DNA from: Mucilaginibacter sp. L3T2-6
Lineage (GTDB): Bacteria; Bacteroidota; Bacteroidia; Sphingobacteriales; Sphingobacteriaceae
Assembly (NCBI RefSeq): GCF_030519355.1
Contig: NZ_JAUMKC010000016.1
Coordinates: forward strand, 1-64,000
Reading direction: 5' to 3'
DNA: 64,000 nucleotides
This document shows positions 1-64,000 of the stretch, one piece after another. Every line of letters starts with the position of its first letter. Within the stretch, counting starts at the first letter, position 1. Below the pieces are notes generated by a model that was not told the DNA's origin, did no database searches, and was given only the letters and a program-made list of their open reading frames with translations. The position numbers and the translations under genes were made by a program.

Positions 1-72
1 ATGGATTTTTCTTTAACTTTTAAAACAGCCGATAAGTAATCTTCAACAATTATTTGCGAAAGTCTTAGAATA

Positions 73-109
73 CGGGCGGAGCCGCTGAAAGCGAACAATT
101 CCCCGCCCG
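73..109. repeat. GC-rich inverted repeat with inner hairpin
   Basis: CGGGCGG (73-79) is matched perfectly by CCGCCCG (103-109). The 23-nt loop holds a second small hairpin, CGCT-GAA-AGCG (83-93). No T-tract follows, so it is more likely a protein or processing site than a simple terminator. It lies just upstream of the promoter-like sequence before the first gene. Function unknown. Confidence 0.4.
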
Positions 110-119
110 CTTGTATAGC

Positions 120-153
120 CTTGACTTTTTATCCCGGCGGCGGGCTATCTTCG
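120..153 (+). promoter_or_regulatory. candidate Bacteroidota promoter
   Basis: CTTG at 120-123 and TATCTTCG at 146-153 (7 of 8 matches to the Bacteroidota -7 box TAnnTTTG) are 22 nt apart, slightly longer than the usual 19-21. It would start transcription near 160, upstream of the helix-turn-helix gene at 223. Confidence 0.35.
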
Positions 154-222
154 CGGTACAGGTGAATGAGGAATGGCTACCGCTCATACTTTGGGTTTAT
201 GGCCAGCCGTTTTTTTTTAAAA

Positions 223-489
223 ATGAATGTCATTTGCATTGAAGAAAATGCGTTTTACGAACTGATCGAAACGGTTGTCAAACGATTACAGGAGAAAAAA
301 GTCCAGGATAATGTGTGGATTTCCAGTGAGGAAGTCATGAAGTTACTCCACATCAAAAGCCGGAGCACTTTACAAAAATTACGGGACACCGGCGAGATAA
401 GGTATAGTCAATATGGCCGGAAAGTCATACTTTACGAGAAGGCCTCGGCTTTGGAATTTTTAGAAAAGTATGCCTGTGAAACATTTTAA
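223..489 (+). CDS. small helix-turn-helix (excisionase-like) protein
   Basis: An 88-aa protein of the HTH_17/excisionase-like type found in Bacteroidota integrative elements. The N-terminal half is a short predicted helix; the C-terminal half carries the DNA-binding helices (SSEEVMKLLHIKSRSTLQKL) followed by a wing-like strand segment (RYSQYGRKVILYEKA). An upstream in-frame ATG at 166 would add 19 residues, but the ATG at 223 matches the usual start of this family better. It resembles three other small HTH proteins in the window (19018-19281, 19297-19563, 26179-26478). The role is probably regulation or excision of the element; the exact function cannot be read from sequence. Confidence 0.7.
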   Translation: MNVICIEENAFYELIETVVKRLQEKKVQDNVWISSEEVMKLLHIKSRSTLQKLRDTGEIRYSQYGRKVILYEKASALEFLEKYACETF

Positions 490-575
490 TTTGCGGTAAT
501 AAGTCTAAATTATAGACATCGTAATCCTGTAAATCAAATCCATTTATCTGTAAAATTAAAAAACGACAGGCCGGG

Positions 576-583
576 TAATTTTG
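576..583 (+). promoter_or_regulatory. candidate -7 box upstream of the permease gene
   Basis: TAATTTTG matches the TAnnTTTG -7 consensus exactly and lies 18 nt upstream of the permease ATG. No clear TTTG -33 element is seen at the expected distance, so an activator such as the downstream AraC protein might be needed (inference). Confidence 0.3.
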
Positions 584-601
584 TAATGTAAATCAATAAT
601 C

Positions 602-1741
602 ATGATCAGCATTATTCTAAAAATATTATCCGGCCTTTTCTTTATGATTTGGGATATCTATTGGGGCCTGGCCTTTGGTTTTATCCTTTCATCGTTAGTT
701 AGGGCATTTGCCTCAACAGAAAAAATTTCATCCAAACTGGGGAAGGACACGGTGGCTTCAACGGCATTGTCTACGTTTTTCGGTGCCGTTTCCTCATCGT
801 GTTCTTACGCGGCTGCATCAATGGCCAGAACACTGCTGATCAAAGGTGCTACCTGGTCTAATGCGGTATCATTCATGGTGGCCAGTACTAACCTAGTGTT
901 TGAAATATTTATTGTGATCGTTTCACTGCTGGGCTGGTCATTTTTTGGCGGAGAGGTCATCGGCGGCTTGTTCTTTATCATTGTATCAGCCATACTCATT
1001 AACCGGTTTTTCCCGCCAAAAGTAAAAGACGAAGCGAAAGAGAATATACGGCATAATGAACACAGCGGTCATGATCACAGTCACGAACATCAGCCTGCTG
1101 CAACAAAATCTTGTTGCCACAGCATGCCCCAAAAAGAAGTTGCTAAGCCCGGCATATTAGAACGGCTCAAAACTGCCAGCGGTCATTTTTATATGGACGT
1201 AACGATGGTGGGGAAAGACATTGCTATAGGCCTTGTAATCGCTTCAATACTGATGGTGCTCGTGCCTGATAGTTTCTGGCAGGGCTTGTTTTTAACAGGC
1301 CATACCTCAATGCCGCACTTCCTGGTTTTAAGTTGGAATGCGATTGTGGGCATATTCATTGCTGTTATTGCCTTTGTTTGTTCGGTAGGCAATATCGTTA
1401 TGGCGGCGGTGCTTTGGCAGGGCGGCATCTCGTTCGGCGGGGTGATTGCTTTTATCTTGTCAGACCTGGTAACCGTACCTATGCTCTTGGTTTTCAAAAG
1501 CTATTACGGCGGTAAAACAATGTGGTATTTATTAGTCTTCTTGGTGATCAGCATCTTCCTGACCTCGCTGTTTCTTGACTATTCTTTCGCGGCACTGCAC
1601 TGGCTGCCAAAATCAAACAGCAGTGGTATGCAAATGGGTGCGCAACATTTTGTGTGGAATTACAATACCTGGCTTAACCTGATCTTTATCCCGGTTTCGC
1701 TTTGGTACTTCTTCCTGGGCCGGAAAAGCATGAAAATGTAA
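602..1741 (+). CDS. DUF318/SO_0444-type permease, probable Cu/Zn efflux
   Basis: A 379-aa polytopic inner-membrane protein of the ArsP/YraQ-like permease superfamily. Two membrane bundles each contain a conserved cysteine (C67 in SSCSYAA, C260 in CSVGN), as is typical of this superfamily. They are joined by a cytosolic or periplasmic loop rich in metal ligands (about residues 151-173, HSGHDHSHEH then SCCH). The protein ends in SMKM, a tail shared with three other proteins of this island. It is followed 15 nt later by an HMA-AraC regulator, a pairing that suggests metal-responsive expression. Likely role: export of Cu, Zn or a related metal. The substrate is inferred from the His/Cys loop and the neighbours, not proven. 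Confidence 0.8.
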   Translation: MISIILKILSGLFFMIWDIYWGLAFGFILSSLVRAFASTEKISSKLGKDTVASTALSTFFGAVSSSCSYAAASMARTLLIKGATWSNAVSFMVASTNLVFEIFIVIVSLLGWSFFGGEVIGGLFFIIVSAILINRFFPPKVKDEAKENIRHNEHSGHDHSHEHQPAATKSCCHSMPQKEVAKPGILERLKTASGHFYMDVTMVGKDIAIGLVIASILMVLVPDSFWQGLFLTGHTSMPHFLVLSWNAIVGIFIAVIAFVCSVGNIVMAAVLWQGGISFGGVIAFILSDLVTVPMLLVFKSYYGGKTMWYLLVFLVISIFLTSLFLDYSFAALHWLPKSNSSGMQMGAQHFVWNYNTWLNLIFIPVSLWYFFLGRKSMKM

Positions 1742-1756
1742 TAGCTTTGTGCTATT

Positions 1757-2320
1757 ATGCTGCTTCGTATAAAAAACATGGTTTGCGACCGTTGCCAAAT
1801 GATTGTCCGTCAGCAATTGGAAAGTCTCGGCTTTCATGTAAATGAGGTTATACTGGGCCAGGCCGACATTACGCCTGAACCGGACGAGGAACAATTACAG
1901 TTGATTTCCTCGGCCTTGAAAGTGCCGGGATTTGAACTGATAAATACAGAAACGGAAAAAACCGTTGAGGCAATCAAAAATGCGATCATTGAGCTAGTAC
2001 ACCATTCCGACCTTTCTGAATTTAATACGTCCGTCTCAGATTATATCTCCAAAAGAGCAGGTAAAGATTATTCCTACCTGAGCAGGCTGTTTTCAAATGC
2101 GCAGGACACGACCATCGAACGGTTTATTATCGAACAGAAGATCGAAAAAATAAAAGAGCTGCTTGCTTATGGCGAACTCAACCTGAATGAGATCGCTTAT
2201 CAGATGGGCTACAGTAGCAGTGCACATTTGTCGACGCAGTTCAAAAGTGTTACCGGTTTAACACCGAGTGAATTCAAAAACTCTGGTAAAATGAAAAGGA
2301 AGCCAATAGATAAGATCTGA
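1757..2320 (+). CDS. AraC-family regulator with HMA-like metal-sensing domain
   Basis: A 187-aa protein. Residues 1-70 resemble a heavy-metal-associated (HMA) fold with a CxxC motif (CDRC, residues 10-13) near the end of the first strand, as in CopZ-like copper chaperones. Residues about 95-180 form an AraC-type double helix-turn-helix (NEIAYQMGYSSSAHLSTQF, then TGLTPSEFK). This architecture suggests a one-component sensor that binds Cu(I) or another soft metal and activates the adjacent efflux genes. It lies 15 nt after the permease gene and upstream of the Cys-rich and RND genes. The ligand and targets are inferred. Confidence 0.85.
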   Translation: MLLRIKNMVCDRCQMIVRQQLESLGFHVNEVILGQADITPEPDEEQLQLISSALKVPGFELINTETEKTVEAIKNAIIELVHHSDLSEFNTSVSDYISKRAGKDYSYLSRLFSNAQDTTIERFIIEQKIEKIKELLAYGELNLNEIAYQMGYSSSAHLSTQFKSVTGLTPSEFKNSGKMKRKPIDKI

Positions 2321-2423
2321 TACAATAGGATATAAATATTTGACAAAATGATGTAAGGATTGCTGAATAGAACCGTCTAACTTAGCACAATAATAATCGA
2401 GCAATAAGCGTATTCAATAAAAC

Positions 2424-2744
2424 ATGAAATATTTAGCTGCTTTCCTGGTAATGATCTTTATGCTATCCGCTTCGGTTCCCGGAATTGCGAGCGTGCGCAA
2501 AGATTGCCAATCAAGTACCAAAAGCTGTTTGCATAGCAATTGCTGCAAGGAAACTAAGCATGGGGCAAAAAGCGACTGCCCGAAAACCGGGTGCATCTGC
2601 GTTCTGTCTTGTTGCAACTGGGGACTTGTTAAATCAACGGTGATTTCTATCACGACTGATTTAAACGGTCAGTCTCATACCCCTTTCGTTATAGGAGACT
2701 TATCGGATTATAACAATAATAATTGGAACCCGCCGAAAGCATAA
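2424..2744 (+). CDS. secreted Cys-rich small protein
   Basis: A 106-aa protein with a signal peptide (about residues 1-22) followed by a stretch of nine cysteines within about 45 residues, including NCC and SCC pairs, and then a Cys-free Asn-rich tail. No known domain is recognised. Its position between a metal sensor and the RND operon suggests periplasmic or extracellular metal binding (inference). It is followed by another Cys-rich secreted protein 76 nt downstream. Confidence 0.7.
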   Translation: MKYLAAFLVMIFMLSASVPGIASVRKDCQSSTKSCLHSNCCKETKHGAKSDCPKTGCICVLSCCNWGLVKSTVISITTDLNGQSHTPFVIGDLSDYNNNNWNPPKA

Positions 2745-2820
2745 TCCTTTAGCTTTCGGATCAATGCCAGCCACTGGCATCAATGTTTCAATTTATTATT
2801 AATTCTTAAAATTTAAAATC

Positions 2821-3015
2821 ATGAAAAAGTTTCTTTTCATCACCATGGTGATGTTATTATCTGCTGTATCTATTACTTATGCTAATACCCCTTGCTGTAA
2901 CAGTAAAATGAATCACTGTACAACCTGCGCAAAGAGTTGCGGGCCAAACTGTGAGGATTATTGCAGCAAGACCTGCAAGGCAGACGGTACTTGTAAGAAG
3001 GTCTGTAAATTGTAA
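2821..3015 (+). CDS. secreted metallothionein-like 64-aa protein
   Basis: The signal peptide (MKKFLFITMVMLLSAVSITYA) leaves a mature part of about 43 residues that contains ten cysteines, spaced mostly as CxxC, CxxxC or CC (for example PCCNSK, HCTTCAKSC, KTCKADGTC). This resembles a metallothionein in composition but carries an export signal, so it would act in the periplasm or outside the cell. Likely a metal buffer that feeds or protects the adjacent Cus-like pump; this is inferred from composition and context. Confidence 0.75.
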   Translation: MKKFLFITMVMLLSAVSITYANTPCCNSKMNHCTTCAKSCGPNCEDYCSKTCKADGTCKKVCKL

Positions 3016-3021
3016 TTAACA

Positions 3022-3051
3022 GTAAGCCGCCTCTTAACCGGGGCGGCTTAC
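3022..3051 (+). terminator. hairpin downstream of the metallothionein-like gene
   Basis: GTAAGCCGCC (3022-3031) and GGCGGCTTAC (3042-3051) form a perfect 10-bp stem with a 10-nt loop, seven bases after the stop codon. No T-run follows, so termination may be partial or the hairpin may protect the upstream mRNA. Confidence 0.55.
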
Positions 3052-3083
3052 AACTATATCATTCCTCAAGACGTATACTTTTA

Positions 3084-3091
3084 TATATTTG
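3084..3091 (+). promoter_or_regulatory. perfect -7 box abutting a start codon
   Basis: TATATTTG matches TAnnTTTG exactly and ends five bases before the ATG at 3097. Transcription would begin at or within a base or two of the start codon, giving a leaderless or nearly leaderless mRNA. No good -33 element is visible. Confidence 0.35.
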
Positions 3092-3096
3092 CATTA

Positions 3097-3480
3097 ATGA
3101 AACGCACCGCGCTCATCTTATTAACGGCAATCTACTTGATATCCCTCATGGGTATGAGTGTGAACCGTTCGTATTGCTGCGGTAAGCTGATAACTGTGAG
3201 TTCCAGTTTTGGCGCGGGTGATAACTCAAATAGCATATCCGGGAATAAGAATAAATGCTGCGGTCACGAGAAGCAAAGCTTCAAAGTCAAAGACAGCCAT
3301 TTTAGCGCCGCCTCTTTTTCTCTGAATCATCCCTCGCCCGCTATTATTCCATCGTTTATCAGCGTTGTTGACGAACCTGTTGTCAGCATATTACACACTA
3401 AAATAGTTTACAAGGGGAATGCTCCACCCGGGCATTCGGATATACCTGTCTATACCCTTAACTGTACTTACCGGATCTGA
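3097..3480 (+). CDS. HYC_CC_PP-family secreted protein
   Basis: A 127-aa exported protein with an N-terminal hydrophobic segment, then the pattern that names the HYC_CC_PP family: YCC near residue 27 in place of HYC, KCCGH in the middle and NAPPG near the C-terminus. The family is found in Bacteroidota next to heavy-metal efflux pumps; its biochemical role is unknown to me. The two CC pairs and the nearby histidine could bind a metal. It sits between the metallothionein-like gene and the metal-binding-domain gene. Confidence 0.7.
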   Translation: MKRTALILLTAIYLISLMGMSVNRSYCCGKLITVSSSFGAGDNSNSISGNKNKCCGHEKQSFKVKDSHFSAASFSLNHPSPAIIPSFISVVDEPVVSILHTKIVYKGNAPPGHSDIPVYTLNCTYRI

Positions 3481-3607
3481 TCGTTATTTCTCTTAGCTGT
3501 ACATTCTGTACGGGCTAACCTGTTATTCTCAATTCATCATCTTAATTTATAATTCACGCATCGGGCTTGCTCTATGCCATTTATCCATTCTTAATTTTTT
3601 TAAAAAC

Positions 3608-3853
3608 ATGAAAAAGTTCCTGCTTATGGCTGTTGCCATCATTTTTTCCGCCGCGACCGTTTTTGCAACTACTCCACACAACGGTACCATGACCGCCGAC
3701 ACCGCTAAAAAAGCTAAGGCCACTAAAGTGATCTACACCTGTCCTATGCACACGGATGTAGTGGCTTACAAACCTGGTAAATGCCCCAAACCCGGCTGCG
3801 GAATGACGCTGGTGAAAAAGAGCGATCTGAAAAAGAAATCAATGAAAATGTAA
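3608..3853 (+). CDS. secreted protein with heavy-metal-binding domain (HMBD)
   Basis: An 81-aa protein: signal peptide (residues 1-20), a short linker, and a single heavy-metal-binding domain at residues 43-70 with YTCPMH, KCPKPGC and GMTLV. These are the same signatures that occur at the N-termini of the two adaptor proteins downstream. The C-terminus is SMKM. A periplasmic metal chaperone for the RND pump encoded 46 nt downstream is the likely role (inference from domain and operon position). Confidence 0.8.
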   Translation: MKKFLLMAVAIIFSAATVFATTPHNGTMTADTAKKAKATKVIYTCPMHTDVVAYKPGKCPKPGCGMTLVKKSDLKKKSMKM

Positions 3854-3858
3854 TTCAT

Positions 3859-3886
3859 TTAAGCCCGGTGAAATATCCGGGCTTAA
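3859..3886 (+). terminator. intercistronic hairpin before cusA
   Basis: TTAAGCCCGG (3859-3868) and CCGGGCTTAA (3877-3886) form a perfect 10-bp stem with an 8-nt loop, starting six bases after the HMBD stop and ending 13 bases before the cusA start. There is no T-tract. It could attenuate transcription into the pump genes or stabilise the upstream message, making the small protein more abundant than the pump. Confidence 0.5.
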
Positions 3887-3899
3887 CAAAATCATTAAG

Positions 3900-5174
3900 A
3901 TGATCAATCAACTTATTACCCTGTCCTTAAAGAACAGGTATATCGTTCTGCTGATCGCGCTTGGCTTATTTGCCTGGGGTGCTTATGCGGTCAATCAAAA
4001 TCCGATTGATGCCATACCCGACCTATCGGATAACCAGGTGATCGTGTTTACCGAGTGGCAGGGTCGCAGCCCGCAGATCATGGAAGACCAAGTGACATAC
4101 CCGCTGGTGAGCAACCTGCAGGGCATTCCCAAAGTGAAGGCTATCCGCGCTACATCCATGTTCGGGATGAGCTTTGTTTATATCGTATTTGATGACAAAG
4201 CCGATGTCTATTGGGCGCGCAGCCGGGTACTGGAACGACTAAACTACGCACAGCGCTTATTGCCGCAAGGTATTACTCCGACACTCGGGTCAGATGGCAC
4301 TGGCGTCGGGCATATTCTTTGGTACACGCTTGACGCTAAAGGCATGGATTTAGGCGAACAACGTGCTTTGCAGGATTGGTATGTGAAGCTTGGTTTGCAG
4401 ACAGTTCCCGGCGTTAGCGAGGTTGCCTCCTTTGGTGGCTTTGAAAAACAATACCAGGTCAATATCGACCCGAACAAGCTGAACTATTATAATATCCCGC
4501 TTTCAGAGGTGCTCAAGGCTATCAAAAGCAATAACAACGATGTCGGCGGACGCAAGTTTGAAATGAACGGTACGGGCTACATCGTACGCGGTCTTGGTTA
4601 TATCAAAACGATACAGGATGTAGAGAACATACCCGTTGGCGTAATCAAAACTATACCGGTGGCTATCAAAGATATCGCAACGGTGCAAATGGGTGGTGAT
4701 GAGCGCCTGGGCATTTTCGACCGTAATGGCAACGGCGAAGCTGTCGGCGGCATCGTGGTGATGCGTTATGGTGAGAATGCAGACCAGGTGATCAAATCGG
4801 TAAAAGCTAAAATGGCCGACATACAGAAAGGCCTGCCGTCAGGTGTTAGCTTCAATATTGCTTATGACCGCAGCGAACTGATCGAGAATGCTATCGGTTC
4901 AGTAAAACATACGCTGATCGAGGAAATGATCGTAGTGTCGATTATCGTCATTCTCTTCCTGTTTAGTTGGCGAAGTGCTCTGAGCATTATTATCCAGATA
5001 CCCATTACCATTGCAGCCAGCTTTATCCTGCTCAATGCCTTTGGCATCAGTTCCAATATTATGTCCTTGACCGGTATTGCTTTAGCTATTGGTGTCATCG
5101 TGGATAACGGCATCGTGATGGTTGAAAACGCGCATCGTAACCTATCAATCGCACAACAAAAAGAAAAGTTATGA
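3900..5174 (+). CDS. cusA: CusA/CzcA-family RND pump, N-terminal part (split gene)
   Basis: This 424-aa protein is the first 40 percent of a heavy-metal RND transporter, usually one chain of about 1040 aa. It begins with the cytoplasmic helix and TM1 (MINQLITLSLKNRYIVLLIA), includes the first periplasmic porter region (DLSDNQVIVFTEWQGRSPQI, then the ARSRVLERL segment) and ends just after the TM4 proton-relay motif (GVIVDNGIVMVENAH). The stop codon overlaps the start of the next gene (ATGA), which continues directly with TM5 in the -1 frame. The break is in the cytoplasmic loop between TM4 and TM5. It could be a true two-subunit pump, a frameshift or a sequencing error. Confidence 0.85.
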   Translation: MINQLITLSLKNRYIVLLIALGLFAWGAYAVNQNPIDAIPDLSDNQVIVFTEWQGRSPQIMEDQVTYPLVSNLQGIPKVKAIRATSMFGMSFVYIVFDDKADVYWARSRVLERLNYAQRLLPQGITPTLGSDGTGVGHILWYTLDAKGMDLGEQRALQDWYVKLGLQTVPGVSEVASFGGFEKQYQVNIDPNKLNYYNIPLSEVLKAIKSNNNDVGGRKFEMNGTGYIVRGLGYIKTIQDVENIPVGVIKTIPVAIKDIATVQMGGDERLGIFDRNGNGEAVGGIVVMRYGENADQVIKSVKAKMADIQKGLPSGVSFNIAYDRSELIENAIGSVKHTLIEEMIVVSIIVILFLFSWRSALSIIIQIPITIAASFILLNAFGISSNIMSLTGIALAIGVIVDNGIVMVENAHRNLSIAQQKEKL

Positions 5175-7066
5175 CCACTATAGAAAGAATTAAAATCATC
5201 GAAAACTCCTGTAAACAGGTTGGCCGTGGCGTGTTTTTCTCTACCGTCATTATTGTAGCTTCATTCCTGCCGGTGTTCCTTTTATCGGGACAGGAAGGCA
5301 AACTGTTTGGCCCGCTGGCGTGGACGAAAACCTTTATACTCGGTATCGATGCTATACTGGCCGTTACGCTAGCCCCGGTACTCATCTCCTTTTTTCTGAA
5401 AGGAAAGCTGCGAACCGACGATCATAACCCCTTGAATCGGGGACTGGAAAGAATTTACCGGCCTGTGCTGGATTGGTGCATCAAATGGCGCAAGACCACT
5501 TTGACCATTAACATCATCGCCCTAATCGTTAGCATACCACTCCTTCTTTCATTAGGGAGCGAGTTTATGCCGCCGCTGGACGAAGGAACCATCCTGTTCA
5601 TGCCGGTCACCCAACCGGATGTTTCAAACGCCGAAGCCAAACAGCTTTTACAAGTACAGGATAAGATCATTAAAAGTGTACCGGAAGTGGCTAACGTGCT
5701 GGGCAAAGCCGGCCGGGCCAATACCGCGACAGATAACTCACCAATCAGTATGACGGAAACGATCATTCTGTTAAAGCCGAAAGATCAATGGCGGCCGGGC
5801 ATTAAAAAGGAAGATATTATCAATGAACTCAACGCCAAGCTGCAAATTCCCGGTGTGGTGAATGGCTGGACACAGCCCATTATAAACCGAATCAATATGC
5901 TCTCCACCGGTATCCGAACGGACGTGGGTCTGAAAATATATGGACAGAACCTGGATACAATCAACGCGCTGGCAACGCAAATGAAACAAGCGCTGCAAGG
6001 TGTAAACGGCGTCAAAGACCTGTATGTTGATCCGATAACAGGTGGCAAATACCTGGACATCCAGGTTAATAAAGAGGCCATCGGCCGTTACGGCTTAAGC
6101 ATCGATGATGTTAACGAGGTAGTGGAAAGTGCATTAGGCGGCATGAACCTAACCACGACAGTAGAAGGTAGGCAGCGCTTCAGCGTCAATACCCGGCTTG
6201 CGCAGGATTACCGCAATAATCTTGAAGCAATCAAACGCACACTGGTACAAACAGAAAATTACGGGCCTATTCCATTATCATCTGTCGCGGACATCAAGAT
6301 CAGCGACGGCCCGGCGATGATCCAGTCGGAAAACGCCTTGCTGCGGGGCACAGTATTATTCAATGTACGTGACCGCGACCTCGGTAGTACCGTTAAAGAA
6401 GCGCAAAACAAGCTCAACAACCTGGTCAAGGTTCTGCCAAAAGGCTATTATATCGAATGGAGCGGGCAATATGAAAACCTGATCCGAGCAGAGCGGACGC
6501 TAAAACTTATTCTGCCCATTGTATTGGTCATTATTTTCGCCTGTCTGTATTTTGCCTTTCATTCTATCAGGGAAGCATTCTTTAGCTTGATCAGTATTCC
6601 TTTCGCGCTTATCGGCGGTGCTTATATGGTGTATTTCTTTGGTGTGCATTTATCTGTTGCCGTGGCAGTCGGATTTATTGCGCTGTTCGGTATCGCCGTA
6701 GAAACGGGTATCGTGATGGTTATTTACCTGAACGATGCAATGCAGCAGCTGGTGGCCCTGCAAGGAAACTCACGGGAGACTATCACCAGGGAAGACTTAC
6801 GGGAATATGTGATGAATGGCGCAGTAAAACGCCTGCGGCCAAAGCTGATGACCGTTTGCGTGGCCTTATTCGGCCTGGTGCCGGTATTATGGGCAACCGG
6901 AACAGGCAGCGATGTGATGCGACCAATTGTGTTGCCGATGATCGGCGGCGTATTGACATCATCCACACATATTTTACTGGTTACGCCATTGATCTTTTTG
7001 ATGGTAAAAGAATATGAACTCAGAAAGCATGGCAAGCTGGACATATTGGAGGTAAAGGAATCATGA
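5171..7066 (+). CDS. cusA: CusA/CzcA-family RND pump, C-terminal part (split gene)
   Basis: This 631-aa protein supplies the remainder of the RND pump: TM5-TM6 (FFSTVIIVASFLPVFLLSGQ), the amphipathic region, the second periplasmic loop, and the last membrane helices (GFIALFGIAVETGIVMVIYL, RPKLMTVCVALFGLVPVLWA). Its ATG overlaps the stop of the upstream part (ATGA), and its own TGA overlaps the following tolC start in the same ATGA arrangement, so translation is probably coupled through all three genes. The summed length of both parts (1055 aa) equals a complete CusA with nothing obviously missing at the junction. Function: proton-driven export of Cu(I)/Ag(I) or a similar metal, inferred from family and context. 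Confidence 0.85.
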   Translation: MTTIERIKIIENSCKQVGRGVFFSTVIIVASFLPVFLLSGQEGKLFGPLAWTKTFILGIDAILAVTLAPVLISFFLKGKLRTDDHNPLNRGLERIYRPVLDWCIKWRKTTLTINIIALIVSIPLLLSLGSEFMPPLDEGTILFMPVTQPDVSNAEAKQLLQVQDKIIKSVPEVANVLGKAGRANTATDNSPISMTETIILLKPKDQWRPGIKKEDIINELNAKLQIPGVVNGWTQPIINRINMLSTGIRTDVGLKIYGQNLDTINALATQMKQALQGVNGVKDLYVDPITGGKYLDIQVNKEAIGRYGLSIDDVNEVVESALGGMNLTTTVEGRQRFSVNTRLAQDYRNNLEAIKRTLVQTENYGPIPLSSVADIKISDGPAMIQSENALLRGTVLFNVRDRDLGSTVKEAQNKLNNLVKVLPKGYYIEWSGQYENLIRAERTLKLILPIVLVIIFACLYFAFHSIREAFFSLISIPFALIGGAYMVYFFGVHLSVAVAVGFIALFGIAVETGIVMVIYLNDAMQQLVALQGNSRETITREDLREYVMNGAVKRLRPKLMTVCVALFGLVPVLWATGTGSDVMRPIVLPMIGGVLTSSTHILLVTPLIFLMVKEYELRKHGKLDILEVKES

Positions 7067-8289
7067 AAACGAAACTAAAAATCATACTCACCATGCTCAT
7101 TTGCAGTGCGGGTGTCGTCAAAGCGCAGACATTGCCTTTGGACAGTGTGCTAGCAAAAGTAGCTGCAAACCCCTCGCTGCAAGCTTACGACGCAAAAGCT
7201 AAGGCACAGAATGCCTATGCAGATGGTGCGAAAAATCTCGATGCGCCAAAGCTAAGCGCGGGACAATACCAGGTGCCTTACCAGCTGAGTCCGAATGGCG
7301 GTTCGTTCATGATACAGGGAGAGCAAATGTTTACCAACCCGGCAAAGCTGCGCGCAAAAGAAGATTATTTGAAAGGCCAATCCAAAGTTACCTCAGCTGA
7401 TAAGGACTATTTGAAAAACCAACTATTCGCGCAGGCCAAGCAATATTATTATGAACGCGTGGTACTGGAAAAAAAACTTGCCCTATTGCAGCAAACGCAA
7501 AGCTTGCTGGAATATATGCTGAAAGACGCCAATATCAGGTTAACATATAACAAGGAGAAGCTGCCTAATATCTATAAGGCTAAGGCTGAATTATATGAAC
7601 TTGACAATACACGTGAGGAACTGCGCGATGGCATCAGCCAACGGAATATCCTGCTTAACACGCTGATGAACCGGGATAAAACTGCACCGTTCGCAGTGGA
7701 TACCACTATTACGCTCAAAGATTATGAAGCGGCAATTACTGACACGACAGCTTTAGCAAATAGCCGTAGTGACATTAAGGGCATTAACCGAAATATCGAC
7801 TTGCAGCAACTGAACGCTCAAATGGAATACAGCAAACGTAAGCCCGATTTTGGCATACAAGCGGCGCACATGTTTAGTTATGGAGGTTATCCTAATCAGT
7901 ATATATTAATGGCTTCTATAACAATACCAATTGCGCCGTGGTCGTCAAAAGAATACAAGGCTAATTTGAAAGGCGTCAGGTTTGAAACAGAAGAATTGCA
8001 GCAGAAAAAATTGGATATCCTCAACCAAACCGCAGGACAGTTAGCTGGCCTTAAAGCCGGCATGGGCAGTAAGAAAAAGCAGCTTGATAATTATCAGCAA
8101 AATATTATCCCTGCCTTGCAAAACGGCTATAAAACGGCTTTGCAGGCTTATGACCAAAACACCGGCGATCTGCCATCGGTGCTTAACGGAATCAAGGATC
8201 TGCAAATGGCAAGAATGACTGCCCTTGACCGCTTACAGGAACTATTAACCTTACAGGTAGCTTATGAAAAAGAGATTGAAAAATATTAG
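7063..8289 (+). CDS. TolC-family outer-membrane efflux protein
   Basis: A 408-aa protein with a signal peptide (ending VVKAQ near residue 22) and long amphipathic helices typical of OEP/TolC channels, including the repeated coiled regions around residues 100-200 and 300-400. It forms the outer-membrane exit duct of the tripartite pump. The start overlaps the cusA stop by four bases and the end overlaps the next adaptor by 26 bases, so the genes form one tightly packed operon. The copper substrate is inferred from the neighbours. Confidence 0.85.
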   Translation: MKTKLKIILTMLICSAGVVKAQTLPLDSVLAKVAANPSLQAYDAKAKAQNAYADGAKNLDAPKLSAGQYQVPYQLSPNGGSFMIQGEQMFTNPAKLRAKEDYLKGQSKVTSADKDYLKNQLFAQAKQYYYERVVLEKKLALLQQTQSLLEYMLKDANIRLTYNKEKLPNIYKAKAELYELDNTREELRDGISQRNILLNTLMNRDKTAPFAVDTTITLKDYEAAITDTTALANSRSDIKGINRNIDLQQLNAQMEYSKRKPDFGIQAAHMFSYGGYPNQYILMASITIPIAPWSSKEYKANLKGVRFETEELQQKKLDILNQTAGQLAGLKAGMGSKKKQLDNYQQNIIPALQNGYKTALQAYDQNTGDLPSVLNGIKDLQMARMTALDRLQELLTLQVAYEKEIEKY

Positions 8290-9529
8290 CCTGATCGTAG
8301 CCATCTTATCCGGTGCGACGTTGATTTCTGCGTGTTCAAATGAGCAAAAGAAACCCGCCGCATCGCAAGTGAAAGCGGCAGTGAAATACACCTGTCCGAT
8401 GCATCCGCAGGTATTGGAAGACCACCCCGGAACTTGCCCGATTTGTGGCATGACGCTGGTGAAAAAAGCGGGCCAGGCCAGTAAAGACGCAGGTATCAGT
8501 TTGAATACCGTTTTGAAACCGGTTAACAATTCGGTTGTGTCGTCGGTCGCGGCGATAACACCGGAGCAAAAAGCTATTCCGACAACCGTTTCAGCAAATG
8601 GTTACCTCGATTTTGATACCCGAACATTTAATAATATCGCCTCGCGCTTTTCAGGCCGTATCGAAAAACTGTATATTAAATATGCGTTCCAGGAAATTCA
8701 TCGCGGCCAGCGCATCTTTGATATTTACAGCCCTGAACTGCTCACAGCACAACAGGACCTGATCTTTCTCAGCAAAAATTCATCGCAGGAAGCTGGAATA
8801 ATGCAAGCGGCCAAGCAGAAATTGTTATTGCTGGGGATGACCGACGCCCAAGTTGAACAAGTTGTCAAATCCGAGAAAGCGTTCTACAGCTTGCCGGTAT
8901 ATAGTCCTTATGACGGTCATGTTCACGATATGCCGCATAGCCAAATGTCAGGCACTTCGGATAACCAAATGCCGCTTGACCTAACCGGAAACCTTCCGTT
9001 GTCAATCAAGGAAGGCATGTATGTCGAAAAAGGGCAAACACTATTCAATGTCGTCGACCCGCACATGCTTTGGGCGATTATTAAGGTTTATGCTTCATCT
9101 ATTGCTGCTATAAAACTGCATCAGGCGGTTACGCTATCACTTGCCGACAACACGGATAAAACACTGAGCGGCCAGGTAGATTTTATCGAGCCAACATTGC
9201 AGGTCGGCGATAAAACGACAAGTATCCGAGTGTATCTGCATAATATGAACCATGAGCTAAAAGTGGGCAGCCTGGTAAAAGCTCAAATAGAGACCGGAAA
9301 TGAGCGTGGCTTATGGATACCGCGAACTGCGCTGGTTGATTTGGGGCGAACAAAAATAGTCTGGCTAAAAACCGGGGCAGCATATAGCGTACACCAGGTC
9401 GAGACCGGTATCAATGAGGGGAACGAAATTCAGATCACAAAAGGAATAACTGTCGCGGATAGTATTGCGGTAAACGCGCAGTATTTGTCGGACAGTGAAA
9501 GCTTCATAAAAACGCAAAGCAATGAATAA
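8264..9529 (+). CDS. cusB: RND periplasmic adaptor lipoprotein with metal-binding domain (CusB-like), copy 1
   Basis: A 421-aa lipoprotein (lipobox LISAC, C24). A heavy-metal-binding domain follows at about residues 42-70 (YTCPMHPQV ... CPICGMTLVKK), then the membrane-fusion-protein body: barrel-sandwich halves around IASRFSGRIEKLYI and MYVEKGQTLFNVVD, a helical hairpin between them (SPELLTAQQDLI), and a beta-barrel domain (LSGQVDFIEPTL). It links the inner-membrane pump to TolC and probably hands metal to it. It overlaps tolC by 26 nt and the second adaptor by 8 nt. Two adaptors in one pump operon is notable. Confidence 0.85.
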   Translation: MKKRLKNISLIVAILSGATLISACSNEQKKPAASQVKAAVKYTCPMHPQVLEDHPGTCPICGMTLVKKAGQASKDAGISLNTVLKPVNNSVVSSVAAITPEQKAIPTTVSANGYLDFDTRTFNNIASRFSGRIEKLYIKYAFQEIHRGQRIFDIYSPELLTAQQDLIFLSKNSSQEAGIMQAAKQKLLLLGMTDAQVEQVVKSEKAFYSLPVYSPYDGHVHDMPHSQMSGTSDNQMPLDLTGNLPLSIKEGMYVEKGQTLFNVVDPHMLWAIIKVYASSIAAIKLHQAVTLSLADNTDKTLSGQVDFIEPTLQVGDKTTSIRVYLHNMNHELKVGSLVKAQIETGNERGLWIPRTALVDLGRTKIVWLKTGAAYSVHQVETGINEGNEIQITKGITVADSIAVNAQYLSDSESFIKTQSNE

Positions 9530-10739
9530 GATAAAAATAGCAATAGGGTTCTTAGCTTTATTAGGACTTGCCGCATGCAAACCCAAACCGCAGCAACAGG
9601 CAGTCGCAAAGGTGCAGGCAAAGGCTTATTATACCTGCTCCATGCACCCGCAGGTACATGAGGATCACCCCGGCAATTGCCCCATTTGCAGCATGAAACT
9701 GATCAAGGTGGAGATTACGGGAACTGATGCGATGAATAGTAATAAAATCGTGTTGACAGCTACGCAGATCCGTTTGGCGGGTATTCAAACTGATACCGTT
9801 TGCGATGAAAACACCGGGGTTGAAAAAACACTGACCGGAACGGTAACAACAGACGAAAGCAAGACAGACGAATTGAGCGCGAGGGTTGCAGGGCGCATAC
9901 AGCAGTTATTTGTTAGAACAGTTGGTGAAAAAGTAAGTATAGGTCAGCCAGTTTACACTATTTACAGTGAAGACTTACAGGAGGCAGAAAAAGAATATTT
10001 GCTCGCTCGGCAGCAGCAAAAAATACTGCACAACCCGGATGTTGATTATGGGCAACTCACTAGCAGTGCCGAAAACAAATTACTGCTATGGGGATTATCA
10101 CCCGAACAGATCAGGAATCTAGCGCAATCTGGTAAGGTATCGGCTACAGTTACTGTATTGAGCAAAATCGCGGGTACTGTTAGCGATATAGCAATTCATG
10201 AGGGCGACTATGTTACTGAAGGAATTACTGTTCTCAAAACACAAGCCTTAAATACGCTTTGGATAGAGGCACAATTATATGCATCCGAGGCGGGAAATTA
10301 TCACGTGAACGACAAAGTAAATGTTTCCTTACCCGACCTGAGCGGACAGATTGTTGCAGGCAAAGTTGAATTTATCAATCCGGAATTATCAGGCCAATCC
10401 AAAGTAGATTTGGTAAGAATCCGTATTTCCAACCCGCAGGGATTAATTCGCCCCGGTATGCACGCTTATATCTCTATCGGCTCGGAAGGCAAGCGTAGTT
10501 TGGCTGTACCAGCATCAGCCGTTTTGGTTGATGGCAAGGGAAGTTTGGTGTGGGTTAAAAATGCCGATGGCAGCTTTTCGCCAAAAATGGTGTCAATCGG
10601 TTCAGGCAATCAAAACTATGTGCCGGTAATTTCAGGGCTAAATAAGGGTGACGTGGTGGTTACAAGTGGTGCCTATTTAATGAACAGTGAAGCGATATTT
10701 AAGAATGGGAGCGACAACATGGCCGGAATGAAAATGTGA
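9522..10739 (+). CDS. RND periplasmic adaptor lipoprotein with metal-binding domain (CusB-like), copy 2
   Basis: A 405-aa lipoprotein (lipobox LAAC, C19) with the same layout as the preceding gene: metal-binding domain (YTCSMHPQV ... CPICSMKLIKV), barrel-sandwich hybrid, short hairpin and beta-barrel. The usual glycine of CPICGM is serine here. The C-terminus is Met-rich and ends AGMKM. The sequences of the two adaptors have diverged clearly, so this is an old duplication rather than an assembly artefact. They may form mixed hexamers, or one may serve another pump (inference). It converges on the following minus-strand gene with a 12-nt gap. Confidence 0.85.
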   Translation: MNKIKIAIGFLALLGLAACKPKPQQQAVAKVQAKAYYTCSMHPQVHEDHPGNCPICSMKLIKVEITGTDAMNSNKIVLTATQIRLAGIQTDTVCDENTGVEKTLTGTVTTDESKTDELSARVAGRIQQLFVRTVGEKVSIGQPVYTIYSEDLQEAEKEYLLARQQQKILHNPDVDYGQLTSSAENKLLLWGLSPEQIRNLAQSGKVSATVTVLSKIAGTVSDIAIHEGDYVTEGITVLKTQALNTLWIEAQLYASEAGNYHVNDKVNVSLPDLSGQIVAGKVEFINPELSGQSKVDLVRIRISNPQGLIRPGMHAYISIGSEGKRSLAVPASAVLVDGKGSLVWVKNADGSFSPKMVSIGSGNQNYVPVISGLNKGDVVVTSGAYLMNSEAIFKNGSDNMAGMKM

Positions 10740-10751
10740 TTTATGAACTGG

Positions 10752-11750
10752 CTACTTAACTGTTTTATAAATCAGTAAAGCCGCTTGTTGATGACCGTCT
10801 GCCCTGGCAGCGATAAGTAATATTCCCAATTCCGGAACCAGTAAGGAAGTACGGGCGCCGTCGCGGGTTTTGATATGTGCAACCTGTTTATAGGAAGTAT
10901 CGCTTATTTGTTTAAAAATATCAACTGCTCCGCCACCACCACTGATATAAACACATTTGTTTTTCGCATCCCAATAAAGGTCATCCACATCGCCCACCAT
11001 CGGGGCGTTGAAAATTTCCTTACCTGTATCGCTATCATAAATGATCAGTTTTGCAGGTACACGGTAGCCGATTATAATATGATGCTGCGTTTCGTCATAG
11101 GCCATTGGAAAGTTAGCGCGTGGCAACAGCTTTGACCATTTGGCTGTAGGCTTTAAGGTTTTTAAGTCACAAACCCCCACTATGCCCGAACCTGGCAGAT
11201 TGACCCAAAGCTTGCCTGCTTTTGCATCCAATTGAAAGGATTCGGGGTGTGCAGGTAATTTAATATCCCCGATTAACTTATGGCTGGCTCCGTCGATAAT
11301 GCCGATTCCACCCGTCCCGTAACCAACGTAAATTTTATCGGGATCCGCGTCATAGCGTACATCATCCGCGTCATCATTAAATTTGATGCTACCTGTTTTT
11401 GTAAATGTTTTAGCGTTATAAAAATAACATTCGCCGGTACCGCCGTTGGCCACAAACAATTCGTCATGTTTGGTAATATAAGCTACGCCTTGCGGCTCAT
11501 CCAACCCGGAAATGCTCCCGGTCACTTTACCACTTTTCATATCAACAATCTCTAACGTATTATTACCTAAAGCGGCGATATATGCGATCTGATCTTTGAT
11601 ATTAATATCAATATGATCAATTCTTCCCTTGACATTTGGCAAGACAATCTCCTTTTCCAGCGTAAGATATTGTTTTCCACTTTCTTGAGCCTTACAACTA
11701 CTAAAGCAACCCAGCACGATAAATAGAGGTATTAAACGATAGCAGTCCAT
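10752..11750 (-). CDS. YncE/NHL-like beta-propeller lipoprotein
   Basis: A 332-aa exported protein with an N-terminal signal containing possible lipobox cysteines (VLGC, then SSC). The rest is a series of about 45-residue repeats with D-x-x and GK/GT-x-I-x-G turns (for example EIVDMKSGKVTGSI, GIIDGASHKLIGDI, IIYDSDTGKEIF), typical of a seven-bladed propeller of the YncE type. Such proteins occur in periplasmic metal or redox stress regulons, but no catalytic residues are evident. It is divergent from the ChrB-AraC gene across 89 nt and may be regulated by it. Confidence 0.7.
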   Translation of the reverse strand: MDCYRLIPLFIVLGCFSSCKAQESGKQYLTLEKEIVLPNVKGRIDHIDINIKDQIAYIAALGNNTLEIVDMKSGKVTGSISGLDEPQGVAYITKHDELFVANGGTGECYFYNAKTFTKTGSIKFNDDADDVRYDADPDKIYVGYGTGGIGIIDGASHKLIGDIKLPAHPESFQLDAKAGKLWVNLPGSGIVGVCDLKTLKPTAKWSKLLPRANFPMAYDETQHHIIIGYRVPAKLIIYDSDTGKEIFNAPMVGDVDDLYWDAKNKCVYISGGGGAVDIFKQISDTSYKQVAHIKTRDGARTSLLVPELGILLIAARADGHQQAALLIYKTVK

Positions 11751-11802
11751 ATTGATGATTTAAATAACCGAATCTAGGATTTGTTTCTGTTATATTTCTG
11801 AA

Positions 11803-11833
11803 TTTTCAATAAGCACCAGTACTGTTAACTTTA
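11803..11833 (+). promoter_or_regulatory. candidate promoter of the ChrB-AraC gene
   Basis: TTTT (11803-11806) and TAACTTTA (11826-11833, 7 of 8 to TAnnTTTG) are 19 nt apart. The predicted start of transcription coincides with the ATG at 11840, so the mRNA may be leaderless. Confidence 0.4.
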
Positions 11834-11839
11834 CCATCT

Positions 11840-12679
11840 ATGAAATGGATCACCCGCGAACATCCAAAAATTGACCGTATTGCCTGCCCCTGGCTAATTA
11901 AGCGATTCATTGATCCTAACGCTGAAATTATCTATGTACCCTTTGCTGAAGTTCTTACCAAAGCTAAGGAATTAGATGCCACGCCGTTCGATTTGCCGGG
12001 TGTGGAATACACCCATTACGAAGACCAATGCAGTTTTGATTATTTCATCAAAAAGCACCAACTGAAAGATGAGGCACTTTACCGTATTGCCGCCATCGTT
12101 CGGGGGGCTGATACCGACCGCCACGATTTTGCACCGCAGGCTGCTGGCCTGGAAGCGATATTTTCGGGATTGGCCTATAATATTAAAGACGACCATGAAT
12201 TATTGGAATTGGGGATGACCGTCTATGATGGATTATATAGCTGGGCCAAACACCTGCACCAATTGAAGCATACCCAGGGTGGTCCCGTTGAGCAAATGCT
12301 ACTGGAGGTTTACCATAAATATCTCAAAGACAATTCCAGGAAAGCTCCGGCCTGGACAAAAGAACTCAAGGAAATGATACAGGATCAGCTCGACACCAAT
12401 ATGAGTTTAAGCTTACAACAGCTTTCTCATGACCTGGAGATCAACCCTTCCTATTTGTCACGAGAGTTTTCGAAATACTTTGATAACCTATCATTTGGTG
12501 ATTACATCCGGAAACTCCGCATTGAAAAGGCGACGAACCTGTTAGAAAAGACAAACTATTCATTGACGGAGATCGCTTACCTGACCGGATTTTCCGACCA
12601 GAGCCATTTTAACCGGATATTCAAAAAGCAGATGGGAATGACCGCCTCAGAATATCGGAAAACCCTGCAAAAAAAGTAA
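11840..12679 (+). CDS. ChrB-domain/AraC fusion regulator
   Basis: A 279-aa protein. Residues 1-150 match the ChrB/chromate-resistance domain: MKWITREHPKIDRIACPWLI, then DQCSFDYFIKK, IVRGADTDRHDFAPQAAGL and the C-terminal YDGLYSWAKHL. Residues about 170-278 are an AraC double HTH (SLQQLSHDLEINPSYLSREF, LTEIAYLTGFSDQSHFNRIF). The ChrB part is nearly the same as the stand-alone ChrB at 13761, with almost identical DNA at the start. The fusion suggests a one-component sensor in which the ChrB domain detects chromate, or the redox damage it causes, and the AraC part controls the DUF1259, chrB and chrA genes. Domain assignments are clear; the ligand is inferred. Confidence 0.85.
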   Translation: MKWITREHPKIDRIACPWLIKRFIDPNAEIIYVPFAEVLTKAKELDATPFDLPGVEYTHYEDQCSFDYFIKKHQLKDEALYRIAAIVRGADTDRHDFAPQAAGLEAIFSGLAYNIKDDHELLELGMTVYDGLYSWAKHLHQLKHTQGGPVEQMLLEVYHKYLKDNSRKAPAWTKELKEMIQDQLDTNMSLSLQQLSHDLEINPSYLSREFSKYFDNLSFGDYIRKLRIEKATNLLEKTNYSLTEIAYLTGFSDQSHFNRIFKKQMGMTASEYRKTLQKK

Positions 12680-12727
12680 AATCTGTACCATTAGTAATAG
12701 CTGTTCTATTTTGCGCCACAACAAAAA

Positions 12728-12753
12728 GATAGTATTGCATAATATATACTATC
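12728..12753. promoter_or_regulatory. inverted repeat just upstream of the DUF1259 gene
   Basis: GATAGTAT (12728-12735) and ATACTATC (12746-12753) form a perfect 8-bp inverted repeat, 10 nt apart, ending four bases before the ATG. The placement suits an operator for the ChrB-AraC protein or a hairpin that masks the translation start. Confidence 0.45.
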
Positions 12754-12757
12754 AACT

Positions 12758-13738
12758 ATGGAAACAAAGAAATTCTCCCGCAGGCAGGTCCTTCAGGCTA
12801 CAGCCATTTTAGGAACAGCTTTATTATTACCGCTTCAGCACAGCGAGGCTAAAGTTTTACCTTCAGGTAATACTCCCGGTCTTACACCCGAAGAGATCGC
12901 GGCCATCGAAACCGCCATCGGTAAAAAGGGAAGCTATAAAGAAGCGGAATCGCTTCATACTACGGCCTTGCCCCGCAATGATTTAAAGATGACGCTCAAA
13001 GGCGCACCGATCCCAATCCCCTTTGGATTTGGCGGCTGGGTATCCTTCAAAAAATCGATCGACGGAAAAACAGCTATGGTGATGGGCGATACCGTTCTAC
13101 TCCAGGAGGAAGTTAACCCGATGATATCGGCAGCGCAGGCGAACGGATTGGAAATAAGCGCGATACATAACCACTTTTTCTACGAGGAACCAAGGATATT
13201 CTATATGCATATTCAAGGGATGGGTAGTATTGCCGAACTTGCAAAAAAGTACGCGGATACCATTCGTGATAGTAAAATATTTCCAGCAAATCAACCTGCT
13301 CCGTCTGCACCATCAAGTATTACAGGAAAGGAAAATTTCGACATCCCTGCACTTGATGCGATTGTTAAATATACCGGCACCGTAAACGGCCCTACCTATA
13401 AATACACTATTGGCCGTGCCGATTTGAAAGTAATGATGATGGGCGTGGAAATGACGACCAATATAGGCCTGAATACCTGGGCTTCGTTTGCCGGCAAACA
13501 TGATGACGCCCAGATCGCAGGCGATATAGCGATGCTACCCGACGAAGTAAACAGCGTCATTAAAACGCTCCGCCTGCATAACCTTGAAGTAGTCGCCGTC
13601 CATAGCCACATGCTGAATGATGATCCGCATATCATATTCCTGCATTACTATGGCCGGGGCAAAGCTGCGGATTTAGCGCAGGGCTTCCGTGCAGCTTTGG
13701 ACGTGCTGGGTAAACCGATGGGTGGAATGAAAATGTAA
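12758..13738 (+). CDS. exported DUF1259 (LppY/LpqO-type) protein with two repeats
   Basis: A 326-aa protein with a twin-arginine-like N-terminus (KKFSRRQVLQA) and hydrophobic segment, then two copies of the DUF1259 domain (about residues 45-175 and 190-320). Each copy contains a matching motif with histidines and an acidic-Pro pair: HNHFFYEEPRIFYMH in the first and HSHMLNDDPHIIFLH in the second. The regular H-x-H...H spacing suggests a metal or ligand site. The C-terminus is MGGMKM. The family is of unknown function but often travels with chromate genes. It lies between the ChrB-AraC and ChrB genes. A role in periplasmic handling of metal or oxidant is inferred only. Confidence 0.75.
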   Translation: METKKFSRRQVLQATAILGTALLLPLQHSEAKVLPSGNTPGLTPEEIAAIETAIGKKGSYKEAESLHTTALPRNDLKMTLKGAPIPIPFGFGGWVSFKKSIDGKTAMVMGDTVLLQEEVNPMISAAQANGLEISAIHNHFFYEEPRIFYMHIQGMGSIAELAKKYADTIRDSKIFPANQPAPSAPSSITGKENFDIPALDAIVKYTGTVNGPTYKYTIGRADLKVMMMGVEMTTNIGLNTWASFAGKHDDAQIAGDIAMLPDEVNSVIKTLRLHNLEVVAVHSHMLNDDPHIIFLHYYGRGKAADLAQGFRAALDVLGKPMGGMKM

Positions 13739-13760
13739 AACTGGTTTTAATTTTTAGCTT

Positions 13761-14210
13761 ATGAAATGGATCACCCGTGAACGGCCAAAAATAGACCGTA
13801 TTGCCTGCCCCTGGCTCATCAAAAACTTTGTTGACAGCGAGGCGGAATTCATTTATGTGCCAAAAGAAGAAGTTTTTGAAAAGGCTGAAATGCTTAATGC
13901 GATCCCATACGATATACCCGGTACGGAATATTCGCATGAAGGGGAACGATGCACGTTTGATTATATCGTGAAAAAACACGAATTGACCGATCCGGCGATT
14001 TTGCAGATCGCTGAAATTGTACGTGGTGCTGATACCGCACGCTTTGACCTGGCACCGCAAGCAGCCGGTCTTTGGGCCATTTCTGCTGGATTGTCGTATA
14101 ATTTTCGCAATGACCATGAGCAACTTGATTTTGGCATGCAGATTTACAATGCCTTATATAGTTGGGCGAAATATGTACAGGAGGAAAAACATACATGGCA
14201 GAACAACTGA
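13761..14210 (+). CDS. chrB: stand-alone ChrB-domain chromate resistance protein
   Basis: A 149-aa single-domain protein (MKWITRERPKIDRIACPWLI ... CTFDYIVKK ... IVRGADTARFDLAPQAAGL ... YNALYSWAKYV). It corresponds to the C-terminal domain of classical ChrB and to the N-terminal half of the fusion at 11840, from which it probably arose by duplication. It overlaps the start of chrA by 16 nt, indicating coupled translation. Its likely role is in chromate resistance, either as an enzyme acting on chromate or a partner of the transporter; the family's chemistry is not settled. Confidence 0.8.
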   Translation: MKWITRERPKIDRIACPWLIKNFVDSEAEFIYVPKEEVFEKAEMLNAIPYDIPGTEYSHEGERCTFDYIVKKHELTDPAILQIAEIVRGADTARFDLAPQAAGLWAISAGLSYNFRNDHEQLDFGMQIYNALYSWAKYVQEEKHTWQNN

Positions 14211-15376
14211 TCAAAAGTAAACCAGTGTACTCGCTTTGGGATATTACTAAATATTACCTGAAGCTGGGCACCTGGGGCTTTGGCGGCCCGGTAGCTTTAG
14301 TAGGTTATATGCACCGCGACCTGGTAGAAGATAAAAGCTGGTTGACCGAGGAAGAATATAAAGAGGGGTTGGCCTTAGCACAACTGGCACCAGGGCCGTT
14401 AGCGGCGCAATTGGGTATTTATATCGGCTTTGTACATTATGGCCTGATCGGTGCGACTTTAACGGGATTGGCTTTTGTATTGCCCTCGTTTATTATGGTT
14501 GTCTTAATAGGGATGGCTTACCGGCTCTACGGAGGGTTGCCGTGGATGCAAGCCGTATTTTATGGCGTTGGTGCTGCGGTCATCGGTATCATCGCCATGA
14601 GCGCATATAAGCTTACAATCAAGACGATTAGCAAATTTGAAATAGTTGCCATGAAAGGTAAATGGCTTCTGTGGCTATTTTACATTATCGGAATCCTTAT
14701 TACCGTTATTACTCAAAAAGAAGAGATCATTTTGTTTTTGGCTTGCGGCATCCTGTATATGCTAATCAAAGCCCCGCCGCGCTGGATCAGGAAACCGACC
14801 GCTGTACCTGTCGGAATTTTGTTTTCCGTTAGTTTCTGGAAATATGACAGTAAGCTCCTACCTGAGATCGGCTGGTTCTTTTTAAAAGCAGGCGCATTTG
14901 TGTTTGGGAGCGGGCTAGCTATCGTTCCTTTCCTCCATGGTGGAGTGGTTAAGGAGTTTGGCTGGTTAAATGAAAAACAGTTTTTGGATGCTGTGGCAGT
15001 GGCAATGATAACACCGGGGCCGGTAGTGATCACGGTTGGTTTTATCGGCTATATAGTCGCCGGATTTCCTGGAGCCTGTGTAGCAGCCTTAGCGACTTTT
15101 TTACCGTGCTACCTTTTCACGATAGCCTTAGCGCCGTCGTTTAAAAAGATTGCTAAAAACGCAGGTATCAAAGCTTTCGTTGACGGGATTACCGCCTCTG
15201 TTATTGGGGCCTTAGTCGGCTCGGTGATTATCATCGGGTTGCGGTCAATTATTGATATTCCGACTACATTAATCGCAATTACTGCGGTATTAGCATTGAT
15301 CTACAACAATAAAATAAAAGAACCAGCTATCATTGGGACTGCTGCGGTTATCGGCGCTGCGCTTAAATTATTGTAA
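14195..15376 (+). CDS. chrA: chromate transporter ChrA
   Basis: A 393-aa inner-membrane protein made of two homologous CHR domains. The first has KLGTWGFGGPVALVGYMHRD and LAQLAPGPLAAQLGIYIGF; the second has FLKAGAFVFGSGLAIVPFLH and AVAMITPGPVVITVGFIGY. Function: efflux of chromate from the cytoplasm. The start at 14195 is chosen because AGGAGG lies at 14179-14184, ten bases upstream; an in-frame ATG at 14162 lacks this. The gene is the last of the chromate module and faces the mobilization operon tail-to-tail across 78 nt. Confidence 0.9.
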   Translation: MAEQLIKSKPVYSLWDITKYYLKLGTWGFGGPVALVGYMHRDLVEDKSWLTEEEYKEGLALAQLAPGPLAAQLGIYIGFVHYGLIGATLTGLAFVLPSFIMVVLIGMAYRLYGGLPWMQAVFYGVGAAVIGIIAMSAYKLTIKTISKFEIVAMKGKWLLWLFYIIGILITVITQKEEIILFLACGILYMLIKAPPRWIRKPTAVPVGILFSVSFWKYDSKLLPEIGWFFLKAGAFVFGSGLAIVPFLHGGVVKEFGWLNEKQFLDAVAVAMITPGPVVITVGFIGYIVAGFPGACVAALATFLPCYLFTIALAPSFKKIAKNAGIKAFVDGITASVIGALVGSVIIIGLRSIIDIPTTLIAITAVLALIYNNKIKEPAIIGTAAVIGAALKLL

Positions 15377-15454
15377 TTCTGTAAAAGCAGTTTGCAGATC
15401 GTATTTTAGGAAAATGCTGTTTTATGCCGCATTTCCTCTAAACAATATTTTTAC

Positions 15455-16180
15455 TTATCGGCTTATTCCTGGGCCGCGGTCATAGCCCTGGTCTAAATCT
15501 TCTCCGGGGCCTCTGTCTTTTTTTTGTATCCGGTTTTGCTGTTGCTGCTGTTTCTCAGCGAGGAGTTGAGCCCGAGCCGAAATATTTTGTACCAGCTTAT
15601 TTGCCCAATCCGGTATTTGTTCGGCCTGCTCTTTAATCTGCCCATTTTCAATTTTTAAATAGGGATGGAATTTTAAAGCTTGTTGATTGTCCGATGCAAA
15701 GCTTCTGACCAATAGCACCTCATCAAAATCCCGGAAATGATTTTGCAGGTTTTTGAGCCCCTCATTGTAATTGGCGGTAATGTTATCTAAAGTGACATCA
15801 TGTCCACCCATTGCCACCCTTACTTTTACCCGTTCAACAGATGCCTCCAGGCTGTCCAGGCCAAAATAAACAAGCCGTGCTTCATATCCTTTGTTCTTAA
15901 ATTGATTAACGGTGTTCATGACCTCTGCAGACCTGAAATTGGTTTCAAAAGCACAATCCATACGCCTTGTCTGCACCTGATCTTTCCAATCGGAAAAAAT
16001 ATGTCCGTTTACGGCTTCATACAGGTTTCCACTGTCAAGACCGGGGAATTTCTGTCTTAACAGGGCCAATTCTTTATCGCCGTCAAATACCGGGGTGCCC
16101 GGAGGCAGCATAGCGGCGGACAGCGTGCTCTTGCCGGCGCCATTAGGCCCCGCAAAAACATACAGTTTTGGCTGCTCCAT
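15455..16180 (-). CDS. zeta-toxin-family P-loop kinase
   Basis: A 241-aa protein with an N-terminal Walker A (AGPNGAGKST, about residues 9-18), then VFDGDKE, FETNFRS and the family pattern RVKVRVAMGGHDVTLDNI. In zeta toxins this fold phosphorylates a nucleotide-sugar precursor of peptidoglycan; that activity is not proven here. The C-terminal 40 residues are Gln-rich and polar (QQQQQNRIQKKDRGPG). The start overlaps the stop of the upstream 132-aa gene by one base, as in toxin-antitoxin pairs. It is the last gene of the leftward mobilization operon, so it may help maintain the element. Confidence 0.75.
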   Translation of the reverse strand: MEQPKLYVFAGPNGAGKSTLSAAMLPPGTPVFDGDKELALLRQKFPGLDSGNLYEAVNGHIFSDWKDQVQTRRMDCAFETNFRSAEVMNTVNQFKNKGYEARLVYFGLDSLEASVERVKVRVAMGGHDVTLDNITANYNEGLKNLQNHFRDFDEVLLVRSFASDNQQALKFHPYLKIENGQIKEQAEQIPDWANKLVQNISARAQLLAEKQQQQQNRIQKKDRGPGEDLDQGYDRGPGISR

Positions 16181-16578
16181 TAGAAATTCCTATTGAGAAT
16201 TTGGCTTTGCCCTGTGGTACTATCTGTCCTGACCAATTCCCTGTGGTCGGCATATTGGCGGACAAACATATTTTTAGATTTGGCATCCCCGGTGTACTGA
16301 TAAACATTGTATTGACCGGCATTCAAATGCTGGGCTTCGACCTTTTCAATTTCCGGGCGCAGTCTGTCTTCAAGCTCTTTTAGAGAACATTCAAAGATCG
16401 GTTTATAAGTTAACTGCTCCATTAGCCGGTGTAATTCGGAATGCTTATCAATCGAGGGTGCTACCTTAGACCAGTGTTTTAACGGAATAAGAACACCGAC
16501 GGGTTCCTGCCTGGCATTGACAAAAATACTTAGGGTGTCCTGCCCGGCAAATTCATTCAAATTTAACGATTTGTTCAT
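16180..16578 (-). CDS. putative antitoxin partner of the zeta-type kinase
   Basis: A 132-aa protein of no firmly recognised family. The segment SIFVNARQEPVGVLIPLKHW (about residues 17-36) resembles the core of Phd/YefM antitoxins, where a short dimer strand is followed by PVAVLxSLxxY. The C-terminal half (NVYQYTGDAKSKNMFVRQYA) is rich in polar residues. It overlaps the zeta gene by one base (TAATG). Position, coupling and the Phd-like motif suggest it neutralises the kinase, which would be an unusual Phd-zeta pairing. Inference only. Confidence 0.5.
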   Translation of the reverse strand: MNKSLNLNEFAGQDTLSIFVNARQEPVGVLIPLKHWSKVAPSIDKHSELHRLMEQLTYKPIFECSLKELEDRLRPEIEKVEAQHLNAGQYNVYQYTGDAKSKNMFVRQYADHRELVRTDSTTGQSQILNRNF

Positions 16579-16589
16579 GGCAATACAAA

Positions 16590-17123
16590 TTATTGTTTAA
16601 CAATCGGATAGCTATGGGCGGCTGATTTTCGCCCCATACCACCCTTTCTGTGCACGGGTTTTTCGGTAGCCGGGTGCTCATCAGGTAACGGGGCAACCGG
16701 TTGGATATTTCTGGTGTTGAGCATATCACTGAGCGTATGCACTTCCCAGCCAAATCCAATCGTCAAACCGCAGAAAATGGACCCGACAACTACCAAAAGA
16801 AAGTAAATAATGAACATCCATTTGGATTTTGCGTTGAAATGATGGTGGTGTTCGACCGGGATCACCTTGGGCACTGCATCTATCCGTTTATCCAGTATTG
16901 CGCAACGCGCCTCGAAATTTTTTTTGTAGTTGTCATTTAAACCTTTTAATTCATTCCTGATGGCTGCCAGTTCCGCGCTATGGTCAGGCGCATAAACCTT
17001 TGGATAGGAATCTGCTTTAGTTTCCAGCTTAGCAATCCTCTCGGCTTGTTCCTGGCTGTGCTTGACCAGTTGATCGGTAATCTCTTCCTGGCTGTTTAGC
17101 CGTTCTTTGAGTTGATTTTCCAT
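16590..17123 (-). CDS. coiled-coil membrane protein of the mobilization operon
   Basis: A 177-aa protein. Residues about 5-85 are strongly charged with heptad character (coiled coil). A His cluster (VEHHHHF) precedes one transmembrane segment (about residues 108-130, WMFIIYFLLVVVGSIFCGL), followed by a short Pro-rich tail. It lies between the relaxase and antitoxin-like genes. Similar proteins occur next to Bacteroidota relaxase genes and might anchor the relaxosome to the membrane; no function is established from the sequence. Confidence 0.6.
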   Translation of the reverse strand: MENQLKERLNSQEEITDQLVKHSQEQAERIAKLETKADSYPKVYAPDHSAELAAIRNELKGLNDNYKKNFEARCAILDKRIDAVPKVIPVEHHHHFNAKSKWMFIIYFLLVVVGSIFCGLTIGFGWEVHTLSDMLNTRNIQPVAPLPDEHPATEKPVHRKGGMGRKSAAHSYPIVKQ

Positions 17124-17159
17124 ACGATTTGTGTTGTATCATTTCCTAAATAATAACCT

Positions 17160-18128
17160 TTATAAATGCATCGAACTTTCATGATCTTGCGAATAACCCC
17201 GCCCCTTTTTCTTTTTTCGGCGGAACTGGCTGTCATCCATTGCCGGCTGATTGCCGAAATGAGACTCCTCCAACAGGGTGCCCAGCAATGATGGCCTGCT
17301 GCCCTTGATGCCAGGCGTCGATACGTGCTGCTGGCTGTTTTCACGCATGCGTTCGCGTAGCTGGTCGGCCAAAGATTGCCGTGGCCGTTGTTCCTGCGCT
17401 ACACGCTGGCTGATGAATGCAGACAACCGACCATAACTGAGGCTGCGGTCGATTTCCGATCCTTTGAATTTATACTGCCCTTTAGTGAAACTGATGCCCT
17501 GAACCTCCTGCGTACCGCTTTTATACTTATACTGCATACCAATGCCTTGTTTCTTCAATTGTTGTTGCAGTTCATCCATGCTACGCACTTTTTGGCTAAC
17601 GGTTTTAATGGTATCAAAAAGTTCGTATTTCACTTTATCCGGTCCTTTGAGCTGTTGACGGTTAACATGCTCCTTACCCTGGCTTAGGTGCAACCCCTGT
17701 TTCAGCGTCAGCGATTTACTGATCTTGACATTTTGCCAGCGTTGCATGCTGTCTGATATGGTTTTTCCGGCATAATCGACCCGGTTATACACGATATGCA
17801 GGTGTGGATGTTTAGTGTCGTTATGTTTGACGATCAGCATTTGGGTATCACCAATTTTCATCCTTTGTAAATACTCCTGCGCAATCGTCAGCATGCGTTC
17901 ATTGGTCAGTTTGGGGGCGTCCTCGGGGCTAAAATTCAGCGCAATATGACCTACTGCTTGCCCCAGCCCCGGGTTGAGTTTCCGCTGCATATTAAAATCA
18001 GCAATGGTCTGCCTGATGTCCTCTGCACGTACTCCCTCGGCGTGTAATACCTCTGCTTTATTTTTGAGCATACAATACTCCACGCAGCCCTTAAAGCTCT
18101 TTCCCGATTTCACGATCTTGCCCATCAT
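17160..18128 (-). CDS. mobB: relaxase / mobilization nuclease (MobB-like)
   Basis: A 322-aa MOB-type relaxase. Motif I lies in the N-terminal region (SGKSFKGCVEYCM, candidate catalytic Tyr18). The metal-binding histidine triad is formed by H61 (GHIALNF) and HPHLH (residues 107-111, followed by IVYNR). The C-terminal third is basic and probably disordered (RRKKKKGRG). It would nick oriT and stay covalently bound to the transferred strand, using conjugation machinery from another element because no type IV secretion genes are present here. Its start overlaps the MobA-like gene by 38 nt. Confidence 0.9.
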   Translation of the reverse strand: MMGKIVKSGKSFKGCVEYCMLKNKAEVLHAEGVRAEDIRQTIADFNMQRKLNPGLGQAVGHIALNFSPEDAPKLTNERMLTIAQEYLQRMKIGDTQMLIVKHNDTKHPHLHIVYNRVDYAGKTISDSMQRWQNVKISKSLTLKQGLHLSQGKEHVNRQQLKGPDKVKYELFDTIKTVSQKVRSMDELQQQLKKQGIGMQYKYKSGTQEVQGISFTKGQYKFKGSEIDRSLSYGRLSAFISQRVAQEQRPRQSLADQLRERMRENSQQHVSTPGIKGSRPSLLGTLLEESHFGNQPAMDDSQFRRKKKKGRGYSQDHESSMHL

Positions 18129-18510
18129 GGTTATTCAAGTATTTTAAAGTATCATCAATTTCGACCAGCAGGCTATCGCATTTACGGGCGATAAACAACA
18201 GCTTGCCGCTGTTTGCCTGTTTGGCCAGCTGATTCAGGTTGTTTGCCATCCCGGTCAGCACACGTAATACCTGCATTTGTTCGGGTGTCCAGCGCGATGA
18301 TATTTTTGCAGCCTTGGCTGCCTGCCTGATCCAGGTGCTGGCGCGCATGCCGGCTTCCCTGGCTTTTGCCCGGATCAAAAACAGCTCCGCAGCATTGATC
18401 CTGATCCTTAATACCTGATCACGTCTGACCTTTCCTTTTGGCCTGCCGCCCTTACTTTTTGGGCGAACTGACGCGGATTTCTGTGCTGTTTTTTGCGGTA
18501 CTGTTGTCAT
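18091..18510 (-). CDS. mobA: MobA/MobC-like relaxosome accessory protein
   Basis: A 139-aa basic protein with a ribbon-helix-helix-type DNA-binding region (DQVLRIRINAAELFLIRAKA, then STWIRQAAKAAKI) and a C-terminal bundle (MANNLNQLAKQANSG), as in mobilization accessory proteins of Bacteroidota and in MobC. The start at 18510 is chosen because the upstream extension to 18642 runs through the inverted-repeat region and is not protein-like. It probably binds oriT, here proposed at 18519-18675, and recruits the relaxase. Confidence 0.8.
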   Translation of the reverse strand: MTTVPQKTAQKSASVRPKSKGGRPKGKVRRDQVLRIRINAAELFLIRAKAREAGMRASTWIRQAAKAAKISSRWTPEQMQVLRVLTGMANNLNQLAKQANSGKLLFIARKCDSLLVEIDDTLKYLNNHDGQDREIGKEL

Positions 18511-18518
18511 ATTGGTTT

Positions 18519-18675
18519 TACTACACGACGCATAAATTCTTAATAAATCCTTGATTCTCTTTTTGCGACCATCGGGAGCAAAAAGCAAGTTTGCCTGCCT
18601 GCCGAAGGCATGGCGGGAGTTTTTGTGGTAACAAAAACACAAACTTGCTTCTTACTACGACGCAACTATCCCGAT
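18519..18675. other. nested inverted repeats, candidate oriT
   Basis: Between the MobA-like gene and the winged-helix gene are three perfect nested inverted repeats: ATCGGGA/TCCCGAT (18571-18577 and 18669-18675), AAGCAAGTTTG/CAAACTTGCTT (18583-18593 and 18640-18650) and GTTTTTGT/ACAAAAAC (18619-18626 and 18631-18638, 4-nt loop). A near direct repeat, TACTACACGACGCA (18519-18532) and TACTACGACGCA (18653-18664), flanks the core. Such symmetry directly upstream of mob genes is typical of transfer origins. The nic site is not identified. Confidence 0.55.
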
Positions 18676-18703
18676 AGACTGCTAAATGTAAAATGCACTG
18701 CTA

Positions 18704-19021
18704 TTAAAGCCCTGCTGTCACTTCAGGCCAGTAGATCAGACTGCCATTTTTCGGGTGGTAAGACGGCTGGTAGCGGATATAGCCAAAGCGATCCAGCTCT
18801 TTTATGCACTTATGGTAGGTGGCAATCGAAGCAATTTTGCTTAGGTTCATCAGTTCACGCCGGTTCACTGCGAACGGGCTGTTAAATTCACTGCGATGCC
18901 AGCAGATAAATAAAGCTGTAAACAGGCTGACGTGCGTAGCCAGCATCCTGCCATCGGTTGCCATGCGCCTGATCCATTTGCTGTAATCGGCCGTTTCTTT
19001 TTGATTCGCTGCCTGTATCAT
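18704..19021 (-). CDS. winged-helix protein of the mobile element
   Basis: A 105-aa protein whose C-terminal two thirds (FAVNRRELMNLSKIASIATY, then CIKELDRFGYIRYQPSYHP) look like a winged helix-turn-helix of the replication-initiator or regulator type. Its ATG overlaps the stop of the upstream HTH gene by four bases. Common in Bacteroidota mobilizable elements between the excisionase-like genes and mobA; function unknown, perhaps control of transfer or replication. Confidence 0.6.
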   Translation of the reverse strand: MIQAANQKETADYSKWIRRMATDGRMLATHVSLFTALFICWHRSEFNSPFAVNRRELMNLSKIASIATYHKCIKELDRFGYIRYQPSYHPKNGSLIYWPEVTAGL

Positions 19022-19281
19022 TTACGGCCCCCTTCCAGTACTTTATGGATATCCTCTAATTTATAGTACATCATCCCACCTATCTTGGTATAGCGCAGTG
19101 TGCCGTTGATCCGCAGGTTTTGCAATGTACCTGGAGAGATATTCAGCAGCTTCCTGACCTCAACGCTTTTCAGCCATTGTTTGCTTTGTGCCTGACCGGG
19201 CTGCAACAGGGCTTTCATTTCTGTTAATAACTCATTTTTGAATGTCGCCAGATCCTGCCTGGTAATTAATTCTACTTGCAT
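19018..19281 (-). CDS. helix-turn-helix (excisionase-like) protein
   Basis: An 87-aa protein with an N-terminal helix (LATFKNELLTEMKALLQ) and a C-terminal MerR/excisionase-type HTH (SVEVRKLLNISPGTLQNLRI, then GTLRYTKIGGMMYYKLEDI). It is closely similar in layout and sequence to the orphan gene at 26179-26478 and more distantly to 223-489. Part of the leftward operon; likely a regulator or recombination directionality factor. Confidence 0.75.
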   Translation of the reverse strand: MQVELITRQDLATFKNELLTEMKALLQPGQAQSKQWLKSVEVRKLLNISPGTLQNLRINGTLRYTKIGGMMYYKLEDIHKVLEGGRK

Positions 19282-19296
19282 CTTCTTTCCTTTCTG

Positions 19297-19563
19297 TTAA
19301 TTATTAAAATTTTGTTGCATAATTTTGAGCACTTCGCTCTTTTTGAAATAGACCCTTTTGTGCAGGCGAAGAAAAGGCAGCCCTTTCTTCATCCAGTCGG
19401 TAAGGGTAACCAGTGACACGCCCAGTTCTGCGGCCAGTTCCTGTTTGGACAGCAGCCGCTCCTCGGCTGGCTGGCTGCCTGCTGTTCTAAAATGTTCCTG
19501 TAGTTCTGCCCTGACCGCTTCCCTGATGCACTGACTGAGGGCTTCATTATTGATGATCTGCAT
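19297..19563 (-). CDS. helix-turn-helix (excisionase-like) protein
   Basis: An 88-aa protein: N-terminal amphipathic helix (ECIRE/LQEHF region), then an HTH_17-type DNA-binding domain (SKQELAAELGVSLVTLTDWM) with a wing strand (LHKRVYFKKSEVL). It is the first gene of the leftward mobilization operon. A perfect palindrome at 19609-19632 lies 46 nt upstream and could be its operator. Likely controls excision or transfer genes (inference). Confidence 0.75.
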   Translation of the reverse strand: MQIINNEALSQCIREAVRAELQEHFRTAGSQPAEERLLSKQELAAELGVSLVTLTDWMKKGLPFLRLHKRVYFKKSEVLKIMQQNFNN

Positions 19564-19608
19564 AGCATTTGTTTTGGGGCAAATGTGTGCTATACAGTTA
19601 AGTTTTCG

Positions 19609-19632
19609 TTACCATGCGGTTCCGCATGGTAA
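19609..19632. promoter_or_regulatory. perfect 24-bp palindrome upstream of the HTH operon
   Basis: TTACCATGCGG and CCGCATGGTAA are perfect inverted arms of 11 bp separated by TT. The dyad lies 46 nt upstream of the first HTH gene, where an operator would be expected. It is not followed by a T-tract. Confidence 0.55.
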
Positions 19633-19736
19633 ATTGAAGGGGTTTAAGTTAAGCCGATTTCGTTTGGCAATATGCTCAATATCAGCTTGATGGTATTAAT
19701 GACAATAGCAGGCTGAAAAAAAATTGTGCGGCTGCT

Positions 19737-20498
19737 TTAACTGCGCTTTTTGATAGACTTAATCTCGAAAAGTTGTTGATCTGCGGCGATAGTAGCCGAA
19801 CGGTTACTTGGTTTGCTTCTGTCTTTTGGGAAATAACGTCGGACCCGGTCAAAGTCGATCTCCTCGTGACCCTCCCGGAAATACTTGCAGATCAGTTTGA
19901 CATAGACGATGGGAAATTCTGCAAATAACAACTCCTTACCTTCCGGCAGCTTAAGGTCCAGCATTTTGATGCCCAAATCAAGAAAAGCGAGCAGCCTGCC
20001 TTTGGGTATATTGATATACTGTTTGGTGTCGAGGCTTGTTGCTTTTTTCAATTCGGATTTCAGCGCTGCGATCTGTTGTTTAAGGGTATGGATTTCCGAT
20101 TCCTGCTGCGCGATCACAGCGTCATTTGATTTGTGGAAATGCCATTGGTCAAGCGGAATCAGTATTTCGGTAAATTTTCTAAGCCGCTGGATTTCGCGCT
20201 CATTCCGGATATGGTTTTTATCATACACATCCTTACCGGTCAGCACTTTTAATTGTCTTTCGACCATATCCCATAAATATTTAAAAAAGGATTCTTCGTT
20301 ACCGTCCGGATGGTTGGCTAAATAATAAGCCAAGTGGTGCCGGTAAAATTCGCCCAGCCGGTCATCACCAATGGCAAAAACGCGCTTAAAAAAGTGCTTT
20401 AGAAAATGGGCGCGGTTCCAGGAAAGCGGGTTGCCAATATCAAGTGTATCGCTTGCAAAATCAAAACGGTCACGGTGTTTGAAATAGGTATTACTCAT
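19737..20498 (-). CDS. uncharacterised mobile-element protein with coiled coil
   Basis: A 253-aa protein that I do not recognise as a known family. The first 120 residues are rich in aromatic and His residues (LGEFYRHHLAYYLANHPDG, FFKYLWDMVERQL). A coiled coil occupies about residues 125-160 (AQQESEIHTLKQQIAALKSE). The C-terminal part has a positively charged, possibly DNA-binding segment (DFDRVRRYFPKDRSKPSNRS). It lies at the edge of the element next to the recombinase region, where Bacteroidota elements often encode RteC-type regulators, but RteC hallmarks are not evident. Confidence 0.5.
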   Translation of the reverse strand: MSNTYFKHRDRFDFASDTLDIGNPLSWNRAHFLKHFFKRVFAIGDDRLGEFYRHHLAYYLANHPDGNEESFFKYLWDMVERQLKVLTGKDVYDKNHIRNEREIQRLRKFTEILIPLDQWHFHKSNDAVIAQQESEIHTLKQQIAALKSELKKATSLDTKQYINIPKGRLLAFLDLGIKMLDLKLPEGKELLFAEFPIVYVKLICKYFREGHEEIDFDRVRRYFPKDRSKPSNRSATIAADQQLFEIKSIKKRS

Positions 20499-20585
20499 AG
20501 GTTGTTTTAGTCATAGATGAACAAAGCTACTATTCGGTTCGTAGTTTGTCAAAAACAGGTTCGGGAACAATTTGGGTAAATTAAA

Positions 20586-20616
20586 TTGTGATAATTTGTA
20601 TGAATTCGTATCTTTG
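20586..20616 (+). promoter_or_regulatory. strong Bacteroidota-type promoter with no ORF downstream
   Basis: TTG (20586-20588) and TATCTTTG (20609-20616, exact match to TAnnTTTG) are 20 nt apart, the optimal spacing. Transcription would start near 20622 and run into the intrinsic terminator at 20756-20791. Confidence 0.55.
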
Positions 20617-20711
20617 ATGTAAGTCCTTTGCAGTCATTTAGTTGCAAAAAATTGGTGAGCATCTGGTGAGCACCAAGACAAAAACTTTGTTTTTAGCGAA
20701 ATTAGGGCATA

Positions 20712-20734
20712 GTTCATGTCCCGTCCATTCCGCT
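20712..20734 (+). other. tRNA 3'-end-like sequence, possible attachment site
   Basis: GTTCATGTCCCGTCCATTCC followed by G resembles a tRNA T-loop (TTC), the 3' T-stem strand, a 7-nt acceptor strand CCATTCC and discriminator G, as in serine tRNAs. No matching 5' half is present. Such isolated 3' fragments followed by the tRNA terminator mark the end of an element integrated in a tRNA gene. The T-loop position 58 is not A, so the match is imperfect. Confidence 0.35.
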
Positions 20735-20755
20735 AAGAAGCCTTAAAAGCTTCGT

Positions 20756-20791
20756 AAAAGCGCTTAGATTACTGGTCTAAGCGCTTTTTTT
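20756..20791 (+). terminator. intrinsic terminator
   Basis: AGCGCTTAGA (20759-20768) and TCTAAGCGCT (20776-20785) pair perfectly around a 7-nt loop. Flanking AAAA and TTTT extend the stem, and a run of seven T (20785-20791) follows. A textbook rho-independent terminator. Confidence 0.85.
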
Positions 20792-20847
20792 ATGCTCAAA
20801 AAAACGCAAAACACCGCAGCATTTATGACCCAGCCAGCGACCTATTC

Positions 20848-21121
20848 GGTGACTGGTCCGGAACACCTAATTTAGTCATCAAATTGATAGTTAACTATTT
20901 GTAAATCAATTATTTGACCCCATAAAATCGAGCCTCAAAACAGCTCGTTTTATATCAAGTTTTAGGATTTGCAAACCGTCTGGATAAGGCCTGATATCGG
21001 ATGAGTTTAAATCACCTCGGTCCCGTTTGGTCCGAGGGTTCGGGTCCCGGTAAAAATGATGCAAATCTTAATTTTGGTGACTATTGCGGTGACCTATTTT
21101 ATCCACTTGAAAAAGGTCACC
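20848..21121. repeat. spaced GGTGAC repeats upstream of the recombinase
   Basis: GGTGAC occurs at 20848-20853, 21076-21081 and 21088-21093 (12-bp spacing), and as GGTCACC on the opposite strand at 21115-21121. Two GGTGAGC copies lie on the other side of the terminator at 20654-20660 and 20665-20671 (11-bp spacing). Spacing near one helical turn fits arm-type binding sites of a tyrosine recombinase. The rest of the 20499-21232 interval holds no gene that I can support. Confidence 0.4.
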
Positions 21122-21171
21122 GAGTATGGGGTTAATTGATTGATTTTAAAGCGCTTGAATAAGTGAGAATT

Positions 21172-21198
21172 GGTCGCGAAAAGCGAGTTTTCGTGACC
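21172..21198. promoter_or_regulatory. inverted repeat upstream of the integrase gene
   Basis: GGTCGCGAAAA (21172-21182) and TTTTCGTGACC (21188-21198) form an 11-bp inverted repeat with one mismatch and a 5-nt spacer, 34 nt upstream of the integrase ATG. It may be an operator or a leader hairpin controlling recombinase synthesis. Its ends share the GGTC/GACC motif with the neighbouring repeats. Confidence 0.45.
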
Positions 21199-21232
21199 TG
21201 ATTAATTATCAGGTATTTAAAATTTTATTCAA

Positions 21233-22498
21233 ATGAAAAATGCACAGAAGTTTTCAGTCCTGATCTGGGCTGACAAAAGAAAAACGGATTCACAGGGAAT
21301 GGTTCCGCTTTATGCAAGGATCACCTATCTGAGCAAACGTTGTGAGATTTCCCTAGGGCGAAAAGTTGATCCAAAAAAGTGGGACGCAGAAACAGGGTAT
21401 TTAAGAGGCAACGGCTCGGAGGCTAGGGATGTCAACACTCAAATCATAGAAGCGACCAATGAGATCCGCCGGGCCTTTGACGATCTGAAACGTACGGAAG
21501 ATTTTATTACGGCTGAAAAAATCAAACAGAAATACACCGGTGAAGGAAACATTCATCGCATGTTATTGGAGGTATTTGACGAGCACAATAATCAACTCGA
21601 AAAACTGCTGGATAAAGATTTTGTAAGGGCTACGCTTACCAAGTATAAAACCGTTCGTAAAAAGACAGCCGAATATATTCAGTTCCGGTATAAGAAACCT
21701 GATGTTTATCTGGAGTCTATCGATTACTCTTTCGTAACCGGTTTAGAGATGTACCTGAAAACTGAGGATAAGATCGAGCATAACACCGCCATGCGGTATA
21801 TCAAAAACCTCAAAAAGATCATCAACCTGGCGGTCAATAATCAATGGATGAGCCATAACCCATTCAACCTTTTTAAATGCACTTATAATAAGGTCAACCG
21901 CGTGGAACTGGAATGGGAAGAGATCAATCTGCTGGCCGAGTATCATTTTAAAGTGAAACGATTGGCTGAAGTGCGCGATACCTTTTTGTTTTGCTGCTAC
22001 ACCGGTTATGCTTTTGTTGACGTGGATAAACTAACCCCTCAACATGTGGTTACTGGTACCGATGGGGTAACCTGGATCAAGACCACCCGAACCAAAACTG
22101 CTATCGAGGCCAACGTTCCGTTAATTCCACAAGCCATAGAAATTATTGAGCGCTATGCAGAGCATGACGCCCGCATAATCGAGAACAGGTTGTTGCCGGT
22201 AAAGAGCAATCAAAAGATGAATGCCTATTTAAAGGAGATCGGCGATCTGGCCGGTATCGAAAAGGTGTTAACCACCCACATCGCGCGGCACACTTTCGCG
22301 ACTACAGTTACCCTTGAAAATGATGTGCCCTTAGAAACGGTAAGTAAGATGCTTGGCCATACCAAGTTAACGACTACGCAAATCTACGCGAAAATGAAAG
22401 ATAAAAAGGTTAACCGGGATATGCAGGCGTTAAAGACCCGATTGAAAATTATGGGAGAAAGCAATCTAAATGAAATTGTTGAGGAGGAGATGGTATGA
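21233..22498 (+). CDS. int: tyrosine recombinase (integrase), IntDOT-like class
   Basis: A 421-aa site-specific recombinase. The N-terminal arm-binding domain (about residues 5-90, FSVLIWADKRKTDSQGMVPL) is followed by a SAM-like core-binding domain and the catalytic domain with HIARHTFAT (HxxR, near residue 347), LGHTKLTTTQIY (catalytic Tyr near residue 384). The first catalytic Arg, normally in TGLRxxD, is absent; the segment reads TGYAFVDVDKL, as in many Bacteroidota integrases of the IntDOT type. The stop overlaps the next gene by four bases. Upstream lie GGTGAC repeats and an inverted repeat. It would integrate and excise this or an adjacent element. Confidence 0.9.
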   Translation: MKNAQKFSVLIWADKRKTDSQGMVPLYARITYLSKRCEISLGRKVDPKKWDAETGYLRGNGSEARDVNTQIIEATNEIRRAFDDLKRTEDFITAEKIKQKYTGEGNIHRMLLEVFDEHNNQLEKLLDKDFVRATLTKYKTVRKKTAEYIQFRYKKPDVYLESIDYSFVTGLEMYLKTEDKIEHNTAMRYIKNLKKIINLAVNNQWMSHNPFNLFKCTYNKVNRVELEWEEINLLAEYHFKVKRLAEVRDTFLFCCYTGYAFVDVDKLTPQHVVTGTDGVTWIKTTRTKTAIEANVPLIPQAIEIIERYAEHDARIIENRLLPVKSNQKMNAYLKEIGDLAGIEKVLTTHIARHTFATTVTLENDVPLETVSKMLGHTKLTTTQIYAKMKDKKVNRDMQALKTRLKIMGESNLNEIVEEEMV

Positions 22499-23523
22499 AT
22501 TTAGAAAAATCAATTATTACAGATATTCAATCGATTATCAGTAAGGCGAGAGAATCAGCAATACGTGCAGTAGACCATGAACGCGTTGTAATGTATTGGC
22601 AGATCGGCAAAAGAATTTTTGAAGAAGATCAAGCCGGTGAAGAGCGGGCCAAATACGGTTCTCAATTATTGAAGTTTTTATCTGACGAGCTTCAGCCAAA
22701 ATATGGAACTGGGTTTTCGCGGCGGAATTTAGAATGGTTCAGGCAATTTTACAGAACATTTCCAATTGCGTCCGCACTGCGGACGCAATTGAGTTGGACA
22801 CATTACAAGCTGCTTTTAAGTTTAAGTAGTCAAGAGAAATTAGGTTTTTATTTAGAAGAAGCCGTCAAAAATAATTGGACGGCAAGGCAACTGGAGCGCC
22901 AAATAGGCAGTCAGCTTTATGAACGAATGTTATTAAGTACTGATAAAGAAAAGGTTTTGTCGGTTGCGAAAAATGAACAGCAGCCTGACAAACCACAGGA
23001 TATCATTAGAGATCCAATGATACTGGAATTTTTAGGATTAAAACCAGAGGCTGCCTATTATGAAAAGGATCTTGAAAATGCATTGATTACCCATTTGCAG
23101 GAATTTATGCTGGAATTGGGTAACGGGTTTTCATTTGTAGCCCGTCAAAAGCGTATCCATCTTGATGGTGATGACTTTTTTGTTGACCTAATATTTTATA
23201 ACAGGCTATTACAATGCTTTGTCATCATAGAACTGAAAACGCATAAGATCACGCACCAGGATATTGGTCAATTGCAGATGTATGTAAACTATTATGACCG
23301 CGTTGAAAAGCTCGAGTATGAAACATCAACGGTGGGTATATTATTATGCCTGGAGAAAAATGATACTGTCGTAAAATTCACTTTGCCCGAGAACAGTAAC
23401 ATATTTGCCTCAAAATACCAGCTTTATCTGCCATCAGCCGAACAGCTGGCCAGTGAAATAGAGAAAGAGATCAGCAAGCAAAAGGCATTGGGACAGGAAG
23501 ATCCTTCAGTTGACACTCATTAG
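22495..23523 (+). CDS. DUF1016/YhcG-family PDDEXK nuclease
   Basis: A 342-aa protein. The N-terminal DUF1016_N region (about residues 5-150) contains VVMYWQIGKRIFEEDQAGEE, FSRRNLEWFRQFY and QLSWTHYKLLLSL. The C-terminal PDDEXK nuclease core contains FVDLIFYNRLLQCFVIIELK followed by DIGQLQMYVNYYD. Family members are predicted nucleases linked to mobile elements and restriction islands. Translation is coupled to the integrase through an ATGA overlap. A perfect 14-bp inverted repeat lies inside the coding sequence (22763-22791). A strong terminator follows, so int and this gene form a two-gene unit. Confidence 0.85.
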   Translation: MNLEKSIITDIQSIISKARESAIRAVDHERVVMYWQIGKRIFEEDQAGEERAKYGSQLLKFLSDELQPKYGTGFSRRNLEWFRQFYRTFPIASALRTQLSWTHYKLLLSLSSQEKLGFYLEEAVKNNWTARQLERQIGSQLYERMLLSTDKEKVLSVAKNEQQPDKPQDIIRDPMILEFLGLKPEAAYYEKDLENALITHLQEFMLELGNGFSFVARQKRIHLDGDDFFVDLIFYNRLLQCFVIIELKTHKITHQDIGQLQMYVNYYDRVEKLEYETSTVGILLCLEKNDTVVKFTLPENSNIFASKYQLYLPSAEQLASEIEKEISKQKALGQEDPSVDTH

Positions 23524-23546
23524 AATTGCTTTTCCAATTTGATTTC

Positions 23547-23590
23547 AAACGGATTGTGAATGCACTTCATTCACAATCCGTTTATTTTTT
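23547..23590 (+). terminator. strong intrinsic terminator
   Basis: AAACGGATTGTGAATG (23547-23562) and CATTCACAATCCGTTT (23568-23583) form a perfect 16-bp stem with a 5-nt loop, followed by ATTTTTT. It ends the int-nuclease unit. Confidence 0.9.
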
Positions 23591-23606
23591 AGTAAAATTA
23601 CGCCTA

Positions 23607-23627
23607 TTGGATGACCCTGTCGTCCAA
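23607..23627. promoter_or_regulatory. candidate MocR autoregulatory operator
   Basis: TTGGATGAC (23607-23615) and GTCGTCCAA (23619-23627) are inverted 9-bp arms with one mismatch, ending 11 nt before the mocR ATG. The TTGGATG half-site recurs, as its complement CATCCAA, upstream of the convergent oxidoreductase gene. Confidence 0.45.
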
Positions 23628-23638
23628 AACGCAGCGTC

Positions 23639-25114
23639 ATGACCATTCAAACGATACCTTTCAGCAATCTGATATCGATCGATAGAACTTCCGCCATACC
23701 CTTATTCAGACAACTAGCGAACGCCTTATTGACGTTAATCAGAAATGGCAAAATTAAGCCGGGACATCGATTACCTTCAAGCCGTGAGATGGCTGCGATG
23801 ATCAAGCTTAACAGAACGACGGTGATCGCAGCCTATGATGAATTGAGATCGCAGGGATGGCTGGAAGTTTTCGGAAAAAAAGGAATATTTATTTCCAGTC
23901 AATTGCCGGTGATCAATCCAAAATCTTTTAAACCTGAAAAGCGGTTCACTCCGAAGGGTCTAAGTCAATCAGATTTTTATCGCCAGATCAATTTCGATCG
24001 CCCCCCTTACCGGGAGATAAAGCCATTTCATTTGCTCATCAACGATGGTTACCCGGATTCAAGGATCACACCAATTGACTCCTTGTTCAATCGTTATAAA
24101 GCATTATTGAGCAAAGCCGATCTTCACAGCCCGTTAATGACTGGTAATGTGGCCGGAAGTTTGTCGTTAAGAAGGGAACTTGCTGATTTTTTATCAAAAA
24201 CGAGAGCCTTAAATATTGAAACTGATAACGTACTGGTCTCACATGGCGCACAATTAGCAATTTATATAGCTGCAAGCATGGTACTGAAAGCTGGAAGTAC
24301 GGTGATCGTCGCCGATATGAATTATATACTAGCGGATAAGCTGTTTGAACAATTAGGTGCAAGACTGGTGAAAGTCAAAGTTGATGAGAACGGCATAGAT
24401 GTAGACGCGATCGAAGAAATTTGTAGCAGGTGCCTCCCAGACCTTTTATATATCATTCCGCACCATCATCACCCGACAACCGTAACCCTCAGCGCCGAAC
24501 GGAGAATGAAACTAGTGGATATTATCCGCAGATATCAACTGCCGGTGATAGAAGATGATTACGACTATGATTTTCATTATAACAATAGTCCTATATTGCC
24601 GCTGGCCAGCGCAGATCATAACGGCTATGTGCTGTATGTTGGTTCTATCTCTAAAACTTTAGCTCCCACTATACGATTGGGCTATCTGGTAGGCGACGCA
24701 GATTTTATTCGACAGGCATCAAGGCTTAAACAACTAATGGAAATACGCGGAGACGTTTTGTTTGAAGAGTCTGTGGCATATTTATTTACTACGGGCGAAT
24801 TCCAACGTCATTTACGAAGGTCGGTTAAATTATACCGGCAGCGTCGCGATCGGTTTTGCGAACTTTTAAAGACCTCGTTAGGCGATCTTATCCAATTTAC
24901 CATACCGCAAGGAGGCATGGCTGTTTGGATCGTTTTTCCCCAAGATTACTCTATAAGCGAGCTTTCGAAGCGGCTTTATGCCAAAGGAGTTTATCTGAAC
25001 GATGGCAGCCTTTATCGCTACTCAGATACCATAAACGGTATCAGGGTTGGTTTTGCTTCACTTAACGATGCCGAAATGGAAAAATTTGCCACAGCGCTTG
25101 CTCAAGTCAAATAA
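23639..25114 (+). CDS. MocR/PdxR-family regulator (GntR HTH plus aminotransferase domain)
   Basis: A 491-aa protein. Residues about 15-80 are a GntR winged helix (PLFRQLANALLTLIRNGKI, LPSSREMAAMIKLNRTTVIA). The remainder is a fold-type I aminotransferase domain with VIEDDYDYDFHY and the PLP-lysine motif GSISKTLAPTIRLGYL. Members of this family use PLP or an amine adduct as an effector and usually regulate vitamin B6 or amino-acid genes. The neighbouring convergent oxidoreductase has matching half-sites in its promoter and may be a target. An inverted repeat lies immediately upstream of the start codon. Substrate and regulon are unknown. Confidence 0.85.
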   Translation: MTIQTIPFSNLISIDRTSAIPLFRQLANALLTLIRNGKIKPGHRLPSSREMAAMIKLNRTTVIAAYDELRSQGWLEVFGKKGIFISSQLPVINPKSFKPEKRFTPKGLSQSDFYRQINFDRPPYREIKPFHLLINDGYPDSRITPIDSLFNRYKALLSKADLHSPLMTGNVAGSLSLRRELADFLSKTRALNIETDNVLVSHGAQLAIYIAASMVLKAGSTVIVADMNYILADKLFEQLGARLVKVKVDENGIDVDAIEEICSRCLPDLLYIIPHHHHPTTVTLSAERRMKLVDIIRRYQLPVIEDDYDYDFHYNNSPILPLASADHNGYVLYVGSISKTLAPTIRLGYLVGDADFIRQASRLKQLMEIRGDVLFEESVAYLFTTGEFQRHLRRSVKLYRQRRDRFCELLKTSLGDLIQFTIPQGGMAVWIVFPQDYSISELSKRLYAKGVYLNDGSLYRYSDTINGIRVGFASLNDAEMEKFATALAQVK

Positions 25115-25165
25115 CCAAAGGCATTACCTCAATGGAGCTACTCTCGGCTCAATATAGGTTAGGGT

Positions 25166-25909
25166 TCAGTTTGCTCTAAGCCAATCGTCAAATGTGATCA
25201 AACCGGCACGGAATTCGCCTAGTGGCACCAAAAGGTCTTTGGAAATGTCAAAAAACATGTATTTGTTATCATTGTTCGAGATAAGCACTTTGCTATCGCC
25301 TTTATGGTTGAGATATCTTTGAACGAAGTCGGTCATTGGAGCACGTTCCGGTCCGGCGATCTCGATCGTTCCGTTTTTGGGTTCCTCCAGCGCCAGCTTA
25401 ACAACAAGCTCGACCACATCTATAGCAGCGATGGGCTGGTAATCAACTGTTGAAATGTTAACTTCTGTCTCTTTGCCCTGTACTGCAATTAGCGTTGTGA
25501 TATGTTCATGAAATTGCGTGGAGCGAATGATGGTATAAGGAATGCCGGAATTTTTGATGTTATCTTCCTGTTCTTTTTTTGCTTGAAGGTACCCGATATA
25601 CGCAACCCGGTCTGTTCCAACGATCGATAGTACGAGGTGATGTTTAACGCTCGCTTCCTTTTCGTACATGACAAGATTTTTACCCGCAGCACGAAAGAAG
25701 TTTAAGGCCGTTTCATCATCTGGTGAGGGGGAATTGGACAGGTCTATAACGATATTTGTTCCAACCAGTGCTTCTGCCAGGCCTTCGCCTGTGACAATGT
25801 TTATCCCCTTTGAAGGTGAACCAATGATTACTTGATGTCCTGCATCAGCCAATTTTCTGCTGACGTCTTTACCGATTAGTCCGGTCCCTCCAACTACTAA
25901 AATTTCCAT
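25166..25909 (-). CDS. NmrA-like NAD(P)-binding SDR-family protein
   Basis: A 247-aa atypical short-chain dehydrogenase. The dinucleotide-binding GxxGxxG motif is at the N-terminus (VVGGTGLIGKDV). HHLVLSIVGTDRV and YLQAKKEQEDNI follow, the latter carrying the Y-x-x-x-K pair, and then a substrate region (IIRSTQFHEH). Such proteins act as NADPH-dependent reductases or redox sensors. It converges with the MocR gene, and its upstream region carries two CATCCA half-sites like those before mocR, suggesting regulation by MocR (inference). Confidence 0.8.
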   Translation of the reverse strand: MEILVVGGTGLIGKDVSRKLADAGHQVIIGSPSKGINIVTGEGLAEALVGTNIVIDLSNSPSPDDETALNFFRAAGKNLVMYEKEASVKHHLVLSIVGTDRVAYIGYLQAKKEQEDNIKNSGIPYTIIRSTQFHEHITTLIAVQGKETEVNISTVDYQPIAAIDVVELVVKLALEEPKNGTIEIAGPERAPMTDFVQRYLNHKGDSKVLISNNDNKYMFFDISKDLLVPLGEFRAGLITFDDWLRAN

Positions 25910-25986
25910 AAGTTTATTGTTAGATTATTCATTACACCATTTAGTCTCTTTATAGAAACAAAATAAGGTGATTTTCAAATGTAGAT

Positions 25987-26018
25987 GACCATCCAAACTT
26001 TATAAATGAGACCATCCA
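25987..26018. promoter_or_regulatory. direct repeats, candidate MocR operator
   Basis: GACCATCCA occurs at 25987-25995 and 26010-26018, starts 23 bp apart (about two helical turns), 78-109 nt upstream of the oxidoreductase start. The complement TGGATG is shared with the inverted repeat before the MocR gene. MocR dimers bind paired direct repeats, which fits. Confidence 0.45.
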
Positions 26019-26178
26019 CGAATAAACGCGGTCCTTTGATTTTTGATGCCTACTGTATGTCATTGACATCGCACTTCACGTAACTGTTAAAATTTTCCAT
26101 CCGACTCGGATAGAGTCGGAGGTTTTAACTTTCAATATCTGCCAAATTTGTAACAAATTATTTCAAATGATATGCATT

Positions 26179-26478
26179 ATGGCAGCAGAAATCATAACCA
26201 AAGAAGATTTGCAGGAGTTTGGCCAGCAACTATTGAATCAGATCAAAGGACTCTTAGGACAGGCAGTTGAAGAACCCAAAAAGTGGCTGAAAAGTTACCA
26301 GGTGAAAAATCTGCTTAAGATATCTGATAACACGCTTCAGACATTAAGAGATAATGGTACGATTCCCTTTACCAAGATCGGGGGAATTTTATATTACAGT
26401 GTTGACGATATTAACCGGGTATTGACCGGAGAAGTAAAAAGCAAAAGGATAAGGATCAGGGCTGAACGCGCAATCTGA
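26179..26478 (+). CDS. orphan helix-turn-helix (excisionase-like) protein
   Basis: A 99-aa protein (an upstream ATG at 26167 would add four residues). The arrangement and sequence follow the element gene at 19018-19281: N-terminal helix (DLQEFGQQLLNQIKGLL), then the HTH (SYQVKNLLKISDNTLQTLRD) and wing (GTIPFTKIGGILYYSVDDI). The C-terminus is very basic (KSKRIRIRAERAI). It has no mobilization or integrase partner nearby and is probably a remnant or satellite of an integrative element. Confidence 0.7.
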   Translation: MAAEIITKEDLQEFGQQLLNQIKGLLGQAVEEPKKWLKSYQVKNLLKISDNTLQTLRDNGTIPFTKIGGILYYSVDDINRVLTGEVKSKRIRIRAERAI

Positions 26479-26520
26479 ACAGCGAAAGCTGACCCAACTG
26501 TTCAAATGGTGATCGGCTTT

Positions 26521-26628
26521 CTAAAACCTCATGGTCTTGTCGATTTCCGGCTGATTTTCACGGATGCTGGCTGTCAGTGGGCCAGGTGGCGGATGATTGA
26601 TTTGGTTTAGCCCGAATGAAACGATCAT
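26521..26628 (-). CDS. possible 35-aa ORF downstream of ackA
   Basis: An open frame of 35 codons begins at an ATG 36 nt after the ackA stop and encodes a peptide with PPPGPLTASIRENQPEIDKT. The reading frame stays open a little further upstream, so this may be the tail of a decayed longer gene rather than a real small protein. No clear ribosome-binding site is seen. Not recognised. Confidence 0.2.
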   Translation of the reverse strand: MIVSFGLNQINHPPPGPLTASIRENQPEIDKTMRF

Positions 26629-26663
26629 TTTATCCCATTGAAGTTTTTGGCGGCCTACTCCTT

Positions 26664-27863
26664 TCATCCGTTCAGGCATTCAACGCATTGCCGTGCAATT
26701 TCAAGCTCTTCATTCGTCGGGGCGATCAATATTCGTACAGGCGATCCTTCGGTGCTAATGTCGCGAATTCCATGTTGTGTCCTATCGTTTTTTTCAGCGT
26801 CCAGGCGAATGCCCAGAAATTCCATCTCACTACAAATCATTTCGCGGATCAACTTGTCATTTTCTCCAACACCGGCGGTAAACACCAATGCATCCAGCCC
26901 GTTCAGGGCTGCTATGTAAGAACCAATATACTTTTTAATGCGATAGGCATAAAGCTCATAAGCTAACTTTGCGTCTGCATTGCCTTTGTTAATTTCCTTA
27001 GTAATATCGCGCATGTCACTGTAACCGGTCAGACCCAGCATTCCACTTTGTTTGTTAAGCAGAACACTTACAGTCGCCGGGTCGTAGCCCATCTCTTCAA
27101 TCAGATAAAAAACTACGGTTGGATCAATGGTACCCGATCGGGTACCCATAATGAGGCCTTCCAGCGGTCCGAAACCCATACTGGTATCTACTGCCCTGCC
27201 ATCCTTTATGGCACTGATGCTGCACCCATTTCCCAGGTGAATCGTTATCAAACGGGCATCCTTTTTGGCCAGGAATTTACAGGCTTCTTCCCCGACGTAT
27301 TTGTGGCTCGTCCCATGAAACCCGTAAACGCGGATATGCTGTTGCGTGTAATAGGATTTCGGAATAGCATAACGAAAAGCTCTTTCAGGTAAAGATTGGA
27401 AAAACGCCGTATCAAATACGCCAATATGCGTGGCCTTCCTGAAGACTTTTTCCGCCACAACGATCCCGTTATAGGCTGGCGGGTTATGCAATGGGGCCAA
27501 TTGAAAAGTGAGCAACAATTTCTCTTTCACCGCGGGAGTGATCACCGTAGTGCTGACAAAATATTCTCCTCCGTGCACAATGCGATGGCCGACAATGCTC
27601 ACTTCGGACGTATTCTGCAATACGGGGTTCTCGCCTGTGGTTAACAGCCGGTTCACTTCCTGGATGGCTGAATTGTGATCAGGCATATTACAGGTGTGAG
27701 AAACAACCGCTTCTATATCATTCAAGAAGGTTTTGTGCGTGACGACCGCATTTGCCAGGCCAATCCGGTCGGCCAGGCCGACGCAGACCGGTTTGGGTGA
27801 CGGCCAGTTAAAAAGCTGGTATTTAAGCGAACTGCTGCCCGCATTGATGACAAAGATATACAT
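26664..27863 (-). CDS. ackA: acetate kinase
   Basis: A 399-aa enzyme that interconverts acetyl phosphate and ADP with acetate and ATP. The signatures include VINAGSSSLKYQLF at the start, YGFHGTSHKYV, HLGNGCSISAI, DTSMGFGPLEGLIMGTRSG and VFTAGVGENDKLIRE, all expected of the ASKHA fold. The start at 27863 is chosen because homologues begin a few residues before NAGSSS; an earlier in-frame start at 27890 would overlap pta. It lies 8 nt downstream of pta, so the two form an operon for acetate overflow and acetyl-phosphate metabolism. Confidence 0.95.
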   Translation of the reverse strand: MYIFVINAGSSSLKYQLFNWPSPKPVCVGLADRIGLANAVVTHKTFLNDIEAVVSHTCNMPDHNSAIQEVNRLLTTGENPVLQNTSEVSIVGHRIVHGGEYFVSTTVITPAVKEKLLLTFQLAPLHNPPAYNGIVVAEKVFRKATHIGVFDTAFFQSLPERAFRYAIPKSYYTQQHIRVYGFHGTSHKYVGEEACKFLAKKDARLITIHLGNGCSISAIKDGRAVDTSMGFGPLEGLIMGTRSGTIDPTVVFYLIEEMGYDPATVSVLLNKQSGMLGLTGYSDMRDITKEINKGNADAKLAYELYAYRIKKYIGSYIAALNGLDALVFTAGVGENDKLIREMICSEMEFLGIRLDAEKNDRTQHGIRDISTEGSPVRILIAPTNEELEIARQCVECLNG

Positions 27864-27871
27864 AGTTTCAA

Positions 27872-29971
27872 CTAGACGATTTCCTGACATTGGATAGCAG
27901 TTATAATAACAGTATTAAAAACGTCATCAACCGTACATCCGCGGCTAAGATCGTTCACAGGTTTGTTAAGCCCCTGTAGCATGGGGCCGATAGCCAAAGC
28001 GCCTGTTTCGCGTTGTACAGCCTTGTAAGTATTATTACCCGTGTTCAAATCGGGAAATATGAGAACGCTGGCTCGGCCGGCAACTTCCGAGCCTGGCATT
28101 TTACTGCTTCCAACTGCGGCATCTACTGCCGCATCGTATTGAATAGGCCCCTCCACCATTAAGTCGGGCCGGCGGACCTTTACAATTTCTGTAGCCTTTC
28201 TAACTTTTTCAACCTCCTCACCCTCGCCTGAAGCGCCGGATGAATAGGAAAGCATGGCCACCCTGGGTTCAATACCAAATTTCATGCTGCTTTCGGCGGA
28301 TGAAATTGCAATTTCTGCCAATTGCTCTGCCGTCGGGTTTGGATTTACAGCACAATCGCCAAAAACCGAAACCCTGTCGGGCAGGCACATAAAGAAGACG
28401 GAGGAGACGACTGAAATGCCCGGCCGCGTCCGGATAAATTGCAAGGCGGGCCGGATGGTATGCTGCGTAGTGTGCACAGCGCCTGATACCATACCGTCGG
28501 CATAGCCTTTATAAACCATCATGGTCCCGAAATAAGAAACGTCAGTCATTAAGTCCCTTGCCATTTCCATGTTAACATTTTTGTTTTTCCGGAGTTGATA
28601 AAGTGTTTCTACGTATTCGTGATAATGGCTGTCGGTCGCCGGGTTAACGACTTTGATATCAGCCAAATCGAGGTCGATGTCATGCCGTTGTATCACCGCG
28701 TTGATTTCTTCGGGGACACCCAGCAGGGTGAGTTCAACAATATCCTGCTTAATAAGCCTGGCAGCAGCTTTAAGAATCCGCTCATCGGTACCTTCAGGGA
28801 GAACAATATGTTTTTTATCGGCTTTCGCGCGGCTGGTAATCTGATACTGAAACATCCTCGGCGTTAAACCTGACGACGGGATAAACGTGATGATCCGTTT
28901 GTCCAGTTCAGAAAGATCAACGTGGGTATTAAAAGTCTCGATGGCCAACTCTATCTTCTTTAAGTCCATTGCTGTTATTCTTGACCGAATTGATCCGACT
29001 ATATTACTGGTTTCGAACGTTCCGGTCGAAACGGCAATTATGGGGACGACGGTTTGTAAGCCTTCGATTAACCTCGTGATCGGCTCCTCGGGCTCATACC
29101 CGGCAGTTAAAATAATGCCGGCAACCTTCGGATAACTCGAGGATAAATTCGCCTGTAGCGCGCTGATCACTATATCTCCCCGGTCACCTGGGGTTACGAT
29201 CAGGACATTTTCTTTAAGGTAGTTTAAAAAATTTGGCACCTGCATCGCGCCGGTGACAAAATGATCGACTCGGTTAGTGAGCTGTTCTGACCCGAATAAT
29301 AGTCTGCCATCCAACTTTTCATGGACCTCTCTCATAGATGGATTTCGCAAGGCTTTATCTGCTGGTATGACCGCCAGCAGCGTTTCTGTTGGTAACTGCC
29401 TTTCCAGAAGCGCCCGCACATCGCTTAAGCTGGCTTGTTGCACTTTATTGACAACCACTGCCAAAACGCTGATCTCTCTTGCTTCAAATTTGTTTAGCGT
29501 AGTGAGCACGGTGTTAACGATCTGGGCAGTGGAACGCCCTTCTCCTGATATTACCGCTATTGCGGGCGCACGCAGGTTTTTCGCAATCTGCGCATTCAGT
29601 TCGAACTCAAATGCTCCGCCTTCCCCGCGATAATCCGTTCCCTCAACGACGATGAAGTCATATTGAGCTTCAAGATTTTTGTACTTTCTGATAATGATAT
29701 CGATCATCTCACCTTCACCTTCAGATTCCATGTGGCGCGTGGCTTCCTGCCAGGTCAGTGCATAAGATTCCTCGTAAGAGATCGGCAGATCAAAATGGCT
29801 AATAATAGTATTGATATGTTCATCCTTCTGCTGGCTGTTCCGTTTGCTGATCACCGGTTTAAAGAAGCCAACTTTCCGGGCCTTGCCTAATATCATATTA
29901 ATAAGTCCTAAAGAAATGACCGACTTGCCAGTATTTCCTTCAGTCCCTGTAATAAAAACGCTTTTAATCAT
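27872..29971 (-). CDS. pta: phosphate acetyltransferase, long form
   Basis: A 699-aa long-form Pta (710 aa if the start at 30004 is used). The N-terminal P-loop domain (FITGTEGNTGKSVISLGL) of the CobQ/dethiobiotin-synthetase type is followed by a DRTGG domain (about residues 210-320). The C-terminal catalytic PTA_PTB domain contains VLPEGTDERILKAA, DGMVSGAVHTTQHTIRPALQ and FPDLNTGNNTYKAVQRE. It converts acetyl-CoA and phosphate to acetyl phosphate. The N-terminal domains regulate oligomerisation and activity in other bacteria. First gene of the pta-ackA operon. Confidence 0.95.
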   Translation of the reverse strand: MIKSVFITGTEGNTGKSVISLGLINMILGKARKVGFFKPVISKRNSQQKDEHINTIISHFDLPISYEESYALTWQEATRHMESEGEGEMIDIIIRKYKNLEAQYDFIVVEGTDYRGEGGAFEFELNAQIAKNLRAPAIAVISGEGRSTAQIVNTVLTTLNKFEAREISVLAVVVNKVQQASLSDVRALLERQLPTETLLAVIPADKALRNPSMREVHEKLDGRLLFGSEQLTNRVDHFVTGAMQVPNFLNYLKENVLIVTPGDRGDIVISALQANLSSSYPKVAGIILTAGYEPEEPITRLIEGLQTVVPIIAVSTGTFETSNIVGSIRSRITAMDLKKIELAIETFNTHVDLSELDKRIITFIPSSGLTPRMFQYQITSRAKADKKHIVLPEGTDERILKAAARLIKQDIVELTLLGVPEEINAVIQRHDIDLDLADIKVVNPATDSHYHEYVETLYQLRKNKNVNMEMARDLMTDVSYFGTMMVYKGYADGMVSGAVHTTQHTIRPALQFIRTRPGISVVSSVFFMCLPDRVSVFGDCAVNPNPTAEQLAEIAISSAESSMKFGIEPRVAMLSYSSGASGEGEEVEKVRKATEIVKVRRPDLMVEGPIQYDAAVDAAVGSSKMPGSEVAGRASVLIFPDLNTGNNTYKAVQRETGALAIGPMLQGLNKPVNDLSRGCTVDDVFNTVIITAIQCQEIV

Positions 29972-30004
29972 GTTTTTTAAGTTGAAATCCTTATTCTTTG
30001 TCAA

Positions 30005-30410
30005 GTTTGCCAGTGAAGTCGTTCACATTTTATTGAATGGCAATATAGCTGGAAGAGTAGTTGATCCGGCCGACCAATCAGCCGTCCGTCCGGTTATCTT
30101 ATTAGCGAACGGCGTTGTTGATTAAGTGGCATTTCTCCAGCAACTATCATACTGCATCCGCACGGCACTTTGCATCAGCAACAGATAGAAGGAGGCGACA
30201 GTTTCGCGTCATGTCCTTGTCTGAGCTATTATGAATGTAAAGATAGGCATTTGTCCAGCGGCGCTACAAAGGAATGGGAAGATAATTCAGCAAACCAGCC
30301 GCCTAAGCCTGATTTTTAGAATGGTGACGGAAAAAACAGAGACCTTTTCCGTTTGGAGCAATTTATCCGGCGAGACGACTATCTACACTGCGCGATAATA
30401 ACAAGCCGTT
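30005..30410. other. 406-bp interval with no recognised gene
   Basis: The region between pta and the outer-membrane barrel gene contains no ORF or structured element that I can support. It must include the pta promoter (leftward) near 30,000-30,100 and the end of the ABC operon transcript. No clear TAnnTTTG box or strong hairpin was found by eye. Confidence 0.4.
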
Positions 30411-31559
30411 TTAAAAGCTAATCTTTGCCCTCAGAAACCCCCTGTGGCGCATGCCCCTGAAGTTACTGTTCACCTCGGCAAAAAAGGATTGCCATACCAG
30501 ATCGACATCCAGGTTGGTGATCAGGTTATACTGAATAAATGGAAAAAAAATAAAGAGGTTGGTGCCGGGTGCAAACAGGAATGTCGTATTTGCTGACAGC
30601 CGTGGCGAAAACTGTTTGCTTGTTGTAAGAATAAGGTTCCATTTCGTCGGCATCAGGTTTTTAGGCGAAATATTCAGATCAACGGCGTTTGCCTGGCTAA
30701 TAGGCTTAGACAGTCCGTAGTTGTTATATAGAATCCCCAAATCAACATACCATTCCCCGGCGAATTTATAATCGCCTTCCAGCGTCAGGTTGAAATGCCC
30801 TGTTGAATCTTTTCCAGCAATAAAGTACTGCAACTCGCCTTTGAACCCTGCATCGCCAATATATCCCGTCCAGCCTGCACCTAAAGTAGGCTTATTATAA
30901 TAAATGCCGGAAATGAACTGAAAATCGTAATTCCATTTGTTGAACGATAATTTTATAGCCCCGATATTTCCGTCCCGGAGCCGGGTACGGGCATAAGCTG
31001 CCTCAAGATTTACAGCGCCACCTGGGATATATTTAATTTTAGCGCCGTCAACACCCGGTCGCTCTTCATAATCAAAGTCGAGAAAATTGTAGCTATTGAA
31101 TATATCGTTCGGGTTCCAGGTAGCCGCCATTCCCCAATTGATCCGTTGCCGGCCGAATCTCAAATCCAGTTGATCTGTCCGGTAATCCACATACAGCCGC
31201 TCGGCATTGCTGATAAAAACCACCTCCCGGGTGTTTATCCATACCGGCTGCATGTTCAAATATTCGTTTTCCGCGCGGAGGGCAACGGAACCGGCAGGCA
31301 TATCTGGCGCCTTGCTGTAAAACAGCCGTGAACGGACTTCTGCCGCAGCGGTTATTTTACCGGTGGGTTTCCATTTTACATTAACCCGGTTGTGCACCAG
31401 GTTGGCCCATCCTGCATTGCTAAAGCTGCTGTCGAGGCTGAGCATCTGCATATCCTTGATATAACCGCTAATCACGAATTTGCGGGTTGCTGCAGTGTCC
31501 TGGGCCAATACAGTGCAAGCATTAACCAGTATTAAAAGCAGGATCAGCAACTTTTTCAT
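30411..31559 (-). CDS. outer-membrane beta-barrel protein
   Basis: A 382-aa protein with a signal peptide (ending TVLAQ, about residue 20). The rest alternates polar and hydrophobic residues in strand-length blocks and ends with FLRAKISF, the aromatic C-terminus expected of an outer-membrane barrel. The region LDLRFGRQRINWGMAATWNP followed by FDYEERPGVDGAKIKY recalls DUF1302-type barrels, which often accompany LolA-like and transporter genes. It is the last gene of the leftward ABC/RND operon. Its cargo is unknown; export of lipoprotein-like or hydrophobic material is a guess from context. Confidence 0.65.
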   Translation of the reverse strand: MKKLLILLLILVNACTVLAQDTAATRKFVISGYIKDMQMLSLDSSFSNAGWANLVHNRVNVKWKPTGKITAAAEVRSRLFYSKAPDMPAGSVALRAENEYLNMQPVWINTREVVFISNAERLYVDYRTDQLDLRFGRQRINWGMAATWNPNDIFNSYNFLDFDYEERPGVDGAKIKYIPGGAVNLEAAYARTRLRDGNIGAIKLSFNKWNYDFQFISGIYYNKPTLGAGWTGYIGDAGFKGELQYFIAGKDSTGHFNLTLEGDYKFAGEWYVDLGILYNNYGLSKPISQANAVDLNISPKNLMPTKWNLILTTSKQFSPRLSANTTFLFAPGTNLFIFFPFIQYNLITNLDVDLVWQSFFAEVNSNFRGMRHRGFLRAKISF

Positions 31560-31567
31560 GGGAGTAA

Positions 31568-32311
31568 TTATTGAGTATGCGCAGTGGAAACAGCAGCGGT
31601 ATCGCTTACAATGCGGCCGTCGACAAGCCTGATTACCCGCCTGGCCCGGTCAATCACGCGCTGATCGTGGGTAGAAAAAAGAAACGTCATACCTTCTTCC
31701 CGATTCAGTTTAAGCATAATATCCAGCAGGTTCGATGCGGATTGTGAATCCAGATTGGCAGTGGGTTCATCGGCCAATACGAATTTGGGCTTGCTTGCCA
31801 GTGCACGGGCAACAGCAACACGCTGTTGCTGCCCGCCTGATAACTGTGCGGGCCGGCTGTCGAGCTTATTTTCCATTTGTATTTGCCCGAACAATTGTTT
31901 TACGCGGCGGTCTCTTACTGACGACCCTTTCCCCTGCAGCAACATAATAAATTCAACATTTTCCCGGGCTGTAAGTACAGGGATCAGGTTGAATGACTGG
32001 AATACGAATCCGATGTTCTGCAACCGGAAGTCGATCAGCCGTCCTGAAGACAACCGGGTGATATCAACACCATTGATATAGATTTGGCCGCTATCCGGTT
32101 TATCGAGACCGCCGATTAAGTTGAGCAAAGTAGTTTTGCCCGAACCGGATGGCCCTACCAATGCGGTAAATTCTCCCTTAAGCAGATGAAGATGCACGTT
32201 GTTGACTGCATGCACAGGAACCGTGTCTGCGTTATAAACCTTGCTGATGTTATGCGCATCGATCACCGTTTCTTTTTTATCCGGTATTTTTTCAAGTGCT
32301 GCCATATCCAT
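31568..32311 (-). CDS. ABC transporter ATP-binding protein (LolD/MacB-type)
   Basis: A 247-aa ATPase with Walker A (GPSGSGKTTLLNLIGGLD), Q-loop (IGFVFQSFNLIPVLT), signature LSGGQQQRVAVARAL, Walker B (FVLADEPTANLD) and H-loop (FSTHDQRVID). This pattern is typical of the LolD/MacB/FtsE class that works with FtsX-type permeases. It is preceded by two such permeases and a LolA-like protein, pointing to extraction of a lipoprotein or substrate from the inner membrane rather than import. Confidence 0.9.
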   Translation of the reverse strand: MDMAALEKIPDKKETVIDAHNISKVYNADTVPVHAVNNVHLHLLKGEFTALVGPSGSGKTTLLNLIGGLDKPDSGQIYINGVDITRLSSGRLIDFRLQNIGFVFQSFNLIPVLTARENVEFIMLLQGKGSSVRDRRVKQLFGQIQMENKLDSRPAQLSGGQQQRVAVARALASKPKFVLADEPTANLDSQSASNLLDIMLKLNREEGMTFLFSTHDQRVIDRARRVIRLVDGRIVSDTAAVSTAHTQ

Positions 32312-32324
32312 AATTACTAACTAC

Positions 32325-33542
32325 TTATCGCATTAATGCTGCCGCCGGCCGTAGCCTTAAAGCTTTAATCGCCGGGAATAAGCTGGAAATAATCGCCGTG
32401 CCGATGACGATCAACAAGATACCCGGCAGCTTATCACCAGGAAACTCAGGATAGACCATTGTTCCGAAACCGAAGCTGCTCATCATTTCTTTGCCCATGC
32501 CGGCGATGTTAAGCCCTGATTTATTGAAATAACCTACCACAATCCAACCTGCAAGGATACCAGCAGGCGCGCCGGCGACCGTAATAAAAATAGTTTCGGT
32601 AAGTATCAGGAAAAACACACGTATACGCGTGGTACCGAGTGCCACCATCATCCCTATTTCCCGCGTGCGTTCAAGTATCGCCATCAGCATAGTATTAACA
32701 ATGCCAAAAGCCAAAGCAAACATGATAATAACCATAATAATGTAAGAATACTGATTGGTTGTTTTGATCAGCAGATCTGTTTCGGGGGATATTTCGCGCC
32801 AGTTCTCGATTTGATAGCCGGGAAATCTGCGCTGCAACAATGTCTGTACGGAAACGACTTCTTCATCATTTTTAAGCAGAACTGCTATTTCATGAAATGC
32901 TCCCGGTATATTTAACAGGTTATCCAGGTCGGCGATCCTTACATACACATTTCTTTCGTCAAGCGGCGTATTGTTGCTTTGATAAATCGCAGCGACGCGG
33001 AATGCGCCGGATACCAGATTTCCGGTACTGTCTGTAAATGTCAGGACCAGTTTGGACCCGGTTTTCAACTTCATTTTCAGGGCTAGCTTTTTACCGATCA
33101 TCACCTGGTTCCGGCGATTGGCATCAAAGGGCTGCCCGTCTGTGATTTTTGCCTTTAACTGCGATGTCCGATACTCCAGTTCGGGGATAATGCCATTGAT
33201 CCGCACACCAGCGCTACCGCTTGCAGTGGCCAACATGCCGTTGGTGACACTCCGCGGAGATGCTGCTTTCACCTGCGGTAATTTATTAATCGTGTTGAAC
33301 AGCATTTGACCGTCTGACAGTATGAATTTCGGCTCCTCGTCTTTCTTAAAACCAGGCTCGTGGATTTGCAGGTGGCCTTGTTCTGCATCGATCACATCAC
33401 GCACACGGCTTTTCATCATTCCTTTATATAAACCCAGCACCGCAATTCCCGCAAAAAGGCCAAGTGCTATCGACAACACAATAACGAGGCTTCGCAGTTT
33501 ATTGCGCCAGATATTCCGCCATGCCATCAAAAGTATCATCAT
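32325..33542 (-). CDS. FtsX/LolCE-type ABC permease
   Basis: A 405-aa permease with one N-terminal TM (LRSLVIVLSIALGLFAGIAV), a large periplasmic domain (about residues 45-270) and three C-terminal TMs (IIMVIIMFALAFGIVNTMLM, FFLILTETIFITVAG, ILLIVIGTAIISSLFPAI). The motif RTREIGMMVALGTTRIRVFF after TM2 is diagnostic of LolC/LolE/MacB permeases. It is directly adjacent to a second, related permease (no gap), so the transporter is probably a heterodimer like LolCE. Confidence 0.9.
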   Translation of the reverse strand: MMILLMAWRNIWRNKLRSLVIVLSIALGLFAGIAVLGLYKGMMKSRVRDVIDAEQGHLQIHEPGFKKDEEPKFILSDGQMLFNTINKLPQVKAASPRSVTNGMLATASGSAGVRINGIIPELEYRTSQLKAKITDGQPFDANRRNQVMIGKKLALKMKLKTGSKLVLTFTDSTGNLVSGAFRVAAIYQSNNTPLDERNVYVRIADLDNLLNIPGAFHEIAVLLKNDEEVVSVQTLLQRRFPGYQIENWREISPETDLLIKTTNQYSYIIMVIIMFALAFGIVNTMLMAILERTREIGMMVALGTTRIRVFFLILTETIFITVAGAPAGILAGWIVVGYFNKSGLNIAGMGKEMMSSFGFGTMVYPEFPGDKLPGILLIVIGTAIISSLFPAIKALRLRPAAALMR

Positions 33543-34760
33543 TTATCGTTTCATTGCTGTTACCGGGTCAAGCCGGATGATTTTGTAAATCGGGTATAGC
33601 GACAAAACCAACCCGACTGCAAGGACAATTAATCCCTGGGTAATAAAATTCGAAGGATTGGCAGAGGTTGGGAATACGGCCTCAAAGCCGAATTTTTCAT
33701 AGGCCTTTGCTGTTTCACCGCCCATTCGCAGGGGAAACTTATGAAGATAATACACCAGCGGTATGCTTACTACAATACCCAGGATGCATCCTGTGCATAC
33801 CGTAAACATGGATTCAAGCATCAGTAAACCGGCCAGTCTTCTCTTTTTCATGCCGATAGCAAGCAACATACCCATCTCGTATTTACGCTCCACCATTACC
33901 ATTAACAGGGTACCAAATATGCCGAAGCAGATCAGCAGGTATAAAATGCCCTGAATATATTTCATGCTGTTGGTGTCTGTGCGGATATGTTGCATTACTT
34001 CCGGCATGATCTCTTCCCAGGTCATCACCTCATAACCCGGACCTAAAGATGAACTGATGGCAGAGGCCGTTCCCTGAAGCCGAGTGAGGTCATGTAAAGA
34101 AAGTACATAGCTGGTGGCCATGCCGCCGGCGCCATACAAATCAGCCGCCGCAGATATCGGCATAAACAGTGTGCGGTCATTCAATTCCGGAGATCCGAAT
34201 TTGATAATGCCTTTTACGGGGTACTTTCCGGCAGCCATTGCCCCGTGATATCCCTGGCCGATCAGGACAACCGTATCATTCACTTTAAGCTTGAGCTTAC
34301 CGGCAAAGCCCTGCGCGATCAGCACCATCCTGTCCGTATCGACCAGGTATCTCCCGTCAACTATTTTCTGCCTTATCGATGTAATGTCGTTTTCCCTATC
34401 AGGATCAATGCCCACCACGAGCGCTCCTTTTGTTATATCGCCGGAAGACGCGAGTGCAAATGATTCCAGCCGCGGGGTCAGGGCAGAAACATTTTTATTC
34501 CGTATGATCTGATGCTGCAAAGAGGCCGTGGCCGGGAAACTATTATCTAATACCTGTTCATCCCAATACCCCTTTTGATGCACCTGCACATAGCCGGTAT
34601 AAAAGCTGACTACATTTTTTACAAGGTTATCGAAAACACCTTCCTGAAGACTACTTGCCAATACGGACAGGATCACTGCAAAGAAGATGGCAGCGATGGT
34701 GATCATGCTTCTGCTCCGGTTGCGCCAGATGTTCTTCCAGGATAATTTGATTAACCACAT
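33543..34760 (-). CDS. FtsX/LolCE-type ABC permease
   Basis: A 405-aa permease, paralogous to the next gene, with an N-terminal TM (SRSMITIAAIFFAVILSVLA), a periplasmic domain and three C-terminal TMs (GILYLLICFGIFGTLLMVMV, MLESMFTVCTGCILGIVV, GLIVLAVGLVLSLYPIY). The LolC/E motif reads RKYEMGMLLAIGMKKRRLAG. The start at 34760 (MWLIKLSWKNIWRNR) is favoured because it follows the LolA-like stop by 4 nt and aligns with the paralogue; the ORF could extend to 34808. Confidence 0.9.
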   Translation of the reverse strand: MWLIKLSWKNIWRNRSRSMITIAAIFFAVILSVLASSLQEGVFDNLVKNVVSFYTGYVQVHQKGYWDEQVLDNSFPATASLQHQIIRNKNVSALTPRLESFALASSGDITKGALVVGIDPDRENDITSIRQKIVDGRYLVDTDRMVLIAQGFAGKLKLKVNDTVVLIGQGYHGAMAAGKYPVKGIIKFGSPELNDRTLFMPISAAADLYGAGGMATSYVLSLHDLTRLQGTASAISSSLGPGYEVMTWEEIMPEVMQHIRTDTNSMKYIQGILYLLICFGIFGTLLMVMVERKYEMGMLLAIGMKKRRLAGLLMLESMFTVCTGCILGIVVSIPLVYYLHKFPLRMGGETAKAYEKFGFEAVFPTSANPSNFITQGLIVLAVGLVLSLYPIYKIIRLDPVTAMKR

Positions 34761-34764
34761 ATCA

Positions 34765-35505
34765 TTAGAGCGTCTGTGTTTTTTCAACGGTGAAGAACCG
34801 GTCATCAATCGGTTGGTTGTAGCGGACGGCCTTATATATCATCTCGGTTTTATGGCCTTTTTTATCCGTCGGGATCATCTCAAAACGCGTTGGGATCAGC
34901 CGGTCATCCATTACTTTGATGTCATAGCTGTTCATGGTATTTATCAATTTACCATCCTCGTCATAAAAGCGGCAGTTCAGTTCCAGAAAGTCCTTTTTAT
35001 CAATGCAGGTGATCACCTTGCTCCATACAACGGCCGCATCGGGTTTAGGTATCATCGTGATGATGAAGCAGGGCCGGTTTTGTATGACCGTATCCCCTGT
35101 AATGGTATGGTTATAATCTTCAACAACCGACGACTCTTTGACCAGGTCGTCATTGGTAAAATCCGTTCCCATCCAGTTTTGCCCCATCATCGAAGGCGGG
35201 AGTTTAACGGTTCGTTCCAGCGAAGGCACCCAGGTCCATACTTCTTTCTTTCTTTTCAGAAAAACTACGCCTTTGTCCTTTGCAGGCGCGGTGATCAGGA
35301 TCATTGCAAGGCTATTTCCTTTCATCCATGTTTTGCAGTTCATTTCACGGGTCCAGGCAGGGCGTATCGTCCTTATCACCATTTCTGCCTGCATGGTACT
35401 TCCGCGCATTTTTTGATCTGCCTTCCAGACAACCTCAGTGGCTTGCTGCGCGGTTGCTGTCAGGGAAAAAAAAGCCATAAAAACTAAGCATGCGGATGTT
35501 TTCAT
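34765..35505 (-). CDS. LolA-like outer-membrane lipoprotein-sorting protein
   Basis: A 246-aa periplasmic protein with a signal peptide (ending TATAQ) and the body of the LolA-like family PF17131: half-barrel strands with MQAEMVIRTIRPAWTREMNC, KDKGVVFLKRKKEVWTWVPS, GTDFTNDDLV and FITMIPKPDAAVVWSKVI. The family binds lipid chains in a hydrophobic cavity. Followed immediately by two FtsX permeases and an ATPase, it probably ferries a lipidated or hydrophobic substrate from the ABC complex to the outer membrane. Confidence 0.8.
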   Translation of the reverse strand: MKTSACLVFMAFFSLTATAQQATEVVWKADQKMRGSTMQAEMVIRTIRPAWTREMNCKTWMKGNSLAMILITAPAKDKGVVFLKRKKEVWTWVPSLERTVKLPPSMMGQNWMGTDFTNDDLVKESSVVEDYNHTITGDTVIQNRPCFIITMIPKPDAAVVWSKVITCIDKKDFLELNCRFYDEDGKLINTMNSYDIKVMDDRLIPTRFEMIPTDKKGHKTEMIYKAVRYNQPIDDRFFTVEKTQTL

Positions 35506-35627
35506 GATCTGCTATTTAAATCCAAGTTACCGGTTGGCAAATGATGGCAACCTGATTGTCGTCAGGAAAAACAGTGAACCTGGTCAATTTTGGCGGACAG
35601 TTCTTTTCAACCACAACATATGGCAAA

Positions 35628-36764
35628 TCAGTCAGCCTTATTTTTCAGCATCATAAGTAAAGCATAGGCCCCTTTGGTCACAAAAACAGCATTGGCATTC
35701 GCCATATCTACCTGAACGAAACCACCTTTTGATTCCCCGCAGTTTACACCGACCATCTGATAAGTTTTATCGCCGGTGACTTTAAAGACGTAAGATTTAC
35801 CCTCAAACTGAACAATCGCATCTGCGGGCAGGGTGCTGGCCTTCCTGTTTTTCACCTCCACCTCCGCGTTCATGTAGGCGCCGGGCACCAGGGCCTTGTC
35901 ATAAGTTTCAAAATGACAATGCACATCTGCTGCGCGGTCTGCTGAAAGGTCGTGCCCTATAAGCAGTACCCTGCAATTATATTTCTTATCCGGGTTGCTG
36001 TTGGTATAGGCCATCACGCTTTGGCCCAGGTATAACTGGCCCAGGTCTTTTTCAAATACTTTCAGGGCAAGATGGATGTCAGAAGGATTAACCAACTCAA
36101 AAAGGACCTCGGTCGGCGATACATATTTACCAATATTGACATTGACCTTCGATACAAAGCCATCAATTGGCGAATGCACATTGACACTTTTTTCGATATG
36201 GGTCTCGCTGATGCGTGCGGGATCGATACCGGCAAGCCGCAGTTTCTCTGTCAGAGAGGTTACCAGGATACGGTCAGCACGATAATCGGCCTCTGCCTGC
36301 TGGGTCACTTTATCGCTGGCAGCCCTGCTCGCGTTAAGGTCTTTCTGACGCTGGTAGTCTTTTTCCAGAACGGCGAGCTTAGCTTTTGCGGTAAGATAGT
36401 CCTGTTGCAATTGTATATACTGCTGGTCTTCAATTATGGCAATAACTTCACCTTTTCTCACGCGCATGCCCGGCAGCAAGTGGGTTGACTTCAGGTAACC
36501 GCCCAACGGCAAACTTATCGAAACCATATTCTGCGGCGGTACGTCCACCTTGCCGGTCAATCTAAGCGTGCCGGAAATTTCTCTTTCAACGATAGTTCCG
36601 GTAATAATGCCTGCGTTGCGGAATTGCGCATCGCTTAGTTTTACCGAATTTTCATTAGCCGCCACCGGTTTCTGACTGTCTGCTATAGTATTGTTTTTAC
36701 CACGGCAGGCACCGAATAATACCGCCACAGTTATGATATATGTGCTTGTTTTCATTTTTGTCAA
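35628..36764 (-). CDS. RND periplasmic adaptor lipoprotein (CzcB/CusB-like)
   Basis: A 378-aa membrane-fusion protein with a lipobox (LFGAC). The order of regions is barrel-sandwich (YLKSTHLLPGMRVRKGEVIA), alpha-hairpin (DYLTAKAKLAVLEKDYQRQK), sandwich return (VHSPIDGFVSKVNVNIGKYV), beta-barrel (DIHLALKVFEKDLGQLYLGQ) and membrane-proximal domain. Unlike the two adaptors at 8264-10739 it lacks the N-terminal metal-binding domain. It starts 2 nt after the CusA-TolC fusion and links the pump to the outer membrane. Confidence 0.9.
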   Translation of the reverse strand: MTKMKTSTYIITVAVLFGACRGKNNTIADSQKPVAANENSVKLSDAQFRNAGIITGTIVEREISGTLRLTGKVDVPPQNMVSISLPLGGYLKSTHLLPGMRVRKGEVIAIIEDQQYIQLQQDYLTAKAKLAVLEKDYQRQKDLNASRAASDKVTQQAEADYRADRILVTSLTEKLRLAGIDPARISETHIEKSVNVHSPIDGFVSKVNVNIGKYVSPTEVLFELVNPSDIHLALKVFEKDLGQLYLGQSVMAYTNSNPDKKYNCRVLLIGHDLSADRAADVHCHFETYDKALVPGAYMNAEVEVKNRKASTLPADAIVQFEGKSYVFKVTGDKTYQMVGVNCGESKGGFVQVDMANANAVFVTKGAYALLMMLKNKAD

Positions 36765-36766
36765 AC

Positions 36767-39700
36767 TTATCTGTTGGTTAAATAGTTGAGCTGAATCACC
36801 GTTTCATTCAGGGTTCTGACCGCGTCCATGTATGCATTGCGTATGGTAATCGCCTGGCTGATTACCTGTACCCATTCCAGGTAATTAATGGTACCGGCAG
36901 CCAGCTGCTTGTTGGCGGTCTGGCTGATTAAGTCAGCGTTTTTCAGATAGCGCCCCTCAAAAGCCGCTACAGTATTTAAGGCAGTATGATACCGTTGCAG
37001 CGCCATAGCATATTCCGTTCTGAGGTTTTGTACACCTGCCTCATAAGTGTCTGCTGCTAATTGGCGGTTCACGCGCGCCCCTTTAATGCGGGACTGCTGA
37101 CCGCCCGGAAAAACCGGGATTCCAATACCTACCAGCACGGAACTAAAACGGTGCCCGCCGTTATAATACCGGTCATCAGCCCCAAGCCCTTTGATGCTGC
37201 TGTTGGCATAGCCCAGTGAAAGCTCAGGCAAAAGCCTGCTTTTCTCCAGTTTCCATGCGAGGGAAGCGGTTTCCCGCTGCTGGGCAAGCATCATAAGCGC
37301 GGGGTGCTGAACCAAAAGCGATGTGTCGGTCGCTGCAGCATCAGGTGGTTCGATTTTCATACTACTTTGACCGGGATGAAAGCGAGTTTCCGTATTGAGC
37401 AATAATTGAAATTGCATTTGCAATACAGCTGCGTCCTGTCTCAGCTCACTCTGCTGTATTTCGATCTGCGCCAGCAAAGCTTCGGCACTGCTTTTTTCCA
37501 GCAGGTTACTTTCACCTTTTTCCAGGCGCAACTTCGCCCGGCTATAAAAAGCCGCATACAGACTATCCGTATAATCCAGCAGGCGCTGCTTTTGATTCAG
37601 GTAAAGCATTGCTGCATAGACCTGCCCAACCTGTTTTTTTAGTTCAGCTTCTTTGACGGCAATATTCCATACACTGGTTTTCCATTCCTGGCGAAGCAAG
37701 TCCTTTTGCCGGGCATATACTGTTGGAAAACTGAAGGATTGATTGAGGGAAAAACGGGTATCGATGTAGATGCTATTGATCTGCCCGATGTCGGCCGTCA
37801 CACTGGTTTGCGGAAGGCCACGGCCACTGCCTATAAGAATTTGCTGATAGGCCGCTTTTAACCGCTCATTTTTTACCTGCCGGTTGTTCTTTATTGCGGT
37901 GTCGATTGCAGCCTTCAGGCTGATCGGAGTTTGTGCGGAGACCGGGGTACTGTTACCTGTAAAAATGGATAGAAATATCAAGCCGGTTGCAGCCCCGGCT
38001 TTACGTATCCTGAACTTTAAGCCTTGCTCGAAAATGATGTACAGAACCGGCAGTACGAAAAGCGTTAGAAATGTCGCGATAAGCAAGCCGCCGATGACGA
38101 CGGTAGCCAAAGGCCGCTGCACTTCAGCGCCGGCGCCATTACTTATTGCCATAGGTAAAAAGCCCAGCGAGGCCACAAAGGCAGTCATCAGCACGGGGCG
38201 CAGGCGTACTTTTGTACCCATCAATACCACGCGTTTCAAATTCGTTATGCCGTTTTGTTTAAGCTGGTTAAATTCAGCTATCAGCACAATGCCGTTCAAT
38301 ACGGCGACGCCGAATAGGGCAATAAACCCTACGCCCGCGCTGATACTGAAAGGCATCCCGCGCAGGGCCAGAAACAATATACCGCCGATGGCGGAGAGCG
38401 GAATGGCAGAATAGATCAGTAAGCCTTGCTTAACTGAATTAAAAGCGAAGTACAGCAGCAGGAATATCAGCAGCAGAGAGACCGGCACGGCAATCATCAG
38501 CCGCTGCTTTGCTGCGTTGAGGTTCTCAAATGCCCCGCCATACGTGACGTAATAACCGGCCGGTAACTTAAGCTCACGCCCTGCCTTGACCTGCAGTTCC
38601 TGAACGATGCTTTGCACATCACGTCCGCGAACATTGAAGCCAACAACGATGCGGCGTTTTGCGTCTTCCCGCTGTATCTGGTTGGGACCGTCCTTAATAC
38701 TGACATCAGCCAGTTGGTAAAGCGGCACTTGCATACCATTAGGTGCAGCTACCAGCAGGCTCTGAATATCTTTCAGATCTTTCTTTTGTTCCCCGCTGAG
38801 GCGTACCACCACGTCAAAGCGCTTTTCACCCTCGAACATCATGCCAGCACTTTGACCAGCCAGGGCGGTATTTACTGTCCGGTTGATATCGTCAATATTT
38901 AAGCCGTATTGCGCAATAGCGTCCCGGTTATAGCTAATCAAAATCTGCGGCACGCCGCCAACGGCCTCTACGTATAGGTTTTTAGCGCCGTCAACGGTGC
39001 TGATAATTTTGCCTAACCGGGCAGCATACCGGGCCAGTGTATCCATGTCTTCGCCAAATATCTTACAAACCACGTCCTGCCGGGCGCCGGTCATCAGCTC
39101 ATTGAAACGCATTTGTACCGGATACTGAAAGCCAGCCGTAACGCCCGGAACTGCCTGCAGCGCACCGCCCATTTTTTGTGCCAGTTCATTAAATGTTTTG
39201 GCAGTTGTCCATTCGGCCTTAGGCTTCAAAATCACCATCATATCACTGGCGTCCATCGGCATCGGGTCTGTCGGAACTTCACCGCTGCCAATTTTGGTGA
39301 CCACCTTTTCCACTTCCGGAAACTGTGTTTTCAGGATATGGGCAGCTTGCTGGGTATTGGCAATAGTCGTGTTTAAGCTGCTGCCGGTTAACACCCGCGT
39401 ATCTACTGCAAAGTCGCCTTCTTCCAGAGCCGGGATAAACTCCCCGCCAAGCTTAGTTAACACAAAAACAGCAACAATGAACAGCCCCGCCACTGTAACT
39501 ACTACGGTTTTGGGGAAGGCAAGCACTTTTTGCAGAGCGTGCTGGTAGGCCTGTTCTATTTTTGCCATCAGCCGGTCTGAAAAATTAGGAGCATGCTTCA
39601 CCTTTTTACTGAGGAAAACCGAGCTCATCATCGGTATATAGGTAAGGGACAGTAAAAAAGCGCCTAGCAACGCAAAGGCCACCGTCTGGGCCATTGGTTT

Positions 39701-41131
39701 GAACATTTTGCCCTCAATGCCCTGCAAGGTGAAAATGGGTAAATAAACCACCAGGATGATGATCTGGCCGAAAACTGCGCTGTTCATCATTTTGCTGGCG
39801 GATTCTTTTACTTCCTCGTCCATCTGCCGCTGTTCCAGCCGGTTGATCTTCGCAAAGTGTTTGCTATGGCTTAACTTGTGCATCACCGCTTCAACAATAA
39901 TCACCGCCCCGTCAACAATCAGGCCGAAGTCAAGTGCGCCAAGGCTCATCAAATTGCCGCTCACGCCAAACAGGTTCATCATGATCACGGCGAACAGCAT
40001 CGCCAGCGGAATAACCGAAGCCACTAACAGGCCCGCCCTTACATTGCCCAAAAACACGACCAAAACAAAAATGACGATGAGCGCGCCTTCCAACAGGTTT
40101 TGCTCAACAGTTCCGATCGCATTATTTACCATTTTGGTACGGTCAAGAAAAGGCTCGATAATCACGCCGTCGGGAAGCATTTTCTCTATTTCTGCGACAC
40201 GTTTTTTTACATTTTTGATAACGGCGCTGCTGTTGGCCCCTTTCAACATCATCACCACGGCGCCTGCAACTTCGCCCTGATCGTTATAACACATCGCTCC
40301 ATAACGTGTTGCATAGCCGGTTCTGACGTCTGCCACGTCGCGTATGAATAAGGGCTGCCCGTTATCAAGCGATTTAATAACCGTATTCCTAATATCCTCT
40401 GTGCTGCTAAACAAACCCTGGGTCCGGATATAAAGCACAGCCGGCCCTTTTTCAATATAGCCTCCTCCTGTATTTTTATTATTCCGTTCAACGGCATTGA
40501 AAATGTCGGCTATCGTCACCCCATGTGCCTGAAGGCGGTTAAGATTTACTTCGATGCTGTATTGTTTTAGCTTACCGCCAAAGCTGCTCACTTCTGCCAC
40601 ACCCTTTACGCTCAACAACTGGCGGCGCACAATCCAGTCCTGTATCGTACGAAGTTCCATTGCGTCATACCTGCTTTCATAGCCGGGTTCAGGTCTGACC
40701 ACATATTGATAGATTTCTCCGAGGCCAGTGCTTACGGGGCCTAATTCAGGGTTGCCCACGCCGGCAGGTATTTCGGTCTTTACTTGTTGAAGACGCTCTG
40801 CCACCTGCTGACGCGCCCAGTAAATATCTGTTTGGTCATCAAAAACAATGGTGACCAGGGACAAGCCGAAACGCGAAAAGCTGCGGATCTCTTTCATGCC
40901 GGGGATATTGGCATTTGCCTGTTCTATCGGATAAGTGACCAGCCGTTCAATATCAGTTGCGCCGAACGATGGCGCTGTTGTGATCACCTGCACCTGGTTG
41001 TTGGTGATGTCAGGCACGGCGTCGATAGGCAGCCGCGTAAGCTGAAAGGCGCCGTACCCGATAAGCGCTATGAGAAATAAGCCTATAATTAACTTGTTTC
41101 TCACAGAAAATTCGATAATTCTGTTAAGCAT
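36767..41131 (-). CDS. CusA/CzcA-family RND pump fused to a TolC-like domain
   Basis: A 1454-aa protein. Residues 1 to about 1040 form a complete heavy-metal RND pump (MLNRIIEFSVRNKLIIGLFL start; DFGLIVDGAVIIVEAVMHKL relay motif in TM4; PVLYIIFEQGLKFRIRK near the end). A hydrophobic stretch ending in PVSAQ at about residue 1065 resembles a signal peptide with a cleavage site. Residues about 1065-1454 are a TolC-type outer-membrane factor (SLKAAIDTAIKNNRQVKNER, LEWVQVISQAITIRNAYMDA). Fused pumps of this type occur in Bacteroidota. Cleavage after Ala-Gln would free the TolC part. Metal specificity cannot be told from sequence alone. Confidence 0.9.
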   Translation of the reverse strand: MLNRIIEFSVRNKLIIGLFLIALIGYGAFQLTRLPIDAVPDITNNQVQVITTAPSFGATDIERLVTYPIEQANANIPGMKEIRSFSRFGLSLVTIVFDDQTDIYWARQQVAERLQQVKTEIPAGVGNPELGPVSTGLGEIYQYVVRPEPGYESRYDAMELRTIQDWIVRRQLLSVKGVAEVSSFGGKLKQYSIEVNLNRLQAHGVTIADIFNAVERNNKNTGGGYIEKGPAVLYIRTQGLFSSTEDIRNTVIKSLDNGQPLFIRDVADVRTGYATRYGAMCYNDQGEVAGAVVMMLKGANSSAVIKNVKKRVAEIEKMLPDGVIIEPFLDRTKMVNNAIGTVEQNLLEGALIVIFVLVVFLGNVRAGLLVASVIPLAMLFAVIMMNLFGVSGNLMSLGALDFGLIVDGAVIIVEAVMHKLSHSKHFAKINRLEQRQMDEEVKESASKMMNSAVFGQIIILVVYLPIFTLQGIEGKMFKPMAQTVAFALLGAFLLSLTYIPMMSSVFLSKKVKHAPNFSDRLMAKIEQAYQHALQKVLAFPKTVVVTVAGLFIVAVFVLTKLGGEFIPALEEGDFAVDTRVLTGSSLNTTIANTQQAAHILKTQFPEVEKVVTKIGSGEVPTDPMPMDASDMMVILKPKAEWTTAKTFNELAQKMGGALQAVPGVTAGFQYPVQMRFNELMTGARQDVVCKIFGEDMDTLARYAARLGKIISTVDGAKNLYVEAVGGVPQILISYNRDAIAQYGLNIDDINRTVNTALAGQSAGMMFEGEKRFDVVVRLSGEQKKDLKDIQSLLVAAPNGMQVPLYQLADVSIKDGPNQIQREDAKRRIVVGFNVRGRDVQSIVQELQVKAGRELKLPAGYYVTYGGAFENLNAAKQRLMIAVPVSLLLIFLLLYFAFNSVKQGLLIYSAIPLSAIGGILFLALRGMPFSISAGVGFIALFGVAVLNGIVLIAEFNQLKQNGITNLKRVVLMGTKVRLRPVLMTAFVASLGFLPMAISNGAGAEVQRPLATVVIGGLLIATFLTLFVLPVLYIIFEQGLKFRIRKAGAATGLIFLSIFTGNSTPVSAQTPISLKAAIDTAIKNNRQVKNERLKAAYQQILIGSGRGLPQTSVTADIGQINSIYIDTRFSLNQSFSFPTVYARQKDLLRQEWKTSVWNIAVKEAELKKQVGQVYAAMLYLNQKQRLLDYTDSLYAAFYSRAKLRLEKGESNLLEKSSAEALLAQIEIQQSELRQDAAVLQMQFQLLLNTETRFHPGQSSMKIEPPDAAATDTSLLVQHPALMMLAQQRETASLAWKLEKSRLLPELSLGYANSSIKGLGADDRYYNGGHRFSSVLVGIGIPVFPGGQQSRIKGARVNRQLAADTYEAGVQNLRTEYAMALQRYHTALNTVAAFEGRYLKNADLISQTANKQLAAGTINYLEWVQVISQAITIRNAYMDAVRTLNETVIQLNYLTNR

Positions 41132-41219
41132 AATAAAAAGATTAAATGATACTGCCCATGCAGGACACAGGAAATCAGAACAGGTTGATTTTCCTGTTCT
41201 GTCAGTTTAAATGGATTGC

Positions 41220-41606
41220 TTAACAAAATTGCGGCGGTTGCCAGATGCCGGAAAAATAACCGCCGGGAATGAAACGGTCTCTATAAAATGTTATACCATG
41301 CGGGACTAATTCTAATGGCTTGGTTGAAATTGTTACGCCTGCCGGTAATACGAAAACGACCGACTGGTTTACCGGGCATTTATCGGTGCTCTTAAACGGC
41401 AGCTTCATATCCTCCTCGTAGTCCTTGTCTTTCGGGCTGCCATGAACATAATGAATATCCAGAAATGCCGCGAACGAAAGGTGGCGATCCAGCTTGTGAT
41501 GCTCAGCAAAATGTTCAAAAATATAAGGCAACTTCAACAACTGATATGCGTCTGTTGCTGAAAGCAGAAAAACTGCCAGGAACCCTATGGCAATAAACTT
41601 TTTCAC
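41220..41606 (-). CDS. small secreted protein with C-terminal PPQFC
   Basis: A 128-aa protein with a signal peptide (about residues 1-20) and a single mature domain ending IWQPPQFC. The region EHHKLDRHLSFAAFLDIHYV is rich in His. Proteins of this shape precede CusA/CzcA-TolC fusion genes in Bacteroidota. It is the first gene of the leftward operon, 88 nt before the pump, so a periplasmic metal-binding or pump-accessory role is plausible; the function is unknown. Confidence 0.65.
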   Translation of the reverse strand: MKKFIAIGFLAVFLLSATDAYQLLKLPYIFEHFAEHHKLDRHLSFAAFLDIHYVHGSPKDKDYEEDMKLPFKSTDKCPVNQSVVFVLPAGVTISTKPLELVPHGITFYRDRFIPGGYFSGIWQPPQFC

Positions 41607-41729
41607 TAACGATCAAATTATTTAATACCGCCCTTTCATCAGCCAAAATTATTTAATTCACGGCCTGAGAATAGTGACAAATATCACCCGGCATCCTGAT
41701 TTTAATCTGAATTTTGACCGCCGAGTGAG

Positions 41730-42029
41730 TCTTAGCCAGGCGATAGTCGCCGGAAATTTAGTTTTCGTAGCCGGGCAGATTCCCATAGACACATCTGATG
41801 GCAAATTAGTGCCCCGGGGGAATAAGGGCAAACCCAACAAGTTATGAAATACATCGGGGCTATATTTACTGAGGCAGGACTGGATTTCAACCATGTTGTA
41901 AAAGCCAGCCTTTTCCTCACGGATTTGCAGGTATTTGCCGAGGTGAACGAAGTGTATAGCAACTATGGCACCCTGCCCCGGACTTTACAAATAGCCATAA
42001 AAGGCTGTTTCCCCGTACATAGGGAATAA
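41730..42029 (+). pseudogene. RidA/YjgF remnant, frameshifted
   Basis: Two frames together encode most of a RidA enamine deaminase. The first frame gives SQAIVAGNLVFVAGQIPIDT followed by SDGKLVP (41733-41815). After about 41815-41845 the frame changes and continues as QTQQVMKYIGAIFTEAGLDF and ASLFLTDLQVFAEVNEVY (41834-41962). The N-terminal strand and the C-terminal catalytic strand are degraded (TLPRTLQIAIKGCFP instead of the usual PARTxVEV-type end). This is a decayed gene, convergent with another remnant. Confidence 0.8.
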
Positions 42030-42037
42030 GCAGCCCT

Positions 42038-42262
42038 TATCTGCGGCTGAATACGGATTTTGAATTTATAAATTCTATCAATGCCGTACGGTAAGATGCG
42101 CCGATTGGAAGATCCTGTTTTCGGACAAGCCTATGGTATTGCCTTCAATACTCCTGATCTCTGTCAAGTTGATAATAAAAGATTTATGGGTTCTCATGAA
42201 TACCGTTCCCGGGAGCGCGGCCTCGATCTCTGTCATGGTCAAGTAAGCGACCTGCTTACCGC
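42038..42262 (-). pseudogene. LytTR DNA-binding domain remnant
   Basis: On the minus strand one frame encodes GKQVAYLTMTEIEAALPGTV and MRTHKSFIINLTEIRSIEGN, the hallmark strand-turn segments of LytTR response-regulator domains. After a frame change near 42090 the end reads RTALIEFINSKSVFSRR and stops at 42038. The receiver domain and upstream gene are missing. Together with the RidA fragment it marks a small decay region between the efflux operon and the core genes. Confidence 0.75.
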
Positions 42263-42275
42263 CGCCCCCCCCTTT

Positions 42276-44831
42276 TTACTGGCCTACCATAAATACTGCG
42301 TTGCTAAACAACAATTTACCGTTTTCCCAGAAGCTGCGGAATAGCGGGTCGTCGGCAAAATAAATTACGCTTCCCCGTCCCATTGGCTGTTCGCCTATAA
42401 GCATACCATCCTTGATCTTTTCTTTGCTTTTCTGACCAACAAAGCCCGACACCAGGCCGTTCTTTTTTACAGTTCCGACGTTCCACCCGCCGTCGCCGAA
42501 ATAATCATAAATATCATCGCTTAGCTTTATGGTGTAATAATAAGAAGGTAAGCCGAACCCAAGCGGATGAGTGTTGTCGAGGTTTACTTTATAGATGGCA
42601 CCCGGCACACTCGAGCGGATCGCATCCCGGTCGCGGTCGCTGTAGGTCACCATGTTGGGCATTTTATCTTTACCCTCGCTTTTGTCGTCTTTCTTATCTT
42701 CCTTATGTTTAACCATGAAGCCTTTTTTATCAACCAACTGCCCAATAGCATTTTGCAGGGCGATCAGCCTGCCGCCATCGTGCACCCAATTCTCCAGTTT
42801 TTCAGAAGGAAAATTATCATAATCGCCGTCAGGAAAAATAGCGACATCAAAATCACTTAACCTGGCACGATTCAAATCGCGGTAACGTATCTGCGTTACC
42901 GGATAGGCTATCTGCTGCTCAAAATAATGCCATATTTCGCCCATGGCTTCAGCGTTTATGTCATCGCCGGTGACCAGCATCACCCGTGGCTGCTTTATAT
43001 AACGCACCGCATCTGAACCAAGGTCATAACCTTTATCAACAAAACCGGATGTTAAAGGCGTCAGATCCTGGTTTAACGAGGCCGCAATACGGGCTACGCT
43101 TTCATCGAAACCGGCTTTGTCATTCCCTGCGCGCGTTATCAGTAGCGATCCTGCATTAAAGTGCTTTCCGGCTGCGTCGAATGGTTTTTCTGAATAACGA
43201 ACTTTAATACCGTTTTTTAACAATGCGGCCAGAAAGCGCACATCGTTAACCGATTGCCATGATGAAACATAGGCATAGGCATGCACGTTAACCAATACCG
43301 ATGGCCGCGCTGCGCTGAAGGTAGCCGTAGTTGGCTTTAACGATTCCTTCACTCCGTAAGCTTTTAATCCATAAACATACGGCAGAGACCAGGCTGTAAT
43401 ATCATAAGTGTTTGAATCGGTTACAAAGGTTTTTGGCTCAAGCAGCACGTCCAGCAATACCGATTTGGGCTGATAAGCATTTATCACCAGGTCGTTGGGG
43501 CTGATTTCATATTGTTCGTTTTTGCCGGTTATGTAATCATATCCGTTTATGGTATTTTTTAAGCCGAAGCCATATTGAATGCCGTTACGGTCAAGCAAAG
43601 TGGTCAACGCATTTACTTTGTCTACGTTGTCATTTTTTATCACATAAGTTTTATACTCGCCCGGAGGGTTGGAGCGGCTATTATCAAAAAACCTTTTAAA
43701 CTCGGTTAACAGTTTTTGCGCATAAGCCGAAGTGATTTCGAGTGTGCTTAAACTTGTTGAGTGATGGTGTGCCACACGCTGTACCAGAGTTACGGTGTCG
43801 CCCGAGCGGCTAACTACTGCCAGGCCCGCACTTATGCCCCCCTGCTCGTAAGTCATCCCAATTGAACCGTTATATATCGGATAAGTATCGCCGTATGAAG
43901 GGTACAACAAATCAAACTCCTGCTTGGTAAAATACAGCCACCCATTCTGGTCGAAATATTTGGCATTGTTTTTCCCGATGGTTGTCTGCATTTCACGCTG
44001 CCATGGGGTAATAACCTTGTGGAACGGCTCGGCGGCGGGAGCAAAATAATACGGTGCATTATAACCTTGTTCGTGATAATCCACATGTACCTGTGGCAGC
44101 CACTGGTTATAAAGAGCGAGGCGAGCCTGCGTTTCCTTCTGTGTTTGCCATGCCCAATCCCGGTTAAGGTCAAAATAGTAATGGTTCACCCTGCCGCCCG
44201 GCCATGGCTCTGCATGCTCGCGTGAATATGGATTAGCATCTGGTCTTTCGCCTTTAACAGAATTATAGAAATTTACATACCGGTCACGGCCGTCCGGATT
44301 AATACAGGGGTCGATAACTGCTACCATATTTTTCAGCCATCCCTGGGTACGGGCGTTGGATGCATCTGCCAGGTCGTACAATGTCAACATCGCAGCCTCA
44401 GACGACGCCGGCTCATTACCATGAACATTATAGCTCAGCCAGCAAATAACCGGTGTTTTGGTTGTGGCAGCCGAAGATGAAGCAGAACCCGTTTTAACTG
44501 CACTGTTGCTGGCACCCGTAACCGCCACCGACTCCAGGCCCGCCAATCGCAAGTTATTAGTCCGGATCTCTTCCAGGCGGCCAATATTTTCATCAGAAGC
44601 GATAAACATTGCTATCAATGGCCTGCCCTCGCTGGTAGTACCATATTGCTGCAGCTTTACGTTTTTAGAGTGAGCCGCCACATACTTAAAATATTCGATA
44701 ATTTTATAATGGGGAGTAAATTGTTCACCAAGTTTGTAGCCTAAAAATTGTTCTGGCGACTGTATGTTTTGAGCGGAAGCAAAATAGCAGACACCGGTAA
44801 AAAGGAGTGACAGGAGTAGCTTTCTTATCAT
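42276..44831 (-). CDS. M14-family zinc carboxypeptidase, secreted
   Basis: An 851-aa exported protein (signal peptide ending CYFASAQ). The metal site is supplied by YNVHGNEPASSEAAML (H and E of HxxE) and the later histidine in PQVHVDYHEQGYNAPYYF. DRYVNFYNSVKGERPDANPY and FDLNRDWAWQTQKETQARLA are also typical. The C-terminal 400 residues contain a glutamine-amidotransferase-like region (VAIFPDGDYDNFPSEKLENW). Probably releases amino acids from peptides or peptidoglycan outside the cell. Confidence 0.85.
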   Translation of the reverse strand: MIRKLLLSLLFTGVCYFASAQNIQSPEQFLGYKLGEQFTPHYKIIEYFKYVAAHSKNVKLQQYGTTSEGRPLIAMFIASDENIGRLEEIRTNNLRLAGLESVAVTGASNSAVKTGSASSSAATTKTPVICWLSYNVHGNEPASSEAAMLTLYDLADASNARTQGWLKNMVAVIDPCINPDGRDRYVNFYNSVKGERPDANPYSREHAEPWPGGRVNHYYFDLNRDWAWQTQKETQARLALYNQWLPQVHVDYHEQGYNAPYYFAPAAEPFHKVITPWQREMQTTIGKNNAKYFDQNGWLYFTKQEFDLLYPSYGDTYPIYNGSIGMTYEQGGISAGLAVVSRSGDTVTLVQRVAHHHSTSLSTLEITSAYAQKLLTEFKRFFDNSRSNPPGEYKTYVIKNDNVDKVNALTTLLDRNGIQYGFGLKNTINGYDYITGKNEQYEISPNDLVINAYQPKSVLLDVLLEPKTFVTDSNTYDITAWSLPYVYGLKAYGVKESLKPTTATFSAARPSVLVNVHAYAYVSSWQSVNDVRFLAALLKNGIKVRYSEKPFDAAGKHFNAGSLLITRAGNDKAGFDESVARIAASLNQDLTPLTSGFVDKGYDLGSDAVRYIKQPRVMLVTGDDINAEAMGEIWHYFEQQIAYPVTQIRYRDLNRARLSDFDVAIFPDGDYDNFPSEKLENWVHDGGRLIALQNAIGQLVDKKGFMVKHKEDKKDDKSEGKDKMPNMVTYSDRDRDAIRSSVPGAIYKVNLDNTHPLGFGLPSYYYTIKLSDDIYDYFGDGGWNVGTVKKNGLVSGFVGQKSKEKIKDGMLIGEQPMGRGSVIYFADDPLFRSFWENGKLLFSNAVFMVGQ

Positions 44832-44974
44832 AGATAATCAGTTAAGTTAAAGGCTAATTTATAAAATTATTTTAAAGAGCGCCATTTCTCGCAGCATCAG
44901 CAGGAATATATTACCAGTAGCTCTTTATTTTCAGATCCTGTCCAAAAACGGTTGCCAATAATTATTACAGGACA

Positions 44975-45066
44975 TTAGCCCCCCTCTAAATCTCCCCCGG
45001 ATGGGGGGACTTTAGCTTAAGGATATTTTAAGCCCTCCCTTCCTGGGAGGGTTTGGGTGGGGCTAA
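44975..45066. repeat. 92-bp palindromic element, TTAGCCCC termini
   Basis: The sequence starts TTAGCCCC (44975-44982) and ends GGGGCTAA (45059-45066), exact inverted ends. Inside lie CTCCCCC/GGGGGG-like and CCCTCCC/GGGAGGG arms, so the whole element can fold into paired hairpins. It resembles dispersed CT-rich intergenic repeats of Bacteroidota. The remaining 44832-45160 interval holds no gene; the recQ promoter lies after the element. Confidence 0.65.
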
Positions 45067-45102
45067 AACCGGTATATTTATATTTTTAGACAGCTTCTCA
45101 GA

Positions 45103-45133
45103 TTTTAAAATGCCAAAATTTTTAGCATATTTG
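45103..45133 (+). promoter_or_regulatory. candidate recQ promoter
   Basis: TTTT (45103-45106) and CATATTTG (45126-45133, 7 of 8 to TAnnTTTG) with a 19-nt spacer. Start of transcription near 45140, 20 nt before the ATG. Confidence 0.45.
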
Positions 45134-45160
45134 CATGTCACACAGCCCGGTTAGCATATA

Positions 45161-47320
45161 ATGACCCCATCACAAGCCCTTCAAAAATATTTTGGTTACA
45201 GCGCGTTCCGCCATCAGCAGGAAGCTATCATAAACAATATCCTGGACAAAAGGGATGTACTCACGCTGATGCCTACCGGCGGCGGAAAATCCTTATGCTA
45301 TCAATTACCTGCTGTATTGCTTGATGGACTGACCCTGGTGATCTCGCCGCTTATAGCTTTGATGAAGGACCAGGTTGATGCGCTGAATGTGAATGGCATA
45401 CCGGCTGCTTTTTTAAACTCGAGCCAGTCGCCTAATGAACAAACCGAAATCGGCATAAAACTCAAAAATAATCATATAAAACTGCTGTACCTGGCACCAG
45501 AGCGTTTATTTGGAAAAGATGCAAGGCTGATGGATTTTCTGAAAAAGCTGCCTGTCTCACTCATAGCCATAGATGAAGCACATTGTATATCGCATTGGGG
45601 GCACGATTTCCGGCCGGAATACCTGGCGCTTTCGGGGCTAAAAGAAGAATTTCCAAAAGTGCCGGTAATAGCATTAACCGCAACAGCGGATAAACTCACC
45701 AAAAAAGATATACTCGAAAAGCTGAACCTAAAAAACCCGGAAGTTTTTGTTTCTTCATTCAACCGGGAGAATATTACCTATAAAGTAGCGGCCAAACGCA
45801 ATAGCTTTAACCAGCTGCTGGCCTTTCTGGAGGGCCACAAGGATGATTCTGGCATAGTATATTGCCTGTCTCGTAAATCGACAGAAAAGCTGGCGGAAGA
45901 TTTAAAAACAGCAGGCTACCGGGCCGAAGCTTATCACGCGGGGTTGGACTATACCGTTAAAGCCCGTACGCAAGAAGCCTTTCTGCGGGATGAAGTTCGG
46001 ATAATAGTAGCAACGATAGCCTTTGGAATGGGCATTAATAAATCGAACGTGCGGTACGTAGTGCACATGGACCTGCCAAAAAATATTGAAGGTTACTACC
46101 AGGAAACAGGCCGTGCGGGGCGCGATGGCTTGCCCTCAGATGCGCTGTTACTTTTCGCCCCGGGAGATGGCATGAAGCTAAAGCAATTTGCAATGGTTGA
46201 AGACAACCCGGAGCAAAGCCGTATTATGCTGAAAAAGCTGGATGATATGGTAAAATATTGCCAGCTCCACTCTTGCCGACGCCAATACTTATTGAATTAT
46301 TTTGATGAGGCTTTTCCTCCAAACTGCGGGGCTTGTGATGTTTGCTTAACAGAGTTTAAAACCTTCGATGCCACACTCATCGCACAAAAAGCACTTTCTG
46401 CGGTGGCAAGGCTCAGGGAGCGTTTTGGCAGTGCATATATAATCGACTTTCTGCGCGGCTCAAAAAGCGAAAAGATTTGGCAAGAACATAAGCAGCTTAA
46501 AACCTACGGCATAGGGAACGATATCAGCAAACCTGAATGGCAACGCTACTTGAGTGAACTCATGCGCCAGGGTTATTTGGAGGCCACCAATGATATGTAC
46601 CCGGTATTAAAACTTACAACTAAAAGCGAGGCGGTACTTAAGGGGATGCAAAAAGTTGAATTGCCGGAGATTGAAAAAGTGGAGGAACAACAACGGCATC
46701 AAGTATTACCGTTCGAAGCGCCGCTGCTAAACGATCTCAGGAGCCTGCGCAGTAATATCGCTCATCATGAAAACGTTCCGCCTTATATTATTCTTTCAGA
46801 CCTGGGCTTGCAGGAAATGGCAACTTACCTGCCGCTAAGTTTGGACGAACTGCGGCTCATCTCTGGCTTCGGCGACGTGAAGCTTGCCCGTTATGGCCGC
46901 GAGTTTTTGGAGCCTGTAAAAACATACGCCAGTAAAAACGGGCTGGCGTCAAGGATGCAACAAAAATCATCCAAACGGGAACGCAAAACAAACGGAGAGC
47001 GATCGTCGGTTCCCAGGTCATCTGACACAGCCAGGGAAAGTTTTACGATGTATCGTTCGGGTAAGTCGGTGGCAGAAATTGCCGAATCACGCGGATTGGC
47101 CGCCGCCACTATAGAGGGCCATTTAAGCTTTTACATCTACAAAGGAGAAATGGAGGTAACAGAATTAGTTACGCCGGACAAAATACAACCCATAAAAGAC
47201 GCCGTGGAAAGCTATGGCGCAGAAAAACTATCGCCTTTAAAAGAGGTTTTAGGCAATGACTTTAGCTATGGCGAAATTAAAGCCGTAGTGGCCTGGGTGC
47301 GGAAGAACGGTGAATTATAA
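45161..47320 (+). CDS. recQ: ATP-dependent DNA helicase RecQ
   Basis: A 719-aa superfamily 2 helicase. It contains motif I (LMPTGGGKSLCYQLPA), the DEAH box (IDEAHCISHWGHDFRPEY), motif VI (YYQETGRAGRDGLPSDAL), the RQC zinc cysteines (CQLHSCRRQ ... NCGACDVC), an HRDC domain (NDLRSLRSNIAHHENVPPYI) and a C-terminal HTH_40-like segment (SVAEIAESRGLAAATIEGHL). It unwinds DNA in repair and recombination. Alone under its own promoter, followed by a DinB-like gene. Confidence 0.95.
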   Translation: MTPSQALQKYFGYSAFRHQQEAIINNILDKRDVLTLMPTGGGKSLCYQLPAVLLDGLTLVISPLIALMKDQVDALNVNGIPAAFLNSSQSPNEQTEIGIKLKNNHIKLLYLAPERLFGKDARLMDFLKKLPVSLIAIDEAHCISHWGHDFRPEYLALSGLKEEFPKVPVIALTATADKLTKKDILEKLNLKNPEVFVSSFNRENITYKVAAKRNSFNQLLAFLEGHKDDSGIVYCLSRKSTEKLAEDLKTAGYRAEAYHAGLDYTVKARTQEAFLRDEVRIIVATIAFGMGINKSNVRYVVHMDLPKNIEGYYQETGRAGRDGLPSDALLLFAPGDGMKLKQFAMVEDNPEQSRIMLKKLDDMVKYCQLHSCRRQYLLNYFDEAFPPNCGACDVCLTEFKTFDATLIAQKALSAVARLRERFGSAYIIDFLRGSKSEKIWQEHKQLKTYGIGNDISKPEWQRYLSELMRQGYLEATNDMYPVLKLTTKSEAVLKGMQKVELPEIEKVEEQQRHQVLPFEAPLLNDLRSLRSNIAHHENVPPYIILSDLGLQEMATYLPLSLDELRLISGFGDVKLARYGREFLEPVKTYASKNGLASRMQQKSSKRERKTNGERSSVPRSSDTARESFTMYRSGKSVAEIAESRGLAAATIEGHLSFYIYKGEMEVTELVTPDKIQPIKDAVESYGAEKLSPLKEVLGNDFSYGEIKAVVAWVRKNGEL

Positions 47321-47380
47321 GACAATTATAAAATCGGCCCGGGCGGCATAAAATAAAGTGTGTCTGCACCTATAAAGCGT

Positions 47381-47851
47381 ATGAATACATCGCAGCTTAT
47401 CATTTTAAATTACGAGGAAATAAGGCGACGCAGCATTATTCTCTGGAATAGCATACCCGAAAAACTTTATGATTGGCGGCCGGATAACGAGGCAATGAGT
47501 TTAATTGAACTGGTACGCCATGTGCTGGAAAGCGAATACATCTATCAAAAAATAATCATAGCCCGTGGCGATAAAGGCGACCTAAGCACGCCATGGGAAA
47601 ACCGTCCATATACAACAATAGCCGGCGAGCTAATTTTTGCCGCCCCTTACCGGGAAGATTATTTTAAAATGATAAGATCATTTTCTGAAAAAGGCCTCGA
47701 GGAGATAGAGATTATCAGACCAGCACTTGGCCAGCAAAGAAAATTAGGGGATTACCTGATGAGGATCGCATATCATGAAGCCATTCACGCCGGTAATATA
47801 ATGAGTTGCCTAAGAACAGTCGGGATAACGCGCCCCAATATATGGGATTAG
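47381..47851 (+). CDS. DinB-family protein
   Basis: A 156-aa DinB-like four-helix-bundle protein. The helical segments YEEIRRRSIILWNSIPEKLY, DWRPDNEAMSLIELVRHVLE (first metal His) and LGDYLMRIAYHEAIHAGNIM (HxxxH near the C-terminus) supply the usual three-histidine metal site. The start at 47381 is an ATG that fits the family; a GTG at 47360 would add seven residues. Members act as metal-dependent thiol transferases or have unknown roles in stress. Confidence 0.8.
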   Translation: MNTSQLIILNYEEIRRRSIILWNSIPEKLYDWRPDNEAMSLIELVRHVLESEYIYQKIIIARGDKGDLSTPWENRPYTTIAGELIFAAPYREDYFKMIRSFSEKGLEEIEIIRPALGQQRKLGDYLMRIAYHEAIHAGNIMSCLRTVGITRPNIWD

Positions 47852-47856
47852 TTGGC

Positions 47857-47912
47857 GCAGTCTAAAGTCCAGAGTCATGAGTCTTAAGTCTGTAGCCGGC
47901 TTTGGACTCATT
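47857..47912. repeat. AGTC-rich palindromic intergenic repeat
   Basis: The stretch contains repeated AGTC/GACT words (AGTCTAAAGTCCAGAGTC, GAGTCTTAAGTC, GGACTCAT), closely matching the composition of the larger repeat at 54179-54255. It sits just after the dinB stop. Probably a copy of a dispersed hairpin repeat. Confidence 0.5.
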
Positions 47913-47935
47913 ACCCCAGGCTAATGATTTATTCG

Positions 47936-48112
47936 CTACTCCTGGCCTGCCCGGCCTTTCAACGTTTCAAGATTCTGACTCAACGCCTCTTTAAGATCCA
48001 TATCATTCTGGAAACCGAAAAGGGCGCTTTGTAATTTCATCCTGTCGTTATGGTCAAGCGCAGGCAGCGCTGCTATAATATCGTCTATTGTTAATTCGAT
48101 GTGATTTGACAT
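47936..48112 (-). CDS. small protein of 58 aa, unrecognised
   Basis: An ATG-started frame of 58 codons: the peptide begins MSNHIELTIDDIIAALPALD and continues with an amphipathic helix (RMKLQSALFGFQN, then EALSQNLETLKGR). The codon usage and helical periodicity look protein-like. It is convergent with dinB and divergent from the DUF2809 gene. Function unknown; the size suggests a toxin/antitoxin or regulator. Confidence 0.55.
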   Translation of the reverse strand: MSNHIELTIDDIIAALPALDHNDRMKLQSALFGFQNDMDLKEALSQNLETLKGRAGQE

Positions 48113-48179
48113 ACCCGAAAATACGTGCTAATTTTAATACTAAGTGTTAAAAGTTGTTAACGGCTGTGCAAAAGTTAGC

Positions 48180-48223
48180 TCAAATTTAAAACTTCCGAAA
48201 TCTTGGGGACTTTTTAAATTTGA
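48180..48223. repeat. 12-bp inverted repeat before the DUF2809 gene
   Basis: TCAAATTTAAAA (48180-48191) and TTTTAAATTTGA (48212-48223) are perfect inverted arms around 20 nt, ending four bases before the chosen ATG at 48228. It may be a dispersed repeat copy or a hairpin that occludes the translation start. Confidence 0.5.
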
Positions 48224-48227
48224 TGAG

Positions 48228-48611
48228 ATGCTCAAAACAAAATCAACTTATTTCGTCCTGATAATTGCAACCATTGCTTTAGGCCTTTTATCGAGACATG
48301 TTAACGGTATTCCGCTTTTTATCGGCGATATTTTATGGGGATTGATGGTTTATTTTATCGTGCGTTTCCTGTTAATTGGTAAAAAAATTAAATGGGCTGT
48401 TGCTGTAAGCTTAATATTCAGCTATAGCATTGAGGCCAGTCAGCTTTACCAGGCTCACTGGATAAATAACATCAGGCACACCATCATAGGCGGCCTGATT
48501 TTAGGCTATAGCTTTTTATGGAGCGATATGCTTTGTTACACTGCCGGAATTGGGGTAGGAGCGCTAATCGATATAAAACTAGTGGCTAACCAAAATAACA
48601 TTAGTAGGTAA
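48228..48611 (+). CDS. DUF2809/VanZ-like small membrane protein
   Basis: A 127-aa protein with four predicted membrane helices (YFVLIIATIALGLLSRHV, GDILWGLMVYFIVRFLLIG, KWAVAVSLIFSYSIEASQLY, GLILGYSFLWSDMLCYTAG). The pattern LSRHVNGIPLFIGDILWGLM is typical of the DUF2809 family. The start at 48228 is chosen; an upstream in-frame start at 48144 would add an unlikely polar leader. Function unknown. Confidence 0.75.
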   Translation: MLKTKSTYFVLIIATIALGLLSRHVNGIPLFIGDILWGLMVYFIVRFLLIGKKIKWAVAVSLIFSYSIEASQLYQAHWINNIRHTIIGGLILGYSFLWSDMLCYTAGIGVGALIDIKLVANQNNISR

Positions 48612-48641
48612 TAATAGCCATTCGTGATGGCTTATTCCCGT

Positions 48642-49712
48642 TCAGAATATACTTGTCTGCCTGCCTTTCCGTGGCACAAAAAGTGAGTAATCAAATTCAG
48701 GCATTTCCCGGCCGGCCATAAACCGGGTATAGGCCATCTTAAACATCTGGTGGATAGATTCTGCAACTTTTCCTTCGCCACTCATTCGTCTTCCAAATTC
48801 GCTGTCGTTAAGGTTGCCGGCATGGCAAGACTTTATCATATTCAGCACCTTTTCAGCGCGGTCGGGGAATGCTTTATAAATCCAGTCAGTAAATATTTCA
48901 CCTATGCTGCCGTTTAAGCGCACTATCGTGAAGCCTGCGGCCAACGCACCGCGGTCTGCTGCGGCTTTTATTATCGCAGGCACTTCGTTGCTATTCAATC
49001 CGGGTATTATCGGCGCTGCCATTACCCGGCAAGGGATGCCTTTTTCGGTCAACTTTTGAATTACTGCCAGGCGGCCGGTAGCCGTCACCGTCCGGGGTTC
49101 AAGTTTTTGCCGGGTTTGCTCGTTTAATGATGTAATAGACACATTCACATGCACAAGGTTCATTGCGGCCATCTCGGTTAAAATATCTATATCACGCAAT
49201 ATCATATTGTTTTTGGTGATTATACTTACAGGGTTTCTGTATTTAAGGAAGACCTCGAGTAGCGAGCGCGTTATCTTTAGTCTGCGTTCTATTGGCTGAT
49301 AACAATCCGTATTGCCCGACAGCAGGATACACACGGGCCGGTAATTCTTTTTATTGAAGTAGTCCTCTAAAAGTTGCGGCGCATTGCGCTTCACGATTAT
49401 TTTGCGCTCAAAATCCAGCCCTGCGCTAAAACCAAAATACTCATGAGTGTTACGGGCATAGCAATATATACAGCCATGCTCACATCCCTGATAGGGGTTA
49501 ATGGAATACATGTGGCTTAGGTCAGGACTGTTGGACTCGCTGACGATCTTTTTTGGATTCTCTTCAAAAAGCTGAGTGGCGGTATTTTCAAGCAGGGGTT
49601 CATCAAGCCCCTCAATATGCTCCAGTACGTATTTATTTTTTAAATACTTGTTATGAGTATTTACCTGCGCTCCCCGCCCTTTAAAAAACTCCGGATTCTC
49701 CTCATGTGACAT
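48642..49712 (-). CDS. PA0069-family radical SAM protein
   Basis: A 356-aa protein. The SAM-binding [4Fe-4S] motif CEHGCIYCYAR lies in INPYQGCEHGCIYCYARNTH (about residue 73-92). Downstream motifs CILLSGNTDCYQPIERRLKI and KNMILRDIDILTEMAAMNLV are typical of the PA0069/SPL-like group. FVPRKGRQTSIF ends the protein. The substrate is unknown for this family. Confidence 0.9.
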   Translation of the reverse strand: MSHEENPEFFKGRGAQVNTHNKYLKNKYVLEHIEGLDEPLLENTATQLFEENPKKIVSESNSPDLSHMYSINPYQGCEHGCIYCYARNTHEYFGFSAGLDFERKIIVKRNAPQLLEDYFNKKNYRPVCILLSGNTDCYQPIERRLKITRSLLEVFLKYRNPVSIITKNNMILRDIDILTEMAAMNLVHVNVSITSLNEQTRQKLEPRTVTATGRLAVIQKLTEKGIPCRVMAAPIIPGLNSNEVPAIIKAAADRGALAAGFTIVRLNGSIGEIFTDWIYKAFPDRAEKVLNMIKSCHAGNLNDSEFGRRMSGEGKVAESIHQMFKMAYTRFMAGREMPEFDYSLFVPRKGRQTSIF

Positions 49713-49742
49713 GAGAACAAATTTACTAAAAATATTAGTAAA

Positions 49743-50378
49743 TTATACCTCTATCAGTTTATGTTTTATTGCATATAATACCAGGCCGATACGGCTTTTT
49801 ACTCCCAGCTTTTCAAATAACTGGTCGCGGTAGCCGTCAACTGTACGTATGCTGATGCACATTTGGGTGGCTATTTCTTTATACGTTAACTCTGAAGCCG
49901 CCAGCTTGATAAATTCCAGTTCACGGATTTGCAATGTAACCTGGTCATTCTGTTCATTAAAGGTATTTATCAACAGCCGGGTAACAAATTCAGGGTAATA
50001 AACCTCGCCAACCGACACTTTTTGCAAAGCGCGCTCAAATTCGTGTGGTTCTGAGTCTTTTAGAAGATAACCCTTTGTACCCAGCTTGAGCATCGTGAGC
50101 ACTTTTTCGGGGTCTTCCAGCATCGACAATACGATAATCCGGATTTCGGGATAATTTTCCTTTAGCCACAAGGCTGTAGCTGCCCCGTCCATCACCGGCA
50201 TGTGGATATCCAGGAGCACAATGTCGGGCTTAAGTTTTGAAGAAATCCGGCGAATCATTTCTTCGCCGTTGCCAGCCTCAAAAAGTATCTTAAACCCTTT
50301 AAAGTTATTGATTAATGACGCGATCCCGCTCCTGAAAAGCTTATGGTCATCAACTAATGCTATCTGCACATTTTCCAT
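49743..50378 (-). CDS. NarL/FixJ-family response regulator
   Basis: A 211-aa regulator: receiver domain with phospho-acceptor Asp in DIVLLDIHMPVMDG, preceding acidic pair ALVDDHKLFRSG, and a LuxR-type HTH (AASELTYKEIATQMCISIRT, VDGYRDQLFEKLGVKSR). The start at 50378 is chosen because its ATG overlaps the kinase stop codon by one base (TAATG). It pairs with the histidine kinase upstream in the same operon. Confidence 0.9.
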   Translation of the reverse strand: MENVQIALVDDHKLFRSGIASLINNFKGFKILFEAGNGEEMIRRISSKLKPDIVLLDIHMPVMDGAATALWLKENYPEIRIIVLSMLEDPEKVLTMLKLGTKGYLLKDSEPHEFERALQKVSVGEVYYPEFVTRLLINTFNEQNDQVTLQIRELEFIKLAASELTYKEIATQMCISIRTVDGYRDQLFEKLGVKSRIGLVLYAIKHKLIEV

Positions 50379-51190
50379 TAATGTAATGCGATTTTTTGTT
50401 GTAACAAGTTTAGGTGAACATTTACAGTGCATCCTTTGCCAGGCGAACTATCTATTTTTGAGACTGCACCTATCACCGCTGCCCTATTTTCAATATTCAT
50501 CAAACCAGAACCCTGGCTATGGTCCAATGAGTTAGCTGAAAACCCAACGCCATCGTCACTGATGGTTAAATTAAATACTCCGGACTTATAATCCAAACCA
50601 ATTTTAAGATGTGCCGCGCCAGAATGCTTCATTGTATTATTAACAACCTCCTGAAAAATGCGGAACAATACCAGCTCACGTTGTTCCCCGAGAGGATAAA
50701 TATCGCCGTTCACAGTAAATACTGCTTTTATAAGGCCGCTTTTATTGAGTTTATCTACCTCCTTTTCAACGGTCTTTACGAGTCCCTGCTTGGTGATATA
50801 CTCAAAGCTTAAACTTTTTGACAGGTCCCTGAGGTCGGTAATTACCTGGGCGATCAGATCGCGGTTCTCGTTTAATTTAGTCTGCTGCGGCTCGGTCACG
50901 TTGTTAATCATAGCCAGGTTAAGTTTCACGAAGGATAATACCTGGTTTATGTTATCGTGCAACTCCCGGCTTACATGGGCAAAGGTCTGCTCCTGTATCT
51001 CCAAACGCGCTTTTAAAAACTCCTGCTTAAAATTAGCTTCCAGGCCTTCACGTTCCGCTTTGTTTTGAACCTGGCGTTTTTGATAGAGTACAATAAAATA
51101 GATAATAAAGCCGGCCAGGAAAACAAAAAAAACGGTTGTAGCGACAAACACCACGTATAATTCACTGCTGTTTGGAGCCGCGCTAACCAT
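50378..51190 (-). CDS. sensor histidine kinase, LiaS/NarX class
   Basis: A 270-aa kinase with one N-terminal TM (YVVFVATTVFFVFLAGFIIY), a coiled linker, the HisKA_3 dimerisation domain with phospho-acceptor His (HVSRELHDNINQVLSFVKLN) and a HATPase_c domain (QEVVNNTMKHSGAAHLKIGL, then ISDDGVGFSANSLDHSQGSG). The lack of a large input domain suggests that the adjacent polytopic protein supplies the signal. Overlaps that gene by 8 nt. Confidence 0.9.
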   Translation of the reverse strand: MVSAAPNSSELYVVFVATTVFFVFLAGFIIYFIVLYQKRQVQNKAEREGLEANFKQEFLKARLEIQEQTFAHVSRELHDNINQVLSFVKLNLAMINNVTEPQQTKLNENRDLIAQVITDLRDLSKSLSFEYITKQGLVKTVEKEVDKLNKSGLIKAVFTVNGDIYPLGEQRELVLFRIFQEVVNNTMKHSGAAHLKIGLDYKSGVFNLTISDDGVGFSANSLDHSQGSGLMNIENRAAVIGAVSKIDSSPGKGCTVNVHLNLLQQKIALH

Positions 51191-51845
51191 TATTCAGCAC
51201 GCTAATTTTTGTTTTTCTATTATCTATAAGCAATGATATGCCGATTACAATATAGAATATAAAATTAACAAAGACTGAAAAATAAACCAAAGGAACAGCG
51301 TCCAGCTTGTTTTCTATAAAATAGCTCAGCAATGCAAAGTTTAAAAACATGGTTGTGGCGTAAAAAAGCATATTGAGATTGAACCAAAACAAGCTTTGTT
51401 TAAATAAACTTTGTTCTGCAGGCGATAGCAGCATCTGCCGGAACAATAACAGCGCATAAATAACATATACGATGTGCGACGCTTCCAGTATAAGTGATGG
51501 AAATTGCGTTAGTTTTTCAAAGAAAATAATGTTAGCGATCTCCAGCAACACCATCCCTCCGATTACATAAATTATCGACCTTTTTATTGCCGCCGAGTTG
51601 ATGAGATAATAATAAGTGAGTGAAAATAAAGCAAACTCTATTACGGCCCAAACGTGTGCCTGCGGCATACTATTATGAGAGATTTTGCCGTAAATTTTCT
51701 TTGTGCCCTCGCTTATTAACGTACACAGTATTGTTATTGTCAATAACCTGAAAGCTTTATTAAGCTGCCTGTATCGTGCAAGCCCGGAGATGATTACAAA
51801 AAGTAACACCACCAGGTAAATCAAAAATATCTCATCAAAACTCAT
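51183..51845 (-). CDS. polytopic membrane protein, candidate signal partner
   Basis: A 220-aa protein with about seven predicted membrane helices (IFLIYLVVLLFVIISGLARY, LLTITILCTLISEGTK, WAVIEFALFSLTYYYLI, SIIYVIGGMVLLEIANIIFF, HIVYVIYALLLFRQML, LFYATTMFLNFALLSYFI, FSVFVNFIFYIVIGISLLI). No family is recognised with confidence. It overlaps the histidine kinase gene by 8 nt and follows the 120-aa gene by 10 nt, so it probably works with the kinase. Confidence 0.6.
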   Translation of the reverse strand: MSFDEIFLIYLVVLLFVIISGLARYRQLNKAFRLLTITILCTLISEGTKKIYGKISHNSMPQAHVWAVIEFALFSLTYYYLINSAAIKRSIIYVIGGMVLLEIANIIFFEKLTQFPSLILEASHIVYVIYALLLFRQMLLSPAEQSLFKQSLFWFNLNMLFYATTMFLNFALLSYFIENKLDAVPLVYFSVFVNFIFYIVIGISLLIDNRKTKISVLNNG

Positions 51846-51855
51846 AATTGCTTAT

Positions 51856-52218
51856 TTAACAAAGGTCAGTACAAAATGGCGGACACGGAGTAAGCTGATC
51901 CCATGTTTCGTATCGGCCCACATAAGGTGCGGCGCCGGGTACTTCAGGATAGTCCGGGTTGATTTCTGCCCCGGTAAGTATAAGGGTAAATTTGTTGTCG
52001 GCCGATGTGGGGAAATCAGGATGCTTGGCGAAGAATACGCTTACACCAACGTTATTTTTATCGCTCAAAATAGCGTCGAGGCTTCGGCGGCTAATAAAAA
52101 AACCATTTAAAAATTGACCGTCGGGTGTTAGGAGCGCCGGACCGTTGGTGTCTGAGTTTCGGGCCTGGTAGGCCGCAATTAAATCTTTCGCAGTGTCTTT
52201 GTCAATTACAGATGCCAT
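51856..52218 (-). CDS. uncharacterised 120-aa protein with Cys-rich tail
   Basis: A soluble-looking protein (MASVIDKDTAKDLIAAYQAR start) with a central GPALLTPDGQFLNGFFISRR segment and a C-terminal PCPPFCTDLC tail. No signal peptide, membrane helix or known domain is seen. First gene of the four-gene operon leading to the kinase and regulator, suggesting it is sensed by or modulates that system (inference). It is divergent from the metallophosphoesterase gene over a palindrome-rich 164-nt region. Confidence 0.55.
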   Translation of the reverse strand: MASVIDKDTAKDLIAAYQARNSDTNGPALLTPDGQFLNGFFISRRSLDAILSDKNNVGVSVFFAKHPDFPTSADNKFTLILTGAEINPDYPEVPGAAPYVGRYETWDQLTPCPPFCTDLC

Positions 52219-52283
52219 ATCAATTTGTCTATTAGGGTTAGATAATGCTGGCTAAATATAGCGTTTAACCACATAAATGACAT

Positions 52284-52340
52284 CGTTAAATAACCGTTTT
52301 TTCGTCGTTTTTTAACGTTAAAAATACCGTTATTTAACGG
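52284..52340. promoter_or_regulatory. palindrome cluster between divergent genes
   Basis: CGTTAAATAACCG (52284-52296), the perfect 16-bp palindrome TTTTTAACGTTAAAAA (52309-52324) and the dyad CCGTTATTTAACGG (52327-52340) all carry GTTA/TAAC half-sites. They occupy the divergent promoter region between the 120-aa gene and the metallophosphoesterase, as expected of a multi-site operator. Confidence 0.6.
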
Positions 52341-52382
52341 GTTGACAATGTGACCAAATATTGCGATATAGCCGACCTCCGG

Positions 52383-53522
52383 ATGAGCACAGTAGTTAAA
52401 CAAAAGCCCGCTGCAGCCGTTAACAAACTGATGCGTAAATTTTTACAAAAACTTTTAACACGGCCGGCTATACAGCTGGCTAACCGCATATCCTCGCAGC
52501 CCGATAAAGGCCGGGTTGAAAAGGCCTTAGCCAAGCTTTACCGGCAGATTGCAGCAGGTGACACCAGGCGGGGGAAATTATTAAATTTCGATTCTGCAAG
52601 AGATAAATTTATAATTCTGTCTGATCAGCACAAAGGCGCGCGGGACGGGGCTGACGTATTCGCCAATTGTGCCAAAAACTATGTGGCTGCATTGAACTAT
52701 TACAATGAAAAGGATTTTTTTTATATAAATCTTGGCGACAGTGAAGAACTTTGGGAGAATCTTTTCGCAACCGTAAAACGACATAACAAGTTAACTTTTG
52801 AAGCCGAAAAAAGATTCCTGGGGCGAAATGCTTTTATTAAAATATTCGGCAATCACGATTTGTACTGGGATAATGATCCGCTGGCACAAGTCAATCTGGC
52901 GAGCATTTATGGCAACCCTGTGGATATTCATGAAGGGGTTATCCTTAGAACCAGCATCAAAGATCGTCCGCTCGAAATTTATATGACACATGGTCACCAG
53001 GGAGATTTGCAAAGCGACGGCAATTGGTTTAGTAAATGGTTTGTATCTGACATTTGGGGGCCGTTCCAGGCGTATCTTAGAATAAATCCGAACACGCCTG
53101 CTAATAATGACCAGCTAAAAACCGACCATAATCGAATTATGTATGAATGGAGCTCGAAAAGGGAAAACCTGCTGCTGATAACCGGCCATACGCATCAACC
53201 GGTATTTAGATCGATGACGCAGCTGGAGATACTTTTCGATAAATTGCATATCGCCAAAAAAGAAAACAACACCAGCGAAGCAGAGAAAGTGCAAAGTAAA
53301 ATAGATAGTCTGCACCTGAAAACCAGTCGCCCGCCTGATTTTAATGGTTACCTGGATACTTATTTCAATACCGGCTGCTGTTGTTTTGACGATGGTGACA
53401 TCACAGGGATTGAAATTGCTAATGAATGCATCCGGTTAATTAAATGGCAATATGCGCCAGGCAGGGAAAGCGACAGGGTGGTATTGGAGGAATGCAGGCT
53501 GAATGAGTTAAAACTGCAATAA
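52383..53522 (+). CDS. calcineurin-like metallophosphoesterase
   Basis: A 379-aa protein with the metal-binding sequence set of the superfamily: IILSDQHKGARDG near the start, YINLGDSEELWENL, KIFGNHDLYWDNDP (GNHD motif), TGHTHQPVF (GHTH). The N-terminal 45 residues are basic and amphipathic. The start at 52383 (ATG) is preferred; a GTG at 52350 would add 11 residues and overlap the promoter region. The substrate is not predictable from sequence. Confidence 0.85.
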   Translation: MSTVVKQKPAAAVNKLMRKFLQKLLTRPAIQLANRISSQPDKGRVEKALAKLYRQIAAGDTRRGKLLNFDSARDKFIILSDQHKGARDGADVFANCAKNYVAALNYYNEKDFFYINLGDSEELWENLFATVKRHNKLTFEAEKRFLGRNAFIKIFGNHDLYWDNDPLAQVNLASIYGNPVDIHEGVILRTSIKDRPLEIYMTHGHQGDLQSDGNWFSKWFVSDIWGPFQAYLRINPNTPANNDQLKTDHNRIMYEWSSKRENLLLITGHTHQPVFRSMTQLEILFDKLHIAKKENNTSEAEKVQSKIDSLHLKTSRPPDFNGYLDTYFNTGCCCFDDGDITGIEIANECIRLIKWQYAPGRESDRVVLEECRLNELKLQ

Positions 53523-53528
53523 CCCTGA

Positions 53529-54167
53529 TTATTCCTCCAGCAAAAACACAAAAAGCTCCTTAGGCCCGTGCGCGCCTAAAACCAGCGTCTTCTCGATATC
53601 TGCAGTGCGGCTGGGCCCGGTAACATTGCTTATCATGGACGGTATGTTACCCTCATATTTATTTTTTATCAGTTTAAGGCCATCCTTAATGTCGACAACT
53701 AATTGCGAAGTATACGCCAGCACAATGTGAACCGGCGGGTAAATGCTCAGCCTGCGGCCCGCCATATTTCCATTTGAAAGCAGGATGCTCCCATTCCGCG
53801 CTATCAAAGCTTCACAAAGCGTAAATCCGACTTCGGCTTCTTCAAAATCTTTATCAGTTGAATAGTAGGGATATTCAAAACGGTCGAGTATGGCCTGTAG
53901 GTCAGGTTCCCAGCAGTAAATTTTATGCCATTTACGCGCTTCGGCCAGTTCGAGCAAGTTTTCTATAAATTGCACCTCGTCCTCACAAAAAAGGAACTGC
54001 CCGGATATGGCGGTAAACTGCTCGGCAAACATAACTTCCGGCAACTCTTCAGGCTGGGGATAGTGTGGCAGATCTTCAACGTTCGGATAAGGGTTATCCC
54101 TTTTCTCCAAAAGAGCCTTCCGGATCTTCTTTAATAGTTTTTCTTTTGGTGTAGTTATATCCCTCAT
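53529..54167 (-). CDS. LutC/YkgG-like LUD-domain protein
   Basis: A 212-aa protein of the LUD superfamily. The conserved C-terminal signature is NVTGPSRTADIEKTLVLGAH followed by GPKELFVFLLEE. The N-terminal part is acidic and variable. LutC-type proteins form part of a lactate utilisation complex with LutA and LutB; those partners are not in the window. The stop lies 7 nt from the convergent metallophosphoesterase. Confidence 0.8.
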   Translation of the reverse strand: MRDITTPKEKLLKKIRKALLEKRDNPYPNVEDLPHYPQPEELPEVMFAEQFTAISGQFLFCEDEVQFIENLLELAEARKWHKIYCWEPDLQAILDRFEYPYYSTDKDFEEAEVGFTLCEALIARNGSILLSNGNMAGRRLSIYPPVHIVLAYTSQLVVDIKDGLKLIKNKYEGNIPSMISNVTGPSRTADIEKTLVLGAHGPKELFVFLLEE

Positions 54168-54178
54168 AGTTAGTCCTT

Positions 54179-54255
54179 AGTCGAAAGTCTGGAGTCAAAT
54201 TAAAAGGTCTTAAGCCTTAAGTCCAAAAAAACTTTCGACTCAAGACTTAAGACCT
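54179..54255. repeat. double-hairpin AGTC-type intergenic repeat
   Basis: Two interlocking perfect 10-bp inverted pairs: AGTCGAAAGT/ACTTTCGACT (54179-54188, 54231-54240) and AGGTCTTAAG/CTTAAGACCT (54205-54214, 54246-54255). The words recur in the copy at 47857-47912. The element lies upstream of the lutC-like gene and downstream of ftsH. Confidence 0.6.
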
Positions 54256-54272
54256 CTGGCTTAAGACTATTA

Positions 54273-56393
54273 TTAACTGTTTATATCCTTCTCTTCAGGA
54301 TTGCGGTTAAATGTTCCAGAATGATCCGCAACACCCTCTGGTATCAGCGCAGATGCAGCAGGGCCCTGGTCGCCTTCAGGACCGTTCACAAATTCATCAT
54401 AAGTGGTGCGATTGTCGAACGGTCTTTTGCCTAATATTTCCTCCAGATCACTCTGGAAAAGTATTTCTTTTTCCAACAGCTTGTTAGCCAGCTTCTCGAG
54501 ACCCTCGCGCTTATCTATCAGCAGCTTTTTAGTCATCTCGTAAACAACAGCTATCTGGTTGCGAACCTCTTCATCAATCATTTCTGATGTTTTTTCCGAA
54601 TATGGCTTGTTGAACTGGTATTCCCCCTGCGTATCGTTAAATGATACATTACCAACCTTTTCGTTCATACCATAGATTGTCACCATGGCGTACGCAAGTT
54701 TGGTGATCCGTTCCAGGTCATTTTGTGCGCCGGTCGATATTTTTCCGAAGGTTATATCTTCGGCCACCCGGCCTCCAAGCGTCATACACATACCGTCAAT
54801 CAATTGCTCAGTGGTGTACAGAAACTGTTCTTTAGGCAGATACTGAGCGTAACCCAGGGCAGCAACACCACGCGGAACGATAGAAACCTTAACCAGCGGG
54901 TCGGCGTGTTCCAGGAACCAGCCTGCAATAGCATGGCCGGCTTCATGGTAAGCTACAATGCGTTTTTCCTCAGGAGAAATGATCTTGTTCTTTTTCTCCA
55001 AACCACCTATTACGCGGTCGATAGCATCCTGAAAGTCCTGCATATCAACAGCCTCTTTATTCTTGCGGGCAGCTATAAGTGCAGCTTCATTACATACGTT
55101 GGCAATTTCAGCACCGGCGAATCCCGGAGTTTGAGCTGATAATTTCTTTGCGTCTACACCCTCAGCAAGTTTAACCGGCTTCAGGTGTACTTTAAATATT
55201 TGCTCACGGCCAATCAAATCCGGTTTGTCTATAGACACCTGGCGGTCAAAACGGCCCGGGCGCAATAAAGCAGAATCTAACACATCAGGGCGGTTGGTAG
55301 CAGCCAGGATAATGATGCCTGAATCGGTGCCGAAACCATCCATCTCAACCAGTAACTGGTTCAGCGTGTTTTCTCGCTCGTCATTACCGCCAACAATGTT
55401 ATTTTTACCGCGGGCGCGGCCAATAGCATCGATTTCATCAATGAAGATGATACACGGCGCTTTGTCTTTAGCCTGGCGGAATAAATCGCGCACACGCGAA
55501 GCACCCACACCTACAAACATCTCCACAAAGTCGGAACCCGACAGCGAGAAGAAAGGCACCTGCGCCTCGCCGGCAACAGCTTTTGCAAGCAACGTTTTAC
55601 CGGTACCCGGCGCGCCTATCAACAAGGCGCCTTTTGGTATTTTTCCGCCCAGGTTGGTATATTTTTTGGGATTTTTAAGGAAATCGACAATTTCCATTAC
55701 TTCCTGTTTAGCTTCTTCAAGGCCGGCAACGTCATTAAATGTAACCGAAACCTGTGCTTCTTTATCAAAAAGTGTAGCTTTTGATTTGCCGATATTGAAT
55801 ATCTGGCCGCCGGGGCCGCCGCCTGCTCCACCGCTCATGCGGCGCATAATAAACAGCCAAACAGCAACCAGCAATACAGCCATTATAATGCACTGTACAA
55901 ACCAGTTTGAAAGCAGGCTTTCATGGCCCGGTTCAATGCTCACATCTACTTTCTGGGCATCGGTAAAGCCGGCTTCTTTCTCAGCATTATTTATCGATGT
56001 TTTTATACCTTCAAAGGTTGCATCGGTAAATGTGTATTGCGGCGAGTCATTAGCGCCGCCAAAGCCAATTTTGTTTTGCTCTCTTTTAGCGTCGCGATAC
56101 TGCTGCTTTGTTGATAAGCTTTCAGGCTTAATATAAACTTCGGCCACTACGAGGTCGCCGCTACGGTAACAAACCACTTTCGATACATCATGCTGCTTCA
56201 GCATCTCTTCCGAAAACCTCTGGAAGGTAATGTTGTTGGTAGTGGTAGTGTTTAAAAGACTGGCAACAACCAGCAGCACAACAACTATTATGGCATAAAA
56301 CCACATAAAGCTGGGCCTGGGTGATTTTGGCGTTATCTTTTTGTTCGGTATCTTCCTTATCGGTTTTGGATTTTCCAATTTCTTATCTTTCAT
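54273..56393 (-). CDS. ftsH: ATP-dependent zinc metalloprotease FtsH
   Basis: A 706-aa membrane protease. An N-terminal TM ([17 protein letters not shown]) and a second TM near residue 175 flank a periplasmic domain. The AAA+ module has Walker [20 protein letters not shown], Walker [17 protein letters not shown] and the SRH region [20 protein letters not shown]. The peptidase has HEAGH ([14 protein letters not shown]) and its third zinc ligand downstream. It degrades misfolded membrane and regulatory proteins. It is in the rsfS-ftsH order common in Bacteroidota. Confidence 0.95.
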
Positions 56394-56479
56394 TAATTTA
56401 CAAACTCAAACTTACAATCTTTATTTTAAAATTCACGGTATGACGATGACGCGCAATAAACCCTGATTGTTGCGAATAC

Positions 56480-56854
56480 TTACGCGCTTTTATACATTTT
56501 AACTTCAGCATCGCCCCACAAATCTTCCATTCCATAAAACTCACGTTTATCCGTGCGAAAAACGTGCACAACCACATCTACATAATCCAGCAGTATCCAT
56601 TCAGCATGCTCAAGGCCCTCTTTGCGGTAGGGTTCCTGTTGCGTGGTTTTATAAATTTCTTCTTCTACACTATTGGCTATGGCTTTTACCTGGGTAGCCG
56701 ACTCAGCATGTGTTATCACAAAATAATCGGCAACAGAACTAAATATATTACGAAGGTCTAACCTGATAATATCGTTTCCTTTTTTTTCCTGGATGCCATG
56801 AATGGCTAACTCCGAAATATAGGCCGCTTCACTTAACGCTTTGTTTTTTCCCAT
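56480..56854 (-). CDS. rsfS: ribosome silencing factor RsfS
   Basis: A 124-aa protein of the RsfS/Iojap family: DIIRLDLRNIFSSVADYFVI, THAESATQVKAIANSVEEEI, and EGLEHAEWILLDYVDVVVHV near the end. It binds L14 on the large subunit and blocks subunit joining during starvation. The start is the ATG at 56854; the frame also has an upstream TTG. It is divergent from birA with only 47 nt between. Confidence 0.9.
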   Translation of the reverse strand: MGKNKALSEAAYISELAIHGIQEKKGNDIIRLDLRNIFSSVADYFVITHAESATQVKAIANSVEEEIYKTTQQEPYRKEGLEHAEWILLDYVDVVVHVFRTDKREFYGMEDLWGDAEVKMYKSA

Positions 56855-56901
56855 CAAAAAGAATTAGTTTTGAACGATTCGGTATTTAATAATATTATAC
56901 T

Positions 56902-57672
56902 TTGCAAAATAACATATTTTCAGGATTATTTGTTGGTCAAAATTTATTGACAATTCAACAAGTAGACTCAACCAACAATTATCTTAAACAGTTAGTGTCA
57001 AATTCCAAGCCATTGATTGAAGGAACGGTCATTATGGCAGTCGATCAATACGCAGGCCGCGGTCAGCATCAAAACGGCTGGTTTGCCGAACCTGGTAAAA
57101 ATTTAACCTTTAGTATTTTATTAAAGCCATCTTTTTTACCGGTTTCACAGCAATTTGACCTTGTGAGGGCCATTAGCCTGGGCGTTTTTGACGCCTTGCA
57201 TCCATTGCTTGGCGACGGCCTAACCATAAAATGGCCCAACGATATCTATTACGGCAACCGTAAACTTGGTGGTATGCTGATTGAAAATATGATACAGGGC
57301 TTACAAATAAAAAATTCCATTGCGGGAATTGGCATAAACATTAACCAGGAAGGCTTCCCCGAAAACCTGCCAGGCGCCATATCTGTAAAGCAAATCTTAC
57401 AGCAGGATTATGATTTAAAGTATTTATTATCCGAAATTTGCCGCCATGTGGAAGCGTACTATTTAAGTTTGAAAGCTGATAAAATTTCGCTTGTAAGGAA
57501 TAAATATTTGTCGCGACTATACCGGTTAAACGAAGAGGGGGAATTTAAGTCAAAAGAAGGAAGATTTTCCGGAATGATACACCGGGTTACCGATTCGGGT
57601 TTATTGGTGGTGAAAAACAATAAGGGTGAAGATTTAGAGTTTAGCCTGAAGGAAATCGAGTTTTTGCATTAG
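56902..57672 (+). CDS. birA: biotin-[acetyl-CoA carboxylase] ligase
   Basis: A 256-aa biotin protein ligase without an N-terminal DNA-binding domain. Signatures: VDSTNNYLKQ, AGRGQHQNGWFAEPGKNLTF (biotinyl-AMP loop; GRGQHQ in place of GRGRxG), TIKWPNDIYYGNRKLGGMLI, IAGIGININQEGFP. The SH3-like C-terminal domain follows. The only start that keeps the conserved N-terminus is TTG at 56902; no nearby ATG exists. It attaches biotin to acetyl-CoA carboxylase. Confidence 0.9.
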   Translation: MQNNIFSGLFVGQNLLTIQQVDSTNNYLKQLVSNSKPLIEGTVIMAVDQYAGRGQHQNGWFAEPGKNLTFSILLKPSFLPVSQQFDLVRAISLGVFDALHPLLGDGLTIKWPNDIYYGNRKLGGMLIENMIQGLQIKNSIAGIGININQEGFPENLPGAISVKQILQQDYDLKYLLSEICRHVEAYYLSLKADKISLVRNKYLSRLYRLNEEGEFKSKEGRFSGMIHRVTDSGLLVVKNNKGEDLEFSLKEIEFLH

Positions 57673-57792
57673 CATATTGGAGTAATTTATGGTATGCAAT
57701 TGTAATAAATGCCTTCGCCGGAGAATATGAATTTTTCTATCCCGATTGCCGACTAAAAAAATTTAACACGAAAATTAATATAAACTATAAAA

Positions 57793-58245
57793 ATGAAAAA
57801 AGTACTGTTAGCTGCTGTTGCCCTGGTGTTAAGCTTTGGCGCTAAAGCACAAATTGAGTCGCATGTAAAATGGTCTTATGCTGCGAAAAGGCTGAGCCCC
57901 ACCGAAGCCGTTGTTTTTCTGAAAGCAACTATTGATGATGGCTGGCATGTTTACGGCCTAAACGTTCCTGATGGCGGCCCGATAAAAACATCGTTCACTT
58001 TTGCTAAATCAAAAGATTATAGCCCGGTTGGCGTACCTACACAGCCAACCCCTATAAAAAAATATGAGTCGACGTTTAAAATGGACGTAACCTATTTTGA
58101 GAAGTCGGTAATATTTCAGCAGAAAATAAAGCTTAAATCAGCAGGCGCAACTACTGTAAAAGGTCAGTTGGAATACATGACCTGTAACGACCATAAATGC
58201 CTCCCTCCCGAAGATATTGATTTCACCATACCGGTAGGTAAATAA
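57793..58245 (+). CDS. secreted nDsbD-like domain protein
   Basis: A 150-aa exported protein (signal peptide ending GAKAQ) that corresponds to the N-terminal periplasmic domain of DsbD: IDDGWHVYGLNVPDGGPIKT, a central immunoglobulin-like core, and the redox pair in YMTCNDHKCLPPEDIDF. In E. coli this domain is fused to the membrane part; here it is a separate gene 12 nt before it. It would receive electrons from the membrane domain and pass them to periplasmic targets. Confidence 0.85.
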   Translation: MKKVLLAAVALVLSFGAKAQIESHVKWSYAAKRLSPTEAVVFLKATIDDGWHVYGLNVPDGGPIKTSFTFAKSKDYSPVGVPTQPTPIKKYESTFKMDVTYFEKSVIFQQKIKLKSAGATTVKGQLEYMTCNDHKCLPPEDIDFTIPVGK

Positions 58246-58257
58246 TTTAAGGCAGCA

Positions 58258-59973
58258 ATGAAGTTATTTAAAGGCCGTGGCGCCATAAAAACCGGACTGT
58301 TCCTGCTGGTCGCCTTTGTTGTGTTCTTCGCACTCGGTGTAAAACCAGTTAAAGCTTTTCAGAATAAAAAGTCCGATACCGCCGTATCCACATCTGATGT
58401 GCAATTTACGGATATACCGACAGCGGCAGACAGCGCAAAGGAGTTTCAGAAAAAACAAGCTGAACTAAAAAAGAAACAGGCTACGATAACAACAGCCCAA
58501 CCCGCCGCAGAGAAATCTCAGACACTATGGGAGATATTTATTGCCGGCTTCGTGGGCGGTTTACTGGCCATTACTATGCCATGTATCTACCCTTTGCTGC
58601 CGTTAACGGTAAGCTTTTTTACCAAAAAAACCGGTTCGAGAGCCAGGGGTATCCTGCATTCTCTTTTATATGGGCTGTCAATCATCGTAATTTATGTGTC
58701 GCTGGGTCTGATCATAACCTTAATTTTCGGCCCCGATGCGTTAAATGCCCTGGCAACCAACGGAATATTTAACATATTTTTCTTCCTGTTGCTGATCGTA
58801 TTCGGCATCTCTTTTTTGGGCGCGTTCGAAATCAATCTTCCAAGCTCCCTAGCTAATAAACTGGATCAGAACTCAGAAAAAGGCGGCATTATCGGGATAT
58901 TTTTTATGGCTGCTACACTGGTAGTTGTGTCGTTCTCATGTACCGGTCCGCTGGTTGGCAGCCTGCTGGCCGCTGCCGCCACGAAAGGCGACCGCCTTGC
59001 ACCGGCTATGGGTATGTTTGGCTTTTCGCTGGCGCTTGCTTTGCCATTTACGCTGTTTGCTTTGTTCCCGTCAGCTTTAAAAAGCCTGCCTAAATCAGGC
59101 GGATGGCTTAACAGCATTAAAGTTGTACTGGGCTTTTTGGAACTCGGTTTTTCACTTAAGTTTCTATCCAACGTCGACCTGGCATACCATTGGAACTGGT
59201 TCGACAGGGAGATATTTTTGTCTTTGTGGATAGCACTGGCACTATTGATGGGCTTGTACCTGATAGGCAAGATCAAGTTTTCGCATGACGACGACTTGCC
59301 GCACCTTTCTGTACCACGCACCTTTATAGCGATAATTGTATTTGCCTTTACTTTTTACATGATACCCGGTTTGTGGGGCGCCCCACTCAAAGCTTTAAGC
59401 GGCTTTTTGCCCCCACCTGCAACACAGGATTTCGATCTTTCGAGAATAAGCGCCGGTACTGCTGCCGAGCCTGTTCAAAACGTATCCATCAAAGAAAAGA
59501 AATACGAAAAAGTATTTGAACGCGGGAAGCATGCAGGCCTGAATGAATGGTATGACTATGATCAGGCATTGCAGGTTTCTAAGGAGCTTAAAAAGCCAAT
59601 TTTAATTGACTTTACCGGTTGGAATTGCGCAAATTGCCGTAAGATGGAAAACGATGTGTGGCCAGACCCGCGCGTGCGAAAACATATGCAAAACGACTTT
59701 GTGCTGCTTGAACTATATGTGGATGAAAAAGTAGCGCAGCTTCCCCCAAATGAGGTGTATACATCGACTTATAGTGGAAAGAAAATTACTACCGTTGGCG
59801 GTAAAAACAGCGACTACGAAACGGTTAAGTTCAATACTAACTCACAGCCATATTATGTTATCACTGATAGCGAGGGCAATGTGTTGGTACCGCCGCAAGG
59901 CGCAAATTTTAACGTAGATAATTACGTTAAATATTTAGAAAGCGGTTTGGCCGCCTATAAGAGCAAACAATAG
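58258..59973 (+). CDS. dsbD: DsbD-type thiol:disulfide interchange protein (membrane plus thioredoxin domain)
   Basis: A 571-aa protein: N-terminal TM, a low-complexity Lys/Gln linker (residues about 60-85), eight TM segments with the two redox cysteines in ITMPCIYPLLPLTVSFF and VVSFSCTGPLVGSLLAAA, and a C-terminal thioredoxin domain with CANC (TGWNCANCRKMENDVW). It moves reducing power from cytosolic thioredoxin to the periplasm, supporting cytochrome maturation or disulfide repair. It works with the separate nDsbD protein upstream. Confidence 0.9.
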   Translation: MKLFKGRGAIKTGLFLLVAFVVFFALGVKPVKAFQNKKSDTAVSTSDVQFTDIPTAADSAKEFQKKQAELKKKQATITTAQPAAEKSQTLWEIFIAGFVGGLLAITMPCIYPLLPLTVSFFTKKTGSRARGILHSLLYGLSIIVIYVSLGLIITLIFGPDALNALATNGIFNIFFFLLLIVFGISFLGAFEINLPSSLANKLDQNSEKGGIIGIFFMAATLVVVSFSCTGPLVGSLLAAAATKGDRLAPAMGMFGFSLALALPFTLFALFPSALKSLPKSGGWLNSIKVVLGFLELGFSLKFLSNVDLAYHWNWFDREIFLSLWIALALLMGLYLIGKIKFSHDDDLPHLSVPRTFIAIIVFAFTFYMIPGLWGAPLKALSGFLPPPATQDFDLSRISAGTAAEPVQNVSIKEKKYEKVFERGKHAGLNEWYDYDQALQVSKELKKPILIDFTGWNCANCRKMENDVWPDPRVRKHMQNDFVLLELYVDEKVAQLPPNEVYTSTYSGKKITTVGGKNSDYETVKFNTNSQPYYVITDSEGNVLVPPQGANFNVDNYVKYLESGLAAYKSKQ

Positions 59974-59986
59974 CACAGTCTTGCAT

Positions 59987-60086
59987 TTTTGTCATTGAGC
60001 AAGGTACAAGCGATCCTGTCGTTTTGTAATCCGCCAGATATACCGACGAGGTTGCCTTGCTTGTATCTTGCTCGCCAATGACAAAG
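59987..60086. repeat. GTCATTG-type inverted repeat element
   Basis: TTTTTGTCATTGAGCAAGGT (from 59987) is matched in reverse by TTGCTCGCCAATGACAAA (to 60085), with GTACAAGC/GCTTGTA-like inner arms. Elements beginning TTGTCATTG are widespread in Bacteroidota intergenic DNA. No gene lies in the 59974-60250 gap. Confidence 0.6.
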
Positions 60087-60250
60087 TTTGTTATACGGGG
60101 TATATCCTCTTTTACAAAAACCCTCCCCTATCATCAAAAAATAGTGTAAATTCGCGGCGGCTTTAAAAACGTATCATTAATCCACTGTTTTTGCGTTATT
60201 AAAGCATTGTTTTTCGGACTCTTTACACAGCGAACAGCGCCAAATACGAA

Positions 60251-61228
60251 ATGACGCAAATTAAAAACATAGGGCTTTTTACTTCAGGCGGCGACTCGCC
60301 GGGCATGAATGCCGCCATCAGGGCGGTTGTGCGTTCGGCTATTTATTATGGCATAAATGTAACCGGTATCCGCCGCGGTTACGAGGGTATGATAAAAGGG
60401 GATCTGTTCCCAATGGACCGCAAGTCGGTAGCTAACATACTGCAGCGCGGCGGTACCATGCTGAAAACAGCCCGCAGCGACTACTTCCGAACACCTGAAG
60501 GACGTAATGAAGCCCATGAAAATTTAAAAAAACACAACATAGATGCGCTTGTAGCCATAGGCGGCGACGGTACCTTTCGCGGTGCGCGCGTGTTTGGTGA
60601 AGAATTTGACTTTCCGGTGATCGGCTTGCCCGGTACAATCGATAACGACCTTTGCGGCACTGACTTTACCATAGGGTACGATACTGCTATAAATACGGTG
60701 ATCGACGCTGTTGATAAGATCCGCGACACGGCCGAATCGCACGACAGGCTGTTTATTGTGGAGGTGATGGGCCGCGACTCGGGCTTGATCGCTTTGCGTA
60801 CCGGCATTGCAGCCGGCGCAGAAACCATCCTGATCCCGGAAACAAAAACCGACCTACAGTCTGTTTATGACAAACTGGAAAGCGGCCGTAAAGATAAATC
60901 CTCAAAAATTATCATGCTCGCCGAAAACGGCGAAGCAGGGGATGCCTTCGAAATCGGCCGCCAGATAAAAGAGCGTTTTCCGAATTACGATACCCGCGTG
61001 TCTGTACTGGGCCACATACAGCGCGGCGGCAGGCCATCGTGCATGGACCGCGTACTGGCAAGCCGCCTGGGGGTTGCCGCGGTAGAAGCTTTAATGGCCG
61101 GCCGTCGTAACGAGATGGTTGGCTTGATACATAACGATATTGTGTATACGCCATTCGAGCACGCCACCAAGCACATTGCCGAAATCAATCCTGACTTTTT
61201 AAAGATCGTTGAGATTTTGGCGATATAA
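60251..61228 (+). CDS. pfkA: ATP-dependent 6-phosphofructokinase
   Basis: A 325-aa glycolytic enzyme that phosphorylates fructose 6-phosphate. Sequence blocks: FTSGGDSPGMNAAIRAVVRS (nucleotide loop), IGGDGTFRGARVFGEEFD, LPGTIDNDLCGTDFTIGYDT (catalytic Asp), VEVMGRDSGLIAL, VLGHIQRGGRPSCMDRVLAS. All PfkA signatures are present and length is normal. It stands alone, after a hairpin-rich gap and upstream of a minus-strand PAS kinase. Confidence 0.95.
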   Translation: MTQIKNIGLFTSGGDSPGMNAAIRAVVRSAIYYGINVTGIRRGYEGMIKGDLFPMDRKSVANILQRGGTMLKTARSDYFRTPEGRNEAHENLKKHNIDALVAIGGDGTFRGARVFGEEFDFPVIGLPGTIDNDLCGTDFTIGYDTAINTVIDAVDKIRDTAESHDRLFIVEVMGRDSGLIALRTGIAAGAETILIPETKTDLQSVYDKLESGRKDKSSKIIMLAENGEAGDAFEIGRQIKERFPNYDTRVSVLGHIQRGGRPSCMDRVLASRLGVAAVEALMAGRRNEMVGLIHNDIVYTPFEHATKHIAEINPDFLKIVEILAI

Positions 61229-61283
61229 CCGGTTCCGGGAAATGATCAGGCTAAACCGGTGCATTTTTTAATCAGCGGTTGTT

Positions 61284-62339
61284 TCACGGCGATTGATATT
61301 TCTCCCACGAATTGCCGCCTTGCCCCATAAATGTTTTATCGACGATAAGACGGATAACCTCGTCAATTTCATTGCCCACCGTTAGCAGATGTTCTATAAT
61401 TTCCCTGTTGTCGGGATTAAAAAAGTTCACCCTGTCCATAATAGCAATGAGGCCCAATAAACTGGCTACCGGGCGTCGCAGCTCGTGGGAAGTTAATGAG
61501 GCAATGTGACGCAGGCGATCGTTCTGCTCAATAATGGCTTTTTCGGTCTTGAGCCTTTCTGTAATGTTACGTGCAAAGCAGCCCACGCCAATTATTTCAT
61601 TTTTAGACGTACAGATGGGGTTAAAACTCACTTCAAACGATAGCGTTTCACCAGTATCCGGGGCTACGCTTTCACTAACAATAGAATATGCTTCGCCGGC
61701 GAGCGCACGGGCGTAATAACCCTTCCAGGCATTAACCGAATCCTCATTATATCCCGAATGCAGGTAGGAATAATCACCGGGCCGGGGCGCAACACCGGTT
61801 AAATGTGCAACCCGGCTGCGGTAAGCCTGGTTCATGTAAACATACCTGGTTTCTTTATCAACCGACCAGATCTGGTCTTCGGTGTTATTAATCAGGGCTT
61901 CAAGGCTGTTTTTCGTGCCGATCAATTCCTGCTCCCGTAATAGCGCTTCTTCCTGGTAACGCAATTTATCAGTTACGTCAGCAGCAACCACAATGCGGCA
62001 ATTCGTATCTTTATATTGTATATCGTGACTGGTAATTTCAACGTAAACAGCGTGGCCCGCTTTCGTTCTATGCTTCCACATGCCTGAGCGGACGATACCT
62101 TTGGTTGCAGCTTGGTTTACGCTATTTTCATCAAGGTGATTTTCAAGCTCTTTTACATCTTCCTTACTCCTTAAATCGCGAATGGTAAGCGATAAAAACT
62201 CTTCTTCATTATAACCGTAGCTGCGGATTGCTGCATTATTTACTTTTAAAATGCGCAGGGAGGCTATATCATAAACCCACATCGGGCTGGGGTGATCATC
62301 AAAAAAGAACCCAAGTCCGTTAAGAGGTAAATCCTGCAT
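61284..62339 (-). CDS. PAS-PAS-HisKA sensor protein without ATPase domain
   Basis: A 351-aa soluble protein. PAS1 (about residues 12-118: PMWVYDIASLRILKVNNAAI, GYNEEEFLSLTIRDLR), PAS2 (about 145-260: YVYMNQAYRSRVAHLTGVAP, FNPICTSKNEIIGVGCFARN) and a HisKA helix pair with the H-box LTSHELRRPVASLLGLIAIM (about 285-345). The ORF stops 40 residues after the H-box and no HATPase_c domain follows, in this or another frame that I can see. It may be phosphorylated by another kinase or act as a dimer partner. A frameshift loss is possible, but the end sequence is clean. Confidence 0.75.
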   Translation of the reverse strand: MQDLPLNGLGFFFDDHPSPMWVYDIASLRILKVNNAAIRSYGYNEEEFLSLTIRDLRSKEDVKELENHLDENSVNQAATKGIVRSGMWKHRTKAGHAVYVEITSHDIQYKDTNCRIVVAADVTDKLRYQEEALLREQELIGTKNSLEALINNTEDQIWSVDKETRYVYMNQAYRSRVAHLTGVAPRPGDYSYLHSGYNEDSVNAWKGYYARALAGEAYSIVSESVAPDTGETLSFEVSFNPICTSKNEIIGVGCFARNITERLKTEKAIIEQNDRLRHIASLTSHELRRPVASLLGLIAIMDRVNFFNPDNREIIEHLLTVGNEIDEVIRLIVDKTFMGQGGNSWEKYQSP

Positions 62340-62550
62340 ATATTAAATTAAGTCCCTTGGGCATATTGTAAAAATAACAATTATTTTTGCGATAGTACTG
62401 ATTACAGTTGGTTTTTGAAAGAGGTTTTTGGTTTTTTGTGATCAAATGTTGAAGGCCTTGCATCAAAAATAGTTCAAAGCTTAGTAAGGCCGCCGAATAA
62501 TAAACAACCATTTGAGGCGCCTTACTACTGATAAACTAATCTTAATGAGA

Positions 62551-62583
62551 TTTTTAAATAATAAATAAAAATCCCTACCTTTG
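62551..62583 (+). promoter_or_regulatory. rpsP promoter
   Basis: TTTTT (62551-62555) and TACCTTTG (62576-62583, exact TAnnTTTG match) with a 20-nt spacer. The start of transcription near 62590 leaves a 46-nt leader before the S16 gene. Confidence 0.65.
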
Positions 62584-62635
62584 CCTCCCCGCAGAAAGAA
62601 CTCCGGGGATAATGTTGAATACATAAAATTAAACA

Positions 62636-63172
62636 ATGGCAACTAAAATCAGATTGCAAAGACACGGTAAAAAAGGCAAGCCCTTTTATTACATCGTGGT
62701 AGCCGATGCGCGCGCGCCGCGTGATGGCCGTTTTATTGAGCGTTTAGGCTCATACAACCCTAACACCAACCCTGCAACTATCGACATCAACTTCGATAAA
62801 ACGCTTGATTGGGTGAACAATGGCGCACAGCCAACCGATACCTGCCGTGCAATCCTTTCTTATAAAGGTGTATTGTACAAAAAACACTTGCAGGGCGGCC
62901 TTAAAAAAGGTGCATTGACTGAAGAGCAGGTTGAATCGAAATTCCAGGCATGGCTTGACGCTAAAGAAGGAAAAATCACCGGAAAGAAAACAGGCCTGGT
63001 GAACGCAAAAGAAGAAGCTAAAAAAGCTGCCTTAGCTGCTGAAGCTAAGAAGAAGGAAGCTAAAGCCGCTGCAATTGCTGCTAAAAACGCTCCGGAACCA
63101 GAAGCTGCTGCCGAAGAAGAAGTATCTGCTGAAACTGAAGCACCTGCAGAAGAAACACCAGCTGCTGAATAA
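62636..63172 (+). CDS. rpsP: 30S ribosomal protein S16
   Basis: A 178-aa S16. The conserved core is residues 1-85: [60 protein letters not shown], and [18 protein letters not shown]. The C-terminal 80 residues are Ala/Lys/Glu-rich ([40 protein letters not shown]), an extension usual in Bacteroidota. Assembles in the 30S body. Followed by a hairpin and rimM. Confidence 0.95.
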
Positions 63173-63193
63173 TTTCTATAGCAAACTAATTAT

Positions 63194-63225
63194 AATGGCG
63201 AAGCGACCTAGGGTTCTTCGCCATT
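63194..63225 (+). terminator. hairpin between rpsP and rimM
   Basis: AATGGCGAAG (63194-63203) and CTTCGCCATT (63216-63225) form a perfect 10-bp stem with a 12-nt loop, followed by GTTGTTTT. Probably a terminator or attenuator lowering rimM expression relative to rpsP. Confidence 0.65.
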
Positions 63226-63300
63226 GTTGTTTTAATATATCAAAGTTATAACCATCACGATGGGTTTAAAGCCCTTAGCTATGGTTGAAATGCCTTCATC

Positions 63301-63825
63301 ATGACAACAGATGATTGTTTCCGCATAGGCAGTACCGTAAAAACCAAGGGGCTGAAAGGTGAGCTGCATGCTTATATAGATTTTGACGACATCGGGAAGA
63401 TAAAATTCAACTCGGTTTTCCTGGAAATCAACGGCAAGTTGGTGCCTTATTTTATCAGTTCGATGAAATACCTGCAAAAAAACGCGGCCTACCTGGTTTT
63501 AGAGGATGTGGATACTATTGAAAAAGCTGCGCCGCTTGCAAAAAAAGATATTTATCTGCCCAATAAGCTGAAGCCTAAAAAGAAAAAAGAAGAATTTACC
63601 CTATTCGATTTGGCAGGCTTTACCGCCATAGACGACCACGAAGGTGAATTGGGCAAAATAACGGACGTGCAGGAATATCCCCAGCAAATACTGGCCACCG
63701 TTAACTATCAAAACTGCGAAGTACTATTCCCTTTGAATGCGGAAGTAATAAAGGGCATTGATGCAGTAAAAGAAATTCTATACGTTGATTTGCCCGAAGG
63801 ATTATTGGATATTTATTTGGGGTAA
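63301..63825 (+). CDS. rimM: ribosome maturation factor RimM
   Basis: A 174-aa protein. The N-terminal barrel contains CFRIGSTVKTKGLKGELHAY and LVLEDVDTIEKAAPLAKKDI; the C-terminal PRC-barrel contains LFDLAGFTAIDDHEGELGKI and VLFPLNAEVIKGIDAVKEIL. It acts on the 30S head near S19 during assembly. The rpsP-rimM order is conserved; the usual next gene trmD is not seen in the remaining 175 nt. Confidence 0.9.
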   Translation: MTTDDCFRIGSTVKTKGLKGELHAYIDFDDIGKIKFNSVFLEINGKLVPYFISSMKYLQKNAAYLVLEDVDTIEKAAPLAKKDIYLPNKLKPKKKKEEFTLFDLAGFTAIDDHEGELGKITDVQEYPQQILATVNYQNCEVLFPLNAEVIKGIDAVKEILYVDLPEGLLDIYLG

Positions 63826-63851
63826 TCAGATCTGTTTTATCATATTTAAGA

Positions 63852-64000
63852 ATGCAACTTCATAAAAGTATAAAAGCTTGTTCGCTATTCGATGGGGGTA
63901 TGCAACGCATTACAAGTACAAATACCTTGGTCTTGTATGATATTGATTATCAATTACTCTCCATTTTTCCGGCTGCGAAAAGCGTAAGCCTGGCCCCCTC
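63852..64000 (+). CDS. open frame running off the window end
   Basis: An ATG at 63852 opens a frame without a stop to the end of the window (at least 49 codons, beginning MQLHKSIKACSLFDGGMQRI). It does not resemble TrmD or another protein I recognise, and the minus strand also has a short open stretch here. Treat as possible only. Confidence 0.2.
   Translation, partial: MQLHKSIKACSLFDGGMQRITSTNTLVLYDIDYQLLSIFPAAKSVSLAP

Follow-up and report, generated by a model that had tools for sequence, protein, structure and literature searches.

The window analyzed here is a 64,000-nucleotide stretch of a Mucilaginibacter sp. L3T2-6 contig (C7). Between its mobilization genes and a tyrosine integrase gene lies an intergenic segment that opens with a promoter-like sequence and closes with an intrinsic terminator, and that an initial annotation read as a possible small RNA unit with a tRNA-like 3' end. 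The features of the region are the following:

15455..20498, minus strand: mobilization and regulatory side of element A (Pfam/NCBIfam matches)
Within 15455..20498, minus strand: zeta-toxin-like ATPase (Pfam/NCBIfam)
17160-18128, minus strand: MobB-like relaxase (Pfam/NCBIfam)
18091-18642, minus strand: MobC/NikA-like protein (Pfam/NCBIfam)
19297-19563, minus strand: HTH_17 protein (Pfam/NCBIfam)
19737-20498, minus strand: 253-aa protein, no Pfam/NCBIfam match
20522..20552, minus strand: separate divergent promoter-like site, TTG-N20-TAGCTTTG, 5' of the 253-aa gene and pointing away from the outward promoter
20586-20733, plus strand: right end (attR) of element A, with the outward promoter, two GGTGAGC repeats and the displaced last 21 nt of tRNA-Asp(GTC)
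20586..20616, plus strand: predicted outward promoter of the element A right end, TTG (20586-20588), N20, TATCTTTG (20609-20616)
20627..20648, plus strand: imperfect inverted repeat TTTGCAGTCA...TTGCAAA, whose TTGCAGTCA half is found again, in inverted orientation, in the integrase promoter of the opposite element A end
20654-20671, plus strand: proposed integrase arm-type sites, two direct GGTGAGC repeats (starts 20654 and 20665), 11 bp apart
20713-20733, plus strand: attachment core, the displaced tRNA-Asp(GTC) 3' end
20756-20788, plus strand: intrinsic terminator, first feature of the element B left end; 13 perfect pairs, or 15 with G-T pairs allowed
20848..21121, plus strand: element B left end, GGTGAC-type repeats at 20848, 21076 and 21088, inverted at 21116
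21233..22498, plus strand: element B tyrosine integrase (domain matches Arm-DNA-bind_5, SAM_5 and Phage_integrase)

The supposed small RNA unit is a composite, in which the right end of one mobile element (element A) is followed by the left end of another (element B). Positions 20586-20788 are very probably the attR/attL seam of two elements that occupy one tRNA-Asp gene in tandem, and they include an outward promoter borne by the element; this confidence covers the identity of the junction and of the promoter and does not extend to what the promoter does. The initial annotation had the position right, between a mobilization module and an integrase, but the setting is a boundary between two elements and not a single unit. 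Its tRNA-3'-like segment is also present: of the 21 nt at 20713-20733, 19 are identical to the 3'-terminal 21 nt of tRNA-Asp, and 20718-20733 agrees exactly. The search it proposed for an intact tRNA with the shared segment located the one intact tRNA-Asp gene of the genome, at C3:2322-2398, which bears out the suggestion that the segment is a trace of integration. The core occurs only twice in this genome, in that gene and in the window fragment. The signature of an integrated element is thus present, with the intact tRNA at one end (C3:2322-2398) and the displaced 3' fragment at the other (C7:20713-20733), on contigs that are unjoined in the assembly; in sibling elements, both lie on one contig. 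The companion suggestion, that the tRNA's own promoter had been captured, does not hold, given that tRNA-Asp retains a promoter on C3 and the promoter here is part of the element right end.

Behind the intact tRNA-Asp, C3 carries a terminator, three GGTGAGC repeats and the tyrosine integrase gene int2, whose product is 42% identical to the element B integrase; a related integrase follows tRNA-Asp in 20 of the 29 loci examined. The putative GGTGAGC arm-type repeats are therefore found at both ends, two at the right and three at the left beside int2, and they recur in sibling elements. Given these repeats on both sides, together with sibling left and right ends that share one contig, element A appears to start on C3 and to end at 20733. 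We infer the join between C3 and C7, where both contigs end, and with it the linkage of int2 to the right end in the window. In at least nine genomes, left and right ends occur on one contig in the same orientation, 19-40 kb apart. G100 shows this order too, with another element immediately after the right end, and there homologs of the last mobilization-side genes lie about 2 kb from the orthologous right end. The 253-aa protein has homologs in sibling elements (41-54% identical). The GGTGAGC repeats are invariant in 14 right ends from 14 genomes (the window and thirteen aligned from the genus). Their distance to the core is 81-82 bp in twelve of these right ends and 70 bp in the other two, those of the window and one relative; the shorter distance differs by about one helical turn, as expected for a putative protein-DNA complex.

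Element A would be a mobilizable island with metal-efflux cargo that int2 inserted at the 3' end of tRNA-Asp and that now separates the tRNA from an element B at this insertion site; these insertion and seam steps rest on sequence comparison. Its mobilization genes include a relaxase (PF03432) and NikA/MobC, and part of the element is off the contig. On its side of the junction, positions 3900-10739 encode a CusA-like efflux protein split in two ORFs (3900-5174 and 5171-7066), an outer membrane efflux protein and two CusB-like proteins, and a chromate transporter is encoded at 14162-15376.

The window sequence 3' of 20712 resembles, over about 530 bp, the tRNA-Asp/terminator/integrase loci of other Mucilaginibacter, which identifies the terminator and the integrase at 21233 as the left end of element B. 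Integrases 70-96% identical to that of element B are encoded directly 3' of tRNA-Asp in other Mucilaginibacter. Element B would be expected behind tRNA-Asp as well, but the 5' part of the tRNA is absent here. A search of the assembly for the core with up to 3 mismatches gave no convincing right end or second copy of element B, and integrase matches in a plasmid collection were weak only; element B may be incomplete, be very long or run into a contig end. Within the element B region 20848-25114, the integrase gene is overlapped by the next gene, which encodes a YhcG-type nuclease (22495-23523).

The 13-bp-stem terminator of the initial annotation lies at 20756-20788 with all 13 pairs perfect. 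A terminator follows the core in 12 of the 14 right ends and in 18 of 19 left ends, where it is strong. In the left-end terminators (L133-L152), a 33-nt hairpin stands about 24 nt after the core, and its stem sequence varies by element family. This combination of family-specific terminators and a constant place suggests that the islands supply the tRNA they restore with a terminator of their own. Tandem islands at tRNA-Asp(GTC) appear common, given that several other right ends also have a terminator behind them, at the distance usual for left ends. At other loci than the window, the 48-56 nt after an intact tRNA-Asp (L207) are 83-86% like the flanks beyond two right ends (L107 and L011), although the stretch compared is short. 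The best match to the flank of G083, considered as a clean empty site in G030, turned out to be the right end of another element beside a similar terminator. A literature search for tRNA-Asp islands in Bacteroidetes returned no papers.

The exact TAnnTTTG box at good spacing that the initial annotation described is present, and TTG-N20-TATCTTTG agrees with the consensus at 9 of 9 positions. The predicted promoter appears to be of the sigma-ABfr type, and the right-end pattern matches the consensus given for Bacteroidota promoters (PMC7366714). The match in the window alone is weak evidence: the full TTG-N19/20-TAnnTTTG pattern occurs 5 times in the 64 kb, versus 2.6 +/- 1.7 in dinucleotide shuffles, and a match within the 734-bp intergenic region has P = 0.044. 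Conservation is what makes the putative promoter credible. Among 26 non-redundant right ends of the genus, a non-random sample gathered via the shared tRNA core or similarity to the window right end, TAnnTTT(G/A) occurs at -138 to -110 from the core in 24 (shuffle mean 1.9, maximum 8), and exact TAnnTTTG occurs in 13 (0.65 in shuffles). A TTG stands 19-20 nt upstream of the box in 15 of 24, compared with at most 2 for any other spacing. The box in that stretch faces outward and is essentially missing on the opposite strand. It is kept in right ends with differing arm repeats (GGGAGTTAA, TTCGGTTACC, GGTGACTA and others), and in other genera of the family most right ends examined have it too, these having been located by similarity to a stretch starting near the promoter. 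In one further genome (G064, L128, around 1500-1700), a right end of like arrangement, with the promoter box and GGTGCGTAA repeats, borders on another core, CCCTAACTCTCCGCCACCA, which appears to be the 3' end of another tRNA, so the outward promoter is probably not confined to tRNA-Asp.

Directly 3' of the outward promoter is a site, TTGCAnTCAA, that also occurs, inverted, within the integrase promoter. In 11 of 12 elements, the left and right ends have matching variable bases in this site (permutation P 0.0006, with kinship ignored and the G036 left end taken from another copy). This agreement suggests one protein acting on both promoters, and an element protein probably controls the outward and integrase promoters together. 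The int2-type left ends carry a promoter-like site of their own, TTG-N20-CAATTTTG.

The proposal that the segment encodes an RNA mimicking a tRNA is not supported, nor is a structured RNA of another kind. ARAGORN found no tRNA or tmRNA gene and no cloverleaf in the unit, and Rfam gave no match at the gathering score; a relaxed E-value yielded weak sub-threshold matches, the best of them driven by the terminator. The covariation analysis that the initial annotation suggested, run from promoter to core on the 14 homologous right ends, found 0 of 11 predicted pairs covarying, with a consensus energy of -2.28 kcal/mol. The window unit does fold better than its shuffles (z -4.2), an excess that we attribute largely to the terminator, given that the part before the core has no conserved structure. 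The region is conserved in related elements, but in the pattern of a promoter with protein-binding sites and not of a structured RNA. The description of the unit as lacking an ORF was correct, given that its ORFs are short and end differently in relatives, with a 10-11 bp indel between the window and its relatives. A short ORF across the unit, reaching 58 aa in one relative, was considered and rejected on the same grounds of differing stops and a frame broken by the indel.

It is unlikely that the unit yields a functional small RNA, about 170-180 nt long, that contains the tRNA 3' fragment. A conserved promoter and terminator at a near-constant distance (169-180 nt in all pairs examined) would fit such a product, and an unstructured RNA could work by base pairing; against this stand the covariation and consensus energy values above, the missing cloverleaf and Rfam match, and the drift of the sequence beyond promoter, arms and core, which differs among element families. 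Bacteroidota small RNAs such as GibS (PMC7366714) are likewise intergenic, with their own TAnnTTTG-type promoter and an intrinsic terminator. Unlike them, the window unit is not conserved as RNA, lies on a recombination site and takes its terminator from whatever DNA follows the core. We regard it as still more doubtful that the box serves to bind a recombination protein and merely resembles a promoter. Its near-fixed distance to the arms (45 bp in 10 of 14 right ends) would be consistent with such a site, but TA and TTT are kept whereas the two "nn" positions change freely, the peak of TTG 19-20 nt upstream is the sigma-ABfr pattern (PMC7366714), and the box stays when the arm sequence is swapped. 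That the promoter is a chance match in an AT-rich intergenic region is highly improbable: the window should contain about 2.6 such matches by chance, but the count of 24 in 26 right ends against a shuffle maximum of 8 refutes chance as far as sequence comparison allows.

What, then, might a genuine outward promoter do? In the excised circle, with the predicted junction TTCATGTCCCGTCCATTCCGC followed by the C3 left end, it would face the integrase gene of element A itself, much as Pcirc does in ICEclc. By this analogy, which we hold tentatively and at somewhat less than even confidence, its role would be integrase expression in the circle. The intB13 transcript of ICEclc is listed with the promoter Pcirc (PMC2892462), which is described as constitutive and outward-facing (PMC6561031, PMC9286271). 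The likeness lies in an outward promoter at the integrase-distal end (in 24 of 26 right ends) that would face the integrase once the element is circular. The differences are that here a strong, conserved terminator intervenes, as does a promoter-like site belonging to the integrase, and that the phylum, sigma factor and element family are other ones, the promoter here being a predicted one. The terminator after the core in 18 of 19 left ends, together with the separate integrase promoter-like site, weakens the reading by analogy with Pcirc. In the circle transcript, this left-end terminator is again predicted to form and would limit read-through into the integrase gene. It is also possible, though on balance we doubt it, that the promoter sends RNA polymerase across the arms and the core, where it would dislodge or rearrange integrase/excisionase complexes and thereby set the excision frequency, with the RNA a by-product that is soon terminated. 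Retention of the promoter and downstream terminator while the transcribed sequence and arm repeats vary, the frequency of terminators after the core (12/14 right ends, 18/19 left ends) and the lack of conserved RNA structure would all fit such control by transcription; arms and core, however, would be retained for recombination regardless.

The unexpected part is the promoter conserved in element ends. Element A resembles tRNA-targeted islands and IMEs with tyrosine integrases, namely the Islander class (PMC4383910) and the CTnDOT/IntDOT-like islands of Mucilaginibacter (PMC6316836), in having the integrase next to the regenerated tRNA, its far end marked by the displaced 3' fragment, accretion in tandem and metal-resistance cargo. 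Element A differs in targeting tRNA-Asp(GTC); the main text of the Mucilaginibacter island paper makes no mention of tRNA (PMC6316836).

In summary, a candidate tRNA-mimic RNA is removed and replaced by a testable general rule, that these islands carry a promoter firing through their own attachment site, and tRNA-Asp(GTC) emerges as a crowded insertion site with tandem islands. We put forward, as a conjecture that we think may well fail, that the outward promoter is obligatory in the right ends of Sphingobacteriaceae tRNA-Asp islands and is kept while integrases and DNA sites diverge. The act of transcribing the recombination site up to a terminator would then be a control step in excision or establishment, tied to the integrase promoter via a common regulator. 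A promoter that stays constant amid changing surroundings would offer a direct handle on integrase expression just after entry, and on low excision, in elements of the Bacteroidota.
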